Below, one piece after another: positions 1 to 64,000 of a DNA stretch of 64,000 nucleotides. Numbering within the stretch: the first letter of the stretch is position 1; every line of letters begins with the position of its first letter. Origin of the DNA: Bradyrhizobium sp. SK17 (GTDB taxonomy: Bacteria > Pseudomonadota > Alphaproteobacteria > Rhizobiales > Xanthobacteraceae); NCBI RefSeq assembly GCF_002831585.1, contig NZ_CP025113.1:6153001-6217000 (forward strand), in the 5' to 3' direction. A program made the translations under genes and the position numbers. Below the pieces are notes generated by a model, which was not told the origin of the DNA, did no database searches, and worked only from the letters and a program-made list of their open reading frames with translations.

Positions 1-1175
1 GCGCCGGCTCTGCGACCGCCGTTGCGGCGAGCACGGGGGCGAGCAGCGCTTCTGCCAGCGCCAACGGCGCGGGCGGCGACGGCGGTGTCGCCTACTACGC
101 CGGCAACACCGGAGGCAATGGCGTAAGCGGTACAACCTCCGCATCCGCCACGTCCGGCAGCGGCACCGTCCAGGTCTACGGCACCATCACCGGCGGTTCA
201 GGCGGCACCGGCTACTACGGCGCCCGCGGCGGCAATGGCGCAGCGGCGAATGCCAGCAACATCGTCTCGGGGTCGACGACCGGATATCTCAATCTTAGCC
301 AGTACGCCAATGGCGGCGGCGGCGGTTCGGCCTACGGCAATGGCACTCCGGCCGTTGGCACGGCCGGTGCGGGCGGCAATGCTGCTTCCACGCTGTCCAT
401 CAACGATACTGCGGCCTCGTCTTTGAACGCCAGTTCCAATGCGGCTGGCGGGGGCGGCGGATATGCGGACGGCGGCGGCAATTCCGGCGTTGCCGGAACG
501 GGCACGGCAACGGTCGCAGTTACGGCCACGGGAGCGGCGACGGGCACCTCCAACGCTTATGGCGGCCTAGGCGGTGGCGTCGGCACCGGCAACGGGTTGA
601 CCGGCGGCGCAGCCACCTCGAGTGCGAATGTGAGCTCGACCGGCAGTTCTTCCAGCGCGAATGCCAGTGCCCAGGGCGGCGTGGGCGGCATTCTCCAGGG
701 CGGCAGTGGCGGAGCGGGCGGCTCCGGCGGAGCCAGCTCTGCGACCGCCGTTGCGGCGAGCATCGGGGCGAACAGCGCTTCTGCCAGCGCCAACGGCGCG
801 GGCGGCAGCGGCGGTGTCGCCTACTACGCCGGCAACATCGGAGGCAATGGCGTAAGCGGTACGGCCTCCGCATCCGCCACGTCCGGCAGCGGCACCGTCC
901 AGGTCTACGGCACCATCGCCGGCGGTGCAGGCGGCTCCGGCTACTACGGCGCCCGCGGCGGCAAACGCCAACAACATCGTCTCGGGGTCGACGACCGGAA
1001 GTCTTTACCTTAACCAGTCCGCCAATGGCGGCAACGGCGGCACGTCCTACAGCAACGGCTATCCGGCTGTTGGCACCGCCGGTGCTGGCGGCAACGGCTC
1101 CTCCACGCTGTCCATCAACGATACGGCGGCTTCCTCGATCAACGCCTCTGCTTCCGCGAAAGGCGGAGCCAGTGG
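1..1175 (+). repeat. Tandem 729-nt coding repeat (243 codons)
   Basis: Sequence from position 1 to about 445 matches sequence from about 730 onward at an offset of 729 nt (for example CTCTGCGACCGCC at 8 and 737). After about 962 the offset falls to 715, which places a 14-nt deletion in the second copy. The repeat continues upstream of the window. Confidence 0.85.
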
Positions 1176-2004
1176 CTTTTCTGATAGTGGCAATTATGGC
1201 GCTGCCGGTTCAGCGAACGCACTCACCAATGTGACCACGACAAACTCAGCCTATGTCGTTGGCACCGCCAGTGCGGTCGGTGGCACCGGTTTTGGTATCC
1301 AAGGAGGCGCCGCGGCCGCAACGGCGCGAATTGCGGGCGCCTCGAATGGGTATGCCAAGGCGAGCAGTCAAACCCAAAGCTCGCTCGGATCGGCTTACAC
1401 GTCGGCCAACTCGCCGGTCGGCGGCCCGGCCAGCGCGGTAACCCAAGTATCGATCGGCACGTCCGGTATCGCTTCAGTTCCATCGATCCTGGCGGGTCAG
1501 AGCTTGTCGACCGCCATTCTGTCGCCGTCAACGGGCGGAGCCCTCGCGATCGGCGGGATGTCGATCGGCTATGGTGGCTCCGGTGAGTCTTTGACCTACA
1601 CCACCACCGCCCAGTTCTCGAATATTGCACAGAATGGCAATGTTCTCCTCACCTTCCTCGATCACGGTGTTCTCGGTGACGGTTTCTCGTCGATGACGTT
1701 GGATATCGTGATCAACGGCACCGGCCACAACTACGCATGGAACGATTTGGCCAGCGCCGAGACCTTCTTCAGCCACGACACGCTGGATTTCGGACCATAC
1801 AGCGGCAACCTCAGTCTACAGTTGTACTGGAGTCTAACGTCGCAGTCGCCGGGAGATGGATTTGGTTTCGATTATGCAATCGGAAACTACCAGGTCAGCG
1901 CCGTTCCGGAGCCGTCGACCTGGGCAATGATGATCATCGGATTTGCGGGTCTCGGCTTCATGAGCTGGCGCAAGGTTCGATCCTCAAAGGCAAGCTTCGC
2001 TTGA
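1..2004 (+). pseudogene. Gly/Ala-rich repeat protein with PEPxxWA-CTERM anchor, 5' end outside window, frameshifted
   Basis: The reading frame is open from the left edge and ends at 1013; the rest of the protein continues in another frame to 2004. The protein is very rich in Gly, Ala, Ser, Thr and Asn and repeats every 243 residues. The C-terminus has AVPEPSTWAMM followed by a hydrophobic stretch and a basic tail (WRKVRSS), which is a PEPxxWA-CTERM sorting signal: such proteins are exported, then cut and handled by an exosortase-type system. The frame break comes from a 14-nt loss near 962: the matching place in the previous repeat has an extra AATGGCGCAGCGGC-like segment between short GCGGC repeats. 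The upstream half up to 1013 therefore lacks the anchor. It could be a true pseudogene or an assembly error in a repeat. An adhesin or matrix role is inference only. Confidence 0.75.
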
Positions 2005-2025
2005 TTCATCGCCAATGCGATACAA

Positions 2026-2048
2026 AAAGGCCGCAGCTTGCGGCCTTT
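2026..2048 (+). terminator. Rho-independent-like terminator after the PEP-CTERM gene
   Basis: A perfect 10-bp stem (AAAGGCCGCA, 2026-2035, pairing with TGCGGCCTTT, 2039-2048) with a 3-nt loop lies 20 nt after the stop codon and ends in TTT. Confidence 0.7.
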
Positions 2049-2488
2049 CTCATGCTCGCTTGATCTTCTCGGAAAACCGCCGCGCACTTTTCCGGATCAT
2101 GCTTTAGCTGGATTTTTGTCTTGACGCGTCTTCACGCGAGCCGGCCCCCACCCCGCCTCCGATGCCTTCCCTGTCCCCCGATTACCGAGGCGGGACAACG
2201 GTTTGGCGCGGTGTCAATTTGCCCATTTTCCGATTGACGGCGCACCACCGCGCTGGTTTGGTGCCCCGGCTTTCACGCTAGCCAGGCCGGATAGGCCGCT
2301 GCCCCCTCGGCTGTCGCCGACGATCCGGCAGCCAAGAGCAGCCAACAACGGCGGAAGCGGATTTCGGGGGAGGAAGATCGTTTTGCAACTGCTCCTGAAG
2401 ATGAGCCGTGGCTCCGTGTGCATGCGCGCGGCGGCCAGATGATGCTTGAAGAGATATTCGGCGCGCAGACCGCGCGACCGCGGAGATC
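2049..2488. other. Intergenic stretch without a recognisable gene
   Basis: About 440 bp between the terminator and dctQ. Short open frames are present on both strands but their protein sequences look like frame noise. The promoter of the TRAP permease genes should lie here; I see no clear operator. Confidence 0.5.
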
Positions 2489-3031
2489 GTGATGCGCCCA
2501 TTGTTGGCTCTAAGTCAGGCCATCGATCGACTTAACGAGAAGATCGGCACCATCTGCAACCTGCTCGTGCTGATCGCCTGCCTGGTCAGCGCCGGCAATG
2601 CCATGATCCGCTACGCGTTCAGCTACTCCTCGAACGGCTGGCTCGAGGCGCAGTGGTACATGTTCGCGATCCTCGTGATGTTCGGCGCCTCCTACACCTT
2701 CAAGCGCAACGAGCACGTGCGCGTCGAGATCCTCTACCTGATGCTGTCCGAACGCGGCCAGCTCTGGCTCGACCTGATCGGCACGCTGTTCTTCCTGATC
2801 CCGTCCTGCCTGCTGCTCGCCTATCTGTCCTGGCCGTTCTTCTACCAGGCCTACGCGGTCGGCGAGATGAGCGGCAATGCCGGCGGCCTGCTGCGCTGGC
2901 CGATCAAATTCGTTGTCCCGTCCGGCTTCGTGATGCTTGCGTTGCAAGGCGTCTCAGAGGTGATCAAGCGGATCGCCGCGCTGCAGGGCTATGTGACCAT
3001 CGACGCGAAGTATGAGAGGCCGACGCAATGA
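2489..3031 (+). CDS. dctQ: TRAP transporter small permease subunit (DctQ/FcbT2-like)
   Basis: A 180-residue inner-membrane protein with four predicted membrane segments, at about residues 22-42, 55-72, 92-116 and 138-158, as in DctQ proteins. DctQ binds the large permease DctM and together they move a small acid into the cell using a sodium or proton gradient after delivery by a periplasmic receptor. The gene overlaps dctM by 4 nt (ATGA), so translation is coupled. Start: GTG at 2489 or the ATG right after it at 2492. No receptor gene is adjacent; two related receptors lie about 10 kb downstream on the other strand. The substrate is unknown; the permease pair resembles the mannitol/chloroaromatic (FcbT) type. 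Confidence 0.9.
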   Translation: MMRPLLALSQAIDRLNEKIGTICNLLVLIACLVSAGNAMIRYAFSYSSNGWLEAQWYMFAILVMFGASYTFKRNEHVRVEILYLMLSERGQLWLDLIGTLFFLIPSCLLLAYLSWPFFYQAYAVGEMSGNAGGLLRWPIKFVVPSGFVMLALQGVSEVIKRIAALQGYVTIDAKYERPTQ

Positions 3032-4629
3032 TCACGCTGGAGATGATGCCGCCCCTGATGTTCGGCGGCCTGATCGTTGCGATGCTGATCGGCTATCCGG
3101 TGGCGTTCACGCTCGCCGCGGTCGGCCTGTCGTTCGGGTTCCTGTCGATCTATCTCGGCTTCTTCGACCTCAACTTCCTGCAGGCGATCCCGGGCCGCAT
3201 CTTCGGCAGCGTGCTGTCCAACGAGCTGTTGCTCGCAATCCCGTTCTTCACCTTCATGGGCGCGATATTGGAGAGATGCGGGCTCGCCGAGGACATGCTG
3301 GACTCGATGGGCCAGCTGTTCGGCCCGATTCGCGGCGGCCTCGGCTATTCCGTGATCATCGTCGGCTTCATCCTCGGCGCCATCACCGGCACCGTGGCGG
3401 CACAGGTGATCGCGATGGCGCTGATCTCGATGCCGGTGATGATCCGCTACGGCTACAACATCCGCTATATCACTGGCGTGCTGGCCGCGTCCGGCACCAT
3501 CACGCAACTGGTTCCCCCCTCTCTCGTCCTCATCGTGCTCGCCGACCAGCTCGGCAAGTCGGTCGGCGACATGTATCTCGGCGCCTGGGGCCCGTCGGTG
3601 TTCCAGATCCTGCTGTTCGCCGGCTACACCTTCCTGCTCGGCATCTTCAAGCCGAGCCACGTGCCCGCGGTGCCGCTCGAGGCGCGCACGCTGTCCGGCT
3701 GGGCGCTATGGAAGAAGTGCCTGCTCGGCATCATCCCGTCGGCTGTGCTGATCTTCGTCGTGCTCGGCACCATGATGATGGGCCTTGCGACCCCGACCGA
3801 GGCCGGCGCCATGGGCGCGGTCGGCGCCATCGTGCTCGCCGCCATCCACCACAAGGATTTCAGCGCGACCGGCAGGAAGGTGCTGATCGCTGGCGTGATC
3901 GCCGGCGGCATCGGCACCATCGTCGCGATGCTCTACACCGAGAACCTGATCTTCAAGCTGGCGTTTGCGATCACCTATATCGCCGTGGTCTGGATCTGCA
4001 TCGAAGCGGTGAAGATCCCGGACCTGCGCGACCTGATCAAGCAGGGCTATGAGACCACCATGCGCATCACCTGCATGGTCACCTTCATCCTGATCGGTTC
4101 GACCTGCTTTTCGGTGGTGTTCCTCGGCGTGTCCGGCGGCACCTGGCTTGAGCACCATCTGACCTCGCTGCCCGGCGGCGTCTGGGGCTTCCTGATCTTC
4201 ATCAACATCTTCATCTTCTTCCTGGCGTTCTTCCTCGACTTCTTCGAGATCGCGTTCATCATCCTGCCGATGATCGCGCCGATCGCCCAGAAGGTGCTGG
4301 CGCCGGTGGTGGGCCCCGAGGCCGCGCTGATCTGGTTCGGCGTGATGCTGTGCGTCAACATGCAGACCTCGTTCCTGCATCCGCCGTTCGGCTTCGCGCT
4401 GTTCTATCTGCGCGGCGTGGCGCCGAAGGAAGTGAAGAGCTCCGACATCTACTGGGGCGCCATGCCCTGGATCGGGTTGCAGGCGATCATGGTGGCGCTG
4501 GTGATCGCATTCCCGGTCGTCGTCACCGGGCTGCTCGACAAGCCGATCGATGTCGACCTCAACAAGGTCAAGATCGAGGTGCCGCAGATCGACCTGCCAC
4601 CGCTCGATTTCGGCCAGCCGAAACAATAA
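3028..4629 (+). CDS. dctM: TRAP transporter large permease subunit (DctM/FcbT3-like)
   Basis: A 533-residue polytopic membrane protein and the transport channel of the TRAP system. Family signs include FFTFMGAILERCG near the N-terminus and the conserved LATPTEAGAMGA segment near residue 253. It is about 100 residues longer than classic DctM (around 425) because of an extra part after that motif (about residues 275-350), which is normal in the FcbT3-type branch. It starts inside the dctQ stop codon. An 11-bp inverted repeat follows the gene and probably ends the transcript. Likely cargo is a 2-oxo or hydroxy carboxylic acid, or an aromatic acid; this is inferred from the family only. Confidence 0.9.
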   Translation: MITLEMMPPLMFGGLIVAMLIGYPVAFTLAAVGLSFGFLSIYLGFFDLNFLQAIPGRIFGSVLSNELLLAIPFFTFMGAILERCGLAEDMLDSMGQLFGPIRGGLGYSVIIVGFILGAITGTVAAQVIAMALISMPVMIRYGYNIRYITGVLAASGTITQLVPPSLVLIVLADQLGKSVGDMYLGAWGPSVFQILLFAGYTFLLGIFKPSHVPAVPLEARTLSGWALWKKCLLGIIPSAVLIFVVLGTMMMGLATPTEAGAMGAVGAIVLAAIHHKDFSATGRKVLIAGVIAGGIGTIVAMLYTENLIFKLAFAITYIAVVWICIEAVKIPDLRDLIKQGYETTMRITCMVTFILIGSTCFSVVFLGVSGGTWLEHHLTSLPGGVWGFLIFINIFIFFLAFFLDFFEIAFIILPMIAPIAQKVLAPVVGPEAALIWFGVMLCVNMQTSFLHPPFGFALFYLRGVAPKEVKSSDIYWGAMPWIGLQAIMVALVIAFPVVVTGLLDKPIDVDLNKVKIEVPQIDLPPLDFGQPKQ

Positions 4630-4635
4630 TCGGCG

Positions 4636-4669
4636 CACGGCATGCCTCGCACGAGCGTGGCATGCCGTG
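4636..4669 (+). terminator. Hairpin downstream of dctM
   Basis: A perfect 11-bp inverted repeat (CACGGCATGCC at 4636-4646 and GGCATGCCGTG at 4659-4669) with a 12-nt loop sits 7 nt after the dctM stop. No T-run follows, so termination is likely but not certain. Confidence 0.5.
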
Positions 4670-4736
4670 ACGGTTGACGGCGATGGAGAGGCCTGTGAAG
4701 ACACGGGGATCGTCCCCAACTGACAGACCTCCGTCC

Positions 4737-6026
4737 ATGCCCTACTCCCGGTTCCCCCACTCGTTCGTTCGCCCGCTGATGCTCTCGCTCGGCTTCGCCC
4801 TCGCCGCCGGCGTCGCGCGTGCCGCACCGGAGGCCGATCTGCGCGCGCTGGCCCAGCAGGAGCAGCAGCCGCTGCTCGACACCCTGCGCGACCTCGTGCA
4901 GATCGAGTCCGGCAGCAAGGACATCGAGGGCCTCAACCAGATTGCCGAGCACGTCGCTGGCGAACTGAAGAAGATCGGCGGCACGGTGGAGATCCTGCAC
5001 TCCACCGATGTCTACCGGCTGGACGACACGCCCGAGAAGGTCGGCCCCGCCGTGCAGGCCGTCTTCACCGGCACCGGCAAGGCGAAGATCATGCTGATCG
5101 CCCACATGGACACGGTGTATCTCAAGGGCATGCTGAAGGACCAACCGTTCCGCATCGACGGCGACAAGGCCTATGGCCTCGGCATTGCCGACGACAAGCA
5201 GGGCGTTGCCACCATCATCCATGCGGTGGCCCTGCTGCAGAAGCTCAATTTCAGGAACTACGGCACGCTGACGGTGCTGATCAACGGCGATGAGGAAATC
5301 TCCTCGCCCGGCTGGCGCAGCACCATCACCCGCCTCGCGGCCGAGCAGGATGCGGTGTTCTCGTTCGAGGGCAGCGATGCCAACGGCACGCTCCGCCTCG
5401 CCACCAGCGGCATCGGCTCGGCCTATCTCACCGTGCATGGCAAGTCGTCGCATGCGGGCGCACGGCCGGAAGGCGGCGTGAATGCGCTCTACGAGCTGTC
5501 CTACCAGGTGTTGCAGATGAAGGACCTGTCCAAGCCCGAGCAGGGCCTGAAGCTGAACTGGACGGTCTCCAAGGCCGGCAGCAACCGCAACGTGATCCCC
5601 GCCGACGCCTCGGCGCAGGCCGACGCGCGCGCGCTCAAGGTTTCCGATTTCGATGAGCTCCAGACCGCGCTGCAAGACAAGATCAAGAGCCGGCTGTTGC
5701 CGGATTCCAAGGTCGACCTGAAGTTCGAGGTGCGCCGCCCGCCGCTCGAGGCCACCGACGCCTCGCGCCGCGTGGCCGGCCATGGCAAGGCGATCTACCA
5801 GGAACTGGGCCTGTCGCTGAACGTGGCAGAGAGAGCTACCGGCGGCGGCACTGACGCCGCGTTTGCCGGGCTCAAGACCAAGGGGGCCGTGGTCGAAGGC
5901 ATGGGCCTGTCCGGCTTCGGCGCGCACTCCAACGATGCCGAATACGTCCAGCTCAACAGCATCGTGCCGCGGCTGTACCTCACCACGCGCATGATCATGG
6001 ACCTGTCCGATGGCAAGGTGAAATAG
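4737..6026 (+). CDS. Secreted M20 family metallopeptidase (glutamate carboxypeptidase / Cpg2-like)
   Basis: A zinc peptidase of the M20 family, closest in layout to carboxypeptidase G2, which removes C-terminal glutamate from folate-like or peptide substrates. Motifs seen: HMDTV (first metal ligand, with the catalytic Asp two residues later), GDEEISS (catalytic Glu and metal ligand), and HAGARPEGGVNA in the lid domain. From the ATG at 4737 the protein starts with a basic stretch and a hydrophobic run (LMLSLGFALAAGVARA), a signal peptide, so it acts in the periplasm; that is why this start is preferred over TTG 4674 or ATG 4683. It lies between a TRAP permease and a two-component system, but a functional link is not shown. 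Exact substrate unknown. Confidence 0.85.
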   Translation: MPYSRFPHSFVRPLMLSLGFALAAGVARAAPEADLRALAQQEQQPLLDTLRDLVQIESGSKDIEGLNQIAEHVAGELKKIGGTVEILHSTDVYRLDDTPEKVGPAVQAVFTGTGKAKIMLIAHMDTVYLKGMLKDQPFRIDGDKAYGLGIADDKQGVATIIHAVALLQKLNFRNYGTLTVLINGDEEISSPGWRSTITRLAAEQDAVFSFEGSDANGTLRLATSGIGSAYLTVHGKSSHAGARPEGGVNALYELSYQVLQMKDLSKPEQGLKLNWTVSKAGSNRNVIPADASAQADARALKVSDFDELQTALQDKIKSRLLPDSKVDLKFEVRRPPLEATDASRRVAGHGKAIYQELGLSLNVAERATGGGTDAAFAGLKTKGAVVEGMGLSGFGAHSNDAEYVQLNSIVPRLYLTTRMIMDLSDGKVK

Positions 6027-6056
6027 GCCGGAGATCAGGCCGCAGCAGGCTCCGCC

Positions 6057-7370
6057 TTACGCGAGGCGGAAGCCCAGCGTGAACTGGGCGCCGCCAGACG
6101 GCAGGTTCTCCACCTTGACCGTCGCATCGTGATCTTCGACGACGCCGCGGACGATCGACAGCCCGAGCCCGGCGCCATCCGTGCGCTGGCGCTGGCGGTC
6201 GCCGCGCCAGAAGCGCTGGAAGATCAGGCCCTGCTCGGCGGGCGCAATCCCCGGCCCGCAATCCCGCACCTGCACCGAGCCGTCCTCGCGCACCTCGACA
6301 TCGACAGAGGTCGCGTCGGCGGTGTACTTGATGGCGTTTTCCGCCAGATTGAAGATCGCGCGCTGGAGCATTTCTGCATTGCCCCTGACTCGCACCGGGC
6401 CATCGGTGCCGCGCAGCGCGATGTCCTTGCGTTGTGCCAGCGCATAGGGCGCGATCGAGCCGACCACCTCGGCGCAGACCGCGCGCAGGTCCGCGGTCTC
6501 GCCGGGGTCCAGCACCAGCGTATCGAGCTCGGCGATCTCCAGCAGCTGGCTGACGATGCGGCTCATGCTCTCGATGTCGGCATGCAGCTCCTTGGTCCCC
6601 TTCGCTTCATCCAGCGTCTCGATCCGGGTCCTGAGGATCGCGAGCGGGGTGCGAAGCTGATGCGCGGCATCGGCCGTGAACTGGCGCTGCACGTGAAACC
6701 CCTCCTCCAGGCGGTCGAAGGCCTGGTTGACGGCGGTCACCAGCGGCAGGATCTCGCTCGGAATCCCTTCAGTGGGGAGACGGATGTCGGTCCTGGCGGG
6801 TCCGATGCTCCTGGCTTCCTCCGAGGCCCGCAATAACGGCGTCACGGCGCGACGGAAAATCAGGATGTCGGTGGCGAGCAGGATCAACAGGATCGGGATG
6901 GTGATCCAGCCAACCCGCCGGAAGAAGTTGGAGACGATGTCATCGATGATCACGTCGCGATGCGACAGATCCTCGGCGACCTGGATGCGCAGTGTCTGGC
7001 CGCCGAGCAGCTTGGTGGCGCTGGCCCCGGAAATCCGGTCGGCCGCGGCGGGCAGCCGCGGCGCGCCGCGATGCGACGAAAACAGCAACTGGCCGTCGGC
7101 ATCGTAGATGTCATAGCGGTAACGGCCATAGGCGTCGGAATAGAGCCCCCGCAGGCTGTCCGGCAGGTTGAGCACGACCTTGCCGGCGGCATCGACCGAG
7201 AGGTTCTGGCCGAGGTCCGCGGCCTGATCGCGCATCGCCTCGCGATGCAGCTGGTTGATCTCCGAATTCAGCAGCCACAGCAGCAACAGCGGCAGGAAGA
7301 TCGCAGCGACCGCGACCGCCACGATGTGCAGGAACACGATCCGCGAGGTCAGCGACGCGAAGCGGAACAC
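6057..7370 (-). CDS. Sensor histidine kinase (two-component, TctE/QseC/CusS class)
   Basis: A 437-residue membrane kinase. It has two membrane segments (about 12-34 and 154-174) around a periplasmic sensing part, then a HAMP-like linker, a HisKA domain with the phospho-accepting His237 in DAAHQLRTPL, and an ATPase domain with an N box (NLAENAIKY) and a DGAGLGLSIV G box. It follows the response regulator gene with only 2 bp between them, so the two are co-transcribed and partners. The pair is divergent from the RND efflux operon at 8454, like CusRS or CzcRS next to metal pumps, so sensing of a metal or toxic compound is a fair guess; TctE-type carboxylate sensing is the alternative. Confidence 0.88.
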   Translation of the reverse strand: MFRFASLTSRIVFLHIVAVAVAAIFLPLLLLWLLNSEINQLHREAMRDQAADLGQNLSVDAAGKVVLNLPDSLRGLYSDAYGRYRYDIYDADGQLLFSSHRGAPRLPAAADRISGASATKLLGGQTLRIQVAEDLSHRDVIIDDIVSNFFRRVGWITIPILLILLATDILIFRRAVTPLLRASEEARSIGPARTDIRLPTEGIPSEILPLVTAVNQAFDRLEEGFHVQRQFTADAAHQLRTPLAILRTRIETLDEAKGTKELHADIESMSRIVSQLLEIAELDTLVLDPGETADLRAVCAEVVGSIAPYALAQRKDIALRGTDGPVRVRGNAEMLQRAIFNLAENAIKYTADATSVDVEVREDGSVQVRDCGPGIAPAEQGLIFQRFWRGDRQRQRTDGAGLGLSIVRGVVEDHDATVKVENLPSGGAQFTLGFRLA

Positions 7371-7372
7371 GC

Positions 7373-8047
7373 CTATTTCTCCTCCGCCATCAGATAGCCG
7401 ACGCCGCGAATGGTGTGGATGATGATCTTGGCCTGGTGTTCGGCGAGCAGCTTGCGCAGCCGCGACACGTAGACTTCCACGGCATTCGAGGCGACCTCGC
7501 CCGACAGGCCGAAGATGTGGTCCTCGACGTTCTTCTTCGGCACCACCCGCCCTTGCCGCCGCAGCAGGATCTCCAGCACCGAGGTCTCGCGCGCCGAGAA
7601 GACGTGCGGAACGCCGTCGACGAACACCTGCTTGCTCTCGGTGTCGTAGACGAGATTGGCGAGCTTCAGCGACGAGCCGAGCAGCTGGCCGGGCCGGCGC
7701 AGGATGGCTTCGAGCCGCGCCACCAGTTCTTCCAGCGCGAATGGCTTGGCCAGATAATCATCCGCGCCGCTGCGCAGGCCGTTGACCCGATCCTGAAGAC
7801 CGTTGCGCGCGGTCAGCACCAGGACCGGCAACGGGTCGCTCCTGCGGCGAAGCTCCGACAGCACCGCCAGACCATCGCCGTCGGGCAGGCCGAGATCGAG
7901 GATCATGGCAGCATAACTGACGCTGCGCAGCGCATCGCGCGCCTCGGCCACGCTGTTGACGAGATCGGATTCATAACCCGCTGCCATCAGCCCGCTGGCG
8001 AGCAGTCGCGAGAGCTCGACATTGTCCTCGACGATCAGAAGGCGCAT
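7373..8047 (-). CDS. OmpR-family response regulator
   Basis: 224 residues: a receiver domain with Asp51 as the likely phosphorylation site (ILDLGLPDGDG), acidic residues near the N-terminus (VEDN) and the conserved Lys in YLAKPF, followed by a winged-helix DNA-binding domain (ending in SRLRKLL...IHTIRGVGYLM). ATG 8047 gives the standard family N-terminus; an open frame upstream to 8212 is not needed. It is co-transcribed with the kinase just downstream. Half-site-like repeats (TAAG 11 bp apart) lie in the shared control region next to the efflux operon, which suggests this regulator controls that operon. Confidence 0.9.
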   Translation of the reverse strand: MRLLIVEDNVELSRLLASGLMAAGYESDLVNSVAEARDALRSVSYAAMILDLGLPDGDGLAVLSELRRRSDPLPVLVLTARNGLQDRVNGLRSGADDYLAKPFALEELVARLEAILRRPGQLLGSSLKLANLVYDTESKQVFVDGVPHVFSARETSVLEILLRRQGRVVPKKNVEDHIFGLSGEVASNAVEVYVSRLRKLLAEHQAKIIIHTIRGVGYLMAEEK

Positions 8048-8453
8048 CGCAGCAATCCTGTCTTCACCCAAGCGTGCCCGTACCCAAGCGTGCCTGTTCG
8101 CACACCCGATTGCGATAGGCCAGCTATTCCGGAAATTCCGGGACGGACCGCTCCGCAGGCAATGGCAACGTGCAAACGACGCGCATTTCGGCAGACCGCC
8201 CCGGCCACGCAAAACAGGCTATGTTTTTTCTATGGACGGCTCGGTTCGCGCCTACAAGAAATAGATGAAAGCGCCTATGCTGCAACGTAAATTCGGTTGC
8301 GACCGCCGTCGTTGTGCAAAGCAGTGTAAGGCTGGCGTAAGCTGGTCCTGATAACAGGTTCCGGGCCTCGCCAAGACCAATATCCCTGTCCGCGATGCGG
8401 TTAGGTTTCGGGTTCTTGTGCGGCCTCTCCAACCTCGGCGAATCAGGCGGGCG
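8048..8453 (+). promoter_or_regulatory. Divergent control region between the two-component genes and the RND operon
   Basis: 406 bp without a gene. Two candidate operators: TTCCGGAAATTCCGG at 8127-8141, and a direct repeat of TAAG-GCTGG type with TAAG at 8327 and 8338, an 11-bp step (one helical turn) typical of OmpR-family sites, 113 bp before the adaptor start. Both are pattern-based guesses. Confidence 0.35.
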
Positions 8454-9653
8454 ATGTCATTTCGGATGAAGTATGCGGGATTTGTAGCGCTGCCCGTGGT
8501 GGCTGGGTTGCTGGCGGGCGCGTGGCTGCTGGTGCGCACCAACGGGGTCGAGAGCGTCAAGGCAGCGCCGACCAACACCGCGTCCGATGTCAACGTCGAC
8601 GAGCAGTATGTCGTCCTGACCGACAAGCAGGCCGAGAGCCTCAAGGTCATTCCCGCGGAACAGCGTTCCTTCAAGACGCTGAAGAACGCGGTCGGCTCGA
8701 TCGATTTCAATCAGAACATGCTGGTGCAGGCATTCACGCCGAATCCCGGACGAATCGTCGATACATTCTTCAACGTCGGTGACGAAGTGAAGAAAGGCGA
8801 TACGCTGTTCACCATCGACAGCCCTGATCTGCTTCAGGCCGAATCCGGACTGCTCGCCTCGGCCGGTGTGCTCGAGCTGCAAACCAGGACGCTCGCGCGG
8901 GTCAAGCAATTGCTCAAGACCGGTGGCGGCGCGCAGAAGGACGTGGACCAGGCCACATCGGATCAGCAGACCGCCGAAGGTAATTTCAAGGCGGGGCGCG
9001 ACGCGGTTCGGCTGTTCGGCAAGACCGATGCAGAGATCGATCGCATCGTCGCCGACCGCAAGGTCGATTCCATCCTGGTCGTGCCGAGCACGATCTCCGG
9101 CCGGATCATCGCGCGCAATGCCGCACCCGGCCTCTATGTGCAGCCCGGCAACGCGCCGGCGCCCTATTCGCTCGCCGACATCTCGACGATGTGGATGGTG
9201 GCCAACGTGATCGAAACCGACGCGCCCGCCTACCGGATCGGCCAGCCGGTCGAGGTACGGGTGCCGGCCTATCCCAACGAGGTGTTTCGCGGCCGCGTGA
9301 CCACGCTCGGCCTCAACATCGATCCGAATTCGCACCGCCAGCTGGTGCGTTCGGTGATCGACGATCCCCAGCACAAGCTGCGCGCCGGCATGCTCGCCAG
9401 TTTCACGATCGAAACCGAACCGCCGAAGACGTCGGTCAGCGTGCCGATCGACGCGGTCGTGCGCGAAGGTGACGGAACGATGACAGTGTGGGTCACCAGC
9501 GATGGCCGGCGGTTCAACCGGCGATCGGTGAAGATCGGAATGGAACAGAACGGCTGGCGTCAGATCCTCGATGGCGTTGCCGCCGACGAGAAGGTCGCCT
9601 CCACCGGCGCGATCTTCCTCAGCAACAAGTTTGCCAACGCAGCCACCGGATAG
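8454..9653 (+). CDS. RND efflux periplasmic adaptor (HlyD/CzcB-like membrane fusion protein)
   Basis: A 399-residue protein with one N-terminal membrane or signal segment (YAGFVALPVVAGLLAGAWLL) and the usual adaptor parts: a barrel-sandwich half motif (PNPGRIVDTFFNVGDEVKKGDTLF), a helical hairpin (about residues 125-200), the second barrel half (STISGRIIARNAAPGLYVQPG) and a beta-barrel domain. It bridges the inner-membrane RND pump and the outer-membrane channel. ATG 8454 was chosen because it places the membrane segment at the N-terminus; an in-frame upstream start at 8418 exists. It heads a three-gene efflux operon whose other two genes are frameshifted. CzcB/CusB-type resemblance suggests metal-ion or small-cation export. 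Confidence 0.87.
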   Translation: MSFRMKYAGFVALPVVAGLLAGAWLLVRTNGVESVKAAPTNTASDVNVDEQYVVLTDKQAESLKVIPAEQRSFKTLKNAVGSIDFNQNMLVQAFTPNPGRIVDTFFNVGDEVKKGDTLFTIDSPDLLQAESGLLASAGVLELQTRTLARVKQLLKTGGGAQKDVDQATSDQQTAEGNFKAGRDAVRLFGKTDAEIDRIVADRKVDSILVVPSTISGRIIARNAAPGLYVQPGNAPAPYSLADISTMWMVANVIETDAPAYRIGQPVEVRVPAYPNEVFRGRVTTLGLNIDPNSHRQLVRSVIDDPQHKLRAGMLASFTIETEPPKTSVSVPIDAVVREGDGTMTVWVTSDGRRFNRRSVKIGMEQNGWRQILDGVAADEKVASTGAIFLSNKFANAATG

Positions 9654-9711
9654 CGGTGAGCTGCGAGATGAGCCGCGCGTTCCTCCGTTCCAGACCTAGT
9701 GCAGTAGTCCA

Positions 9712-12700
9712 GTGATCAAGAGCATCCTCCAGTTCGGTCTGACACGAAGCGCCGTCATCGTGCTTGGCCTCGCGGTATTCTGCGCCGCCGGCATTGCCGC
9801 ATTCTACAAGCTGAACATCGAGGCCTATCCCAATCCGGCGCCGGTGATCCTCGAGATCACCGCGCAGGCCGCCGGCCTCTCGGCCGAGGAGATGGAGAAG
9901 TACTACACGATCCCGATGGAGGTCGGCCTCTATCCGACGCCCGGCGTCGTCAACATCCGCTCGACTTCGTTCTACGGCCTGTCGTTCGTGCGGGTGACCT
10001 TCAAATACGGCGTGGACTATTATTTCGCGCTCACCCAGGCCACTAACAGCATCACCCAGAACGTCCAGCTTCCCGGCAACCAGGTACCGCAGATCCAGCA
10101 GTCCAGCCTGGTTGGCGAGATCTACCGCTACCAGCTCGTCGGTCCGCCGAATTTCGGCCTGACCAATCTCAGGACATTGCAGGACTACGTCGTCGCCCGC
10201 CGGCTGATGACGCTTCCGGGCGTGGTGCAGATCAACTCCTGGGGCGGCACCACCAAGCAGTTTAACGTCGACGCCGACCTCGAGAAGCTCGAGGCCTACA
10301 ACATCACCGTGCCGCAACTGATCAGCGCGCTCGGCAATTCCAACGTCAATGTCGGCGGCCGCGAGATCGCGATCGGCCAGCAATCGGTCAACATCCGCGG
10401 CATCGGCCTGATCAATTCCGGCGGGGAGGACGATGTCACCAAGGGCTACAGGGTTCGTGACATCGAGAATATCGTGCTGACCCAGTCGAACGGGCTGCCG
10501 ATCCAGATCAAGGACGTTGCCAACGTCTCGGTCGGCTATGTGCCGCGGCTCGGTATCGCCGGAAAGGACAAGGACGACGACGTCGCCGCGGCGATCGTCG
10601 TCATGGGACGCACGCAGCACACCAACGACATCGTCCCCAGGGTCGAGGAGGAAGTCGCCAAGATGAACAGCGATGGCACCCTGCCCCGGGTGTCAAGGTC
10701 GTGCCCTATTACGACCGCACCTCGCTGGTCAACGTCACCACCCACACCGTGCTGCACAATCTGGTGTTCGGCTGCCTCCTGGTGTTCGTGATCCAGTGGG
10801 TGTTCCTCGGCGATCTGCGCAGCGCGCTGATCGTCAGCGCCAACATCCCGTTCGCGCTGTTCTTCGCCATCATCATCCTGGTGCTGCAAGGCGAGGACGC
10901 CAACCTGCTGTCGCTCGGTGCGGTCGATTTCGGCATCATCGTCGATTCCGCCGTCATCATGATGGAGAACATATTCCGCAACTTCCAATCCGCGCCCGAA
11001 AACCGGCTGCGCGTGCTGCAACACCTTGCGCAGGGCTATTGGGGGAGCGATCCGACCACCGCACAGAACGGCCAGCCCGCGCCGGGCTGGACCGAGCGGT
11101 TGCGCATGATCTTCGTCAGCGCATTGCAGGTCGACAAGGCGGTGTTCTTCACCGCCGCCATCACGGTCACCGCCTTCGTGCCGCTGTTCACGATGCAGGG
11201 CGTCGAAGGCCAGATCTTCGGGCCGATGGCGCGCACCTACGGCTATGCGCTGGCCGGCGCGCTGCTGGCGACGTTCACGGTGACGCCGGTGCTGGCCTCC
11301 CTGCTGCTGCCGAAGCAGATCGAGGAGACCGAGACCGTCATCGTGCGCTCGCTGCGCAAGGCCTATACGCCGGTGCTGCGCTGGTCGCTGTCGCACTTGA
11401 AGGTCGCGGTCGCGGCCGGCCTCATCTTCCTCGGCCTCAGCGTGCTCGCCGCAAGCCGCCTCGGCAGCGAGTTCCTGCCGGCGCTCGAGGAAGGCAATTT
11501 CTGGATCCGCGCCTCGATGCCGCCGACCATGTCGCTCGATGCCGGCACCAACCCGACCCGCAAGATGCGCGAGATCCTGCTGCGTCATCCCGAGATCATC
11601 ACCGTGGTGTCGCAGCACGGCCGTCCCGATAACGGCAGCGACGCTTCGCCATTCTCGAACGTCGAGCTGTTCGCGCCGATCAAGCCGTTCGACCAATGGC
11701 CGCCCGGCCTGACCAAGGAAAAGCTCACCGAGGAATTGCAGCGGGAGTTCGACCAGGAACTGCCCGGCGTCACCTTCAACTTCTCACAGTATATCCAGGA
11801 CAACGTCGAAGAGGCGCTGTCGGGCGTCAAGGGCGCCAACTCGGTCAAGATCATCGGCCCGAACCTCGCCGTGCTCGAGCAGCTCGCGGGCAAGGTCTCG
11901 CAGGAGATGGCCAAGATTCGCGGCGTTGCCGACCTCGGCATCTTCCATCTGGTCGGGCAGCCGAACCTCAACATCAGGGTCAACCGGGAGAAGACCGCGC
12001 GCTACGGCCTCAACACCGGCGACGTGACGACCGTGGTGCAGGCCGCGCTCGGCGGTACCAACGCCACCACGGTGCTGGAGGGCGACCGGCAGTTCGGCGT
12101 GGTGGTTCGGCTCGACCCGAAATTCCGCGAGAGCATCGATTCGGTGCGCGAGATCAAGGTCGCCTACCAGACGCCATCGGGATCCAACGCCTACATCCCG
12201 TTGAGCGAACTCGCCGACATCTCGCTCGATACCGGCGCATCGTTCATCTACCGCGAGCGCAGCCAGCGCTACATCCCGATCAAGTTCAGCGTGCGCGGCC
12301 GCGATCTCGGCAGCACGGTGGCAGAGGCGCAGCGGCGCGTCGCCGACGCGGTGCCGCTACCGACCGGATACCGGATGATCTGGTCGGGCGAGTTCGACAA
12401 TCTGGAAGCCGCCAAGGCGCGGCTGCTGATCGTGGTGCCGGTGACGCTGCTCCTGATCTTCGTGTTGCTGTACAGCCTGTTCAATTCGCTGCGCGACAGC
12501 CTGCTGGCGCTGGCCGGCATCCCGTTCGCGGTCGGCGGCGGCCTGATCGCGCTGTATCTGGCTGGGCTCGACTTCTCGATCTCGGCCGCGATCGGCTTCA
12601 TCTCGCTGTTCGGCGTCGCGGTCATGGACGGCATCCTCAACATCACCTACTTCCGCGAATTGCGGGCCTCGGGCATGAGCATTGCGGAAGCGGTGTTCAA

Positions 12701-12959
12701 CGGCGCCGAGCAGCGCATGCGGCCGATGCTGATGACGGCGCTGTCCGCGGGTGTGGGCCTGTTCCCGGCCGCGCTGTCGCATGGTATCGGTAGTCAGGTG
12801 CAACGGCCGCTTGCGACGGTCGTGGTCGGCGGCATGTTCATCGGGCCGCTGCTGCTGCTGATCGTCGCACCGGCATTGCGCCAGATCTTCCTGTCGCGCG
12901 AGCGTGTCGCCTCACCCGACGAGACGCCTGCCGCGGCGCCGCCCGAAGCAGCGCATTAG
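9712..12959 (+). pseudogene. RND efflux pump, heavy-metal (CzcA-like) type, one-base frameshift
   Basis: Two overlapping frames (9712-about 10687 and about 10688-12959) together make one RND pump of about 1080 residues, the normal length. The break is at a run of four C at 10684-10687: one added C gives LPPGVKVVPYYDR, the expected family sequence. The proton-relay motif in membrane segment 4 reads DFGIIVDSAVIMMEN, as in HME-type pumps (usual DFGxxxDGAV with Ser for Gly). The start is GTG 9712. The pump sits between its adaptor and its outer-membrane factor. The gene is either truly broken or the base was lost in sequencing; a second similar break occurs in the next gene. Confidence 0.85.
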
Positions 12960-12971
12960 AGGCGCCCGGTC

Positions 12972-14518
12972 ATGTACGCCCTCAGCGCAAAATTGCCTCA
13001 TCATGCAGCCGCCGCGCCGATCCGCGCGCTGGCGGTGGCCTTCGGCACACTCATGCTCGCGAGCTGCGCGGTCGGTCCGAATTTCTCCTCGCCGCCCGCG
13101 CCCGACGTCGCCGGATACACGCCGGAGAAATTGCAGTCGCCCGGTTCCGACGCAGCCGGCCCCCGCGTGACGAGGCAACGCTTCGTCAACGGGGCCGACA
13201 TCCCGACCATGTGGTGGGCCGCCTTCCGCTCGACGCCGCTCAACGAGCTGATCCGCCTGACGGTGGAGCATAATCCGTCGTTGCAGGCGGCCGAGGCATC
13301 GATCCGGGTGGCAAATTACAACGCCCTGGCGCAGCGCGGCCTGTTCTTCCCGCAGGTCGGCGCGAACTTCACGCCCTCCGACCAGTTGGTGTCGAACGCC
13401 CAGTCCGGCCCCGGCAACACGGCGCAGGAGCGCTACTCGCTGTACACCGCGCAGCTCAACATCAGTTTCGTGCCCGACGTGTGGGGGAGAACATCCGCAA
13501 CGTCGAGAGCCTCGATGCGCTCACCGAACAGGCCAAGTTCCAGCTCGAGGCCGCGTATCTGGCGCTCACCGCCAACGTGGTTACGGCGGCGATCCAGGAA
13601 GCATCGCTGCGCGGCCAGATCGCAGCCACCGAGCGCATCATCAAGATCGAGCGCGACATTCTCGGCATCCTGAAGAGCCAGTTCAATGCGGGCCAGGCGG
13701 CACAGGTCGACGTGCTGGCGCAGGAAGCGGCCCTCGCCCAGTCCGAGCAGACCCTGCCGCCGTTGCAGAAGCAGCTTGCGGTGCAGCGCGATCTGCTCAC
13801 CGCGCTGGCCGGGCAATTCTCCGCCGACGAGATCCTGCAAAAATTCGATCTCGACCGCTTCAAGCTGCCCGCCAACCTTCCGGTGAGCCTGCCGAGCACG
13901 CTGGTGGCGCAGCGCCCGGATGTGCGGGCCGCGGAGGCCAACATGCATTCGGCAAGCGCGCTGGTCGGCGTCGCGATCGCCGCGCGCCTGCCGAGCTTCA
14001 CCATCAGTGCCAATCCGGGCTCGATCGCGTTCCAGACCGCCCAGCTGTTCACGCCGGGAACGCTGTTCTACACGGTCGCCGGCAGCGCGACGCAGACCTT
14101 GTTCGACGGCTTCACGCTGTATCACAAGCAGAAGGCCGCCGAGGCCGCGCTCGACCAGGCCAACGCGCAGTACCGCCAGGCCGTCATCACCGCGTTCCAG
14201 AACGTCGCCGACGCCCTGCGCAGCTTGCAGGCCGACGCCCGCGCCGTGCAAGCCGCGATCAAGGCGGAGAACGCCGCCAAGGCCAGCCTCGACATCGTGC
14301 AGAAGCAGCTCGTGCTCGGACAGGTCAACCAGGTCAATGTGCTGAACGCGCAGCAGGTCTATCTCAATGCCGCGATCACCCGCGTGCAGGCGGTGGCGAC
14401 GCGGCTGTCCGACACCGCGGCGCTGTTCCTGGCGCTCGGCGGCGGCTGGCCGACCAACTGCCCGACCAGCGATTGGCGCGGCTGCGTGTTCGAGACCAGC
14501 GTCGCGTCGAAGACCTGA
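12972..14518 (+). pseudogene. NodT/OprM-family outer-membrane efflux lipoprotein, one-base frameshift
   Basis: The frame starting at ATG 12972 has a lipoprotein signal (LMLASCAVG, with Cys as lipidation site) and the first half of an outer membrane factor; after FVPDVWG the family sequence continues in another frame (ENIRNVESLDALTEQAKFQL) to 14518. The break is in a run of five G at 13483-13487; one more G joins the frames. The joined protein has about 515 residues, usual for NodT/OprM, which forms a trimeric TolC-like tunnel through the outer membrane. It starts 12 bp after the pump gene. The gene is the third of the efflux operon and the second with a homopolymer break. Confidence 0.85.
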
Positions 14519-14602
14519 TCGAACGCGACGAACCGTATTGCCCTGTGCACCAGACCGCGATGAGGGTTCGGCCCGACCTCATCGCGCCCTGGACGGTCAG
14601 GA

Positions 14603-15691
14603 TCAGCCCTGCAAGTGGCGCGCCATGAAGTTGTCGTAGCCGATCTCGGCGACCTGGAACCACTGGTAGCCCGAGTTGGAATAGGCCATCAGCGAATCCA
14701 GAATCTTCTTGAAGTTGGGATTGCTGGCCGAGACCTCCGCGTGCAGCTCCTTCGCCGCCTTGTAGCTTGCCTCCATGATCGGCTGCGAGAAGGCGTGAAG
14801 CTTGGCGCCGCCGGCGAGCAGTTTCTTCAACCCCGTCGGGTTCACCGTATCGTATTTCGCCATCATCCAGTTGTTGGCGAGATGACCAGCCTGCTCGAGA
14901 ACGTTCTGATAGTACTTGGGCAGCGCATTCCACTTGTCGAGATTGACGATCGCCAGCAGCATCGTGCCGCCTTCCCACCAGCCGGGATAGTAGTAATGCG
15001 GCGCGACCTTATACAGGCCGAGCTTCTCGTCGTCATAAGGCCCGACCCATTCCGCCGCATCGATCGTGCCCTTTTCGAGCGCCGGATAGATGTCGCCGCC
15101 GGCGAGTTGCTGCGGCACGCAGCCGAGCTTCTGCATCACGCGCCCGGGAAAACCGCCGATGCGGAATTTCAATCCCTTGAGATCATCGACGGTGTTGATC
15201 TCCTTGCGGAACCAACCGCCCATCTGGCAGGTGGTGTTGCCGGCGAGCAATGAGGTGAAGTTGTAGCCCTTGTAGAATTCGTTGAGCAGGTCCTTGCCGC
15301 CGCCCTGGATGAACCAGGCCTGGTTGAGGCGCGAGTTGGGTCCGAACGGCACCGACGTTCCCAGGGTGAAGGTGGGGTCCTTGCCGAAATAATAGTAGGA
15401 CGCGGTATGCCCCATCTCGACGGTGCCGTTCTGCACGGCGTCGAGCACTTGCAGACCGGGGACGATTTCGCCCGCGGCGAAGGTCTGGATCTGGAATTTG
15501 CCGTCGGTGGCCTCGCCGACAGCCTTCGCCATGATCTCGGCGCCACCGTGAATGGTGTCGAGCGATTTCGGCCAGCTCGTCGTCATGCGCCATTTCAGTT
15601 CGGGCATCGACTGCGCGATCGCCGGCGCTGCGATGGTCGCGGCACCGGCGACGCCTAAACCCGTGACCTTGATGAAATCTCTGCGCTTCAT
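14603..15691 (-). CDS. dctP: TRAP transporter periplasmic receptor (DctP, TakP/FcbT1-like), copy 1
   Basis: A 362-residue periplasmic solute receptor. The N-terminus (MKRRDFIKVTGLGVAGAATI...APAIAQ) is a Tat signal with a twin-arginine motif, so it is exported folded. Conserved receptor parts: LKGLKFRIGGFPG with the ligand-binding Arg, and [15 protein letters not shown], matching the TakP-type (2-oxo acid) and FcbT1-type branch. It is about 60% similar by eye to the next gene at 16002-17090, which lies upstream in the same direction, so the two come from a duplication. No permease gene is adjacent; dctQM at 2489-4629 are of the matching subtype and may serve both. The ligand is unknown. Confidence 0.9.
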   Translation of the reverse strand: MKRRDFIKVTGLGVAGAATIAAPAIAQSMPELKWRMTTSWPKSLDTIHGGAEIMAKAVGEATDGKFQIQTFAAGEIVPGLQVLDAVQNGTVEMGHTASYYYFGKDPTFTLGTSVPFGPNSRLNQAWFIQGGGKDLLNEFYKGYNFTSLLAGNTTCQMGGWFRKEINTVDDLKGLKFRIGGFPGRVMQKLGCVPQQLAGGDIYPALEKGTIDAAEWVGPYDDEKLGLYKVAPHYYYPGWWEGGTMLLAIVNLDKWNALPKYYQNVLEQAGHLANNWMMAKYDTVNPTGLKKLLAGGAKLHAFSQPIMEASYKAAKELHAEVSASNPNFKKILDSLMAYSNSGYQWFQVAEIGYDNFMARHLQG

Positions 15692-15856
15692 TTTGAATCC
15701 TGCCCTGGTTGTGTTTTCCTCATGTCATCGAAGCGCTGACTGGATTGCCGATCGTCGCGCTTGCTTTTCTTGCCGCCGCGATCGTCGAGAGATCGCGCCG
15801 CCTTCGTGCCGAGGCTTGGGCGGGAGCATGGAGCATCCCCCGGTGAACGCCAGACG

Positions 15857-15889
15857 CAAAAAGCCCGGCCGTCTTGCGAGGGCCGGGCT
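15857..15889 (-). terminator. Terminator downstream of TRAP receptor copy 2
   Basis: Read on the minus strand: a 9-bp GC-rich stem (AGCCCGGCC/GGCCGGGCT) with a 10-nt loop followed by TTTTT. It ends the transcript of the receptor gene at 16002-17090, so the two receptors have separate transcripts. The rest of 15692-16001 has no recognisable gene. Confidence 0.75.
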
Positions 15890-16001
15890 ACTTAAGTCGA
15901 AGCTTTGAGCGGGTTTCGGCTCGATGGCCGTAACCCCAATGCCTATTTCGAGGCGTTTTCTCCGCGCCAATGCGCGTCGATCGCGCTCGCAAGCATCATG
16001 T

Positions 16002-17201
<1,200 letters not shown>

Positions 17202-17320
17202 TTACCACGGAAGGTGGCGTCACGGAAACGCGACAATGGCATGACCGCGCCAATTAAACGAAAGTCTGATGACGCCGGAATCTGCCGGAAAATAGGGGGC
17301 TTGGCCGCGGCACGGATGGC

Positions 17321-17395
17321 TTGCCGCTGCTCGCGGACCTTGCCGCCGGTCACGCGGTAAATCGCCGCGTGCGGGCCGCCGGCACGCTTGCCGGA
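17321..17395 (-). pseudogene. Remnant copy of the 3' end of the Mrp/ApbC gene
   Basis: About 75 bp here match the 3' end of the Mrp gene (17876-17950) at roughly 80% identity by eye, for example TGCTCGCG, CGCGGTA and CGCGTGCGGGCCG in the same order and spacing. The minus-strand reading gives IYRVTGGKVREQRQAI against IYRAIGAKVREQLQGV in Mrp. The rest of the gene is absent. The remaining part of 17091-17407 shows nothing else. Confidence 0.6.
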
Positions 17396-17407
17396 CGGCG
17401 GGAGCGA

Positions 17408-17644
17408 TCAGCGCTTGGTCGTCTCCCGCGCCTTCTTGGCCTGGTCGGCCAAATGCCGCCCGCGCCTGATCCAGCTTTGCGCGGTCGTCTTGCTGACACC
17501 GAACGTCTTTGCGACCGACTCGGCAGCTTCGCCGATCGAGTCGGATTTCTTCGCGACGTTGAATGCCATCCGCGAAGCCTCTGCGCGCTGCTCGCGCGTC
17601 AGATGTTTGCGGCCTTCCTTCTTTGCCATGCGTGACGCTGTCAT
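17408..17644 (-). CDS. Small basic protein with a helix-turn-helix-like segment
   Basis: 78 residues from ATG 17644 (or 73 from ATG 17629). It is rich in Lys, Arg and Ala; the segment VAKTFGVSKTTAQSWIRRGR looks like a helix-turn-helix as in small phage or transposon regulators. I do not recognise the family. It sits between the Mrp gene and a decayed copy of that gene's end, so it may have come in with, or caused, the local duplication. The codon pattern is plausible, but no strong ribosome binding site is seen. DNA binding is a guess. Confidence 0.45.
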   Translation of the reverse strand: MTASRMAKKEGRKHLTREQRAEASRMAFNVAKKSDSIGEAAESVAKTFGVSKTTAQSWIRRGRHLADQAKKARETTKR

Positions 17645-17856
17645 GGCTGTTGACGGTCGCTTCACGGCTCTTCCCGCAATTTCGGCTGCACCCGCGGCCG
17701 TTGGCAAATGGACGGAGGTGGTACGATTCGGCCGGCCCCCCCAAACATACAGGGCGAAATCGATTCAGCAATCGCCCAGGGCGACGGTCCTGTGCAGAAA
17801 CGGCCGGACCTCGGGCCTGTCAGAGCAGCATGGCAGGCGATGACGACGGCACCAGC

Positions 17857-18987
17857 TCAGGCCGCGGCGATGACGCCTTGCAGCTGCTCGCGCACCTTGG
17901 CGCCGATCGCGCGGTAGATCTGCGCGTGCGGGCCGTCCGGCTCGCTCTCGACCACCGGATTGCCGGAGTCAGACGCGGAGCGGATCGCGATGTGCAGGGG
18001 GACTTCGCCGAGGAACGGCACCCCGAGCTTCTCGGCCTCGTGGCGGGCGCCGCCATGGCCGAAGATGTCCGAGCGCGTGCCGCAGTGCGGGCACTGGAAA
18101 TAGCTCATGTTCTCGACGATGCCGAGCACCGGCACGTTGACCTTCTTGAACATCGCAAGCCCGCGCCGCGCGTCGATCAGCGAGAGGTCCTGCGGCGTCG
18201 AGATGATGACGGCGCCCTTGAGCGGGACGTTCTGCGCCAGCGTGAGCTGGGCATCGCCGGTGCCGGGCGGCATGTCGACGACCAGCACGTCGAGCGTGCC
18301 CCAGGCGACGTCGCGCAGCATCTGGGTGATCGCCGACATCACCATCGGCCCGCGCCAGATCATCGCGGTGTCCTCCTCGACCAGGAAGCCGATCGACATG
18401 ATCGCCAGGCCGAAGCGCACCAGCGGGATCATCTTCTTGTCGTCGTTGAGCTGCGGCTTCTCGCGGATGCCGGTCAGCCGCGGCACCGACGGGCCGTAGA
18501 TGTCGGCGTCGAGCAGCCCGACGCGCAGGCCGAGGTCGCGCAGGCCGAGTGCGAGGTTGAGCGCCGTGGTCGATTTGCCGACCCCGCCCTTGCCGGAGGC
18601 GACGGCGATGACGGCTGAGATGCCCGGAATCTCGGCCTGCCGGGCCATCGGCGATTGGGCGCCGGGCGGATGCGGATGCCGGTGCGCCGCGGCTGGCTGA
18701 ACGCCGCCGGCCGGCCGTGGTGCAGGCGGCGCCCCGCCGGCCTTGCGCTCCGCCGTCAGCGCGATCATCGCGACGCTGACGCCCGGGATGGCGCGCACGG
18801 CATTCTCGGCCTGCGCACGCACGCTTTCCCACGCGCGGGCCTCCGCGGCATCGACGTTGATCGAGCAGAACACCTTGCCGTCAGCGACCGTGATCGCCGA
18901 CAGCACATTGGCGTTGGTCAAGGCCGTGCCGCGCGGCGACATCACCCTGGCAAGGCAATCGAGAACCTGTTGCTGCGTCACGCTCAC
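17857..18987 (-). CDS. apbC: Mrp/ApbC/NBP35-family Fe-S cluster carrier ATPase
   Basis: 376 residues. The N-terminal 85 residues form a MIP18/DUF59-like domain, followed by a Pro/His-rich linker and a P-loop ATPase domain with the deviant Walker A GKGGVGKS at residues 132-139. YFQCPHCG near residue 305 supplies the CxxC pair that binds a bridging Fe-S cluster in a dimer. Proteins of this family hold and pass 4Fe-4S clusters to target enzymes in the cytoplasm. Length and domain order are normal. The gene is alone on its transcript as far as can be seen; a decayed piece of its 3' end lies about 0.5 kb downstream. Confidence 0.93.
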   Translation of the reverse strand: MSVTQQQVLDCLARVMSPRGTALTNANVLSAITVADGKVFCSINVDAAEARAWESVRAQAENAVRAIPGVSVAMIALTAERKAGGAPPAPRPAGGVQPAAAHRHPHPPGAQSPMARQAEIPGISAVIAVASGKGGVGKSTTALNLALGLRDLGLRVGLLDADIYGPSVPRLTGIREKPQLNDDKKMIPLVRFGLAIMSIGFLVEEDTAMIWRGPMVMSAITQMLRDVAWGTLDVLVVDMPPGTGDAQLTLAQNVPLKGAVIISTPQDLSLIDARRGLAMFKKVNVPVLGIVENMSYFQCPHCGTRSDIFGHGGARHEAEKLGVPFLGEVPLHIAIRSASDSGNPVVESEPDGPHAQIYRAIGAKVREQLQGVIAAA

Positions 18988-19043
18988 CGCGTATCTCCCG
19001 GGAAGTTTGAGGGACGACCCATAGAGCGTTGCAGCGCAAAAGG

Positions 19044-19481
19044 CTACCTCGCTCCGACGTCGTCCCGCCGCTCGGACGGCGCCGCCGAGCCGCCTTCCTT
19101 GGCGGCCTCGTAGTTCAGCTCGATCATGACCCCGTTGGGGTCGTTGACGAAGATCTGCCAGAGATCGCCGCCGGGAACCTGGCGCGAGTCGAATTCCATG
19201 CCCTTGGACTGTAACCGCTTGCGCATGCCGTCGAAGCCCTGGCTGGCAAAAGCGACGTGGTGGACGACGCCCGAATCCGGCTTTTGTGCCTCGTCGGTCG
19301 CCGAAATGTCGACCAGATGCACCACCGCCTTGCCCTCGCTGTACATCCAGGCTCCGGGGAACGCGAAGTTCGGCCGCGCGCCCTTTTCCAGTCCCAGAAC
19401 GTCTTCATAGAACCGCACCGTGGCGGCGAGATTCCGGGTCCGGATATTGAAATGATCGAGCACACCGACGCTCATGCCCAT
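19044..19481 (-). CDS. VOC-family protein (glyoxalase/bleomycin-resistance/dioxygenase fold)
   Basis: 145 residues. The sequence VGVLDHFNIRTRNLAATVRFYEDVLGL starts a single vicinal-oxygen-chelate domain: His in DHFNI, a second likely metal ligand in VVHLVDI, and the C-terminal metal Glu in IFVNDPNGVMIELNYEA. The family includes glyoxalases and extradiol enzymes; which reaction this one carries out cannot be read. The start at 19481 gives a compact domain with GGGAG 9-13 nt upstream; the longer open frame upstream is not needed. It is divergent from the dehydrogenase gene at 19684. Confidence 0.85.
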   Translation of the reverse strand: MGMSVGVLDHFNIRTRNLAATVRFYEDVLGLEKGARPNFAFPGAWMYSEGKAVVHLVDISATDEAQKPDSGVVHHVAFASQGFDGMRKRLQSKGMEFDSRQVPGGDLWQIFVNDPNGVMIELNYEAAKEGGSAAPSERRDDVGAR

Positions 19482-19683
19482 GCGAGACACTCCCTTTTTT
19501 GTGAAGTTCTTTGGTGGGGTGATGGTAGCACAAAACCGGGTTCTGCGATCCAACGAAGCCGTTGCCCTCCGCTGCACAGGGGGTATGGTGCGGCTCCTTC
19601 CATGGACGGAATGCCCAGCCTGCCGCGACGTTTTCCGGCGGTCCCAAGGGGCGATCACCACGGCAAATCACAAGGTATCAGAC

Positions 19684-20556
19684 ATGGCTAAAGTCGCTTT
19701 TCTCGGTCTCGGCGTAATGGGTTTCCCGATGGCGGGACACCTCGTGAAAAAGGGCGGTCATGAGGTCACCGTGTACAACCGGACCGCGGCGAAGGCGAAG
19801 GAATGGGCCGACAAGTTCGGCGGCAAGACGGCCGCGACCCCGAAGGCCGCCGCTGAAGGCCAGGACTTCGTGATGTGCTGCGTCGGCAATGACAACGACC
19901 TGCGCTCGGTCACGATCGGTCCGGACGGCGCCTTCGCCGGCATGAAGAAGGGCGCGACCTTCGTCGACCACACCACTGCCTCGGCCGAGGTCGCCCGCGA
20001 GCTCGATGCCGCCGCCACCAAGGCCGGCTTCAAATTCGTCGACGCGCCGGTGTCCGGCGGCCAGGCCGGCGCCGAGAACGGCGTGCTGACCGTGATGTGC
20101 GGCGGCGCTCAGGATGCCTACGCCGGCGCCGAGCCGATCATCACCGGCGCCTATGCCCGGATGTGCAAGCTGCTCGGCCCCGCCGGCGCCGGCCAACTGA
20201 CCAAGATGGTCAATCAGATCTGCATCGCCGGCCTGGTTCAGGGCCTGTCGGAGGGCATCCACTTCGCCAAGAAGTCCGGCCTCGACGTCGCCGCCGTGAT
20301 CGAGACCATCTCGAAGGGCGCGGCGCAGTCGTGGCAGATGGAAAACCGTTACAAGACCATGAACGAGGGCAAGTACGATTTCGGCTTCGCGGTCGAGTGG
20401 ATGCGCAAGGACCTCTCGATCGCGCTGGCGGAGGCCCGCCGTAACGGCGCCACCCTGCCCGCCACCGCGCTGGTCGACCAGTTCTATGCCGAGGTCGAGA
20501 AGATGGGCGGCAAGCGCTGGGACACGTCGAGCCTGCTGGCGCGCTTGCAGCGCTGA
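19684..20556 (+). CDS. 3-hydroxyisobutyrate dehydrogenase-like NAD(P)-dependent oxidoreductase
   Basis: 290 residues of the beta-hydroxyacid dehydrogenase family. The N-terminus VAFLGLGVMGFPMAGHLVKKG is the glycine-rich nucleotide-binding motif plus family signature; VDAPVSGGQAGAENGVLTVM is the substrate-binding motif and K in GAGQLTKMVNQI is the catalytic Lys. Such enzymes oxidise 3-hydroxyisobutyrate (valine breakdown), tartronate semialdehyde or related acids. Substrate not resolvable here. The start ATG 19684 gives the standard N-terminus. It is followed by an LctP-type permease gene in the same direction after 158 bp. Confidence 0.9.
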   Translation: MAKVAFLGLGVMGFPMAGHLVKKGGHEVTVYNRTAAKAKEWADKFGGKTAATPKAAAEGQDFVMCCVGNDNDLRSVTIGPDGAFAGMKKGATFVDHTTASAEVARELDAAATKAGFKFVDAPVSGGQAGAENGVLTVMCGGAQDAYAGAEPIITGAYARMCKLLGPAGAGQLTKMVNQICIAGLVQGLSEGIHFAKKSGLDVAAVIETISKGAAQSWQMENRYKTMNEGKYDFGFAVEWMRKDLSIALAEARRNGATLPATALVDQFYAEVEKMGGKRWDTSSLLARLQR

Positions 20557-20714
20557 GTCCTCACAAGCAGCCAGGTGACCCGCGCCTGCGGGTCATCTGC
20601 CATGCGGTACTGCCTGTCTGCTTCCACTCGCTCGAAGGCTGCCGTCGACTACATACAACGGCGGACTGAAGCCCGCCGTCGACGCCGCGTGCCCGAGAGG
20701 AAAGCGAGACGACC

Positions 20715-22160
20715 TTGCAGTACCTGGTATGGTCGCTCCCGTTCGTCGTCGTCGCGGCGCTGATCGCGACCGGACGCGCATCCTCCACCGTGGTGGGGTT
20801 GGTCGGCTTCATCACTTCGCTGATTGTCGCCCTGGTGGCGTCACCGCAGCCTTTTGGTAGCGGCGATGCGGTTGGCGCGATCGGCCGTGGTGGATGGCTG
20901 GCGCTGCTCGTCGGCGCGGTCATTCTTGGAGGTTTATTCTTCCGCGAGGTGGTCTCGGAGCATGGCACAGCCGATCGCGCGACGCCGGTTGCTCCGGAGC
21001 GGCGCCGCAGGCAGCTCTACACCACCTGCTTCCTGATCGGGCCCTTCGCCGAGGGTGCGACCGGTTTCGGTGTCGGTCAGGTCACGATTGCGCCGATGCT
21101 CAATGGCATCGGCTTGGCACCTCTCCACGCCATCCTGTTCGGGCTGTTCAGCCAGATGATGGTGTCGTGGGGCGCGATGGCCAACGGCACCATCGTCGGC
21201 TCGCAGCTCTCCGGGATTGCACCGACCGACCTCGGCGTGCATAGCGCCCTCCTCACCGTGCCGCTTCTGATCGCCTGGCTCGGTCTGTTCTGGCGCATCG
21301 CCGCGATCGCCAAGATCCCGGGGACGCCGCTCGATTTTGCCGGCGAGGCGCTGTGCACGATCGCAGCCGGCGGGCTGCTGGTCGCAGCCAACGCCCTGTT
21401 CGGCCCTGAGGTCGCAGCACTGGCAGCGCTGGGACCGCTGATCGTCGCACGCTTCCTGTTGAGCGGGAGGCCGGATCGCGACCAGTGGCGGTCGGCGCTT
21501 CGCATCGGGCTGCCCTACGTCGCTCTGATCGCCGTGCTGATGGCGACACGTGCGATCACCCCTGTCAACGAATGGCTTCGCGCAGCGCTCGCGGTCAAGC
21601 CGTTCGCCGACGGCCCAACCTGGTTTCCCTTGCTGCATCCGGGCTCTTGGCTGCTTGTGGTCGGCCTCGCCACCACGGTCGCGATGCGACGGCCGGCAGC
21701 GGAGGCACTCGGACGGGCATGGACGCGCGGCCGCAAGCCGATCCTGACCATCGGCTGCTTCCTGGCGATGGCGCAGGTGATGGCCACATCCGGTCTGGCC
21801 GACGGCCTCGCGAAGGGCTTGAGGTCGGCGCTTGGCCCCTTCGCCGTCCTTGCAACACCTCTGTTCGCCGGGGTGTTCGGATTTCTGACCGGCAGCAGCA
21901 ACGCGTCCAACGGCCTCTTGATGCCTGCCCAGATCGCACTCGCGCGCGACGCCGCACTCAGCCTGCCCTGGCTCGGCGCCATCCAGAACACCGCAGCCGC
22001 GGCCTTGACCATGCTGTCGCCAGTGCGGGTCGCGGTCGGCTGCGCGCTGGTCGGAAAGCCCGAGCTCGAACGAACCGTCTATGCGCGCGGCTGGCCGCTG
22101 GGCGCGGTTCCGCTCGCCATCCTGGCCGCCGCGGCGGCGTTGCTGCTGGTGAGATGGTGA
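20715..22160 (+). CDS. lldP: LctP-family L-lactate permease
   Basis: 481 residues with about twelve membrane segments. The signatures LIGPFAEGATGFGVGQVT and FLTGSSNASNGLLMP are those of the lactate permease family (LctP/LldP), which takes up L-lactate, D-lactate or glycolate with protons. The start is TTG 20715, preceded by GAGAGGAAAGCGAG at a usual distance; no better ATG or GTG is available at the family N-terminus. It could form a unit with the hydroxyacid dehydrogenase before it, which would suit uptake and use of a hydroxy acid; this is inference. Confidence 0.88.
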   Translation: MQYLVWSLPFVVVAALIATGRASSTVVGLVGFITSLIVALVASPQPFGSGDAVGAIGRGGWLALLVGAVILGGLFFREVVSEHGTADRATPVAPERRRRQLYTTCFLIGPFAEGATGFGVGQVTIAPMLNGIGLAPLHAILFGLFSQMMVSWGAMANGTIVGSQLSGIAPTDLGVHSALLTVPLLIAWLGLFWRIAAIAKIPGTPLDFAGEALCTIAAGGLLVAANALFGPEVAALAALGPLIVARFLLSGRPDRDQWRSALRIGLPYVALIAVLMATRAITPVNEWLRAALAVKPFADGPTWFPLLHPGSWLLVVGLATTVAMRRPAAEALGRAWTRGRKPILTIGCFLAMAQVMATSGLADGLAKGLRSALGPFAVLATPLFAGVFGFLTGSSNASNGLLMPAQIALARDAALSLPWLGAIQNTAAAALTMLSPVRVAVGCALVGKPELERTVYARGWPLGAVPLAILAAAAALLLVRW

Positions 22161-22201
22161 GACGCCGGCCCGCGATTCCGCGCCGCGCGCAAAAGTTAAT
22201 T

Positions 22202-22217
22202 TAACTCACCGTTAACG
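22202..22217 (+). promoter_or_regulatory. CtrA-type box (TTAA-N7-TTAAC)
   Basis: TTAA at 22202-22205 and TTAAC at 22213-22217 are separated by exactly 7 nt, the full consensus of the alphaproteobacterial cell-cycle regulator CtrA. It sits 55 nt before the start of the histidine kinase gene, in an AT-rich patch that contains further TTAA half sites. Confidence 0.6.
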
Positions 22218-22271
22218 AGTTTCTTTAGCTCTTTAAGTCATCGCTTAATGATTTGGCGTCACAGATAGACA

Positions 22272-23921
<1,650 letters not shown>

Positions 23922-24075
23922 AGCATGTCGCGGACCAACGTGACGCGGTTCTCGCTGTCCATACGCGCAAGATGTTGGCGCGAAGACCACGCTCGCGACA
24001 AAAAGCCCGGGCGTGATGCAGCATCCCGTATCGGTCGGCTTGCATCGACGGCTGAAACGGTCCAACACTTGAAGA

Positions 24076-24279
24076 ATGAGCTCAGAAACGCCGTGTATCG
24101 CAGTCTGCATGATGGACCCTCGGACGAAGCTCTGCTTCGGCTGCGGTCGCACGCTTCCGGAGATCGCGCGCTGGCACAAGATGGACCGCGCAGAGCGGCT
24201 CGCCGTGATGTCGACATTGCCGGCGCGCATGGCCGAGGCCGGCCTCGAGGCCATGGAGCCGCGTCCGAAGCGCGCCTGA
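24076..24279 (+). CDS. DUF1289 domain protein
   Basis: 67 residues. Four Cys in the pattern CIAVCMMDPRTKLCFGCGRT and the following EIARW define DUF1289, a small probable zinc-binding protein of unknown role common in Proteobacteria. It is followed 25 bp later by the aspartic protease gene, so the two are probably co-transcribed. Confidence 0.85.
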   Translation: MSSETPCIAVCMMDPRTKLCFGCGRTLPEIARWHKMDRAERLAVMSTLPARMAEAGLEAMEPRPKRA

Positions 24280-24304
24280 GCACGGCGGCGGCTGGAGGTG
24301 CTCG

Positions 24305-24895
24305 ATGACCCGCATTCTCCTCGTCATCGTGCTGCTGATGGCGACCGCCGGCGCCGTCGTCGCCTATGGCGATCCCGATCAGATCGCCCGTGCCAGGGAA
24401 AACCTAACCCAGATTTTCGGCCGCACCATCGCCGCTACCACGGCGAGCCCGAGTTCGGCGCCCGCGGTTCAGATCGCGCGCGGCCAGGGCGGGGAGTTCG
24501 CGTTCCGCGCCAAGATCAACGGCGTCAGCGCGCCAATGGTGATCGACACCGGCGCGACTTCCGTCGTGCTGACCTGGGAAACCGCCAAGGCGATCGGGCT
24601 GCCGACCGAAATGCTCGATTACAATGTCGACCTGGAGACGGCCGGCGGCCACACCAAGGCGGCGCGGCTGACGCTCGATCGTCTCGCGGTCGGCAAGCTG
24701 GTCGAGAAATCGGTGCCGGCGCTCGTCGTGCAACGCGGCCAGATGAAGACCAACCTGCTCGGCATGAGCTTCCTCGACCGGCTCGAAAGCTGGGGCGTCC
24801 GCTCCGACACGCTCTCGCTGACCGGATATCCCGACGTCACCGGCAGCATCGCCTCCCCGAGCCGCCATCGGCGCACGCGCACGGCGATCGACTAG
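24305..24895 (+). CDS. Retropepsin-like aspartic protease (TIGR02281 type), membrane anchored
   Basis: 196 residues. One N-terminal membrane or signal segment (ILLVIVLLMATAGAVVA) precedes a single clan AA aspartic protease domain with the active-site motif APMVIDTGATSVVLT, and a second conserved part NLLGMSFLDRLESWGV. Such proteins act as homodimers; this bacterial group is periplasmic or membrane-bound, and its substrates are mostly unknown. The order DUF1289 then protease is probably one operon. Confidence 0.87.
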   Translation: MTRILLVIVLLMATAGAVVAYGDPDQIARARENLTQIFGRTIAATTASPSSAPAVQIARGQGGEFAFRAKINGVSAPMVIDTGATSVVLTWETAKAIGLPTEMLDYNVDLETAGGHTKAARLTLDRLAVGKLVEKSVPALVVQRGQMKTNLLGMSFLDRLESWGVRSDTLSLTGYPDVTGSIASPSRHRRTRTAID

Positions 24896-25167
24896 GGGCA
24901 CTCCTAGAACGTTCACCGCTCACGGCTGAGTAGAAGTCGGCACGCTTCGCCGTCATCTACGGCTTTTAACCCGAAGCGCACATCTGGACCATATCTGCCA
25001 AAATTCTGAGAACGGCTGCGCTCGAAAGCGAACTTCGAGAGGCACAGCTTGGGACGAGGCCACTGATCCGGCAGCAGCGAGATCCATCGGACGCAACCCA
25101 ATCAAAGGTTGCAACTTCATGGGTTAGCCCGCATAGTCTTGGAATTTGCGCGATTGGGCCCAAAACC

Positions 25168-26514
25168 ATGAGCAAAAGATCATCTCGCAACTACAAAGTA
25201 TTTTTGAGCCATAAGCAGCGGTTTGCCAACGAAGCGGAACAGCTCGACGCTGCATTGCAGAAGGGTGCGCCGGGCGCTACCGTTTTCCGGTCCGAGGATA
25301 TTGACTTGGGTGGCGACTGGAGGAAGGAAATCGATAACAGACTGGACAAGGCGAAGCGCCTCGTCCTGCTGTACACAAGCCCTGAACAAGATTGGTCGTG
25401 GTGCTTCTATGAAGCGGGCCGGTTCTCACGCAAAGGACGTCAGCCTCGTCCAGTTGGCTGCCTGCATCCCAAAGACGTCAAGCCACCCAGTCCGCTTGCA
25501 CACCTTCAGAGCATAGCCGCAACACAGGACAATATTCGGCGGTGGCTCGATGGCGACTTCTTCCGCAGCATTCGAACGCGCGACCCGAGCTCGCAGGACT
25601 TGGATGAGGCTGTCAAGGCGATCGAAGAACTCGTAAGCGGCATGCCGACTGAGGAGAGTTTTCTTAAGCCATATATCTGGATCAAGCCAAAGGCGCCGAG
25701 CGATTGGAAGGGCAAGATCGACTTCACCAACGCTTTGGTTGAGATCGACGAAATATCGGCAAAAGGCCTTAACTTCAACCATCCGCCGAATCTGGAGCTA
25801 CTACCATTCCTACGCCGCATCGCTTGCGACACGACGGAGCAGCCGGATAAGATTGAGTTCTGGATCACGAAGTTCTTTGAATCGCTGCAGAGCGCCGTCG
25901 ACGGAAAAGCCAATTTCCAGGAGGAGGCATATTTCCGTCACGAGAACGGAAAGACCCTGCGTCCTGTGGTCGTGAGTTTCACCAGATGCGCGACCGGCTC
26001 GGTATGCAGATTGCGCGTGGTCTTTGCGCAAGCATTTGGTACTCCGCTCACCGATTCGCCCGGATTGCTCCAGCGCTTATCCATCGGCGCGCGTCTCGCT
26101 ATTCGCACGCGGCTGGAGATCGTCGACGCATTCAGCGGCCGATTATCACAAATCCAAAAACAGAAACTGCAGAGTAGGCGCGACGAAGATGAGATAGGTC
26201 GCAAAATCGGAATCGGGTCACGATTGGTGGAGGCCCTCAATACCATCGTTCAGGAAGCCGTCTCACATGGCGTTAGGCCGGAAGACGATCCGCCGATACT
26301 GTTCGATGCTCCCGTTCAAGACCGGTTCTTGGAAATACGACAACGTGGGGTTCAGACGTGGAATGAGCTCGAAAGAGCAGCCATACGCGACGATGGTACC
26401 GGCGACTACGCGGAGACTGAACGGCTGTTGATAGAGTTGAAGAAAAATAATGAAGGCTATCTCGCACTAGTGCTGCCGCGCATTGAAGAACTGGTCGTGC
26501 CTGCAGGCAAGTGA
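25168..26514 (+). CDS. TIR-domain protein with unrecognised C-terminal part
   Basis: 448 residues. Residues 8 to about 120 form a TIR-like domain: YKVFLSHK at the start, then FRSEDIDLGGDWRKEI, and SWCFYEAGRF, where Glu82 is in the place of the catalytic Glu of NAD-cleaving TIR domains. The remaining 320 residues match nothing I know; they include a Lys/Arg-rich helical stretch (about residues 315-350) that may be a coiled coil. The gene is less GC-rich than its neighbours and stands alone between core genes, which suggests transfer. Many bacterial TIR proteins act in phage defence by using up NAD or making a signal, but no partner gene is seen here, so defence is only a hypothesis. Confidence 0.7.
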   Translation: MSKRSSRNYKVFLSHKQRFANEAEQLDAALQKGAPGATVFRSEDIDLGGDWRKEIDNRLDKAKRLVLLYTSPEQDWSWCFYEAGRFSRKGRQPRPVGCLHPKDVKPPSPLAHLQSIAATQDNIRRWLDGDFFRSIRTRDPSSQDLDEAVKAIEELVSGMPTEESFLKPYIWIKPKAPSDWKGKIDFTNALVEIDEISAKGLNFNHPPNLELLPFLRRIACDTTEQPDKIEFWITKFFESLQSAVDGKANFQEEAYFRHENGKTLRPVVVSFTRCATGSVCRLRVVFAQAFGTPLTDSPGLLQRLSIGARLAIRTRLEIVDAFSGRLSQIQKQKLQSRRDEDEIGRKIGIGSRLVEALNTIVQEAVSHGVRPEDDPPILFDAPVQDRFLEIRQRGVQTWNELERAAIRDDGTGDYAETERLLIELKKNNEGYLALVLPRIEELVVPAGK

Positions 26515-26690
26515 CGCGTCCAACAATGAGCGGAGAGATCCCACGGCGATGGTCGCAATGGGTCAACTCCGCCGGGTCATCAGACTTCCGCTTTTGACCC
26601 CGAAACCGACGCGCATTTTAGGTCGGCTTCCGCGTTAGGGCGATAATATTTTTTGATTGGATGCTGCGGTGCTATGCCACCGGCCAACAG

Positions 26691-26981
26691 TTACCGGTCG
26701 TCGTCGTGGATCGACGACGGATGCCGGCACAGCGGCGTGACCTGGATCTCCATGAACGGAAACAGCGGCAGGCTGGACAGGATGTCGTGCAATTCCTGCG
26801 CGCCCGACACGTCGAAGATGCTGACATTGGCATAGCGTCCGGCGACCCGCCAAAGATGACGCCAGGTGCCCGCACGCTGCAACTCCATGGCGCGAACCCG
26901 TTCGGCCTGCTTCAGCGCATCGACCTTCTCGGCCGGGATGTCGTGCGGGATCCGGACATCCATTTCGACGTGAAACAACAT
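26691..26981 (-). CDS. catC: Muconolactone delta-isomerase
   Basis: 96 residues, the full length of CatC. The sequence MLFHVEMDVRIPHDIPAEK and LSSLPLFPFMEIQVTPL are family hallmarks. CatC moves the double bond of muconolactone to give 3-oxoadipate enol-lactone in the ortho (beta-ketoadipate) route; it forms a decamer in the cytoplasm. The gene follows the HpaB-like monooxygenase on the minus strand with 113 bp between, including a hairpin. catA and catB are in the divergent block at 30144-32262. Confidence 0.92.
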   Translation of the reverse strand: MLFHVEMDVRIPHDIPAEKVDALKQAERVRAMELQRAGTWRHLWRVAGRYANVSIFDVSGAQELHDILSSLPLFPFMEIQVTPLCRHPSSIHDDDR

Positions 26982-27032
26982 GGCGATGAACTCTTTTCTG
27001 CGGGGGATGAAGCGGCGGCGCGAACGGCTTGA

Positions 27033-27060
27033 GGGGCCGCCGTGCGATCGCGGCGGCCCC
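27033..27060 (-). terminator. Hairpin between the monooxygenase gene and catC
   Basis: A perfect 10-bp GC stem (GGGGCCGCCG, 27033-27042, with CGGCGGCCCC, 27051-27060) and an 8-nt loop. No T-run, so it may reduce read-through or protect the mRNA rather than stop transcription fully. Confidence 0.45.
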
Positions 27061-27094
27061 GGTGATTGTATCTACCAGATCGTCAGCCTTGTCG

Positions 27095-28672
27095 TCAGCC
27101 CTGCACCAGACCCCGGCTGACGAGGTTGATGTCGTCGGGATTGACGAGGTCCTTCGCCGTCCAGCCGGAGACGTCATAGTCGCTCATGCAATTGCGCACG
27201 AAGTCCTGCATGGCGCCGAGGTCGCCGGTCGCGGTCGCGGCCATCAGCGTCTCGACGCGCAGGTTCTCGTAATTGCCGGCATAGTTGCGCTCATAGAGCT
27301 CGTGCCGGCCGCCGAACTCCGAGCCGACCGCGTCCCACAGCAGCTTGAGCAGCTTGATCCGGTCGATCGCCGCATAGCCGTTGGAGCCGCGAACGAAGCG
27401 GTCGAGATAGGGCCGGATCGCCTCGCTCTCCAGATCGGCCGAGCTCGACGGCAGATAGATCAGGCCGCTCGCGACGTGGCGCTCGATCAATTCCTTGATC
27501 CGCGGATAGGCCATCGGCGCGAACACGCGATAAGCGAGCCCATAGTTCAGGTTGGGCAGATTGTAGCCCTCGGTGCCTTGCCAGTCGATCGGCGACTTCA
27601 CCATCGCATCGGCAATGCCGTGGAACAGATTGCGCCAGGCGATCACCTCGCCGACCGCCGTCTGCACGCCGCGGAAATCCTTCGAGCCAGTCGCCTCCAC
27701 CGCCATCGAGAACAGGCCGGCGATGAAGTCGAGCTTGACGGCAAGCCGCGTCACGCCATGCAGCGTGAAGCGCGGAATGAAGCCCGATGCCGGGAAGAAC
27801 TGGTTGATCTTGTCGACGTCGCCATAGATGAAGACGTTCTCCCACGGCACCAGCACCTTGTCGAACACGAGGATGGAGTCGTTCTCGTCGAAGCGGCTCG
27901 ACAGCGGATAGTCGAACGGCGAGCCGGTCGCGGCCGCGGTGAATTCGTAGGACGAGCGGGCAATCAGCTTGACACCCTTGGCATCCATCGGCGCCGTGAA
28001 GATCAGCGCAAACGACTTGTCCTTGATCGGGATGCCGTAATGGGCGATGAAATTGTAGTGCGTGAGCGCTGAGCCGGTCGCAACCACCTTCGCGCCCGAG
28101 ACGATCAGGCCCGCGTCGGTCTCCTTCTCGACATGCATGAAGACGTCGCGCACCTCCTCGATGGCGCGATCACGATCGATCGGCGGATTGACGATGGCGT
28201 GATTCCAGAAGTCGAGCCGCTCCTGGGTCCGGGCATACCACTTCCTTGCGTTGCCGGCGTATTCGCCATAGAAGCCCGAATTCGCGCCCAAGGTGCCGAG
28301 GAACGCGGCCTTGTAGTCCGGCGAACGGCCCATCCAGCCATACGCGACCTTCTGCAATTCGGCGATCGCATCGCGGCCCCGCACAAGGTCGTCGGCGGTT
28401 TTCGAGCCGAGGAAGAACGGATGGGTGATCTGTCCCGAGCCAGTGTCGGTGAGAACACCGATCTGATCCTTCTTCTCGTGGAAGCGATCGTACCAGCGCG
28501 CCACCATCCGCGCCGAGTTGCGGAACGCGGGATGCTCGGTGACGTTCTTGACGCGCTCGCCGTAGATGTAGATTTCGCGGCCGTCCTGGATGCTGTCCAG
28601 GAATTCGGCGCCGGTATAGACGCTGGTGGACGACGCAGGCGCGTCGGCCCGCAGGGCAGTTGCAGTGGTCAT
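27095..28672 (-). CDS. Flavin-dependent aromatic monooxygenase, HpaB/PheA family (oxygenase component)
   Basis: 525 residues of the 4-hydroxyphenylacetate 3-hydroxylase (HpaB) family, the usual length. Conserved parts: [70 protein letters not shown]. The enzyme uses reduced FADH2 made by a separate reductase to add an OH group next to a phenolic OH. Because the same locus holds catA, catB and catC, the product is probably catechol, so phenol (PheA-type) or a simple substituted phenol is the likely substrate; 4-hydroxyphenylacetate is less likely since no meta-cleavage genes are near. The reductase and an FMN adenylyltransferase are encoded divergently at 28934-30072. Confidence 0.88.
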
Positions 28673-28933
28673 GGACGTTCCTCCTCGCTGGCGTCGTCGG
28701 ACGGCTGGATGCAGCCAAGCCGGTCCGAGACCAATTCGTCACGCTCTTGGTCGGCGTGACATCGGAGGAAACGCTACGCGCTCACCCGGAGCCGGTGAAA
28801 GGTATCACACCATACCGCGCGAACCGCACCGGGCCGGGCTATGACTTGGATACGCGGACCAGACGGCGATGATCGTCCGGCCGACGCAACGCCGCAGCCG
28901 ACGCACACAGCGCGGCACGGAAGGGAGCGAACC

Positions 28934-29551
28934 ATGGGCAAGGGTTTTGACAGCAGCACTGTCTCTTTCCATCGCGATGGGGAATTGGCCCTCGACGCCA
29001 GCGTCGTCACCATCGGCGCGTTTGACGGTGTCCACCGCGGCCATCAGGAACTGCTCACGCAGACCATTGCGGCAGCGCAGCGCCGCGGCGTTCCCGCCGT
29101 GGTCTATACCTTCGATCCGCCGCCAAAGGTGTATTTCGGCCAGGCCGAGCCGCTGACATCGCTTCGCGAGAAACTCGAGCGCATCGCAACATTCGGGCCC
29201 GATCACATCGTCGTCGCCGATTTCAACCAGCTCTACCTCCGGCGCAGCGCGGCCGATTTCCTCGCCGAATTGCAGCTCCTGCAACCGTGCGAAGTGATCG
29301 TCGGCGAGGATTTCCGCTTCGGGTCGTGCAAGGGTGGCACCGCGCTGCTGCTGCGCCAACATTTCAACACCAGCATCCTGCCGCCGGTGCGCTGCGGCAA
29401 CGGCGAGATCGTCTCGAGCAGCCGGATCCGGAGCCTGCGACGATCCGGCCTTGCGGCCGCCGCCGCGGCGCTGGAAAACTGGAAGGATATCGTGACCGCG
29501 CCACCCGCCAACCGATCCCGATTGACCCAATTCGAGGTCGCAAACCAATGA
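28934..29551 (+). CDS. Stand-alone FMN adenylyltransferase (FAD synthetase domain of RibF, no kinase domain)
   Basis: 205 residues. It matches the N-terminal half of bifunctional RibF: IGAFDGVHRGHQELL carries the nucleotidyl-transferase HxGH motif and SSSRIRSLRRSG is the second ATP-binding motif. The C-terminal riboflavin kinase domain (about 120 residues) is missing and the stop codon is natural. It would make FAD from FMN and ATP. Start ATG 28934 with AAGGGAGC upstream. Its stop overlaps the start of the flavin reductase gene by 4 nt (ATGA), so the two are translated together; this suggests a local FAD supply for the two-component monooxygenase encoded next door. Confidence 0.85.
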   Translation: MGKGFDSSTVSFHRDGELALDASVVTIGAFDGVHRGHQELLTQTIAAAQRRGVPAVVYTFDPPPKVYFGQAEPLTSLREKLERIATFGPDHIVVADFNQLYLRRSAADFLAELQLLQPCEVIVGEDFRFGSCKGGTALLLRQHFNTSILPPVRCGNGEIVSSSRIRSLRRSGLAAAAAALENWKDIVTAPPANRSRLTQFEVANQ

Positions 29552-30072
29552 CCGCCATCGACCCGCGCGAGCTGCGCAATGCCTGCGGCCAGTTCGGCAC
29601 CGGCGTCACCATCATCACCACGCATTGCGAGGGGCGCGATCACGGCATGACGGCGAACGCCTTCATGTCGGTTTCGCTCGAACCGCCGCTGGTCGCGATC
29701 TCGATCGCCAAGAGCGCGAGGATGCTTCGCAACATCCAGAGCAGCGGCCGCTTCGCGGTCAGCGTGCTTGCCGAGGGCATGGAGGATCTCGCCTGGCATT
29801 TCGCCGGCAAGCCGAAGCTCGACCTTCGCGACGTGTTCGAGCGGCACAACGACCTGCCGGTCATCGCCAACGCGGCAGCGTATTTCGTGACCGATCTCGC
29901 CGACGAGATCATCGCCGGGGATCACACCATCTTCCTCGGCCATGTCCGCGAGATGTCGCTGCAACCGAGCACGCGGCCGCTGCTGTTCTTCCGCGGCCGC
30001 TTCGGCAGCCTTGCCGACCCGCACCCCGCCCCCGCGATGTTGGAGAATGCCGCGTACGAATTCGTCTGGTGA
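29548..30072 (+). CDS. Flavin reductase (HpaC-like reductase component)
   Basis: 174 residues of the flavin reductase-like domain family. Motifs: FGTGVTIITT, GMTANAFMSVSLEPPLVAISI (flavin-binding) and the IIAGDHTIFLGHV region. It reduces FAD or FMN with NADH and releases it for the HpaB-like oxygenase at 27095-28672. It is coupled by an ATGA overlap to the FMN adenylyltransferase gene and followed by catA after 71 bp. Confidence 0.9.
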   Translation: MTAIDPRELRNACGQFGTGVTIITTHCEGRDHGMTANAFMSVSLEPPLVAISIAKSARMLRNIQSSGRFAVSVLAEGMEDLAWHFAGKPKLDLRDVFERHNDLPVIANAAAYFVTDLADEIIAGDHTIFLGHVREMSLQPSTRPLLFFRGRFGSLADPHPAPAMLENAAYEFVW

Positions 30073-30143
30073 AACGACCAGCGGAAATTCCCGAAAACGG
30101 GAATGCAATTTTGATCAAACTGCAAGAAAAGGAGGAAACGACC

Positions 30144-31013
30144 ATGCTGAACGTCAACAAGGACACCATCACCGACCACGTGATCGCGGCACTCTCGCCG
30201 GACATCCCGGATCGCAATCGCCAGATCATGACCAGCCTGATCCGGCACATGCACGCCTTCTGCAAGGAGGTCGACCTGACCTTCCCCGAATGGTTCGCAG
30301 CCTGCGAATTCCTGCGCCGCGCCGGCGACATCTCGGACGAGAAGCGCAACGAGTTCATCTTGATATCAGACATTCTCGGCGTCGAGGTGCTGGTCGACAT
30401 GCTCGACCACCGGATCACCGACGGCGAGAGCGAATCCACCGTGCTCGGGCCGTTCTACCGCGAGAACCCGCCGGTGCTGCCGAAAGGTGCCTCGATCATC
30501 AAGAAGACGTTCGACAACGCGCAGACCGTCAGGGTCTCGGGGCGCATCGTCGACACCGCGGGACGGCCGATCGATGGCGTCACCATCGACGTCTGGGAAG
30601 ACGCGCCGAATGGGCTCTACGACCTGCAAGACCCGGAGCAGCCGGCCTACAATCTGCGCGGACGCTTCACGACCGATACCAACGGCGAATATGCCTTCGT
30701 GGCGCTTCGCCCCGAACCCTACCCGATCCCTTATGATGGCGCCGGCGGCGAGCTTCTGAAGTACATGGGCCATCATCCCTGGCGTCCGGGCCACATCCAC
30801 TTCATGCTGTCCAAGGACGGCTATCAGTCGCTGATCTCGCAGATCTACGATTCCGAGACCAAATATCTCGACAACGACTCGGTGTTCGCCGTGAAGCAGA
30901 GCCTGATCGGCAAATTCGACAAGGCCCCGGCCGACGCCGATACCGATCTCGTGCTCAACTTCGACTTCAAGCTCAAGAAGGCGGCCGTCGAGCGGCTCGT
31001 CGCGGCCGAGTGA
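30144..31013 (+). CDS. catA: Intradiol ring-cleavage dioxygenase, probably catechol 1,2-dioxygenase
   Basis: 289 residues. The N-terminal helical part is the linker domain of catechol dioxygenases; the catalytic part has the four Fe(III) ligands: Tyr in PNGLYDLQDP (near 157), Tyr in PYPIPYDG (near 194), and two His in WRPGHIHFML (near 216-218). The enzyme opens catechol between its two OH groups to cis,cis-muconate. Start ATG 30144 has GGAGG at 30131-30135. catB follows, separated by a terminator-like hairpin. Hydroxyquinol 1,2-dioxygenase is a close relative and cannot be excluded, but catB and catC in the same locus favour catechol. Confidence 0.82.
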   Translation: MLNVNKDTITDHVIAALSPDIPDRNRQIMTSLIRHMHAFCKEVDLTFPEWFAACEFLRRAGDISDEKRNEFILISDILGVEVLVDMLDHRITDGESESTVLGPFYRENPPVLPKGASIIKKTFDNAQTVRVSGRIVDTAGRPIDGVTIDVWEDAPNGLYDLQDPEQPAYNLRGRFTTDTNGEYAFVALRPEPYPIPYDGAGGELLKYMGHHPWRPGHIHFMLSKDGYQSLISQIYDSETKYLDNDSVFAVKQSLIGKFDKAPADADTDLVLNFDFKLKKAAVERLVAAE

Positions 31014-31025
31014 TACGCCTTACGC

Positions 31026-31055
31026 CCCTGCCAGGCTTTGAACCGCCTGGCAGGG
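31026..31055 (+). terminator. Terminator-like hairpin between catA and catB
   Basis: A perfect 10-bp stem (CCCTGCCAGG, 31026-31035; CCTGGCAGGG, 31046-31055) with a 10-nt loop, followed by TTCATTTT. It may lower expression of catB relative to the genes before it. Confidence 0.6.
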
Positions 31056-31083
31056 TTCATTTTGATCCGACCTGCGAGGACCT

Positions 31084-32262
31084 ATGAGCCGTGCCGTGAT
31101 TGAAATCGCCGAGCCCGTGGAGCACGTGCGGGCGCCCGCTGGGGACACTGCGATCCGCAGTATCCGCGCCACCATCGTGGAGGCGCCGACCCGCCGGCGG
31201 CACAAGCTGTCGAACACGGAAGTCACGCATCAGGGCTACGTGCTGGTGCGCGTGCTGCTCGACAACGGCGTGACGGGCATCGGCGAGGCCTCGACGCTCG
31301 GCGGACCACGCTGGGCCGAGGAGAGTGTGGAATCGATCCAGGCCGCGGTCACCAACTATCTGGCACCGGCGCTGCTGGGCCAGCCTGCCCTCGCCTTCGA
31401 AGCCAACGGCTTGCGCATGAGCAAGGCCGCCACCCGCAATTTCGCCGCCAAAGCCGCGATCGAATCCGCGCTGCTCGATGCCGCCGGCAAGACGCTCGGC
31501 CTTTCGGCCAGCGCACTGCTCGGCGGCGCGGTGCGCGAGCGCATGGAGGTGATCTGGGCGCTGGCTTCGGGCGACAGCGGCCAGGAACTGGAGGAAGCCA
31601 AAGAGAAGCTGCGGCGCCGCGAGCATCGCCAGTTCAAGATCAAGTTCGGCTTCAACCGGCCACAGGCCGATCTGAAGCGGCTCGAGGCGCTGCGTACTGG
31701 TCTCGGCGACGAGGTGCGCCTGATCGTTGACGTCAACCAGGGCTGGACCGAGGCCGAATGCATCCGCTTCATGCCGGCGCTCGAAGAGCTGGATGTTGCG
31801 CTGGTGGAGCAACCGGTCTCGGCACTGCAACTGGAAGCCATGGCGCGGGTTGCGGCGCGCAGCTCGATCCCGTTGCTGGTCGACGAAGCGGCCTTCACCA
31901 AGGAGGACATCGCTCGCGCCGCTGCGATGGGCTGCGGCAGCGTCTATTCGCTGAAGCTCGTGAAGAGCGGTGGCCTGTTCGAGATGAAGCGCGCCGCCGC
32001 GGTCGCGAACGCTCACGGCCTCGAGCTCTATGGCGGTTGCCTGCTGGAGAGCAGCATCGGCGCGGCCGCGCATCTCGCCGCATTCGCCACCCTGCCCAAG
32101 CTCGAATGGGGCACCGAGCATTTCGGGCCGCGCATCCTCGTGGAGGACCTCGTCGTCAACCCGATCAAATTCGACGAGTTCGAGATCTGCGTTCCTGACG
32201 GTCCCGGTCTCGGCGTCCAGGTCGACGAGGACAAGATCCGCGCCTTCGCCCGGAAGGACTAG
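31084..32262 (+). CDS. catB: Muconate cycloisomerase
   Basis: 392 residues of the enolase superfamily, muconate-lactonizing branch. Catalytic and metal residues visible: KIKFG (Lys pair), DVNQGW (Asp), LVEQPV (Glu), LVDEAAF (Asp) and the second catalytic Lys in SLKLVKSGG. It turns cis,cis-muconate into muconolactone, between CatA and CatC. The N-terminus has about 20 extra residues before the domain starts at IRSIRATIVEAP. The gene lies 71 bp after catA with a hairpin between. Confidence 0.92.
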   Translation: MSRAVIEIAEPVEHVRAPAGDTAIRSIRATIVEAPTRRRHKLSNTEVTHQGYVLVRVLLDNGVTGIGEASTLGGPRWAEESVESIQAAVTNYLAPALLGQPALAFEANGLRMSKAATRNFAAKAAIESALLDAAGKTLGLSASALLGGAVRERMEVIWALASGDSGQELEEAKEKLRRREHRQFKIKFGFNRPQADLKRLEALRTGLGDEVRLIVDVNQGWTEAECIRFMPALEELDVALVEQPVSALQLEAMARVAARSSIPLLVDEAAFTKEDIARAAAMGCGSVYSLKLVKSGGLFEMKRAAAVANAHGLELYGGCLLESSIGAAAHLAAFATLPKLEWGTEHFGPRILVEDLVVNPIKFDEFEICVPDGPGLGVQVDEDKIRAFARKD

Positions 32263-32449
32263 GCAAATGGCATCATGCCGGCGGACAATTGACAAACCAC
32301 AACCCCACGCCCAGTCTTCGCGCCGAAACCATCGTCTCGATCCTGCGCTGATGAGCACGCGGCACCAATCCCGGCCAGCCTTCCCGGCGGCTTCTTCGGA
32401 AGCGCGCGAACCAACGTCCGGTTAGCCCGTGACCGATCGCGACGACGTC

Positions 32450-33346
32450 ATGGATCTCAGGCGACTGGTCTATTTCGTCGCGGTCGCCGAGGAATTGCAC
32501 TTCGGCCGCGCCGCATCGCGGCTCGCGATCGCCCAGCCGCCGCTCAGCCGGCAGATCGCGCAGCTGGAGAGCGATCTCGGCGTCATGCTGATCGACCGCA
32601 GCCGCAGCCAGATCCGGCTGACCCAGGCCGGCAACGTGCTGCTGGAGCGTGCGCGCGACGTGCTGGAGCGGCTCGACCGGACCCATCGCGAGATCAAGCG
32701 GATCGGAGAAGGCTTTTCGGGCCATCTGCGCGTCGCCTTTGTCGGATCGGCGACCTATGGCGTGCTGCCCAACGTGATCAAGGCGTTCCGCTCGGCCTAT
32801 CCGGATGTCGAGCTCGCGCTCTCGGCGATGAACAATGCCGAGCAGAAACGCGCGGTGATCCAGCGCGAGATCGATATCGCCGTTGCGCGTCCCTCGCTCG
32901 ACGACGAGGAACTGAAGTCGGAGCCGCTGCTGCAAGAACCATTGATCCTCGCGCTGTCCGATACCTCGCCCCTGCTCGAGCAGCAGGTGCCGCGGCTTGC
33001 GGCGCTGAAGGCCGAGACTTTCGTGCTCTACCCGCGCAAGCCGCGCCCGAGCTTCGCGGACCACATTCTCAACATCTGCCTCGAAGAGGGCTTCATTCCG
33101 AAATCCCAGGTGCTGGCGCAGGACTATCAGACCGCGATCAGCCTGGTGTCGGTCGGCGTCGGGATCGCGCTGGTGCCGAAATCGGTCTCGCAGTCGGAAC
33201 GCCCCGGCGTCGCCTACCGCGCCTATGAGGGGCACAATCCGGGTACCGCGCTGTCGCTGAACTACCGGCGCGACAACCGGATGCCGCACCTCTTCAATTT
33301 CCTGAAGGTCGCGCAGGACGTCATGCGGCGTCAACGCAAGCAATAG
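32450..33346 (+). CDS. LysR-family regulator (CatR/BenM-like)
   Basis: 298 residues from ATG 32450 (a GTG at 32429 is also possible). The N-terminal winged helix-turn-helix reads LRRLVYFVAVAEELHFGRAASRLAIAQPPLSRQI, typical of LysR proteins and close to the CatM/BenM/CatR subgroup; the rest is an effector-binding domain of two lobes. It lies after catB in the same direction, so it probably activates the cat genes when muconate or another intermediate builds up. In most cat clusters the regulator is divergent from its target; here it is not, and its operator cannot be placed with confidence. Confidence 0.85.
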   Translation: MDLRRLVYFVAVAEELHFGRAASRLAIAQPPLSRQIAQLESDLGVMLIDRSRSQIRLTQAGNVLLERARDVLERLDRTHREIKRIGEGFSGHLRVAFVGSATYGVLPNVIKAFRSAYPDVELALSAMNNAEQKRAVIQREIDIAVARPSLDDEELKSEPLLQEPLILALSDTSPLLEQQVPRLAALKAETFVLYPRKPRPSFADHILNICLEEGFIPKSQVLAQDYQTAISLVSVGVGIALVPKSVSQSERPGVAYRAYEGHNPGTALSLNYRRDNRMPHLFNFLKVAQDVMRRQRKQ

Positions 33347-33355
33347 CCCGCGCCG

Positions 33356-34351
33356 TCAGGCCGCCACCGCCGCGTGTGCCCGATCGTCGACCAGCGCGAT
33401 CGCATCGCGCAGCACGTCGATCCCGGCACCAGTCCGCACGCCGTTCTCGGCGAGGTGCCTGCGGAACGCACGCGCGCCGGGGACGCCGTGGAAGGCGCCG
33501 ACGAAATGGCGCGTGATCGAATGCAGCCGCGTGCCTTCGGCAAGCTGCCGCTCGATATAGGGCAGCATCGCCGCGAACACGTCCTTCATCGTCGCAAGCG
33601 GCGGCGTTTCACCGAACAGCTCGGAATCGACTGACAGCAGCCGCCACGGCTCCTGATACGCCGCCCGCCCCAGCATCACGCCTTCGACATGGACGAGATG
33701 CTGCTTGGCCTCGGCAATGCTCGTGATGCCGCCATTGATGATGACGGGCACATCCGGCAGCGCCGCCTTGAGGCGATAGACCCGATCATAGTCGAGCGGC
33801 GGGATATCGCGGTTCTCCTTCGGCGACAGGCCGTTGAGCCAGGCCTTGCGCGCGTGCACGACCAGCGCATCGGCGCCGGCTGCAATCACGCTACGGGCCA
33901 GCGCGTCGAGCGCGACTTCCAGATCCTGGTCGTCGATCCCGATCCGACACTTCACCGTGACAGGCACCCTCACCGCGCGCTTCATCGCCGCAACACCTTC
34001 GGCGACCAGCGCCGGCTCGGCCATCAGGCAGGCGCCGAAGCGGCCATCCTTCACCCGATCTGAGGGACAGCCAACATTGAGGTTGATCTCGTCGTAACCG
34101 AACTGCTCGCCGATCTGCGCGGCGGTGGCCAGATCGCGCGGATCGGAACCGCCGAGTTGCAGCGCCACCGGATGCTCGCTGGCATCGAAGCCGAGCAGCC
34201 GCGCCCGGTCGCCATGGATCACGGCACCGGTGGTCAGCATCTCGGTGTAGAGCCGCGCCCTGCGCGACATCAGGCGATGGAACACGCGGCAATGCCGGTC
34301 GGTCCAGTCCATCATGGGTGCCACGGAAAAGCGATAGTCTTGCGATTTCAA
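33356..34351 (-). CDS. dusA: tRNA-dihydrouridine synthase A
   Basis: 331 residues. DusA reduces uridine at positions 20/20a of tRNA using FMN. Visible motifs: FSVAPMMDWTDRHCR, NLNVGCPSDRVKDGRFGACLM with the catalytic Cys, VTVKCRIG, and VIINGGI for FMN phosphate binding. The start codon is TTG 34351 preceded by AGGG, and this start lies right at the border with the ICE, so the first codons and the promoter are probably supplied by ICE DNA. The dusA 5' end is a known attachment site for integrative elements, and an integrase gene starts 136 bp away in the opposite direction. The gene is convergent with the LysR gene, 9 bp apart. Confidence 0.93.
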   Translation of the reverse strand: MKSQDYRFSVAPMMDWTDRHCRVFHRLMSRRARLYTEMLTTGAVIHGDRARLLGFDASEHPVALQLGGSDPRDLATAAQIGEQFGYDEINLNVGCPSDRVKDGRFGACLMAEPALVAEGVAAMKRAVRVPVTVKCRIGIDDQDLEVALDALARSVIAAGADALVVHARKAWLNGLSPKENRDIPPLDYDRVYRLKAALPDVPVIINGGITSIAEAKQHLVHVEGVMLGRAAYQEPWRLLSVDSELFGETPPLATMKDVFAAMLPYIERQLAEGTRLHSITRHFVGAFHGVPGARAFRRHLAENGVRTGAGIDVLRDAIALVDDRAHAAVAA

Positions 34352-34486
34352 TCGTTTACCCTAAACTCTCAATAGGATGTAACAAGAACGCCGCCCCTTC
34401 AAACCGGCCGAAATTGCACACGTTTGTACCCGTTTTGACCTCTCAGCGCACACGTACCGCACACCATTTGGGGACTGCACACGACC
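34300..34486. other. Attachment-site region at the dusA/ICE junction
   Basis: The 5' end of dusA (conserved MMDWTDRHCR codons at about 34285-34315) and the spacer to the integrase gene. By analogy with other dusA-integrated islands the crossover lies in the first codons of dusA. The exact core cannot be fixed because the second copy at the other end of the ICE is outside the window. Confidence 0.5.
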
Positions 34487-35587
34487 ATGGCCAGCTTTAC
34501 TCAGTTGCCGTCAGGGAACTGGCGCGTCCAAGTCCGCCGCAAGAAGCGCTATGTGGCAGAGACCTTTCTCCGCCGCAAGGACGGTGAAGAATGGGCGCTC
34601 GAGATGGAGCGCAATATCGATCGCAGCGGATCACCCAGACCGCGCGCCGCCGTCAAAGCCAAGACCTTTGGTGACGTTATCGACCTACACATCCAGGACA
34701 TGCGCGAGGTCGGCCGCCCTCCCCGCCGATCCAAAGCAGCAGTGCTGAATGCGCTGAAGGACGAGTTGGGATCCACCAGGATACCTCGGCTAGACCGAGA
34801 GCGCTTGATTGAGTACGGCAGAAAGCGGGCGAAGGAAGGCGCCGGGCCCGCGACCCTCGCGATCGACATGGCGTTCATCCGAACCCTCGCAACACACGCC
34901 GCAGCAGTCCATGGAATTGAGATTTCTGCCGAAGAGGTTCGCCTAGCGCGCGTTGCGCTGAAATATCTGGGGCTCGTCGGAAAGTCCGATGAGCGAGATC
35001 GACGACCAACTCAGGATGAGCTCGACGAGCTTATCGAATACTTCGAATCCAACTACCGTCAGGTCATTCCTATGGGCCGGATCGTTCGGTACGCCGTAGC
35101 GACCACCATGCGGCAGGAAGAGATTTGCCGGCCGGACTGGCGAGACGTCGATATGAAGACCAGGATCCTCGTGATCCGTGACCGCAAGGACCCAAGGGAA
35201 AAAGACGGCAATGACCAGAAAGTGCCTCTTCTAAATCTGACGGGTTACGATGGTTGGGAGATATTGCTACAGCAACGCATCATCACCCGGGGGCTCGGTC
35301 GAGTATTTCCTTACAATCACCGCTCAGTCAGCGCGGCATTCACGCGCGCCTGCGATGAACTGAAGATCGAGGATCTGCATTTTCACGATTTGCGCCACGA
35401 AGGCACCAGCCGTCTTTTCGAGGCCGGGCTTCCTATCGAAAAGGTCGCGCTGGTCACCGGCCACAAAGATTGGCGCACGTTGCGGCGCTACACGAAATTG
35501 AAGCCGGAAGAGCTTCACCAGTTGCAAACTGAGCCACAGCCAACCCTGGAAGAATATCTCCGGATGCTAGCTATCGCGCAGGAGTAG
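34487..35587 (+). CDS. int: Tyrosine integrase of the ICE (dusA-specific type)
   Basis: 366 residues. The N-terminal part (to about 60) is an arm-binding-like domain, then a core-binding domain and a catalytic domain with the full tyrosine-recombinase set: Arg209 (TTMRQEEICR), His300 and Arg303 (HFHDLRHEG), His326 (TGHKDW) and the nucleophile Tyr335 (RRYTKL). It recombines the ICE into and out of the 5' end of dusA. It starts 136 bp from dusA and points into the ICE. The protein is intact, so the ICE could still move if its excisionase (perhaps the AlpA-like gene at 63043) works. Confidence 0.92.
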   Translation: MASFTQLPSGNWRVQVRRKKRYVAETFLRRKDGEEWALEMERNIDRSGSPRPRAAVKAKTFGDVIDLHIQDMREVGRPPRRSKAAVLNALKDELGSTRIPRLDRERLIEYGRKRAKEGAGPATLAIDMAFIRTLATHAAAVHGIEISAEEVRLARVALKYLGLVGKSDERDRRPTQDELDELIEYFESNYRQVIPMGRIVRYAVATTMRQEEICRPDWRDVDMKTRILVIRDRKDPREKDGNDQKVPLLNLTGYDGWEILLQQRIITRGLGRVFPYNHRSVSAAFTRACDELKIEDLHFHDLRHEGTSRLFEAGLPIEKVALVTGHKDWRTLRRYTKLKPEELHQLQTEPQPTLEEYLRMLAIAQE

Positions 35588-35814
35588 AGACCTTCGCCTT
35601 CTTGCCGGCAGCGGACCTTTGGACGCGTTTCGCTTGCTACCCAATCGTTGGCGCCCTCTGCTCTTACGCTCACTGAGCGATGCCGGCCGGCGGAACGACG
35701 TTCTGAAGCGGCTTTCCTGCAATCATGCCCGCCGGGCCGCAGCTGCGGTCATTTTGTCGCAGGGTAACGAGTTACTGAATGGCCCGGCACTACTTCTAGT
35801 AGTCAGGCGCGGTA

Positions 35815-36498
35815 ATGAAGCGTGCCCTGCCCTGGTTGATATCTGCCGTCCTACTTGTTGCCTTTGGCGCATCGTTCTCCGAACTCCAGCGCGTGCGGAA
35901 ACGCTTCGGCGAAGTGACGAGGCCGGTTCGCTATCACCGGCATAGTGAGGTCCGCCAGACGGTCATTGCCCAACAATTGGCGAGAGTTGAGGCGCCGATT
36001 GTAGTGCTCGGCGACAGCCTCATTGAGGCGACGATGTTTCCGTCCGAGATATGCGGTCACGCCGTGGTCAACGCTGGCATCGGAGGTGCCAGGTTACAAG
36101 ACTTCGGAGGAACGGGATTTCGTCTTCTCGATGGCAACCACCCGGCTCTGATCGTCCTTGCACTTGGCGTCAATGATGCGCTGAGCCAAAGTCAAACGTT
36201 CGAGACAGACTTAATCCAGCTGCTCAGACAGCTAAGGCAGTTTTCTCGCAACGTCATGGCGTTCGGTGTTTCCGACGTGGAGACCGGCCCGCTCGTCAAT
36301 GACAGTGCTGCACTCAACGGTATCATCGCGAAACAGAATGCGGTCTACGCGAAGATCATGGGAGGCACATTTTCACCGGCTCCATCGCTTGGCAGGGCAC
36401 ACACCGTTGACGGTATTCACTTAGCTCCAAGCGCTTACTGGCAATGGACCAGTTCGCTTTTTGCTGCCATCGAAGCCGCGGCCTGTTCGATCAAATAA
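35815..36498 (+). CDS. SGNH/GDSL-family hydrolase, membrane anchored or exported
   Basis: 227 residues. An N-terminal hydrophobic segment (LPWLISAVLLVAFGASFS) is followed by an SGNH fold: block I VVLGDSLIE with Ser68, block II NAGIGGARLQD, block III ALGVNDAL and block V DGIHLAPSAY with Asp and His. Members are esterases, lipases or acetyl-hydrolases acting on polysaccharides. It acts in the periplasm or on the membrane. It is ICE cargo, close to the integrase; base composition is lower in GC than the chromosome side. The 227 bp before it hold no gene I can support. Confidence 0.85.
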   Translation: MKRALPWLISAVLLVAFGASFSELQRVRKRFGEVTRPVRYHRHSEVRQTVIAQQLARVEAPIVVLGDSLIEATMFPSEICGHAVVNAGIGGARLQDFGGTGFRLLDGNHPALIVLALGVNDALSQSQTFETDLIQLLRQLRQFSRNVMAFGVSDVETGPLVNDSAALNGIIAKQNAVYAKIMGGTFSPAPSLGRAHTVDGIHLAPSAYWQWTSSLFAAIEAAACSIK

Positions 36499-37403
36499 TC
36501 CGTGTGCTGTTGATTATCCTTGCCTCGATGTCGGTCAAAGGTAAAAAGTTACTAGTTGCTTCGATATCATTGCCAGTTCTGGTTATCTTGTTGGTCTCGT
36601 CACCAGAGCGCTATTTGCGGGCGGCATTACCATCGGATACGCCCTCCGCCCAACTATGCGCCTCCGATGCAGGTCGCCGGCTGAGCACGGCCTCAGTAGA
36701 CTAAAGTCACTATTCCAGTGATTTAGGGCTGATGTATCTGCTCCATTATGCCACCTCATCTTCGTCGAACGACCTATCTGACGGCCATCGTCGTCGCTAC
36801 CGTGGGGTGGATTTTGCTGTTGGCTGACGCTGCGATTTGGGCACTTGGAGGCTAAGGCTGATTACGGCGGAACAAACGTCGGTGCGTATACTATAAGCGA
36901 CGTTTTCTTTTGAATCTTCGCGAGCCTCGATAGTCTAACGGATTCAGCGCGTGGTATCTGTCCCGGTCTTATTCGCTGGCACCTCGAACCACGCCACGCG
37001 CTTTGGCAACCGTTGCTACCCTTTCGCTCGCCAATCCACGAGGATTCCACGTTCAATATTTGCGTGTTATCGAAACGAAAGACCTAGTCTTCCCTTCTGG
37101 TGAGCCGTATTCGTAAGGTGCAGTTGTCTGCTCTGGATATGATCGTCAGCTGGAGGCACTAGAACGCCCCTCCAACGGTACGGAAGAAGGTCGGGGGACT
37201 TTGGTGATCGGTCGGGGATTCGGAATGGCACCATTGGCACCCGCACATTCATTCGCCAGCACCGTGTTCAGGGATCTGTAAGGCCCGAACGCTCGGGGCG
37301 ATCATTTCGCCAGCCTCGAACAGGTAACGCCTGTTATCCGCGCGAGAAGATGGAGGAAAACGGCCGGTTGCTACAGGTAGAGCCAGTCTTTCCCAATGTC
37401 GAG
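36499..37403. other. Long, AT-richer stretch nearly free of genes
   Basis: About 900 bp between the GDSL gene and DUF2274. I see only one possible small membrane peptide (36748-36855) and a weak open frame at 36444-36704. The rest has many stops in all frames. It may hold regulatory or transfer-related DNA; nothing specific is recognised. Confidence 0.4.
36748..36855 (+). CDS. Possible small membrane peptide (35 residues)
   Basis: ATG 36748 to TAA 36853-36855 encodes MPPHLRRTTYLTAIVVATVG and then a continued hydrophobic stretch ending in IWALGG: a basic N-terminus followed by one membrane segment. No clear ribosome binding site is seen and no family is recognised. It is reported because its composition differs from the frame noise around it. 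Confidence 0.3.
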   Translation: MPPHLRRTTYLTAIVVATVGWILLLADAAIWALGG

Positions 37404-37643
37404 CTACGGCTCGCTACCCGAGCGGGTGTTTTTTCGTTTGAAATTCTTCAGCTTCGCTTTGTAATCCGCATCGCTATCGAGAAATGCGTCGAGCATGAAC
37501 GGTATCAACTCAGATACCTCTTCCTTGTTGCCGTAGGTCTCCGCATAGAAAATAGCATACTCGCGCAACCGCTGTGCGAGGCCTGGTGCAAGCACGATGT
37601 TCATCCTCACAGGTGTCCGATCAGGCAGCTTCGCAAGCCTCAT
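37404..37643 (-). CDS. DUF2274 protein
   Basis: 79 residues, starting MRLAKLPDRTPVRMNI and containing YAIFYAETYG and ELIPFMLDAFLDSD, the pattern of DUF2274 proteins that follow trbI in Rhizobiales conjugative elements. Function unknown. It starts 3 bp after the trbI stop, at the end of the trb operon. Confidence 0.85.
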   Translation of the reverse strand: MRLAKLPDRTPVRMNIVLAPGLAQRLREYAIFYAETYGNKEEVSELIPFMLDAFLDSDADYKAKLKNFKRKNTRSGSEP

Positions 37644-37646
37644 TCC

Positions 37647-38921
37647 TCACCTGCCCTTCACCACGGTCTGAACGTCCTGGTATGGCTTCAGCATCAGGTC
37701 CTTCGAAACAATCACCCGTAGCGGCCAACCCGGCCGCACCGTGATCGTCGGCTGTACGTCGAGTTCACGCTCTATCAGCCGCTGCCCCGCACGATTGGTC
37801 GTTTGTTGCGTGCTTTCACGCAACGCCTTGACGAGATCGCTCTCGTCATTGCCGATCGATAACTGAGTTCCCACGCCAATCAACGTTGCCAGTGCGACGC
37901 CCTTGAGCAACTGCCAAGTATGGAAATCCACCTCGTCCTCGAGACCGGAGTAGCCGGCAACGTCCGTCGCCGGAAGATTCTCGATCACGATCGAGTTTCC
38001 GTTGGGCAGGATCAGCCGCGTCCAAACGACGAGGGCTCGCTTCTGGCCAAAGGCCACCACACTATCGTACTTGCCCACGATCCTCGTCCCCTGCGGGATG
38101 AGAAGATGCTCACCCGTTACCGTGTCGTAGACGTTCTCGGTGACCTGTCCGATCGTCGCCCCAGGCAGATCGGAATTCAGCCCTGTGACCAGGCTAGCCG
38201 GGATCATCGAACCGGCCATAACCGCGTAGGTAGACGGCGCGGGTTTGAGCGTATGGGGATTGGTGGTCTCGGTGTCGGCTTTTGCCCCAACAAAGGCAAG
38301 TTTGCGCGCTTGCGACGACGGGACGATCTCGCCGGATCGGTCGACCATCGCCTGTGCCGTCTTCGCGAGTTCCGCGGCGGACGGCCCTGTATCGGCAGTT
38401 GAGGGCCGGAATGCGGATGCGACGGCAGCAGGCACTTCGGTCGTGCTCGCCTGCTTGCGCTTGTCCTGCTTCTCCGACAGGCGAAAGAACAGTCCAGACT
38501 CCTTGGCCTGCTGAGCGATCCGCGTCTGGCGGATTCGTTCGGCCCTTTCGGCGTCTTCCTCCGGATTGCTGCGAAAGCCAGTGTCCGACGCCACCCCGGC
38601 CTTCCTCTCGTTCTCGGCAAAAGCGCGGCCGATGTCTCCAGGCGACGGCGGTCCAAGCCGTGGCGTCGATGGCGGCAGATCTTCATAGGATTTTGGCAAT
38701 TTGCTGAGCCCTTCTGCCGTCTGCTTGCGGTCGGTGTTGTAGAGCTCCGTTCGCTCGGACGGCTTGAAGGAATACGGCCAGAGCGCAATGAGCGCAGCGC
38801 CGGCAATGAACAGTGCGGTGACGGCGCAGCCAAGCATGAGCGCGCGCCGGTTGAGACGCCGTACCGGACGCGGCCGAGCACGTAGCTCTAACGGCTCCGG
38901 ATCCTGGCCAAGACTTGTCAC
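37647..38921 (-). CDS. trbI: Conjugal transfer protein TrbI (VirB10-like)
   Basis: 424 residues. One membrane segment near residue 28-50 (ALMLGCAVTALFIAGAALIAL), a Pro/Lys-rich periplasmic linker, and a C-terminal TrbI/VirB10 domain (MIPASLVTGLNSDLPG, LLIPQGTRIVGKYDS, LPATDVAGYSGLEDEVD). It spans the periplasm and links the inner-membrane part of the type IV secretion channel to the outer-membrane ring made with TrbG. It overlaps trbG by 4 nt. Confidence 0.93.
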   Translation of the reverse strand: MTSLGQDPEPLELRARPRPVRRLNRRALMLGCAVTALFIAGAALIALWPYSFKPSERTELYNTDRKQTAEGLSKLPKSYEDLPPSTPRLGPPSPGDIGRAFAENERKAGVASDTGFRSNPEEDAERAERIRQTRIAQQAKESGLFFRLSEKQDKRKQASTTEVPAAVASAFRPSTADTGPSAAELAKTAQAMVDRSGEIVPSSQARKLAFVGAKADTETTNPHTLKPAPSTYAVMAGSMIPASLVTGLNSDLPGATIGQVTENVYDTVTGEHLLIPQGTRIVGKYDSVVAFGQKRALVVWTRLILPNGNSIVIENLPATDVAGYSGLEDEVDFHTWQLLKGVALATLIGVGTQLSIGNDESDLVKALRESTQQTTNRAGQRLIERELDVQPTITVRPGWPLRVIVSKDLMLKPYQDVQTVVKGR

Positions 38922-39943
38922 GAGGCGCCCCCGGTGCTGCTGCTCTGCGACACCGGTCGGGCATCGACGCGGATGATCCGCACAATGCGCTGCGGATCTT
39001 CGCCGAGACGAAGCTCGGCGGCGCCGAACATTCGATCGACAATGTAGTAAGAACCGCGAACCCGGTAGTTGACGAGGTTCGGGCGGCCATCAGCCCCGCC
39101 GACGAACAAAGGCGGTGCCTCGCCCTGCGAGATGCCAGATGGCATCTGGATGTAGACTTTGCGGCCATCATCGAACGCGCGCACCGGACGCCAGGGTGGA
39201 TCGTCGCCTTCAATACGATAGCGAAAATTCAGACTGTCGAGCCGCACGCCACGATCCGCGATCCGTTCCTCGCTTTCCTGGGCTGCGACGTTCTGCTTGC
39301 GGAGGGCAACGAGCGTATCCGTCGGATACGTCCAGGAGATCGACGCCATGTAGGTCTGCTTGGTCGAGACGAGCTCGAGATGATAGGCCCGCCGGTCGGT
39401 CAAGATCACGAGGTTGGTCTGGATGTCAGGGAGCGTCGGCTTGACGAGGATATGCACGCGCCGCGCAGCTCCCTGCCCGCTGGAAGTATCCCCAACCACC
39501 CAGCGAACCGTATCGCCGGTGGACACGTCGATCAGCTCCTCGCCTGGTTGCAACGCGATAGTCGAGACCTTCTCCGGGCTTGCATAAAGCCTGTAGAGTG
39601 CACCCTCCGTCCAGGGGTAGACCTGGATAGCGTTGATGTATCCGGCGCGCGTCGGCTCCATCCTCGCCGCCTTGTTGGCCTTGGCGATCGCTTGCTCGGG
39701 CGGCAGTCTTTCCTCCTTGGCGCCTTTTGCCGGAAGCGGCTTCAACTGACCCGGCAAAGGGAGGATCTTCGGCGTCTCGACCACCTGTACCGGCGCCGGC
39801 GGATCGGTCTCTGGAATGGCCCTTTCGAACGTCATCTCGTCATAGGGCGCTTCAAGGTTGAGCTTGGTGGCGCATCCTGCAAGCCCAAGCGACAACGCAA
39901 GGACACTGAGCGACATGAGCTTCGTGAGGACAGCAGAGTTCAT
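38918..39943 (-). CDS. trbG: Conjugal transfer protein TrbG (VirB9-like lipoprotein)
   Basis: 341 residues. The N-terminus has a lipoprotein signal (LALSLGLAGCATKLN, with Cys as lipidation site). The C-terminal VirB9-like beta domain includes YRIEGDDPPWRPVRAFDDGRK and a final IVDRMFGAAELRLG segment. With TrbI it builds the outer-membrane core of the mating channel. Start ATG 39943 overlaps the trbF stop (ATGA); the frame is open further upstream but inside trbF. Confidence 0.92.
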   Translation of the reverse strand: MNSAVLTKLMSLSVLALSLGLAGCATKLNLEAPYDEMTFERAIPETDPPAPVQVVETPKILPLPGQLKPLPAKGAKEERLPPEQAIAKANKAARMEPTRAGYINAIQVYPWTEGALYRLYASPEKVSTIALQPGEELIDVSTGDTVRWVVGDTSSGQGAARRVHILVKPTLPDIQTNLVILTDRRAYHLELVSTKQTYMASISWTYPTDTLVALRKQNVAAQESEERIADRGVRLDSLNFRYRIEGDDPPWRPVRAFDDGRKVYIQMPSGISQGEAPPLFVGGADGRPNLVNYRVRGSYYIVDRMFGAAELRLGEDPQRIVRIIRVDARPVSQSSSTGGAS

Positions 39944-40644
39944 TTGGCGTCTCCAATGAGGTCGCGCGACCAGTTGAGGGAATGGACGTAGAGGCCGAGC
40001 GGATTCTTCCGCAGCGTTTCGGCATCCGTGGGTGGCTTGAGAACCGTGGTGACAAGTCCGGTGAAGCGCTCGGTCCTCGCAATCGCGCCGTTCTCGAAAG
40101 TGCTCTCCTTCCAGCGGATCTCGAAGCTGTCGCTCGAGGCACGCACCACCGAGGTCACCTCGGCGGTCACCGTCCTGGAACCGATTTTCGTGAATGGATC
40201 GGACTCGCGCGCGTAATCGTTTAACGCTTGCGCGCCGCGGTCGGTGACGAAGTCGTATGCATGCAACCAATTGGCCCGGACAATGACCGGATCGATCGAC
40301 AGCGAGCGCACGTTCTCGATGAACCGTGCGAGGAAGTGCGCAATCTGCGCATCCGACGGCTGGTACGCCTCGAACGCCGGTCCGACGGCCCGGACTTCAC
40401 CGAGCCGGTCGACCTCGACCACGTATGGAACGACACCTGATCGCGCGATCTGGGTAAGGACCGTCAATCCGAGCACGCCGGACAGTCCGATGGCTGCCAG
40501 CGCAGCCAATCGCCAGTTGCTAGCCTGGACGCGAGCGGAGCCCAACCGCTCGTCCCAGACCTGAGCTGCTTTCTGATAGGGTGTGACCGGCTCCGGCGTC
40601 TCGCCGTAACGCACTGACGCACGCTGAAAGGGGTGAGATGCCAT
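39940..40644 (-). CDS. trbF: Conjugal transfer protein TrbF (VirB8-like)
   Basis: 234 residues. A cytoplasmic N-terminus with NPYQKA-like spacing (TPYQKAAQVWDERLG), one membrane segment (LAALAAIGLSGVLGLTVL) and a periplasmic VirB8 domain ending in GLYVHSLNWSRDLIGDAK. It is a scaffold subunit of the type IV secretion channel. It sits 3 bp after trbL and overlaps trbG, as in other trb operons. Confidence 0.92.
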   Translation of the reverse strand: MASHPFQRASVRYGETPEPVTPYQKAAQVWDERLGSARVQASNWRLAALAAIGLSGVLGLTVLTQIARSGVVPYVVEVDRLGEVRAVGPAFEAYQPSDAQIAHFLARFIENVRSLSIDPVIVRANWLHAYDFVTDRGAQALNDYARESDPFTKIGSRTVTAEVTSVVRASSDSFEIRWKESTFENGAIARTERFTGLVTTVLKPPTDAETLRKNPLGLYVHSLNWSRDLIGDAK

Positions 40645-40647
40645 TTG

Positions 40648-41808
40648 CTACTCCTCACCAAGCTTCGGACCTGAAGAATGGCCGCCCTTGTCGCCCTCCT
40701 TCAGGGTATGAACGGCGATCCGTGCGGCCTCCCGCGCATGTGCCCGTCCCGGCGAAGGGGCCGCTCGCCCCGAGCCTGTGGTGGATGTGCTGCTCGTCGC
40801 GCCGCCCGTGCTTGCACGCGAAAGCTGCTCCGCCGACAAGGCGCGAGCAGAGGTGCCGGCCGACGACACCCCCGTCAGTGATGCCGCAGAGCGGACGGCA
40901 GCCATCGAGCCGCCCGCCGCAACGCGCAGGCCACCGAGCGCTGCCGCTCCGCCTCCAATCGCCACGGCCGCAGCTCCCGCCACCGTTCCAGCGGCCGCGC
41001 CCGCGCCGAGCTGGGGTGCGCCCGAAACCAGTCCCGCGGCGATCCCGGGTCCGAAGATGCCGAGGCCAAACAGTGAGAGCGCCGCAAGCAGCAGGCTCAT
41101 GGCGGACGCAACGTCAATCGGCCGCGTCAACGTTCCCGCGAGCTGACCAAAGATGGTCGAGCCTATACCGATGATGATCGCGAGCACCATCACCTTCACG
41201 CCCGAAGCGACGACGTTGCCGAGGGTCTTCTCGGCCAAGAACGCGGTCTTCCCCCACAGCGCGAATGGCACCAGTATGAAGCTTGCGAGCGCCGTCAGCT
41301 TGAACTCGATCAGCGTGACAAAGAGCTGCACCGAGAGCACGAAGAACGCGAGCACGATCAGGATCCAGCAGAACAGCAGGATCAGGATCGTCGGCAAGTT
41401 GGTCAGGACGTCGAAGCCGGAGAACTGGCTGGTCTCCTCCAGCAACGGATGCGCCGCCAAGAATCCGGCAGCGGCCACAAAGCCCGGCCGCGCCAGGTCG
41501 GCAGCGCTCAAATTTCCGCCCGAGGCCTTCAAACCAATGCCCGAGAACGACGCAAAGACGATGTCCGCGAGGCTCTTGAAATTGCCGATGATGAATGCGA
41601 AGGCACCAACATAAAGCACCTTCTTGGCAAGCGTGACCAGGATGTGGTCATCGCCGCGCATGGCCCATGCGAGCCCCGCCAGCGTCAGATCGATGCCAAT
41701 CAGAGTCGAGCTCAGAAACGAGACCTCGCCGGACAGGATTCCAAAGCCGGAATCGATATAGTGCGAGAACGTCTCGGTGAAGCGGTCAATGACAGAAAGA
41801 TCAGCCAT
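40648..41808 (-). CDS. trbL: Conjugal transfer protein TrbL (VirB6-like)
   Basis: 386 residues with six or more membrane segments (for example LPTILILLFCWILIVLAFFV and VKVMVLAIIIGIGSTIFG) and an Ala/Gly/Ser-rich tail that is low in complexity, as usual for TrbL. It is the multi-spanning inner-membrane part of the DNA channel. Start ATG 41808 (MADLSVIDRFTETFSHYI) follows the trbJ stop by 11 bp; the frame is open upstream but overlaps trbJ. Confidence 0.92.
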   Translation of the reverse strand: MADLSVIDRFTETFSHYIDSGFGILSGEVSFLSSTLIGIDLTLAGLAWAMRGDDHILVTLAKKVLYVGAFAFIIGNFKSLADIVFASFSGIGLKASGGNLSAADLARPGFVAAAGFLAAHPLLEETSQFSGFDVLTNLPTILILLFCWILIVLAFFVLSVQLFVTLIEFKLTALASFILVPFALWGKTAFLAEKTLGNVVASGVKVMVLAIIIGIGSTIFGQLAGTLTRPIDVASAMSLLLAALSLFGLGIFGPGIAAGLVSGAPQLGAGAAAGTVAGAAAVAIGGGAAALGGLRVAAGGSMAAVRSAASLTGVSSAGTSARALSAEQLSRASTGGATSSTSTTGSGRAAPSPGRAHAREAARIAVHTLKEGDKGGHSSGPKLGEE

Positions 41809-41819
41809 GGCGCCCTCGC

Positions 41820-42572
41820 CTACTTGCCGCCGGCGTAAGCACCGCCGCCGCCAATGAAGCGAATGAATCGCTCTTTTGCGGCAGCCTCGGACGCCTGATG
41901 CTCGGCGGCCCGCAAGGTGTCGGCGCGCGCTTGTGTCGCCATCAACGCCTGAGCCTGCAGCGACTGCTTGATCTGCAGGGCGAGCAGTTCGTTGCCCGAC
42001 TGCTGGGCCTGCAACAAGCCGACCGCGGCGGATGATCTGGCCATCAGTGTCCGCAGCATCTGGCCATCCTGATCCAGACCGCTGACGATGGCCGATTGAA
42101 CGGTGAGCGACTGCTTTAATCCGTCGTAGCTGTTGTCCCAACGTGCCGTTGCGTCCTGCACCATTTTGTCGGACGAAACCGCCGCCGCGTACTGGCGCGG
42201 ATAGAGCTGCTGGAAGTCTCGCTGCGTCGTCTGAACATCGAACGAGATGTTCTTGGCCTGGCTGATCAGGCCGTTCATCTGACTGATCGTCGATGTGAGC
42301 TGACCGACGACGCTTGAGGGGAGACTTGCGAGATGCCTTGCCTGATTGAGCAGCGACTGCGCCTGGTTCTCGAGGCTTCTGATCTGATTGTTGATCTGCT
42401 CGAGCGCGCGCGCGGCGGTCAGGAGATTCTGGCTGTAGTTCGACGGATCAAAGACGATGTCGAATGCCCCGAGCCGTCGCGATCCGTTCAAGGCGATAAC
42501 GAAAGATAGTATTGTCGTTACGACAATTCTTGAGGTTGTACCAGTGAACATGCGGCCGATCATCTCGAGCAT
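41820..42572 (-). CDS. trbJ: Conjugal transfer protein TrbJ (VirB5-like)
   Basis: 250 residues. A hydrophobic N-terminal signal (IVVTTILSFVIALNG), then FDPSNYSQNLLTAARALEQI and long helices with a coiled-coil look (LENQAQSLLNQARHLASL). TrbJ is a periplasmic or pilus-tip protein of the mating apparatus. It follows trbE by 27 bp. A separate trbK (entry exclusion lipoprotein), often between trbJ and trbL, is absent here. Confidence 0.9.
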   Translation of the reverse strand: MLEMIGRMFTGTTSRIVVTTILSFVIALNGSRRLGAFDIVFDPSNYSQNLLTAARALEQINNQIRSLENQAQSLLNQARHLASLPSSVVGQLTSTISQMNGLISQAKNISFDVQTTQRDFQQLYPRQYAAAVSSDKMVQDATARWDNSYDGLKQSLTVQSAIVSGLDQDGQMLRTLMARSSAAVGLLQAQQSGNELLALQIKQSLQAQALMATQARADTLRAAEHQASEAAAKERFIRFIGGGGAYAGGK

Positions 42573-42599
42573 GGTAATCTCCAGAGACTGAGGTTGAGG

Positions 42600-45185
42600 T
42601 CAGGCCTTGCGGGCCTGTTCGAAGGTGCTGATCAAATTGGCAGCCCAGTGCAACCCGCGCTCGGCGAGATAGCGCTCGGCGAAATGGTGCGGTCCGGTGC
42701 GGCCCAGGACGATGTCTATGGCGCGCTGATCTTCCGGCGAAGACGCCCCGACGAGTGCCAGCGCGACCGGTCCGAGGCCAAGCTCGAACAGGCGGTTACC
42801 GGCGCGCGACTGCAAATAGTAGTCGCGTTTCGGAAAGGCTTCGGCAATCAGTCGCACCTGGGCGTCGTTCAGACCGAAGCGTCGATAGGTCTCGGTCTGG
42901 GTCGGCTCGAGGGCACGCGGATTGGGCAGGAAAATCCTGCTTGGACAAGACTCGATGATCGCGGGCGCGATCTCGCTGTCGGCGATATCGGCAAGTGACT
43001 GAGTGGCGAAGATCACCGCCACGTTCTTCTTGCGCAGCGTCTTCAGCCATTCACGAATGCGATTCGCGAACAGCGGGTCGTCGAGAAACACCCAAGCTTC
43101 GTCGAGCACAAGCAAGGTGGGCCGGCCGTCGAAGCGGGCTTCGAGGGTGTGGAACAGATACGTCAGAACCGGCGCCACCAGGCCCGGCAACGCCATCAGC
43201 TCCTCCATCTCAAACGTCAGCACGTCCGCGCCGGATAGGCGGTCGGCGTCTGCATCGAGAAATCGGCCATAAGGCCCTTCGAGCGTGTAAGGCTCAAGCG
43301 CCTGCCGCAATGTGTCGCGGGCAAGCAGCGCCACGAGCCCGGTCATCGTCCGCTGCGAGACGGGTGCAGAGCCGAGACTTTTCAGCGTCGACCAGAGCGT
43401 TTCCTTGACGTCCGGCGTCACCGTCACGCTCTCATGGGAGAGAACCCCGCATAGCCAGTCGAGCGCCCAGAGTCTCGCCCCCTCCTCCGCGACGTCGTTG
43501 AGCGGCTGGAACGCGATGCCACCCTTGGCCCCGAGTTCGTACCACGCGCCCGATAGCGCGAGCGTTGTGGCGCGCGCCGACCGACCCTTGTCAAACGTGA
43601 TCAGTTGAGCGTTCGGATAGCGCCGGAACTGAAGGGCCAACATCGAAAGCAGGACCGACTTGCCCGCGCCGGTCGGACCAACAATGACGGTATGCCCGAC
43701 GTCCCCGGCGTGGAGCGATAAGCGGAACGGCGTTGCACCCTTGGTCTTCGCGACGAGAAGCGGCGGTCCACCGAGGTGCTCGCACCACGCGGGTCCGGCC
43801 CATACCGCTGACAAGGGGCACATATGGGCGAGGTTCAGCGTGTGGATGATGGGCTGGCGGATGTTGGCATAGGCCTGCCCTGGCAGACCGCCGAGCCAGG
43901 CCTCGACCGCATTGACGCTCTCGCGGATCACTGTGAACCCGCGGCTATTGATTACGCGCTCGACGGCGCGGATCTTTTCGTCCGCTTGATGGGCATCGTC
44001 GTCACTGACGGTGACGGTCGTCGTGATGTAGCCAAAGGCAACCAGATCGTCGCCGAGTTCGGACAGCGCTGCATCCGCATCGAGCGCCTTGTTGCTGGCG
44101 TCGGTGTCGAGCAGCACCGCTTGCTCGTTGAACATGACTTCCTTCAGGATCGCCGCAAGCGACTTCCTCTTGGCAAACCATTGGCGGCGGTAGCGCGCCA
44201 GCGTCGCATTGGCCTGGGTGCGGTCCAGCGGAATGAACCGGGTCGCCCAACGGTAGGCAACTCCAAGGCGGTTCAGTTCATCGAGGAGGCCTGGAAAGGT
44301 GACGGGCGGAAACCCGAGCACGGTCAGCGCGCGAAGATGGCTGCGCCCGATCGCCGGTGACAAGCCGCCGGTCAGCGGTTCATCGCTCAGAAAGCAATCG
44401 AGATAGACCGGAATTTCGGGAACGCCGACCGGATGACGCTTGGTCGAGACGCAACCATGAAGATAGGTCAGCGTCTCCGCATCGTTGAGGGACCATATCT
44501 CAGGCAGGACCGATGCGAGCAGATCGATCGCCCGGTCGGTTTCCTGAATGAACCTCTGGAGATGATCGGGGTCGCCCTGCCCGCTTCGCCCAAGCTGATT
44601 GCCCGCGCTATCGGCGTCGGGGATCTCGCCGGTCGCTGCGGTCCCGACCTTGCCAGCATTTGCGCGCGATCGACCACGACGAACGCGCGGGTTGATTCCC
44701 GCCGCGCCGCTCCGCTCGCTGGGGCGCTCCACGAATACACGTTCCAGCCGCGAGACCCGCTCGGCCGGCGGCAGGTACATCAAGGTCAGATGTAGCACGC
44801 TTTCGAAATGCTGCCCGTCGGGGCGTGCCGGGTCGTCCCATGTCGCGCCTGCGGCGCCTGCAAAGGCAGCGCGGCGCTCCTCATCGACCAGCCAGGATAC
44901 TGCATCCGGAAACTCGGAGCGCGGATATTCGTCAGCCGGGATGCGCGTCGCATCAAAGAAGAGCGCCCAGCCTGAGCCAAAGCGCTTCAGGACATTGTTG
45001 ACGCGTGAGGCGACGCTCATCAGTTCGGCCTCGGTCGCGCTGTCGAGGTCGGGTCCGCGGTAACGGACCGTCCTCTGGAAGCTGCCGTCCTTGTTCAGGA
45101 TGACGCCCGGCGAGACCAGGCACACCCATGGCAGCCAATCCGCCAGCCGATATGCGTTACCGCGAAACTCCCTCAAGTTCAGCAT
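42600..45185 (-). CDS. trbE: Conjugal transfer ATPase TrbE (VirB4-like)
   Basis: 861 residues, the full length for VirB4-type ATPases. Walker A VGPTGAGKSVLLS and Walker B PTLLVLDEAWVFLDD are clear, as is the later FATQSLADIADS motif. A Gly/Arg-rich insertion (about residues 145-190) lies in the N-terminal half. The enzyme powers pilus assembly and substrate transfer at the inner membrane. Its start overlaps the stop of trbD by a few nt. Confidence 0.95.
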   Translation of the reverse strand: MLNLREFRGNAYRLADWLPWVCLVSPGVILNKDGSFQRTVRYRGPDLDSATEAELMSVASRVNNVLKRFGSGWALFFDATRIPADEYPRSEFPDAVSWLVDEERRAAFAGAAGATWDDPARPDGQHFESVLHLTLMYLPPAERVSRLERVFVERPSERSGAAGINPRVRRGRSRANAGKVGTAATGEIPDADSAGNQLGRSGQGDPDHLQRFIQETDRAIDLLASVLPEIWSLNDAETLTYLHGCVSTKRHPVGVPEIPVYLDCFLSDEPLTGGLSPAIGRSHLRALTVLGFPPVTFPGLLDELNRLGVAYRWATRFIPLDRTQANATLARYRRQWFAKRKSLAAILKEVMFNEQAVLLDTDASNKALDADAALSELGDDLVAFGYITTTVTVSDDDAHQADEKIRAVERVINSRGFTVIRESVNAVEAWLGGLPGQAYANIRQPIIHTLNLAHMCPLSAVWAGPAWCEHLGGPPLLVAKTKGATPFRLSLHAGDVGHTVIVGPTGAGKSVLLSMLALQFRRYPNAQLITFDKGRSARATTLALSGAWYELGAKGGIAFQPLNDVAEEGARLWALDWLCGVLSHESVTVTPDVKETLWSTLKSLGSAPVSQRTMTGLVALLARDTLRQALEPYTLEGPYGRFLDADADRLSGADVLTFEMEELMALPGLVAPVLTYLFHTLEARFDGRPTLLVLDEAWVFLDDPLFANRIREWLKTLRKKNVAVIFATQSLADIADSEIAPAIIESCPSRIFLPNPRALEPTQTETYRRFGLNDAQVRLIAEAFPKRDYYLQSRAGNRLFELGLGPVALALVGASSPEDQRAIDIVLGRTGPHHFAERYLAERGLHWAANLISTFEQARKA

Positions 45186-45436
45186 GCGAGCCGACCCTTG
45201 TGCTTGGTGTGACGGATGGCGACTTCAACGAAGGCCGGATCGCGCCTGGCGAGCCAGACGGCCATGCCGTGTCCGATAAGCCAGAGCACGATGCCTGCGA
45301 GCCAAAGCCGCAGGCCGAGCGCCAGCACGGCCGACAGGGTGCCGATCAGGATCGCTGCGGCACGCGGGGCCCCTCCAATCAGGATCGGTTCGGTCAATGA
45401 GCGGTGCAGTACCAGTTCGAAGCCTTGGGCGCGCAT
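45179..45436 (-). CDS. trbD: Conjugal transfer protein TrbD (VirB3-like)
   Basis: 85 residues: LHRSLTEPILIGGAPRAAAI then two hydrophobic segments (ILIGTLSAVLALGL and LAGIVLWLIGHGMAVWLARRD). The small membrane protein works with TrbE in pilus assembly. Its start ATG 45436 overlaps the last base of trbC and its stop overlaps trbE. Confidence 0.9.
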   Translation of the reverse strand: MRAQGFELVLHRSLTEPILIGGAPRAAAILIGTLSAVLALGLRLWLAGIVLWLIGHGMAVWLARRDPAFVEVAIRHTKHKGRLAC

Positions 45437-45804
45437 CAGATCAGGGCTCCGCCACCGAACGAGAAGAACGAGAGAAAGAAGGAGCTCGCAGCAAAGGCGA
45501 TCGAAAGGCCGAACACGACCTGAACCATCTTGCGGAATCCTCCAGAAGTGTCGCCAAAGGCCAGTGAAATGCCAGTCACCGTGATGATGATGACGGCGAC
45601 GATCTTGGCGACGGGCCCCTGCACTGATTCCAGGATACGCTCGAGCGGCGCTTCCCATGGCATGCCCGAACCGGCGGCGTGCACCGCCGTGGCGCTAAGG
45701 AGGATGCAGGTCGACGCCGCGCCGAGCTTGACCAGAGACAACCCGCTGACCAAACAGAAGCCGCGATGGCGCGAACGCACGTTTAGACGCAGTCCAATGA
45801 ACAT
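45436..45804 (-). CDS. trbC: Conjugal transfer pilin TrbC (VirB2-like)
   Basis: 122 residues. A long signal peptide (cleavage probably after AVHA) is followed by two membrane segments (IVAVIIITVTGISLAFG and VFGLSIAFAASSFFLSFF), the layout of pilin precursors. It forms the conjugative pilus. It follows trbB by 18 bp. Confidence 0.9.
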   Translation of the reverse strand: MFIGLRLNVRSRHRGFCLVSGLSLVKLGAASTCILLSATAVHAAGSGMPWEAPLERILESVQGPVAKIVAVIIITVTGISLAFGDTSGGFRKMVQVVFGLSIAFAASSFFLSFFSFGGGALI

Positions 45805-45822
45805 GTTGCAGTCTCCGTCAAG

Positions 45823-46806
45823 TCAGGGGCGATGGGAGGTGATTGGAAGTCCGGCCGGGGTCTCAAGCAGGTAGTCGCCTGACGGATCGAGGCCCTTGAG
45901 CTCGGCGACGGCTTCGATGCGCCGTGCCGGCCCCCGCCCCTTGATGAAGACGATCAGGTCGATAGCCTCAGCGATGAGCCGGCGCGGCACGGTTGCGACC
46001 GCTTCCTGAATGAGTTGCTCGATCCGGTACAGCGCGGCTCGTGCCGAGTTGGCATGGACCGTGGCAATTCCCCCGGGGTGGCCTGTATTCCAGGCCTTGA
46101 GCATATCGAGAGCTTCGGCACCCCTGACTTCGCCGACGATGATGCGATCCGGGCGCAAGCGCAATGTTGAACGCACCAGATCGGCGAGGCTTGCGACCCC
46201 CGGCTTGGTTCGCAGCGTCACGGCATCCTTGGCGTCGCAGCGCAGCTCGCGGGTGTCCTCGATGATAACGATCCTCTCCTCGAGGCCAGCGATCTCCGCG
46301 AGCAGCGCATTGGCGAGAGTCGTTTTGCCCGAGCCGGTGCCACCGGCGATCAGAATGCTGCGAGCCTCGGTGATCGCGGTGGTCAGCACCTTCGCCATCA
46401 GGGGCGAAGCAATCTGCGCCCTGACGTAATCGGACAGGCGAAACGTGGTGGTGGCCGGCTTGCGGATAGAGAAGCATGGCGCCAGCGTGACCGGCGGCAA
46501 GATCCCCTCAAAGCGTTCGCCGGTTTCTGGAACTTCCGCTGAGATGATCGGAGATGAACCACTCGCCTCCGCCCGAACATGGCTCGCAACCAATCGAATG
46601 ATCCGTTCCGATTCCTGTGGGGTCAGAATGACGCCGGTATCGGTGCGTCCCGTTCCATGCCGGTCCAGCCACAGCTTCCCATCGGGATTGACCATGACCT
46701 CGACGACATCCGGCTCCTCCAGGGCTATCGCGATCGCGGGACCCATCGCGGTCCGCAGCATGCCCCGACGGCGCTCCCGAGTTTCTGGCGAGAGGAGATC
46801 AGACAT
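45823..46806 (-). CDS. trbB: Conjugal transfer ATPase TrbB (VirB11-like)
   Basis: 327 residues. A hexameric secretion ATPase with Walker A AGGTGSGKTTLANALL, an Asp box (IVIIEDTRELRC), Walker B (RPDRIIVGEVRGAEALDML) and the His box GHPGGIATVHANS. It drives pilus growth and DNA transfer together with TrbE and TraG. Start ATG 46806 gives the family N-terminus (MSDLLSPETRERR) and overlaps the end of the copG gene, showing coupled translation. Confidence 0.95.
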   Translation of the reverse strand: MSDLLSPETRERRRGMLRTAMGPAIAIALEEPDVVEVMVNPDGKLWLDRHGTGRTDTGVILTPQESERIIRLVASHVRAEASGSSPIISAEVPETGERFEGILPPVTLAPCFSIRKPATTTFRLSDYVRAQIASPLMAKVLTTAITEARSILIAGGTGSGKTTLANALLAEIAGLEERIVIIEDTRELRCDAKDAVTLRTKPGVASLADLVRSTLRLRPDRIIVGEVRGAEALDMLKAWNTGHPGGIATVHANSARAALYRIEQLIQEAVATVPRRLIAEAIDLIVFIKGRGPARRIEAVAELKGLDPSGDYLLETPAGLPITSHRP

Positions 46807-47350
46807 TGCCGACCTCCTCTCGCCCTGCCGGAGAATGCCCCGGCGGCTCACCCGTCGCGCTCTGCGCGCGGGATCCAGCATCGCTGGGCTGAACATCGCC
46901 GAGAGGGGCGCCCTCCTCGAGGTTGCGCATGAAGAGATCCGGCTTCGCGGCGCTGACGCGGTCCATGACGTCGGCAACCAGCCGGCCGCCCGATGCCACC
47001 CGTTTGCCGACCTGCGCGACAAACATCTCAAACCGCTCGCGTCCGAGCGCACGCGCCGCGTCCTGGTCTGACGAGGGCAGCGGCGGGGTGATCGTCAGGT
47101 AGTAGCGGATGAAGAGCGCAATCGATTCCGCCAGGACACCAAGATCACGGTCGGTTCGTTCCAGTTGTCTGCTTATCCGGTCGAGCCTCCGGAGCAATGC
47201 CGCATCGCCGCTCGTGTCCCGCTCAGGGTTGAGAAAGCGATCGAGCGCGGCATCGACGATGGCTGATTTGCTGGATCCCGGACGTTTCGCCGCGAGCTCA
47301 AGACGCTGGGCCACGCTGTCCGTGACATAGGCGGATAGTTTCGGTTTCAT
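46799..47350 (-). CDS. CopG/ribbon-helix-helix protein of the conjugation cluster
   Basis: 183 residues. The N-terminus (MKPKLSAYVTDSVAQRLELAAKRPGSS-like, then KSAIVDAALDRFL) is a ribbon-helix-helix DNA-binding domain; after it comes a coiled helical part and a hydrophobic patch (ALFIRYYLTITPPLP). Proteins of this type sit between traG and trbB in Rhizobiales ICEs and may regulate the transfer operon or help the relaxosome. It begins 12 bp after traG and overlaps trbB. Confidence 0.85.
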   Translation of the reverse strand: MKPKLSAYVTDSVAQRLELAAKRPGSSKSAIVDAALDRFLNPERDTSGDAALLRRLDRISRQLERTDRDLGVLAESIALFIRYYLTITPPLPSSDQDAARALGRERFEMFVAQVGKRVASGGRLVADVMDRVSAAKPDLFMRNLEEGAPLGDVQPSDAGSRAQSATGEPPGHSPAGREEVGNV

Positions 47351-47362
47351 CGGGAATGCCCT

Positions 47363-49390
47363 TCAGAACGAGGGAAGAAGGTCGTCGTCGTCGCGGGTGA
47401 CGGCGTGGGCTCGGCGTACGGAGCTGGATGCGCCTGCTGCCTGGTGCATCTGGCTGCGGTCGGCTGTGACGTCGGTCTCGTCGTCGAGCAATCGCTCCTC
47501 GAAGGGGCTGGGCTCGCTCACAGCCGGTACGGCTTCGTCGAACAACGCCAATTGCTGCTTGAGGCCGCCTTCCTCGCCGACGCTCTGCATGAGCTCGCGA
47601 TATGGCAAGGTTGCGAGGCGGAGGTCGGTGGTGCGCAGTTGGCCGCGCCAATCGTCAGTGCGGACCGGCGGCCGGTCAGCATACGCGTCATCCGCCAAGA
47701 CTGGTGGCTTGCGCAGACGATTGACGAAGTTTGCGTCCTCATAGTGCCGCAGCTTGATCGCCCGGACCGGTGCAAGGCCCGACACCAGCACGATGGCTTG
47801 GTAGGGCGGTAACTGCATCACTTCGCCTGGCGTCAGCAAAGGACGAGCGGTCTCCTGACGGCTGACCATGACATGGCCAAGCCAGGGAGCCAGCCGATGA
47901 CCGGCATAGTTGCGCTGTGCGCGTAGTTCGGTTGCAGTACCGAGGGCGTCCGAGATCCGCTTGGCAGTGCGCTCGTCATTGGCGGCGAAGGCAATGCGGA
48001 CGTGACAATTGTCCAGGATCGCGTTGTTCTCGCCGTAGGCCTTGGCGATCTGGTTGAGCGATTGCGCGATCAGATAGGCGCGGATGCCATAACCGGCCAT
48101 GAACGCGAGCGCGCTTTCGAAGAAGTCGAGCCGGCCAAGTGCGGGAAACTCATCCAGCATCATCAGGAGCTGGCGGTGGGTGCGGTCGCCTGCCGTGGTG
48201 TTCAGCGTCTCGGTCAGACGGCGGCCGATCTGGTTGAGGATCAGCCTGATCAGCGGCTTGGTCCGGCTGATGTCCGACGGCGGAACAACGAGATAGAGCG
48301 TGACCGGCTTGTCGGCACTCACGAGGTCCGCGATGCGCCAATCGCAGCTTTCCGTGTTTCGGCTGACGATGGGATCGCGATAAAGTCCCAGAAAGCTCAC
48401 AGCGGTCGAAAGGACACCTGAGCGTTCGTTTTCGGACTTGTTGAGTAGCTCTCGTGCGGTCGCGGCGACGACGGGGTGCACCTTCGGCTCCGCTTCGGTG
48501 CCAAGGTGATTGGTCGCCAGCATGATCCTGAGCGTCTTCTCAAAGGACTGCGCGGGGTCGGCCAAGATCTCGGTGACGCGGGTAAGCGTCTTCTTCTCTT
48601 CCGCATAAAGGACGTGGAGAATGACGCCGACCAGCAGCGAATGGCTGGTCTTCTCCCAATGGGTCCGGCGTTCGAGTGCCCCTTCGGGGTCGACCAGGAT
48701 GTCGGCGATGTTCTGGACGTCGCGGACTTCGGCCGCTCCTTTGCGCACCTCAAGCAATGGATTGTAGCGGGCGCTTCGCGAGTCCGTCGGATTGAACAAG
48801 AGGCAATGCGAGAACGTCGAACGCCAACCGGAGGTCAATTGCCAGTTTTCGCCCTTGATGTCGTGCACCACCGCCGACGACGTCCACGACAGCAAGGTCG
48901 GGAGCACCAATCCCACGCCCTTGCCCGACCGGGTCGGCGCAAAGCACATGACGTGCTCGGGTCCATCGTGGCGCAGATAGTTGTTATCGAGACGCCCGAG
49001 AAAAACGCCCTTGGACGCGAACAGGCCGGCCGTCTTGATTTCCTTCGCCGTAGCCCACCGTGCCGAACCATAAGTCGTCACCAACTGGCTTTGACGCGCG
49101 CGCCACACCGAATTGACGATAGCAAATAGCGCGCCCGCAATGCCGCCGGCGGCGGCGATGGCTCCGCCCTCCTCGAATATCTCGGGCGCGTATGCCTCGT
49201 AGGCAAACCACCATTCGAACAGTCGCCAAGGCAGATACACGCGGTAGCCGACAATCAAGAACCAGGGTTCGCCGAGACGCTGCTGATACCCGAGAGCTGC
49301 AGCGGTCCATTGTGTTGCGCCCCACGTCGACACGACGACGATGCCGAACACGACGGCGACCTGACCCACATAGATTCTTGCTGGAAACAT
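47363..49390 (-). CDS. traG: Conjugal transfer coupling protein TraG (VirD4-like)
   Basis: 675 residues. Two N-terminal membrane segments (VAVVFGIVVVSTWGATQW and a second near residue 80-95), then a RecA-like ATPase domain with Walker A CFAPTRSGKGVGLVLPTLLSW and Walker B LLMMLDEFPALGRL. It recruits the relaxase-bound DNA strand to the mating channel and pumps it. It is the first gene of the long minus-strand traG-copG-trbBCDEJLFGI operon, so the operon promoter should be in 49391-49917. Confidence 0.95.
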   Translation of the reverse strand: MFPARIYVGQVAVVFGIVVVSTWGATQWTAAALGYQQRLGEPWFLIVGYRVYLPWRLFEWWFAYEAYAPEIFEEGGAIAAAGGIAGALFAIVNSVWRARQSQLVTTYGSARWATAKEIKTAGLFASKGVFLGRLDNNYLRHDGPEHVMCFAPTRSGKGVGLVLPTLLSWTSSAVVHDIKGENWQLTSGWRSTFSHCLLFNPTDSRSARYNPLLEVRKGAAEVRDVQNIADILVDPEGALERRTHWEKTSHSLLVGVILHVLYAEEKKTLTRVTEILADPAQSFEKTLRIMLATNHLGTEAEPKVHPVVAATARELLNKSENERSGVLSTAVSFLGLYRDPIVSRNTESCDWRIADLVSADKPVTLYLVVPPSDISRTKPLIRLILNQIGRRLTETLNTTAGDRTHRQLLMMLDEFPALGRLDFFESALAFMAGYGIRAYLIAQSLNQIAKAYGENNAILDNCHVRIAFAANDERTAKRISDALGTATELRAQRNYAGHRLAPWLGHVMVSRQETARPLLTPGEVMQLPPYQAIVLVSGLAPVRAIKLRHYEDANFVNRLRKPPVLADDAYADRPPVRTDDWRGQLRTTDLRLATLPYRELMQSVGEEGGLKQQLALFDEAVPAVSEPSPFEERLLDDETDVTADRSQMHQAAGASSSVRRAHAVTRDDDDLLPSF

Positions 49391-49917
49391 TCACCGCCCC
49401 GTCGCCCGCGTTACGCCGGCGGCGAGATGAAAACGATGAAAGCCGCGCGCCTTCAATCGAAATAAAAATGCGTACTTTCAGGAAGCGCGAGTGTGATCCA
49501 GCTCGGTCTGTCGCGAGGTTCGAAGGTCAAGCTCAGAGTAGCGTTGTCGAACAGCTCAACAGAGTGTGAAGGCCTGGCGCAAATTTCGTCTTGCTGCCAC
49601 TCGCTCACGCGGCAATCGGACTTCGACACCAACATGTTCTTTGCGCAAAACCGTAGACTGTGAGGCTCGACCGATTCCGTAGGACGACGCTTTCTCTAAT
49701 TGGTCGCGAGATTGCCGAACAATTCGAGGACGCAGATCTTCATCCGAGAGACGGAACCGCTCGCGTTTGATGATGATGTCTTTGTCCGCAAAACTGATAC
49801 GTCGACGGCAAGAGCGGCATCACGCTGAACGGCTCCGGGAGCATCGTGCTGCTGCTGGTGCTGGTCAAACGGTACCGACGCCGGAAGCGTAAAACCGGCT
49901 GGCTTGCCCCCAGCAAA
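49391..49917. other. Intergenic stretch upstream of traG
   Basis: 527 bp between traG and the nucleotidyltransferase gene. Apart from one possible small gene (49453-49635) I see no gene. It should contain the promoter of the transfer operon; no operator can be named. Confidence 0.4.
49453..49635 (-). CDS. Hypothetical small protein (60 residues)
   Basis: ATG 49635 gives a 60-residue protein with a balanced composition (two Cys, several Trp, Phe and charged residues), unlike the Arg/Pro-rich frame noise of this region. It matches no family I know. It lies just upstream of traG on the same strand, 63 bp away. AAAGA precedes the start weakly. Confidence 0.35.
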   Translation of the reverse strand: MLVSKSDCRVSEWQQDEICARPSHSVELFDNATLSLTFEPRDRPSWITLALPESTHFYFD

Positions 49918-51054
49918 TCACGTTTGGTTGCCCTCGATCGAGGACTTCTCTTCAAGATCGTACTTGCCGGGGTCGGAGCCGAGTTCGCTGACACCCTTTG
50001 CGAGTGCTTTTTTTAGCAGCTTCAGGAATTCATCATCGTAGGTCGCGACGCTTGTCCGAATTGCGGCTTTCCACTGATCGCCACGATCCCAAGCTTCCAT
50101 AAACGCAGAAGCCAGGTCGGCGTGCTGCCGGTTCTCGACGAGTGCTTCAATGATGGATCTTGCCTGAAGCCGATCCTTTGTGCTCTTGGCCGTCCCATCT
50201 CGGTCTTGTTGCCGTCGTGATCCAACGATGAGCTTGTGAATGGCATACCGCTCGGGAGATGGAATGAGCACAGGCACGCCGGCACCGTGCAGCAGTACCG
50301 CGCGGATAGGTTCGTAGATCAGATAGTCGAGGAAGCGGAGTGGAAACGCCGAGGCGCCGCCAAGCGCTGGCATCGGAACTGGCTTGCCGGCCTGGTCGTC
50401 GGACCACACATTCGGCGTCAGGAACTCCACCTTGAAATTGCCCCTCGATACGAATTGGGTGGAAGCCCTGCCATCGGCCTGGCTCGGGATTTCGCGAAAG
50501 GTCGTATCGACTTGTCGCAGCACCTCCAGGATGGGCGGCATGGAGTCGTTGATCGCTACCGAGATTTCGTGAAATTGAGCGAAGTCGGCGTCACCAGTCT
50601 GCATGGCGACCGCGTTAAGGCGTCGTCCGAGGACGGCGGAGTAGCACTGATAGGCAACGGTGCCGACGAGCACGCCTCTCATGCGGAAGAAGCCCGCCTT
50701 CGACAGCCCGTCCACCACTTGGCCGGCCATCGGCAGAGGACGAGGCAGATAGGCCTCGCGGGTCAGTGTCGAAACGAGGCGGCGGCGGCCTTTGAGATCG
50801 GCTTTCAGATCCTTGAATGCTTCGACCCTCTTGGTGATTTCGGGGTCTTCCACTGGCCCGACATAGCGGCGGTTCTGGCCACTTCCCTCAGGCTTTGGCG
50901 TGTCAAAGTACCAGTATTTTTTGCCCTTCACTTCGACCGCCACGAACCGACCGTTCGAGGAAAAGTCCGAGCTAAAGCTATCGTCTAGGCTTCGCTGGAC
51001 GAGTTCCGAGTAAAGGGTCTGGTAGGTGATATCGAGGCCTTGGCTGGCGGGCAT
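49918..51054 (-). CDS. GSU2403-like nucleotidyltransferase-fold protein
   Basis: 378 residues. The layout fits the GSU2403 family of nucleotidyltransferase-fold proteins: an N-terminal helical part (TYQTLYSELVQRSLDDSF), a GKKYWYF motif, then the fold around GVLVGTVAYQCYSAVLG with GDADFAQFHEISVAI supplying a DxD-like metal site, and a C-terminal PERYAIHKLIVGSRRQ segment. The family is related to AbiEii/MNT-type enzymes; a toxin or modifying role is possible but unproven. The gene is cargo between traG and the relaxase. Two large palindromes sit right before its start, so it is probably tightly controlled. Confidence 0.65.
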   Translation of the reverse strand: MPASQGLDITYQTLYSELVQRSLDDSFSSDFSSNGRFVAVEVKGKKYWYFDTPKPEGSGQNRRYVGPVEDPEITKRVEAFKDLKADLKGRRRLVSTLTREAYLPRPLPMAGQVVDGLSKAGFFRMRGVLVGTVAYQCYSAVLGRRLNAVAMQTGDADFAQFHEISVAINDSMPPILEVLRQVDTTFREIPSQADGRASTQFVSRGNFKVEFLTPNVWSDDQAGKPVPMPALGGASAFPLRFLDYLIYEPIRAVLLHGAGVPVLIPSPERYAIHKLIVGSRRQQDRDGTAKSTKDRLQARSIIEALVENRQHADLASAFMEAWDRGDQWKAAIRTSVATYDDEFLKLLKKALAKGVSELGSDPGKYDLEEKSSIEGNQT

Positions 51055-51066
51055 ACGGGAACTCCG

Positions 51067-51145
51067 TTATACTATTTTCGCGAAAGTAGTATAACCTCCA
51101 ACCCAGAAGCAAGCGAGTTATACTATTCTCACAAAAATAGTATAA
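51067..51145 (-). promoter_or_regulatory. Two 28-bp palindromic operator-like sites
   Basis: Two inverted repeats with identical 8-bp arms TTATACTA and TAGTATAA around a 12-nt centre lie at 51067-51094 and 51118-51145, 51 bp apart. The first begins 13 bp before the start codon of the nucleotidyltransferase gene. The area is AT-rich and the arms contain TATACT, which resembles a -10 box, so a bound repressor would block the promoter. Confidence 0.7.
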
Positions 51146-51225
51146 CTATTAATAATTTCAATGATTAAGCGGTTTCACAAATGACTAAGTCGGGAACTGG
51201 CCAGTTTCCGCAATCTTTCTCGCCT

Positions 51226-53192
51226 TTACCGGCCAATCCCGCGCTTGATGCTAACCGACCAGGATATGCCCTCCCCACCGAACTGACCGGCGACCAATTG
51301 CCCGCGCGCGCGCTCCAGCACCGGCCGCCAAGGCACCAGTACGAACTCGTGGGATCGCTCGATCATGGCGAACCGTCCGCTGTTCAGCGTCAGCATGCGC
51401 CGGTAGACGCCATCGATCTTGTCGCCGGCCTTGGCATCGACATGTGCAAGGCCGAAGCGCGCGGATATGTCAGCGGCGGTCCGCACCAGCTCGCGCGCCT
51501 TGAGCGTCTCGAGCATGTTTCGCGCAAAGCGCATCTGACCACCTTCCTCTCGCGCCAGCCCCTGCTCGATCAGCCACTGCCGCCTTGCTCGCAACGCGGT
51601 GTCGACTTCGGCGCCAAAGCCGGTTGACGCGAGCACGTCGCGCTCCTTCCCAACGAGCTTGCGATCAAGCCAGGTTGCGCCTAGTGCCTGCGGCAAATCT
51701 TCAAGCCTTTGCCATGAAAGCACCGCGGTCCGCACCGGATTGCGCGATTGCTGGAGTTTCTCGTATCGAAGCGCCCGGTCCAGATAATCGCGCCCCACGC
51801 TCCAACTGCCATCGGCAAGACGGCTTACCATCCCTTCGCGCCGCATCGCCTCCAGACGGCGAACGTGGGTTCCGACAAATTCGTCCGACGCTTGCGGGTC
51901 GAATTCCCGATGCAGACGCTCGCCATATGTGCCGTCATGGCTGGCGGCGATCCCAGCGATCGTCCAATCGATCGCGCGCGGTTCAGCAGCGCGCGACCTG
52001 AGCTCCAAAATCGTGCTCCGGACAGGCGGCTCTTCATTGGGACCGACGGCACCAATCTCGGCATAGTGCGTCCGTCCGTCCACCCCGTCGATCACGACAT
52101 AGCGACGCTCCGTTAGTTCGTCCGCAAACCCCTCGCCAACGACCCGCCCGACCAGGCGACGATCACCTCGTTCTGGATCGAAGATCATGTAGTCGCCTGC
52201 CGCCCGAGAAATTCCTGCCGCCGCCATCTCACGGTGCATGGTCTTGATGATGTCGCCTCGTTCGCCCATCCGTCTGAGCCTGGGCTCCAGCTCGAGGTTG
52301 ATCTGCCACCGGCCAAGCTCGCTCTCCTCGGCCAAGCCCATGCGCTCCAAGGTTCGCAGCCGCCCGATCCGCGCCGTTTGCCAGGCGGGCTCCCGTCCAG
52401 ACAACGCGCCCAATTCCAGAACACCGCCCGGAGCATCTCGCAGAATGCTCCGGTCGAGCCGCGTCAGCCGCTCGGCCGTAATCTCCAGCGAAAGCTTGCG
52501 CGCGAGCTCGATCTCCGTTTCAGGGCCGAGCTCCCGCGTGATGAGCTCTGATGCCCGGGACCGAAAGCCATGAGCGATATATTCACGCGCGATGACGAGG
52601 TCGTTTCCTTCGCCATCCCTGCCGCGCAAGACGATGTGGGTGTGGGGATGGCCAGTGTTGAAATGATCGGCAGCAACCCAGTCGAGCCTGGTGCCGAGAT
52701 CCTGCTCCATCTGCCGCATGAGATCGCGGACGAACGGCTTCAGGTCCGCCAGTTCCGCGCTGTCCTCCGGCGCAACGATAAACCGGAACTGATGGCGATC
52801 GCCGGTGCTGAGTTCGGTAAAGCTCTTGCCATCGGCGCGATCATTGCTGGCGTCATAAAGCTCCCCTGACTCGCCCTCGCGTGTAACGCCATCGCGCTGG
52901 ACGTATCGCAAGTGAGCTCGCACGGCACCTAGGTCACCTGACTTGATCCGCACGATCCGGGCCTTGATTACGACGCGGCGTTCCCCCGGCTTCGTCCGCG
53001 CGCGGCCAACACCGCACCTTGCGCCCGGCCGCGGCCGATGCGGCTGCCGGTAAACGGCGAACCTGCCCGCACGCTGGCGCCGGCCTTGGCCGCTTCTTGC
53101 CGAATGCGCCGAAGATAGCCGGTCACCCTCCCGGCTTTGCGATTGCCGATCCGTCCGAGCTTCACATCGAATTCGTCGTCGATTTCGCGCAT
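51226..53192 (-). pseudogene. RlxS/VirD2-type relaxase (DUF3363), one-base frameshift near the N-terminus
   Basis: The main part (51226-52953 frame) has the MOB relaxase features: LRYVQRDGVTREGE with a candidate catalytic Tyr, DHFNTGHPHTHIVLRG with the three-His metal site, followed by a long DUF3363 part. The first about 75 residues (REIDDEFDVKLGRIGNRK, then RGRAQGAVLAARGR) are in another frame that stops at 52968. One more G in the run of five at 52983-52987 (C on the plus strand) joins them as RSRGERRVVIKARIVR. Relaxase nicks oriT and pilots the strand into the TraG channel. It could be a sequencing error, a true loss, or a frameshift used on purpose. The start is uncertain (ATG 53192 chosen). 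Confidence 0.8.
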
Positions 53193-53777
53193 GGCCTGCA
53201 TCCGGCGTTCGAATGAGCCCACGATATGTGAAGCCGAGGAGTGTCCGCCAAGACGCAGACCCAACTGCGCAGAAAGGCCATTGCGTTGGATCGAGCGTGG
53301 CGACAGCGAGGGCCAGGCGGCGCTAAATCTTGGATGTGCAGACAACCGCTTAGCCATCCCATGACGACAGTGCTTTTATCTTGCACTCTTAATCGGTCGT
53401 CTCATCTGCTCTGTCTCACCCATTGTCGCTTCCTCCCTCTGCTGTGACAAGACCTTTGCATCGACACGCCGCAGCGTCACAACGAGCGAGAGTCCGGGTG
53501 CGCCGTGCACTCTTGCGCGCTCAGCGACGGCCAGGTTTCGCTGCAGCAAGGCAGCGCGGACGCCGTCGCGGCGCATCTTTCCATCGGTGTGACGGAGCCA
53601 CATCACAGGCACTTCAGCGTGGTCCAGGCGCCTCGCAAAGGGCGTGGCCACAAGCAAGATAACGTGCGTTCCGTCGTCGTGGATCTGCACCAGGTCTCAT
53701 CCGCTGATCGCGGAGCTCCGTCTTCAAACCATCGCGTTCATCCCCTCAATCGATCTCCAAACTCGGCGCTCGCCGCC
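53193..53777. other. Stretch between relaxase and IS110 remnant
   Basis: About 585 bp. A minus-strand frame at 53376-53690 has no recognisable match. The left end of the IS110 copy is probably near 53700-53777. An origin of transfer could be here, next to the relaxase, but no inverted repeat typical of oriT was picked out with confidence. Confidence 0.35.
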
Positions 53778-54494
53778 TCACGCCAGCGGCGCGAGCAGCC
53801 TGCGTTGCTTGACGGCGGCGCGGGCGCTGACGTCCGCTTTTGCAGCATCGGGATCGCCGCAATAGAACGTGCCATCGACCCACATCGCGTGCATGATCAC
53901 GGCGAGCTTGCGCGCCACCGCCACGGTTGCCTTGCGGCGCGAAGAGCGTTTGGCGAGCGCCAGGCCCCAGCTTTTGACCTTGTCCTTCTTCTTGTAGCGG
54001 GTCAGAAGCGCGCTCGCCGCCTCGTACAGCGCGCGGCGCACATCGCCATCGCCGGCCTTGCTGATCCGGCCCTGGATGTCGATCGAGGCGCCGGACTGCC
54101 AGCGCCGCGAGGTCAAGCTAAAATACGCCGCGACGTCGCGCGAGCGCCTAAACCGGGAAGGATCGTCAATCGCGGTCATGAAGCTCAGCGCCGCGATCGG
54201 ACCGACGCCGGGACTCTGCGTGAAGCGCCGGCACAGCGCGTGGCCGGCGACCAGCTTCACCACCAGATTGTGCAGCCGGCAATACTCTTTCCACAGCGCC
54301 GCCGGTGCATTGAGCATGGCGTCGATCAGCTCGCTGACCAGTGCGTCTTGGGCCACCGCGTCACGCACCGCTGGGGCAAAACCGCCCCGCCCTACAACCC
54401 ACTCTGCTTCGTCATTGGCTCTGGCGGTTTCTGCCTTGCTCAAATTGCGGCAGCGTCTCAGAAGCAGATCGCACGACGAATTGGATTTCATCAA
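53778..54494 (-). pseudogene. IS110-family transposase, 5'-truncated
   Basis: The 238 residues contain the C-terminal IS110 domain (Transposase_20): FTQSPGVGPIAALSFMTAID, SRDVAAYFSLTSRRWQSG, GRISKAGDGDVRRALYEAA. The N-terminal DEDD catalytic domain (about 150-170 residues of a normal 340) is missing; the sequence before about residue 40 does not fit the family. The remnant cannot transpose on its own. It lies between the relaxase and the interrupted DUF736 gene. Confidence 0.8.
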
Positions 54495-54742
54495 GCAGAG
54501 AAGCCATCACGCTGGCCCAAAACCAACGCTTCTCACGTGCGGCCGGTCGGGACAACGGCCGATACGACCCGTTCAGCGGCCCGACGATCGGCGCCTGACG
54601 CCACGCTAGAATCTCCTCGGATCAATGCAGAACGCCTCACAAGAGCAAGCTGCGGCTGGCCGCCTTTGGCCCGTGGCAAGCCTGTGTCCTCAAGGAAAAG
54701 CAAACCTCCAGGCTCCTCCAGAGCGGCGCCGTAAACACAGGA

Positions 54743-54766
54743 GGCCCCGCCTCCGAGGAGGCGGGG
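54743..54766 (-). terminator. Strong hairpin after the DUF736 3' fragment
   Basis: A perfect 10-bp stem (GCCCCGCCTC with GAGGCGGGGC) and a 4-nt loop, 17 bp after the stop codon of the DUF736 fragment on the minus strand. No good T-run follows. The rest of 54495-54783 has no gene. Confidence 0.55.
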
Positions 54767-54783
54767 CTGATAATCTGTCGGGA

Positions 54784-55062
54784 TCAGTCGCCGTTGCGGC
54801 GCGACCAGATCAGGGTGAAACCCTCCTCGCCCTCGACCTTGACCAGCGAGGCGTAGATCGGAGCCGGGAAGCTCGGATCGTCGAGCTTGACCGAGAGATA
54901 TTCGCGGTCGCTGTCGCGGACGGTCTTCTTCCATGCGGCGCCGAACTCGGTTGAGCCTGCGAAGATGCGGTAGTCGGGAGCCTTGTCGTTGTCCTTTTCG
55001 GAGGCCGTGAACTTGGCCTTGATGTTCAGGGTCAGGGTCTTGATCGAGCCGGTGTAGCCGTT
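54784..55062 (-). pseudogene. DUF736 gene, 3' part (interrupted by transposon)
   Basis: On the minus strand this encodes [18 protein letters not shown] and onward to LIWSRRNGD and stop, the last 92 residues of a normal DUF736 protein. The first 13 residues (MATIGTFTTSDNG) are at 61625-61664, with a 6.56-kb element between. DUF736 proteins are small and of unknown function, very common on conjugative elements of Alphaproteobacteria. The piece has no start codon of its own and is probably not made. The sequence is otherwise undamaged, so the insertion looks recent. Confidence 0.92.
55056..55062. repeat. 7-bp direct repeat, left border of nested element
   Basis: AGCCGTT here and again at 61625-61631. 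It is part of the DUF736 coding sequence (codons for N-G). One copy plus removal of everything between restores the gene exactly, so this is the target duplication or crossover core of the insertion. Confidence 0.85.
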
Positions 55063-55063
55063 T

Positions 55064-55086
55064 TAGGTCAGCCGTCAACTGTCCTT
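55064..55086 (+). repeat. Left terminal inverted repeat of nested element
   Basis: TAGGTCA and TGTCCTT separated by 9 nt; the right end has the same two words inverted, separated by 12 nt. Confidence 0.65.
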
Positions 55087-55199
55087 CTGAAACGAAGCAT
55101 CGGTGTTTGCTTCGTTATTTGCTGGAGGACACTTCCGAGATGTCCTTTAGCGCGATCGCGGCGCCCCGTGATGGAGCGCCGCGTCGATGGTTGAGCGCT

Positions 55200-55496
55200 T
55201 CAGCGCGACCAGATGAGAGCGAAGCCGTCTTCGTTCTCCACGAGGCTTGCGTAGATCGGAGCGGGGAAGCTCGGATCGTCGAGCTTGAGGGAGTGATACT
55301 CCCGGCCCGTCTCCTTGGCGACCTTCTTCCAGGCAGCCCCGATCTCGATGTTGCCGACGAGCGCGCGGAGGTCGGGCGACTTCTCGCTGTCCTTCTCGGC
55401 GACGACCAGGCGAGCCTTGACGCTGAGGTTGAGGGTCTTGATGACTCCGGCGAACGAACCGTCTTCGTTGCGGGTGAACGTACCGATCTGAGCCAT
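55200..55496 (-). CDS. DUF736 protein, intact copy carried by the nested element
   Basis: 98 residues: [76 protein letters not shown]. It is clearly homologous over its full length to the interrupted gene (54784-55062 plus 61625-61664) but distinct in sequence, and about 6 residues shorter at the C-terminus. The gene follows the recombinase genes in the same direction but has its own leader of about 200 nt, so it is probably expressed separately. It likely takes over the role of the broken gene. The molecular function of DUF736 is unknown. Confidence 0.92.
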
Positions 55497-55700
55497 AGGT
55501 CTTCTCCTTTGCTGTATCAGGTCGCGACCATCGCGGCCTTGATGGCGATCGGAAAACACCGGGCGACCGGCCCGCACCCGAAGGGCTGAAACGCAGTGGA
55601 AGGCGGCGCAGGGACGAGCTTCTTGCCTCGCGAGGAAGCCGCGCGGAGGCGTTAGCCGAGCACGGCGGGGAAGAAGGTCGTCATCGCGCTGTTGCGGGAA
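55497..55700 (-). promoter_or_regulatory. Structured 5' leader of the element's DUF736 gene
   Basis: This leader is similar to the one at 61665-61859 over its whole length with the same spacing to the start codon. Elements: a hairpin with 5-bp stem CCATC/GATGG and 8-nt loop (55528-55545), a conserved block TGCGGGCCG-GTCGC (minus strand), and a 12-bp stem with one mismatch (55613-55624 with 55671-55682) that pairs in both leaders although its sequence differs. GTTGCGGGAA closes the similarity at 55691-55700. The rest up to 55974 shows no gene. Confidence 0.65.
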
Positions 55701-55974
55701 CGAGGGCGGGCTGCGCAGCAGCCGAACGCGGTGTGAGATACGCCAGCAAGAAAGGCCGCAATGGACGCACTTCTGGACAGCCCTGCGAAGGAGAGACTCT
55801 GGCTTACGGCATAGAAACACCAACGACCACGGTCTGACGGACTATCGAGACACTTCCTGCGCATTGGCCACCCTCGTCATCCGAGAAGCTGCGAGGACGA
55901 CATGATCCAGCTTCGTCCGGCAACGAGCTATCGGTGCATCGTGCGGCAAGAAGGCTGGGCGGGAAACGACATCA

Positions 55975-56451
55975 TCATCGACCCTCTCCGTGCTCACCGA
56001 CCGACGATCGTAGCAACTGGGGGCGACGACGGTGATCAAGCTCCTTCGTTAACTGCGCGATGCGGTGCTCGGCCCTGTCGGCACGGCGTTCCGCTTCGGT
56101 CGCGCGCCGCAGGAGTCCGGCATTCTCGGTCGCGAGCTGGCGAAGCTGACCCTGCATAATATCGACGGCGATGCGTTGTTCGGCGGCCTTCTCGGCGACG
56201 GCGGCGATCCGATCAGGAGCCCGCCGCTGCTGACGGACGCGGATCAGCTCGTCGAGGATATCGCGGTGATTGGCGTAGATGGCATTACGTCCAACGCGCG
56301 CCTCCCTCGCGAGAGCTGCGACGGTCAATTGCCGTTCGATCATCGGAGACCCCACGGAGCTGCGGGCCAGGCGGTCGAGGGCAGCGCGCAGCTTCTCGGC
56401 TGTCGCTTGCACGCGCCGATCAAGTGGGTTTGCGGCCGTCATCTTCGGCAT
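55975..56451 (-). CDS. DUF6262 protein (TnpC-like accessory of the recombinase operon)
   Basis: 158 residues. An N-terminal helix-turn-helix-like part (RQLTVAALAREARVGRNAIY, then ANHRDILDELI) is followed by a long coiled coil (AENAGLLRRATEAERRADRA...). This is the pattern of DUF6262 proteins, which accompany Tn554-type recombinases and match TnpC in place and size. TnpC of Tn554 affects efficiency and orientation of transposition. Start ATG 56451 has AGGAGG at a perfect distance; the gene overlaps the end of the recombinase gene before it by 32 nt. Confidence 0.8.
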   Translation of the reverse strand: MPKMTAANPLDRRVQATAEKLRAALDRLARSSVGSPMIERQLTVAALAREARVGRNAIYANHRDILDELIRVRQQRRAPDRIAAVAEKAAEQRIAVDIMQGQLRQLATENAGLLRRATEAERRADRAEHRIAQLTKELDHRRRPQLLRSSVGEHGEGR

Positions 56452-58306
56452 GGGCTCCTCCTGTAGCGGAAAGATCGGAAAGGACACGCTCGCACTCGGC
56501 AATGCGCGTTCTGGCGAGAGCGATGCTCGATGCATCGAGTCGATCGTCGGCGACCAAAGCGATGTTGCGATCAAGGCGCGCTTGCCAGACCGGGCGGTGC
56601 CGCTCAGTGACTGCGAAGTTAGCGCAGCTCATGCAGGTGCTCTCGGTGCGCCACAGCGGGTTCGGACCGCGTTCGTCCCCCATGCAAGCGGCGGACTCGA
56701 CGCGATAGACACAATACCCCCAGTCGCAGACGCCGAGCCGCATGCCGCTCTCCTCGATGAGGAAATCGACATAGCCGGCGAGTTCGCCGTCGCGGGTCCG
56801 GCCGCGGAAGCGCGACCGCGACGACAGCATGCGCCCCGCCTTGCCGCCAAGACGCGACGCGGTGAGCAACTCCTCGAGCGCAGATCGCGTCTCGTCGAGT
56901 GTTTGCGCATCGACGAGTTCGCCGAGATCAAAATCTGTTCCGACATAGGCGCTGTCGGTCATAATGCGGGTCACATGCCCGAAATGATGCTGCAAGGCAT
57001 GAAGGCCGGTGCGGTCGCGCTTGCCGACGAAGCGGGCAAAGGTCTTACGGCCTTGGTGCGTGGTCAGACGCCAAGGCGTTCCATCGTCGTTGAGCGGCAT
57101 GTCGATGAAAGCCGCAAATCTCTCGTTCAGACGGATAACGAGAGAACTGCCCGTTGGGACCTCCGGCACGCGGCGATCGATGATGCCGTTCCCGGCGATG
57201 GAGAGCCACAGGTCCAACCGGCCGCTCTGAGCGCGCAAGGGTTCTGAGAGACGGCGCAAGACGTCGACGGCACGCAGAACGGGCGGCGGCGCTGGCCAGA
57301 GGTGCGGCACGCCGGCATCGTTGCCGGCGGTCTTGAATATCCGGCCGCGGAGATAAGCAAAGGCTTCCGTCTTATCTGCGGACGGATGCTCCTCGACGCA
57401 GTGAGCATTGAGCGTCAGAATCTCCGAGGCTCTTGCGCCGACCAGATAGGCAATGGTGACGAAGCAAGCTTCCTGGATGCGATTGATCAGCCCGCGCAGG
57501 TGCCTCGTTCGCGTCAACGGCGGATGCCAGGGCACGTTCTCGCCCTCGATCGTGGAAAACCGAAATGAAGACACGAGTGCCCGGACGGCCTGCCGGTGAA
57601 CGAAGAAGGAGCGACTTTGATCATCCATGCGAAACGGCACGGCCTGGTCGCGTAGTGCGATCACGTCATCGGCCGGCTGTCCGATGAGTCGGATCGCGGC
57701 CGAGACGAGCGGCACGGCGATGGCATCGGGCGTGAATGGCAGGCGCTGCACGGTATGGCGGCTGAATCCGGAATGAGCGCCTACGCGGTCTTCGTCGAAC
57801 GGGTGCTCTGGTGGTGGGCATGCGAGCTTGCGCCGTTGCTGGTAGAGGGCGAGCAAAAGGTTGGCGTAGTCGTGACGGGTCCCAGGTCTGATCAGCGCGC
57901 CATTGTGTCTTCGTCGCCCGGCAATGTCGTGCATGAACCGGGCGGCGGCATCGCGATCGAGGTCGCCGAAGCTGCGCATTGCTTGGCCAGCCATCCATCG
58001 GATCAGGATGCGGAGCTTGACGGCCGCGGCAACAAGGGTTCTCGCGCGGGCGTGCCGCCTGCCTGGCGGCGGATCGAGGCGAAGCGACCACAAAAAGATG
58101 CGCGCATCTTCCAGCCAGCGGCCCCAACATGGGTCTGTGAAGCGGCTGCCGTCTGGCAGTTCGAAATCCCAATCGATCTGGAGCTGCGATCTCCGCAGGT
58201 CGGATCGCAGGCCATCGAGATGCCATTGCGGGTCCGACCATAGCGACTCTGCCGAAACCTTCTGCGGCGGATCAACGTCATGCGTGGGATCAGCTTGGAG
58301 CAGCAT
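56420..58306 (-). CDS. Large tyrosine recombinase of the nested element (third recombinase, TnpB-like)
   Basis: 628 residues. The catalytic region is in the second half: Arg in YLVGARASEILTLN, HQGRKTFARFVGK, and HALQHHFGHVTRIMTDSAYVG with the last His and the Tyr nucleophile. A C-terminal Cys-rich part (GVCDWGYCVYRVESAACMG, CMSCANF) probably binds zinc. Together with the two recombinases encoded before it, it should act in transposition of the element. Begins 2 bp after the stop of the 58309-60136 gene, so the three form one operon. Why two large recombinases are needed is not known. Confidence 0.85.
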   Translation of the reverse strand: MLLQADPTHDVDPPQKVSAESLWSDPQWHLDGLRSDLRRSQLQIDWDFELPDGSRFTDPCWGRWLEDARIFLWSLRLDPPPGRRHARARTLVAAAVKLRILIRWMAGQAMRSFGDLDRDAAARFMHDIAGRRRHNGALIRPGTRHDYANLLLALYQQRRKLACPPPEHPFDEDRVGAHSGFSRHTVQRLPFTPDAIAVPLVSAAIRLIGQPADDVIALRDQAVPFRMDDQSRSFFVHRQAVRALVSSFRFSTIEGENVPWHPPLTRTRHLRGLINRIQEACFVTIAYLVGARASEILTLNAHCVEEHPSADKTEAFAYLRGRIFKTAGNDAGVPHLWPAPPPVLRAVDVLRRLSEPLRAQSGRLDLWLSIAGNGIIDRRVPEVPTGSSLVIRLNERFAAFIDMPLNDDGTPWRLTTHQGRKTFARFVGKRDRTGLHALQHHFGHVTRIMTDSAYVGTDFDLGELVDAQTLDETRSALEELLTASRLGGKAGRMLSSRSRFRGRTRDGELAGYVDFLIEESGMRLGVCDWGYCVYRVESAACMGDERGPNPLWRTESTCMSCANFAVTERHRPVWQARLDRNIALVADDRLDASSIALARTRIAECERVLSDLSATGGAHAEDDGRKPT

Positions 58307-58308
58307 GA

Positions 58309-60136
58309 TTACTCCAGCTCCGGCAGGGCGGGCATGTCGTTGGCAAGCGCACGCGCGGCCTCATGCATCGCAGCCGGGAAATCCGGAAGGATGTCCTGGG
58401 TGAGAATCCGCCACGACGGCGCGTAGAGGAGATTCCACCGTTGGGGGTCGAGCCGGTTGCGGGCTTGTTCGAACCGATCGATGGCGGCGAGGATACGCGC
58501 CAGATGTTCAGGGTCGATCGGGATCACGAGACCGGGACACGCAAGGCATCCGCCAAAATGCGGGCACAGGCGCTCGGCGCCATCTCGACCAGGAATGACC
58601 GGCGCGAGACAATCATGGGCGAAGGAAGCGGTGCCACGACGTTGGCCAAGCCGCAACGGCGCGCCTATAGGCTTGTCCCCGCGCACCCATGCGATCATCA
58701 GGTCTTGCAAGCGAGCGATCGTCTGGCGCTGTAAGCGTGTCGTCTCCTCGCTCTTGAGATACGTCTCGGTCGTCGCGGCGTTGGCGTGATTGAGGATCGA
58801 TTGGGCCACGAGAATATCGCCGCCGGAGGCGCGATAGTGTTCGGTTGCGACAGTGCCGCGAAACAAAGCGGGCGCAAAGCCGGCGATCCGGGAACGCGTG
58901 CTGTCGGGATGTGCCGCGTTCCACTCATCGATGCGATGGTTGGCGCGCTTCGTGAATCGGAGGATAGCGCGCCTGAGGACGGAATGCTCGACCACCTCCG
59001 TGCGGCTACGAAGCGAATGGCGGGTGGACTCGGTATAGATGCTGCGCGTCAGAAATAGCCGATCCTGCTGCATGGGCGAAGCATCTGCAACAAGCGGTTC
59101 AGTCAGGGCCAGCATCATCGCGATCAGGTTCGGCGCGGCGTATCGTCGACGCCGATCGAACGAGCGGCGCTGCGCCTTCTGGAGACGCGCATTGGTCTTG
59201 GCCTTGTTCCAGTCGATGATCACGCGATGCTCGTCGAGCGGATGCGGGATGAGACAGTCGCGACGGATATGACGCAGCGGATCGGGATTGGCGGCGGTCT
59301 GGATGGCGATCGCCAGAAAGAACGGAACGAGCGTATCGGTAGTGATGTGAAAATACTGCGTGATGGTGCGATAGCCGCCCCAAGACTTGACGAGCGTGGC
59401 GGACTTGATCCCGTGTTCTTCGAGAACAGCCCTGTCGGGCATGCGACCGTCCTCGATGCGGCTGATCCGCCAAATCCATCGATCGAGCCCCTGACCGCGC
59501 AGTATCTTGGGCGGAAGCTCGGTGCGCCGGATGACATCCTGCCCATGTTGAAACCGGGCCCAGACCTCGTCGATCTCCTCGTAGCAGGCGCTGAGGATCG
59601 CCTTGATCTGATCGGACGGCAGCCGCCGGCGCGGTTGCTGATGCATTCGCCTGCCGGGAAAGGGATTCCAGGGAATCTCAAGATCGCGTGCGAGCGTTCC
59701 AGGTCGATTGCGCTGGCACCATGCGAGGAGCGGCCGAAATGTATTGAAGGCCGTGGCATGCGCACCGCGCGGCGCGCGGGAGGTCGACTGCGCCTTGAGC
59801 CAGAGCACGTAGCGGCCGAGCGCGGCGGTATCGACATCAGCCGCCGTCTTAATCGTCTCATCGTCGACAACGTAGCGGGCAAAGCGGAGGATCGCTGCCC
59901 AGGTCGTTCGGCGGGTCGTGGGCCTTTGGCCGACGCCATGCTCTCGGAAAGCCTGGACCATGAGCCCGCGCAGGTCGGCAGGCAGGCCGGAAAGCTGCTC
60001 GGGGTCGAACCGTTGGATTGGCCGACCTCCGGCATCGGTGAATATGACCTTATCGGTGATGAGGTCAGTTGCCGCATTGTCCGGCGCCGCAACCGTGATG
60101 CGCCGATTGATCGACTTCCTTTTACGCGCGGCCATG
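58309..60136 (-). CDS. Large tyrosine recombinase of the nested element (TnpB-like)
   Basis: 608 residues from ATG 60136 (frame open further upstream, inside tnpA). Conserved pieces: IAGFAPALFRGTVATEHYRA (Arg box II), ILNHANAATTETYLKSEE (His and the Tyr nucleophile). A C-terminal Cys motif (RLCPHFGGCLACPGL) is again zinc-like. In size and place it corresponds to TnpB of Tn554 (630 residues). Its start overlaps the tnpA stop by 15 nt, a sign of coupled translation. Confidence 0.85.
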
Positions 60137-61282
60137 AGGCACCAACTCGCCGTAAAGATAGGCCAGGCTCTCGGCGAGCGTGTCGGCATGAAGTTCGACG
60201 CAGCGCAGATAGATTGCCGTTGACTGAATCGAGGCGTGTCCGAGCAGGACCTGCACAATCTTCAGCGGATTGAGATCTGGTGTTGTCGCCGCCTGCTTCT
60301 GCAGGCGCACGAGCATGGTCATCGCAAATGTATGGCGCAACCAATGGCCCGATCCTGTCAGCCCTGCCGCCTGAAAGGCCGTGCTGAACGCAGCGGAGAA
60401 CCTCGCTCTCGACACGGGATCGCCGTTGCTGTTGAGGAACAGCGCTGATGACGGCCGATAACCGGGGCGGGTTCTGCGTCGGAGCTTCACCAGCGCCGCA
60501 CGCTGTTCTCCTGCATACCAGTGGGTTCGGTCGATCAGCCGCAGCGGCGGATAGACGGTGCGCGGCCGGTCGCCCTTGGTCACGGTCAGCGGCATTCCGA
60601 CGAGTGGGTCCACGTCGATGTCCACGTGAGCAACATCCGGCACCTGATGGAGCTGCAAGCCGCATAGTTCCTTGCGGCGCATGCCCGTGGCCAAAGCCCA
60701 TTCGGCGATCAGGTCATAGGGCGACGAAAGATGCTGAAAAAGCGATTGGAGTTGATCGACGCGCAGCGGTCGCGGCAGACGTTCAACCTCCGAAACCGTC
60801 AGAGTGTTCGCCATCACGGTCGCAGGCCGATGATGCAAATGCGCCAGCATGCCCTGACGACGCACTGAGCGGAGCGACACCTCAACGTAGTCGAAGGGCA
60901 ATGCTTCGATCAGACCGCGTCGATGCGCCCATGTATAAAAGCGGCAGACCGTCCGGATACGATCGTTCACGGTGGACCGGGCATAAGGTCGCCCGGTATG
61001 AGGGCTCGGCGTTGCCAGCATCCGATTCCGGTAGCCGGCGATCGTTCCCTCATCGGCGAGGCGCCAGTCCAGCTCGCTCTGCTCCAGGCTGTCGAACCAG
61101 TCATGCAGGTGCTCGCTATACGTCCTCAGCGTCTCCATCGCATGCGAGCGGCCGGGAATGGTGGCGAGTTCGATCAGGTAGCCGAAGGCAGGTTCGACAA
61201 TCGACATCTGCGCGTCGAGCAAGATGGGGAAGCCTGCCGGAATCCCTTCAACACCGGGCACTGCCCGTACAATCGAAACCAT
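60122..61282 (-). CDS. Tyrosine recombinase of the nested element (TnpA-like)
   Basis: 386 residues, close to TnpA of Tn554 (361). An N-terminal SAM-like core-binding domain (about 45-135) is followed by a catalytic domain with Arg202 (ALATGMRRKELCGL), GHWLRHTFAM (His, Arg), and LLGHASIQSTAIYL (His and Tyr nucleophile). It is the first gene of the recombinase operon. The start ATG 61282 is 342 bp from the right border of the element; ATG 61207 is an alternative. The 342-bp end has no gene and should hold the promoter and recombinase binding sites. Confidence 0.88.
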   Translation of the reverse strand: MVSIVRAVPGVEGIPAGFPILLDAQMSIVEPAFGYLIELATIPGRSHAMETLRTYSEHLHDWFDSLEQSELDWRLADEGTIAGYRNRMLATPSPHTGRPYARSTVNDRIRTVCRFYTWAHRRGLIEALPFDYVEVSLRSVRRQGMLAHLHHRPATVMANTLTVSEVERLPRPLRVDQLQSLFQHLSSPYDLIAEWALATGMRRKELCGLQLHQVPDVAHVDIDVDPLVGMPLTVTKGDRPRTVYPPLRLIDRTHWYAGEQRAALVKLRRRTRPGYRPSSALFLNSNGDPVSRARFSAAFSTAFQAAGLTGSGHWLRHTFAMTMLVRLQKQAATTPDLNPLKIVQVLLGHASIQSTAIYLRCVELHADTLAESLAYLYGELVPHGRA

Positions 61283-61598
61283 CCTGCTCTCCGGTGACGA
61301 AGCACCCGGAGGTGCAAGAGGACATCGACATCGCCCAAGTGCTTACCGTGTCGATGAAACTGACAGATGACAGCACGCGAATAAAAGATACACGGAGCGC
61401 CTTCGGCGCGAGTCTTCCTTGAGATGCGAGGGGTTCCCCTCGCGCTCTCCCGTTCGCCACGTGGCAGAGGTGCAGGACTTCGCCTGCACCCCTTCAAATA
61501 GCTTGTCGTGTCGCCGCCGCGTCAAGCGTTGTCCTCGCTACGCTGCGGGAACGCTTGACTCGGACGTCTGCGTGCCAGGCTCTCAGGCAATGCCGCTA

Positions 61599-61624
61599 AA
61601 GGACACTTCTCAGCACATGACCTA
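61599..61624 (-). repeat. Right terminal inverted repeat of nested element
   Basis: AAGGACA (61599-61605) and TGACCTA (61618-61624): the same words as at the left end in reverse orientation, directly next to the AGCCGTT copy at 61625-61631. Confidence 0.65.
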
Positions 61625-61664
61625 AGCCGTTGTCGGAGGTGGTGAAGGTGCCGATGGTAGCCAT
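61625..61664 (-). pseudogene. DUF736 gene, 5' part (interrupted by transposon)
   Basis: ATG 61664 starts MATIGTFTTSDNG, identical in type to other DUF736 N-termini; then the frame runs into the element (LGHVLRSVL, stop at 61596). It joins to the fragment at 54784-55062 across the AGCCGTT core without loss of a base. A ribosome binding site (GAGGAAG) and the full leader are intact upstream, so a truncated 22-residue peptide may be made. Confidence 0.9.
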
Positions 61665-61859
61665 GGTAATCTTCCTCTGTTGCTCGGGCCGCGCCCATCG
61701 CAGCCTCGATGGCTGTCCTTGGCCCGGGGAGCGATCGGCCCGCAGCCGCAAGGCCCGAAGCGCCAGCGGAGGACGGCGAAAGCCTGCTTTTTTGTCTTCC
61801 CGCGAGGAATGCCGCGCTTGGCGGCAGGGGAAAAAAGCAGGCGTGAGCCGTTGCGGGAA
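61665..61859 (-). promoter_or_regulatory. Structured 5' leader of the interrupted DUF736 gene
   Basis: A perfect 12-bp stem (GCCTGCTTTTTT at 61782-61793 with AAAAAAGCAGGC at 61831-61842) encloses a smaller hairpin (GCCGC/GCGGC). Nearer the gene is a CCATC/GATGG hairpin (61695-61712). The same parts lie at the same distances in front of the other DUF736 gene (stem 118 versus 117 nt from the start codon). Confidence 0.65.
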
Positions 61860-62513
61860 AGCGATCGAGGCTCTTGCCGTCCCTCGGGCCTGATCAGCCC
61901 ATTCGAGGGTGCGTTGGTCGCGAGCCCATGAGCGAACTGACGACGATGATCGTGGCTTCCAGCCCCGGCACAGCACAGGATACGGCGGCATCGACCGAGC
62001 AGAATGCCCATGCCTGCGCCTCAATCGCAAGCCGGGAGCGCTCCCGGCAGGCACTGAATCGCCAGTTGCGTTCAGCACGACGAGACCGTCGCGCCGCCCA
62101 AGTCATCCGCCCGCATCGCTCGCGATGCGCGCAATCACGACGCGATCGGAGCGTCCGGCACTGATCGACCGACTTGCAAAGGCATGCGCAAGGCAGCCGC
62201 GCTGGCTGCGGCGATCGGCGTGAGCCTGACGGGTCAGTTCCCTGAGTGGAGAAGGACTTGCGTTGGCCGCGCCCTGCTCGGCCGCGGCAACAATTGTTAA
62301 ACTGGCCGCGGCGCGTGCAGGTCACGGTTCAGGCAATGCTCCGGCTTGGCGCCTAGCCTGTCGTGGAAACGCGACTTTGCTACCCCATGCCGCGAAACCG
62401 GCGATGACGTGTCAATGAACAGGATTGACCGACAACCAATCGTACTCAAGCCAAGGGAAACCGGAAAGGAATTCACCTCTTTCCCCGGGCACGCGCCAGC
62501 CACCACCCGCCAC
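61860..62513. other. Intergenic stretch between DUF736 leader and traF
   Basis: About 650 bp. Open frames here have no recognisable match and look like frame noise. A hairpin CCCTC/GAGGG is near 61877-61907. A DUF2840 gene often found here in related ICEs is absent. Confidence 0.4.
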
Positions 62514-63053
62514 TCAGCTATCCGACGTCCACGTCCAGAGCGGGCGAGCGACGCCGAGAATGTCACAACGTAGAACCGGCCCGAAATACCTGGAATCGAA
62601 CGAGAGCGGATGCGGCTGAAGCAGAAAATACTCCCCGTCCACGAGCCGCATGCAGCCCTCCCAGGACGGCAGCGGCCGGCCTGCATGATCTTTCTCCTGC
62701 ACTCCGGCAACGACCTTGCCACCGATCGACACCGCATCCGCCGGTTGCCTTGAGCGGCAGACCTCCTCGCCCGCGAGCGCGGCCACCTGCTTGAGCAGCG
62801 GCACTTTGGGCGGCAGGATCTCATGCGCGACGATCACGAGCTCGATCGAAGGCGGCGGCCGCAGCACCGCAAGCTCTCCCCTCAACGGCAGCCGCCGCTC
62901 AAGATAATAGAAGCCGAGCGGCGCGCTGCCGGAGGCATTGTAGATCAGGAGAGGCGCCCGATCGGCAAAGGCGACCAACAGCGTGACGATACCGCCGCAT
63001 ATGGTTGCGAGGATTGTGCCGTTTCTGAAGGGACGGTGTGGATCAATCCGCAT
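62514..63053 (-). CDS. traF: TraF-type conjugal peptidase, S26 family
   Basis: 179 residues. One N-terminal membrane segment (GTILATICGGIVTLLVAFA), then YNASGSAPLGFYYL with the catalytic Ser, and PLLKQVAALAGEEVC with the catalytic Lys; FLLQPHPLSFDSRYFGPV is the last conserved box. TraF acts like a signal peptidase on the pilin (TrbC) and makes it cyclic in the RP4 system. Start ATG 63053 overlaps the upstream AlpA-like gene by 11 nt. It is away from the trb operon, as usual in these ICEs. Confidence 0.88.
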   Translation of the reverse strand: MRIDPHRPFRNGTILATICGGIVTLLVAFADRAPLLIYNASGSAPLGFYYLERRLPLRGELAVLRPPPSIELVIVAHEILPPKVPLLKQVAALAGEEVCRSRQPADAVSIGGKVVAGVQEKDHAGRPLPSWEGCMRLVDGEYFLLQPHPLSFDSRYFGPVLRCDILGVARPLWTWTSDS

Positions 63054-63273
63054 CGGACGTCGACCTCCGCTTGCTGGCCTGCGAGAATTCCATGAGGTCC
63101 TCGATGTGATAGCGGACGTAGCGGCCGTGCTTTCGGTAAGCGGGCCCACGTCCTTGCACGCGCATTTTCTCCAGCGTGTTCTTGGTGAGCCTGAGCCAGG
63201 CGGCCGCCTCAGCCGTATTCAGGAACGGCTTGTCGGGCTGCTTGTCTTCCATTTTCGTCATGTTGTCCGGCAC
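63043..63273 (-). CDS. AlpA-like helix-turn-helix protein (possible excisionase/regulator)
   Basis: 76 residues. FLNTAEAAAWLRLTKNTLEKMRVQG and GPAYRKHGRYVRYHIEDLMEF form the MerR-like winged helix of AlpA and DUF3853-like excisionases. Such proteins switch on or help excision of islands. Coupled to traF by an 11-nt overlap. Confidence 0.85.
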   Translation of the reverse strand: MPDNMTKMEDKQPDKPFLNTAEAAAWLRLTKNTLEKMRVQGRGPAYRKHGRYVRYHIEDLMEFSQASKRRSTSDAD

Positions 63274-63416
63274 TCCTTCTCACAGAGCCCGCAAGACACG
63301 GGATGCGAGGAGCAGCGTCGTCAGATCGCACGGAAATCCGAGTGGCGAAGATGAACCGGCGTGGTTTGCCACCCCGTGCAGGCAGGTCTCGTCCAGCGAG
63401 AGGCAGCGCCTCCCGC

Positions 63417-64000
63417 TCAGCCCAGAAGATCGCGATATCCACCGTTCATCAGCTCGATGCCCTTGGCGACCAGCCGGCGTGTCCGGTCCTTCAGGAACTG
63501 GCTCGGTCCCTGCCATTCGTCGGCGACCATCTTCGCACCAAAAATCGTGGTCGCGATCTGCCGATAGGTCTTGCCGCTCAGGCTTTCGTCGAGCGCGAGC
63601 AGCGCCTGGCGGAGCCGCTCGTCGCCGCCGAGCGAGGCGGTTGCGGACGGGCTGCTCCCGCTTGCCATGAACCGCTGCAGGCGCTTCAGCAGTTCGGTCT
63701 GCGCCGCGAGCTCCGATAGCCGTTCGAGTTCGAACACCGGCCGGAACCGACGGGTCAGAACCGAAAGATCATGGAGTTCGACCGCAACATGCACACCGCT
63801 GCCCTTCATCAACACAAGCGGCACGCCGTCCGCACCGATCACCGCGTGACGCTCGACCTTGAAGTCCGCCAGCGCCTGCACGCCCTCCCTGTCGCTTTGG
63901 TGCGGCGGTAATGCTCTCAACCGCACCACTCTTCTCAACGCGCACGCATGCCAGAACACCGGCTCCTGGCGCGCGGCAAGCGCAGGGTCCGCGAAAGCCA
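63417..64000 (-). CDS. DUF2285 domain protein, 5' end outside window
   Basis: The frame is open to the right edge, and the part at the edge (DPALAARQEPVFWHACAL) fits the middle of DUF2285/DUF6499 proteins of about 250 residues found in Rhizobiales ICEs. The C-terminal DUF2285 part is LRQALLALDESLSGKTYRQI and DEWQGPSQFLKDRTRRLVAK. The function is unknown, but a DNA-binding or regulatory role in the ICE is often assumed. The 143 bp between it and the AlpA-like gene hold no gene. Confidence 0.85.
   Translation of the reverse strand, partial: AFADPALAARQEPVFWHACALRRVVRLRALPPHQSDREGVQALADFKVERHAVIGADGVPLVLMKGSGVHVAVELHDLSVLTRRFRPVFELERLSELAAQTELLKRLQRFMASGSSPSATASLGGDERLRQALLALDESLSGKTYRQIATTIFGAKMVADEWQGPSQFLKDRTRRLVAKGIELMNGGYRDLLG

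Follow-up and report, generated by a model that had tools for sequence, protein, structure and literature searches.

The window, the whole 64,000-nucleotide stretch of Bradyrhizobium sp. SK17 DNA that was analysed, contains a Trb-type ICE at 34487-64000, coordinates that do not fix the ends of the ICE. Pfam matches identified an integrase (34487-35587), trb genes (37647-47052), a traG-type coupling gene (47363-49390), a relaxase/DUF3363 gene (51226-52953), and a traF-like S26 peptidase gene (62514-63149). This ICE has been entered by a smaller element, which is described here in the minus-strand sense, that of the host DUF736 gene. The host gene lies on the minus strand in two pieces, 13 codons at 61626-61664 (MATIGTFTTSDNG) and a 3' piece at 54784-55062 that is preceded by an in-frame TAA at the end of the element. 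As the first-pass annotation had proposed, the halves belong to one split gene; joined over a single copy of a short core repeat, they give a 103-amino-acid DUF736 protein without an internal stop. To our knowledge, no function is known for DUF736. All ICEs compared in Mesorhizobium were reported to have it, according to the accessible portion of that study (PMC8627217).

The AGCCGTT noted earlier at both borders is present (55056 and 61625, 6,569 bp apart), but the core that is repeated measures 6 bp (AACGGC when read in the sense of the gene), and the seventh base of AGCCGTT is ambiguous. The 5' core copy (61626-61631, minus strand) is on the host side, where it forms Asn-Gly codons, and the 3' copy is at 55057-55062 (minus strand). 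Because AGCCGTT occurs 20 times on the two strands of the window, the short repeat alone is no proof of insertion; the proof comes from the continuity of the protein and from relatives. The complete element, whose limits follow from its terminal sequences and from relatives inserted in other DUF736 genes, is 6,563 bp long (55063-61625, minus strand). The inverted terminal words also seen in the first reading are perfect 8-bp terminal inverted repeats (TTAGGTCA/TGACCTAA); the 5' repeat (61618-61625, minus strand) reads TTAGGTCA in gene sense, and the 3' repeat (55063-55070) reads TTAGGTCA on the plus strand.

The element has a four-gene recombinase operon on the minus strand. The three predicted tyrosine recombinases were found as genes for 386, 611, and 628 amino acids. 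TnpA (386 amino acids; 60122-61282; Phage_integrase, 66.7 bits) has the full catalytic set, R203, K236, H313/R316, H349, and Y358, conserved in a 22-row alignment. TnpB (611 amino acids; 58309-60144, start approximate; PHROG integrase, E 4e-11) is a tyrosine recombinase relative that retains R429, H453, and Y462 in the alignment, in which its first Arg was not identified. The third recombinase, named TnpD here (628 amino acids; 56420-58306; PHROG integrase, E 4e-6), retains R292, H417/R420, H444, and Y454 in the alignment. The small fourth gene, named TnpC here (55975-56454), encodes 159 amino acids; its existence was borne out, but the match to DUF6262 by which it had been named is weak (19.1 bits, below the cut-off of 29). 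The order of the four genes was the same in the window and in relatives, and a homologue of the fourth gene was present in every fetched relative that reached that far and was not decayed.

Behind the fourth gene there is approximately 0.9 kb of cargo, which holds one gene. This is the complete, diverged DUF736 gene with a leader that had been reported inside the element (98 amino acids; 55200-55496, minus strand; PF05284, 103.5 bits). It is located at the downstream end of the element, in the orientation of the host gene. Its leader (55497-55600, minus strand) has two stretches similar to the host leader at 61680-61754, assigned to repeat families D2 (72%) and D13 (83%); no structured leader was matched in Rfam between positions 54000 and 63000 up to E 0.1. 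The internal copy and the targets belong to different DUF736 subtypes, designated type B and type A, respectively. An additional codon where the crossover would fall (EDGSF) makes the internal gene itself an unlikely target.

There are four copies of the element in the SK17 genome, each in a different DUF736 gene. In support of the earlier proposal that DUF736 is the target, the insertion point was after codon 13 or 14 of DUF736 in 18 of 18 nonduplicate loci with a visible left junction, all in the same orientation; L091 (the same locus kind as L090), L016 and L017 (no left flank), and L095 (left end lost) stand outside this count. Seven complete copies had 0 to 1 differences in 6,563 bases, and the aligned flanking DNA was 5 to 28% different, so insertion has been recent and repeated. 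An uninterrupted DUF736 gene in L021 provides a natural empty site; it is 100% identical over 132 bp to the 5' flank of the copy on plasmid C2 of the SK17 genome and matches both flanks of L024, at 98.5% and 87%. The 5' and 3' core copies were identical at some loci and different at others. Among the seven near-identical copies the 3' core was always AACGGC and the 5' core was AACGGC, AACGAC, or AACAAC, with the native target sequence known for a minority of them.

Sequence extends beyond the right half at 17 loci, and the internal DUF736 gene was intact in 14 of them; L090 is among the 14 and is counted again among the decayed loci below, and L020, whose contig ends, is outside the 17. The three damaged cases are L018, L023, and the plasmid C2 copy, which breaks off behind its fourth gene. 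The internal gene is lost from that copy, and no other intact DUF736 gene is present on the plasmid. Host genomes had 4 to 13 DUF736 matches apiece, pieces counted. Near the window copy, and likewise near the 3.34-Mb copy, the only DUF736 matches were the target remnant and the internal gene.

TnpB was found in 9 of 296 genomes in the family sample and 9 of 195 in the genus sample; only the SK17 genome had it in the order (1/397) and class (1/385) samples. In all four samples the top three to six candidates were scored per genome, and rare misses are possible. The internal DUF736 gene was also confined to the SK17 genome in the order sample (1/347), and two TnpA queries found no relatives in viral contigs. 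Searches of plasmid records rest on the matches listed (60 of 93 and 60 of 220).

The internal DUF736 genes formed a single clade with support of 100/99, in a tree that left out the database, own-genome, and L096/L098 rows. In a wider tree with those rows (the own-genome ones out of frame) and without the window target, support for the split between internal and target genes was 61/96. Over the part downstream of the site, the 11 internal proteins were 82 to 99% identical to one another and 49 to 69% identical to 14 target genes. Pairwise dN/dS of the internal gene was 0.015 to 0.23 for pairs whose dS was 0.1 or more, with L098 excluded, and the gene is under purifying selection. Carriage of DUF736 arose once in the sample.

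The element is best described as a putative site-specific transposon of ICEs and plasmids that works with tyrosine recombinases and is built on four genes, three for recombinases and one for a small helper. Comparison of the loci shows that the element, TTAGGT...ACCTAA, sits between two copies of the 6-bp Asn-Gly core close to codon 13 in type A DUF736 genes, where its recombinases would exchange strands. Insertion breaks the host gene, but the downstream end of the element provides a complete type B DUF736 gene that has a leader of its own and runs in the direction of the broken gene. We consider it probable that in its replicon this gene assumes the role of DUF736; the ICE or plasmid would then be unharmed and the element would persist. 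The recombinases can later decay, as was seen, and the DUF736 gene would stay as a domesticated replacement. This reading, which was the central one of the first-pass annotation, is well supported by comparison: an intact copy is what was found in most loci, and a replacing role is suggested by the selection on the gene, by its location, and by its persistence where the element has decayed.

It is also possible, but unlikely, that the internal DUF736 gene is chance cargo acquired from an ICE or plasmid and unrelated to the target, type B being useful alongside type A. As a subtype paralogous, and not orthologous, to the target, the internal gene may contribute an extra function and replace none. 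DUF736 genes are often duplicated in ICEs, as stated in the accessible portion of the Mesorhizobium study (PMC8627217), and with a single origin of carriage the link between target and cargo is a single event. ICE-type genes other than a copy of the target (pRiA4b ORF-3 and ArdC) are carried by relatives in ParB-like or DUF932-like genes. The relatives that insert in ParB genes disrupt their target, a copy of which was absent from the fetched annotation of these elements, and this indicates that a replacement is not needed for success. However, DUF736 carriage was found only in the clade that hits DUF736 and in 0 of 21 fetched distant relatives, with L084 cut before that part. In the TnpB tree, seven identical rows were collapsed, L080 fell outside the groups, and L017 was labelled DUF736, its contig having no left flank and four bases of right flank. 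By site, 13 of the distant relatives lie in ParB-like genes and 3 in a DUF932-like gene; 5 have no assigned site. Elements in unrelated genes and lacking DUF736, which the first-pass annotation had set against its own reading, were found only among these distant relatives. A complete element targeting DUF4326 would show whether that clade also brings its target gene, but none was found among the best 12 of 103 plasmid records or in 11 genomes of one genus; L021 stops inside the element, and the plasmid C2 copy breaks off behind its fourth gene.

Plasmids also argue against chance cargo. Among the matches listed, 15 plasmid records with an internal-type gene were within the best 40 of 1,163 (14 were fetched, H143 being the other), and in 12 of the 15 no DUF736 match at E 1e-5 was left besides the internal gene or genes and the target remnant or remnants; H139, H144, and H145 had further DUF736 places.

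A role for the internal DUF736 protein in the service of the element, for example as a DNA-binding helper or a regulator of the recombinases, would be consistent with a gene that lies inside the element ends and is mostly intact, but we consider this improbable. Distant clades have the same kind of recombinase operon at distinct sites without DUF736, and the DUF736 gene, within a gene set under constraint, outlasts lost recombinases. Among the matches listed, it was intact in all eight internal-type plasmid records in which the recombinases were decayed or absent (L090 to L096 and L099). L094 and L096 had no recombinase trace within 7 kb, and the DUF736 gene of L096 is an in-frame hybrid. Two Azospirillum records (L097 and L098, matching at 71 to 76%) have no trace of the element and were kept out of the decayed-locus count; L097 lacks the N-terminus and L098 is intact, so that adding both gives 9 of 10 intact. 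The decayed loci were found via DUF736 itself, and rates of loss are therefore not estimable from them. That the two DUF736 genes, side by side as tandem duplication could leave them, are due to misassembly or to a nested event of separate origin is scarcely credible and already contradicted, because the near-identical 6,563-bp unit, internal gene included, occupies different target genes at seven loci in several assemblies, including a complete B. betae plasmid.

Several known systems resemble the proposed transposon. RIT elements have a trio of neighbouring tyrosine recombinases without an essential fourth gene; they are unlike the element described here, in whose relatives a homologue of the fourth gene recurs. 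Tn554 has two recombinases and TnpC and targets radC/att554, and the Tn554 family thus differs from the present element, with its three recombinases. Tn554 is nevertheless similar in being a site-specific tyrosine-recombinase transposon with core exchange (PMC12486829). In organization, as judged from published descriptions, the element resembles GInts. In the accessible part of their description (PMC5385486), GInts have three integrases and a small protein in a four-gene operon at the 5' end, as here. They are site-specific with imperfect direct repeats, and a single site was used in all 18 loci here; they make a 6-nucleotide staggered exchange, which the 6-bp core, judged from its sequence, would fit. 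Reported GInt targets include an ABC transporter gene, ssb, and others (PMC5385486, same part). There are differences: GinC is described there as lacking the first Arg, and elsewhere as also lacking the catalytic Tyr (PMC10214605), whereas TnpD keeps both R292 and Y454; GInt cargo is given as 2.5 to at least 70 kb, compared with one small gene here. No ginC-ginD block turned up among Alphaproteobacteria in a survey from 2023.

The first-pass annotation knew of no described element with this strategy, but the plan of carrying the target gene is already known, from a recA island (Rapa 2014, PMC4405046) and from Tn552-II with its tgl gene (Wan 2025, PMC12486829). Both have a complete homologue of the disrupted gene inside, as does the element here in most loci. 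The Vibrio cholerae island, RME, is described in the accessible part of its report as a site-specific insertion in recA that is bounded by 9-bp inverted ends, excises as a circle, and has at one end a complete recA that diverges by 23% (PMC4405046). Unlike the present element, it is 32.8 kb long and has many repair genes, a chromosomal housekeeping target, and a different recombinase set. Tn552-II, of the Tn554 type, follows the same plan as the element here: it splits a conjugative-plasmid gene and carries the target-gene-like tgl, which its authors suggest to be a possible rescue mechanism; its right-end core comes from the donor (PMC12486829). It has tnpABC, compared with four genes here, and tgl keeps an att copy, whereas the internal DUF736 gene has the extra codon at the site. 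Tn552-II is one Staphylococcus aureus element whose text is without a selection or multilocus comparison (PMC12486829); both are given here.

We lean slightly toward a stronger form of the replacement reading, in which a parasite of conjugative elements homes on their hallmark gene DUF736, brings a site-resistant paralogue that spares its vehicle from harm, and permanently swaps the DUF736 allele of the replicon. If so, the gene brought in would become the sole DUF736 gene of the replicon once the recombinases decay, and target switching within one recombinase family (parB, DUF932, DUF4326, and DUF736) would make up a guild of transposons that specialise in the backbones of ICEs and plasmids. 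The element offers a well-replicated natural example of payment for a broken gene: the insertions are many and separate, the replacement gene goes back to one ancestor, and the loci are at several stages of decay. The target gene is carried by one recombinase clade and lacking in more distant ones, which makes it directly testable what insertion costs and what replacement is worth. The case hints at a transposon family specialised on conserved ICE and plasmid genes and suggests that DUF736 matters to ICEs and plasmids.

The ICE in the window (G000:C1:6153001-6217000 of an 8.3-Mb genome in two contigs) carries genes for an integrase, a traG-type coupling protein, a DUF3363 relaxase, and an S26 peptidase, along with genes of the trbI, trbG/cagX, virB8, trbL, trbE, and trbB types. 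The DUF736 gene between the relaxase and peptidase genes is split. Its first 13 codons (61626-61664) are separated from the remainder of the gene (54784-55062) by a 6,563-bp insert (55063-61625) that has perfect 8-bp ends (TTAGGTCA/TGACCTAA) and is flanked on either side by the 6-bp core AACGGC (gene sense). Fusing the halves across one core copy gives a 103-aa protein with no internal stop. Because the core is two in-frame codons, clean excision would put the gene back in frame. The genes of the insert, which are codirectional with the host DUF736 gene, encode three recombinases (386, 611, and 628 aa), a 159-aa protein that matches DUF6262 weakly (19.1 bits versus a cut-off of 29), and a complete internal DUF736 protein of 98 aa. 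In 22-row alignments, recombinases 1 and 3 kept the full catalytic set and recombinase 2 kept R429, H453, and Y462. An imperfect inverted repeat (61773-61851; 31-nt arms, 77%) with no match in Rfam lies in the leader upstream of the host DUF736 gene. A piece of an IS110-family transposase, scoring above the Pfam cut-off and below the NCBIfam cut-off, is located between the relaxase gene and the split gene (53778-54494).

Four copies of the element, with 100% identical TnpA, are present in the window genome, three on the chromosome and one on the 285-kb contig C2. Same-clade relatives (TnpB 71 to 100% identical) were obtained from genome contigs (11 loci, including L021, later assigned to a different target class), plasmids, and genome samples. 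In every one of the 18 nonduplicate loci whose left junction is visible, the element starts after codon 13 or 14 of a DUF736 gene (for example, directly after MATIGTFTTSDNG), and the right junction, where present, runs on into a DUF736 gene (NG[FY].G and, in some cases, AGF or DGF). The same gene is unbroken in L021, where it equals the 5' flank of the C2 copy (100% over 132 bp) and matches the flanks of the plasmid locus L024 at 98.5% (5', 132 bp) and 87% (3', 438 bp). Seven complete copies (the window, L031, the 1.78-Mb copy, L013, L014, L015, and L024) show no more than one difference over 6,563 bases, while their flanking DNA is 5 to 28% different where aligned, and unalignable for some pairs; they therefore represent separate, recent insertions. 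The 5' core varied over the 18 loci (AACGGC, AACGAC, AACAAC, AACGAT, AACGAA, AACGAG, and AATGGC), whereas the 3' core of the seven near-identical copies was invariably AACGGC. This pattern fits a 3' core that travels with the element, the empty target being known for few loci. Comparison of the loci shows precise insertion at one codon pair, in a single direction, into many target alleles. The contig limits of L017 (6,582 bp) and L080 (6,535 bp) coincide almost exactly with the element ends, as would be expected from the assembly of multicopy or circular elements.

The internal DUF736 gene was intact in 14 of 17 usable loci (the window, L031, the 1.78-Mb copy, L013, L014, L015, L019, L022, L024, L025, L026, L027, L085, and L090), L020 being left out because its sequence stops before the right half. 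With the 18 left junctions, this establishes a DUF736-splitting element that carries its own DUF736 gene, close to what the first-pass annotation had proposed. In the three damaged cases, a deletion joins the internal gene to the host remnant in a different reading frame (C2), the right half is gone (L018), or the first codons are missing (L023). In the region downstream of the site, 11 internal rows formed one clade versus 14 target rows (support, 100/99), with identities of 82 to 99% among internal genes, 49 to 69% between internal and target genes, and 49 to 99% among targets. Another tree, including database rows and some faulty rows, gave the same split (support, 61/96). Pairwise dN/dS for 14 internal genes was 0.015 to 0.23 (pairs with dS ≥0.1, the distant L098 omitted), 0.19 to 0.32 for pairs with L098, and 0.30 and 0.49 for two close pairs with at most 8 changes each. 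The internal subtype has one additional residue at the crossover (EDGSF versus NGF/NGY), which a rough motif match found in 101 of the 120 closest database proteins (13 without, 6 unclassified), and EDGSF-type DUF736 also occurs outside the element, e.g., at L005 of the same genome. Thus, the element captured a DUF736 gene with a site unlike its target site. It is possible that the extra residue prevents insertion of the element into its own internal gene.

A plasmid search seeded with the internal DUF736 gene instead of the recombinases yielded 1,163 records with a DUF736 match. Among the best 40, 15 had a copy that covered no less than 95% of the query at 71% or higher; the next among the matches listed was at 65%. 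Of these 15, 14 were fetched. Full operons were found in four (L024 to L027), and in eight (L090 to L096 and L099) the recombinase genes were decayed or absent within 7 kb and the internal-type DUF736 gene was intact. Recombinase remnants were present in L090, L091, L092, L093, L095, and L099, and none was found within 7 kb in L094 or in L096, whose gene is an in-frame hybrid ending in a target-type tail. The Azospirillum records L097, whose DUF736 gene lacks a start, and L098, whose gene is intact, show no connection with the element. Comparison thus shows that the internal gene has one origin, is under constraint, and can outlive the recombinases. The element copies on the Agrobacterium plasmids L090 and L091 retain both ends, have TnpB deleted (the recombinase operon of L090 has a large deletion), and have gained dinB- and tetR-like genes between the internal DUF736 gene and the right end.

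In 12 of the 15 plasmid records, no DUF736 place besides the internal gene(s) and target remnant(s) was detected at E 1e-5, a limit that may overlook remote DUF736 genes; the plasmid records H139, H144, and H145 have further places. Whole-genome profile searches concurred for the B. betae plasmid, two Ancylobacter plasmids, the window ICE, and the 3.34-Mb copy. An internal gene that is the lone DUF736 gene agrees with takeover of the DUF736 role, to which the C2 plasmid, with zero intact DUF736 genes remaining, is a counterexample.

Among 21 distant relatives fetched (TnpB about 33 to 46% identical), 13 (L029, L056 to L061, L065, L076 to L079, and L083; L076 and L079 from the right junction only) have a ParB-like gene at one or both junctions, so named by annotation for L058 to L061 and by likeness for the remaining loci, with R(E)x(M/L) and HPxDQ, or a close variant, on either side of the junction. 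Three (L062, L081, and L082) are inserted in, and oriented opposite to, a DUF932-like gene, recognized from sequence alone. A target gene was thus assigned in 16 of 21, the others being L028, L063, L064, L080, and L084. None of the 21 has a DUF736 gene inside, with the sequence of L084 too short for a judgment; in L059, DUF736-like genes lie outside the element. Related elements in unrelated genes and lacking DUF736, which the first-pass annotation had regarded as evidence against its proposal, therefore do occur, but only among these distant relatives; the clade of the window element was in DUF736 at 18 of 18 loci with a visible left junction. As the ParB relatives illustrate, breaking a target and carrying no replacement is also viable. 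In some, e.g., L059 and L061, an ATG at the core could allow reinitiation in the 3' fragment of the interrupted ParB-like gene. Cargo includes a pRiA4b ORF-3 gene in L056, L057, L058, and L065, and an ArdC antirestriction gene lies directly inside the right end of L062, the one DUF932-type locus examined for it. On C2 (L040, G000:C2:18001-37000) and in L021, a 64% TnpB relative is inserted in the DUF4326 gene immediately behind a DUF736 gene, both copies being incomplete at the right; neighboring genes of one plasmid backbone are targeted by two related transposons. In a 27-row TnpB tree, in which L017 was labeled DUF736 from a contig with no left flank and four bases of right flank, target class tracked recombinase ancestry with 3 changes, the minimum possible; the clade that targets DUF736 is therefore also the one that carries it, a coincidence seen once.

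GInts are described as elements of four genes, three of which encode integrases, with imperfect repeats and a 6-nt exchange (PMC5385486). The third protein and cargo size of the window element do not match the GInt definition, and a survey detected no ginC-ginD block among Alphaproteobacteria (PMC10214605); the element is therefore termed GInt-like rather than a GInt. The first-pass annotation knew of no described element with this strategy, but precedents exist for the strategy in general. We found no precedent for this element, for its DUF736 target, or for a carried gene that survives decay, and the literature search, with most subscription papers outside its reach, returned no DUF736-targeting element. 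DUF736 has been reported on all Mesorhizobium ICEs compared, frequently duplicated (PMC8627217). In the mechanism that we propose, the element would move via a circular intermediate, exchanging the core in the manner of GInts and Tn554, the carried DUF736 gene would be immune to insertion, and its product would functionally replace that of the broken target.
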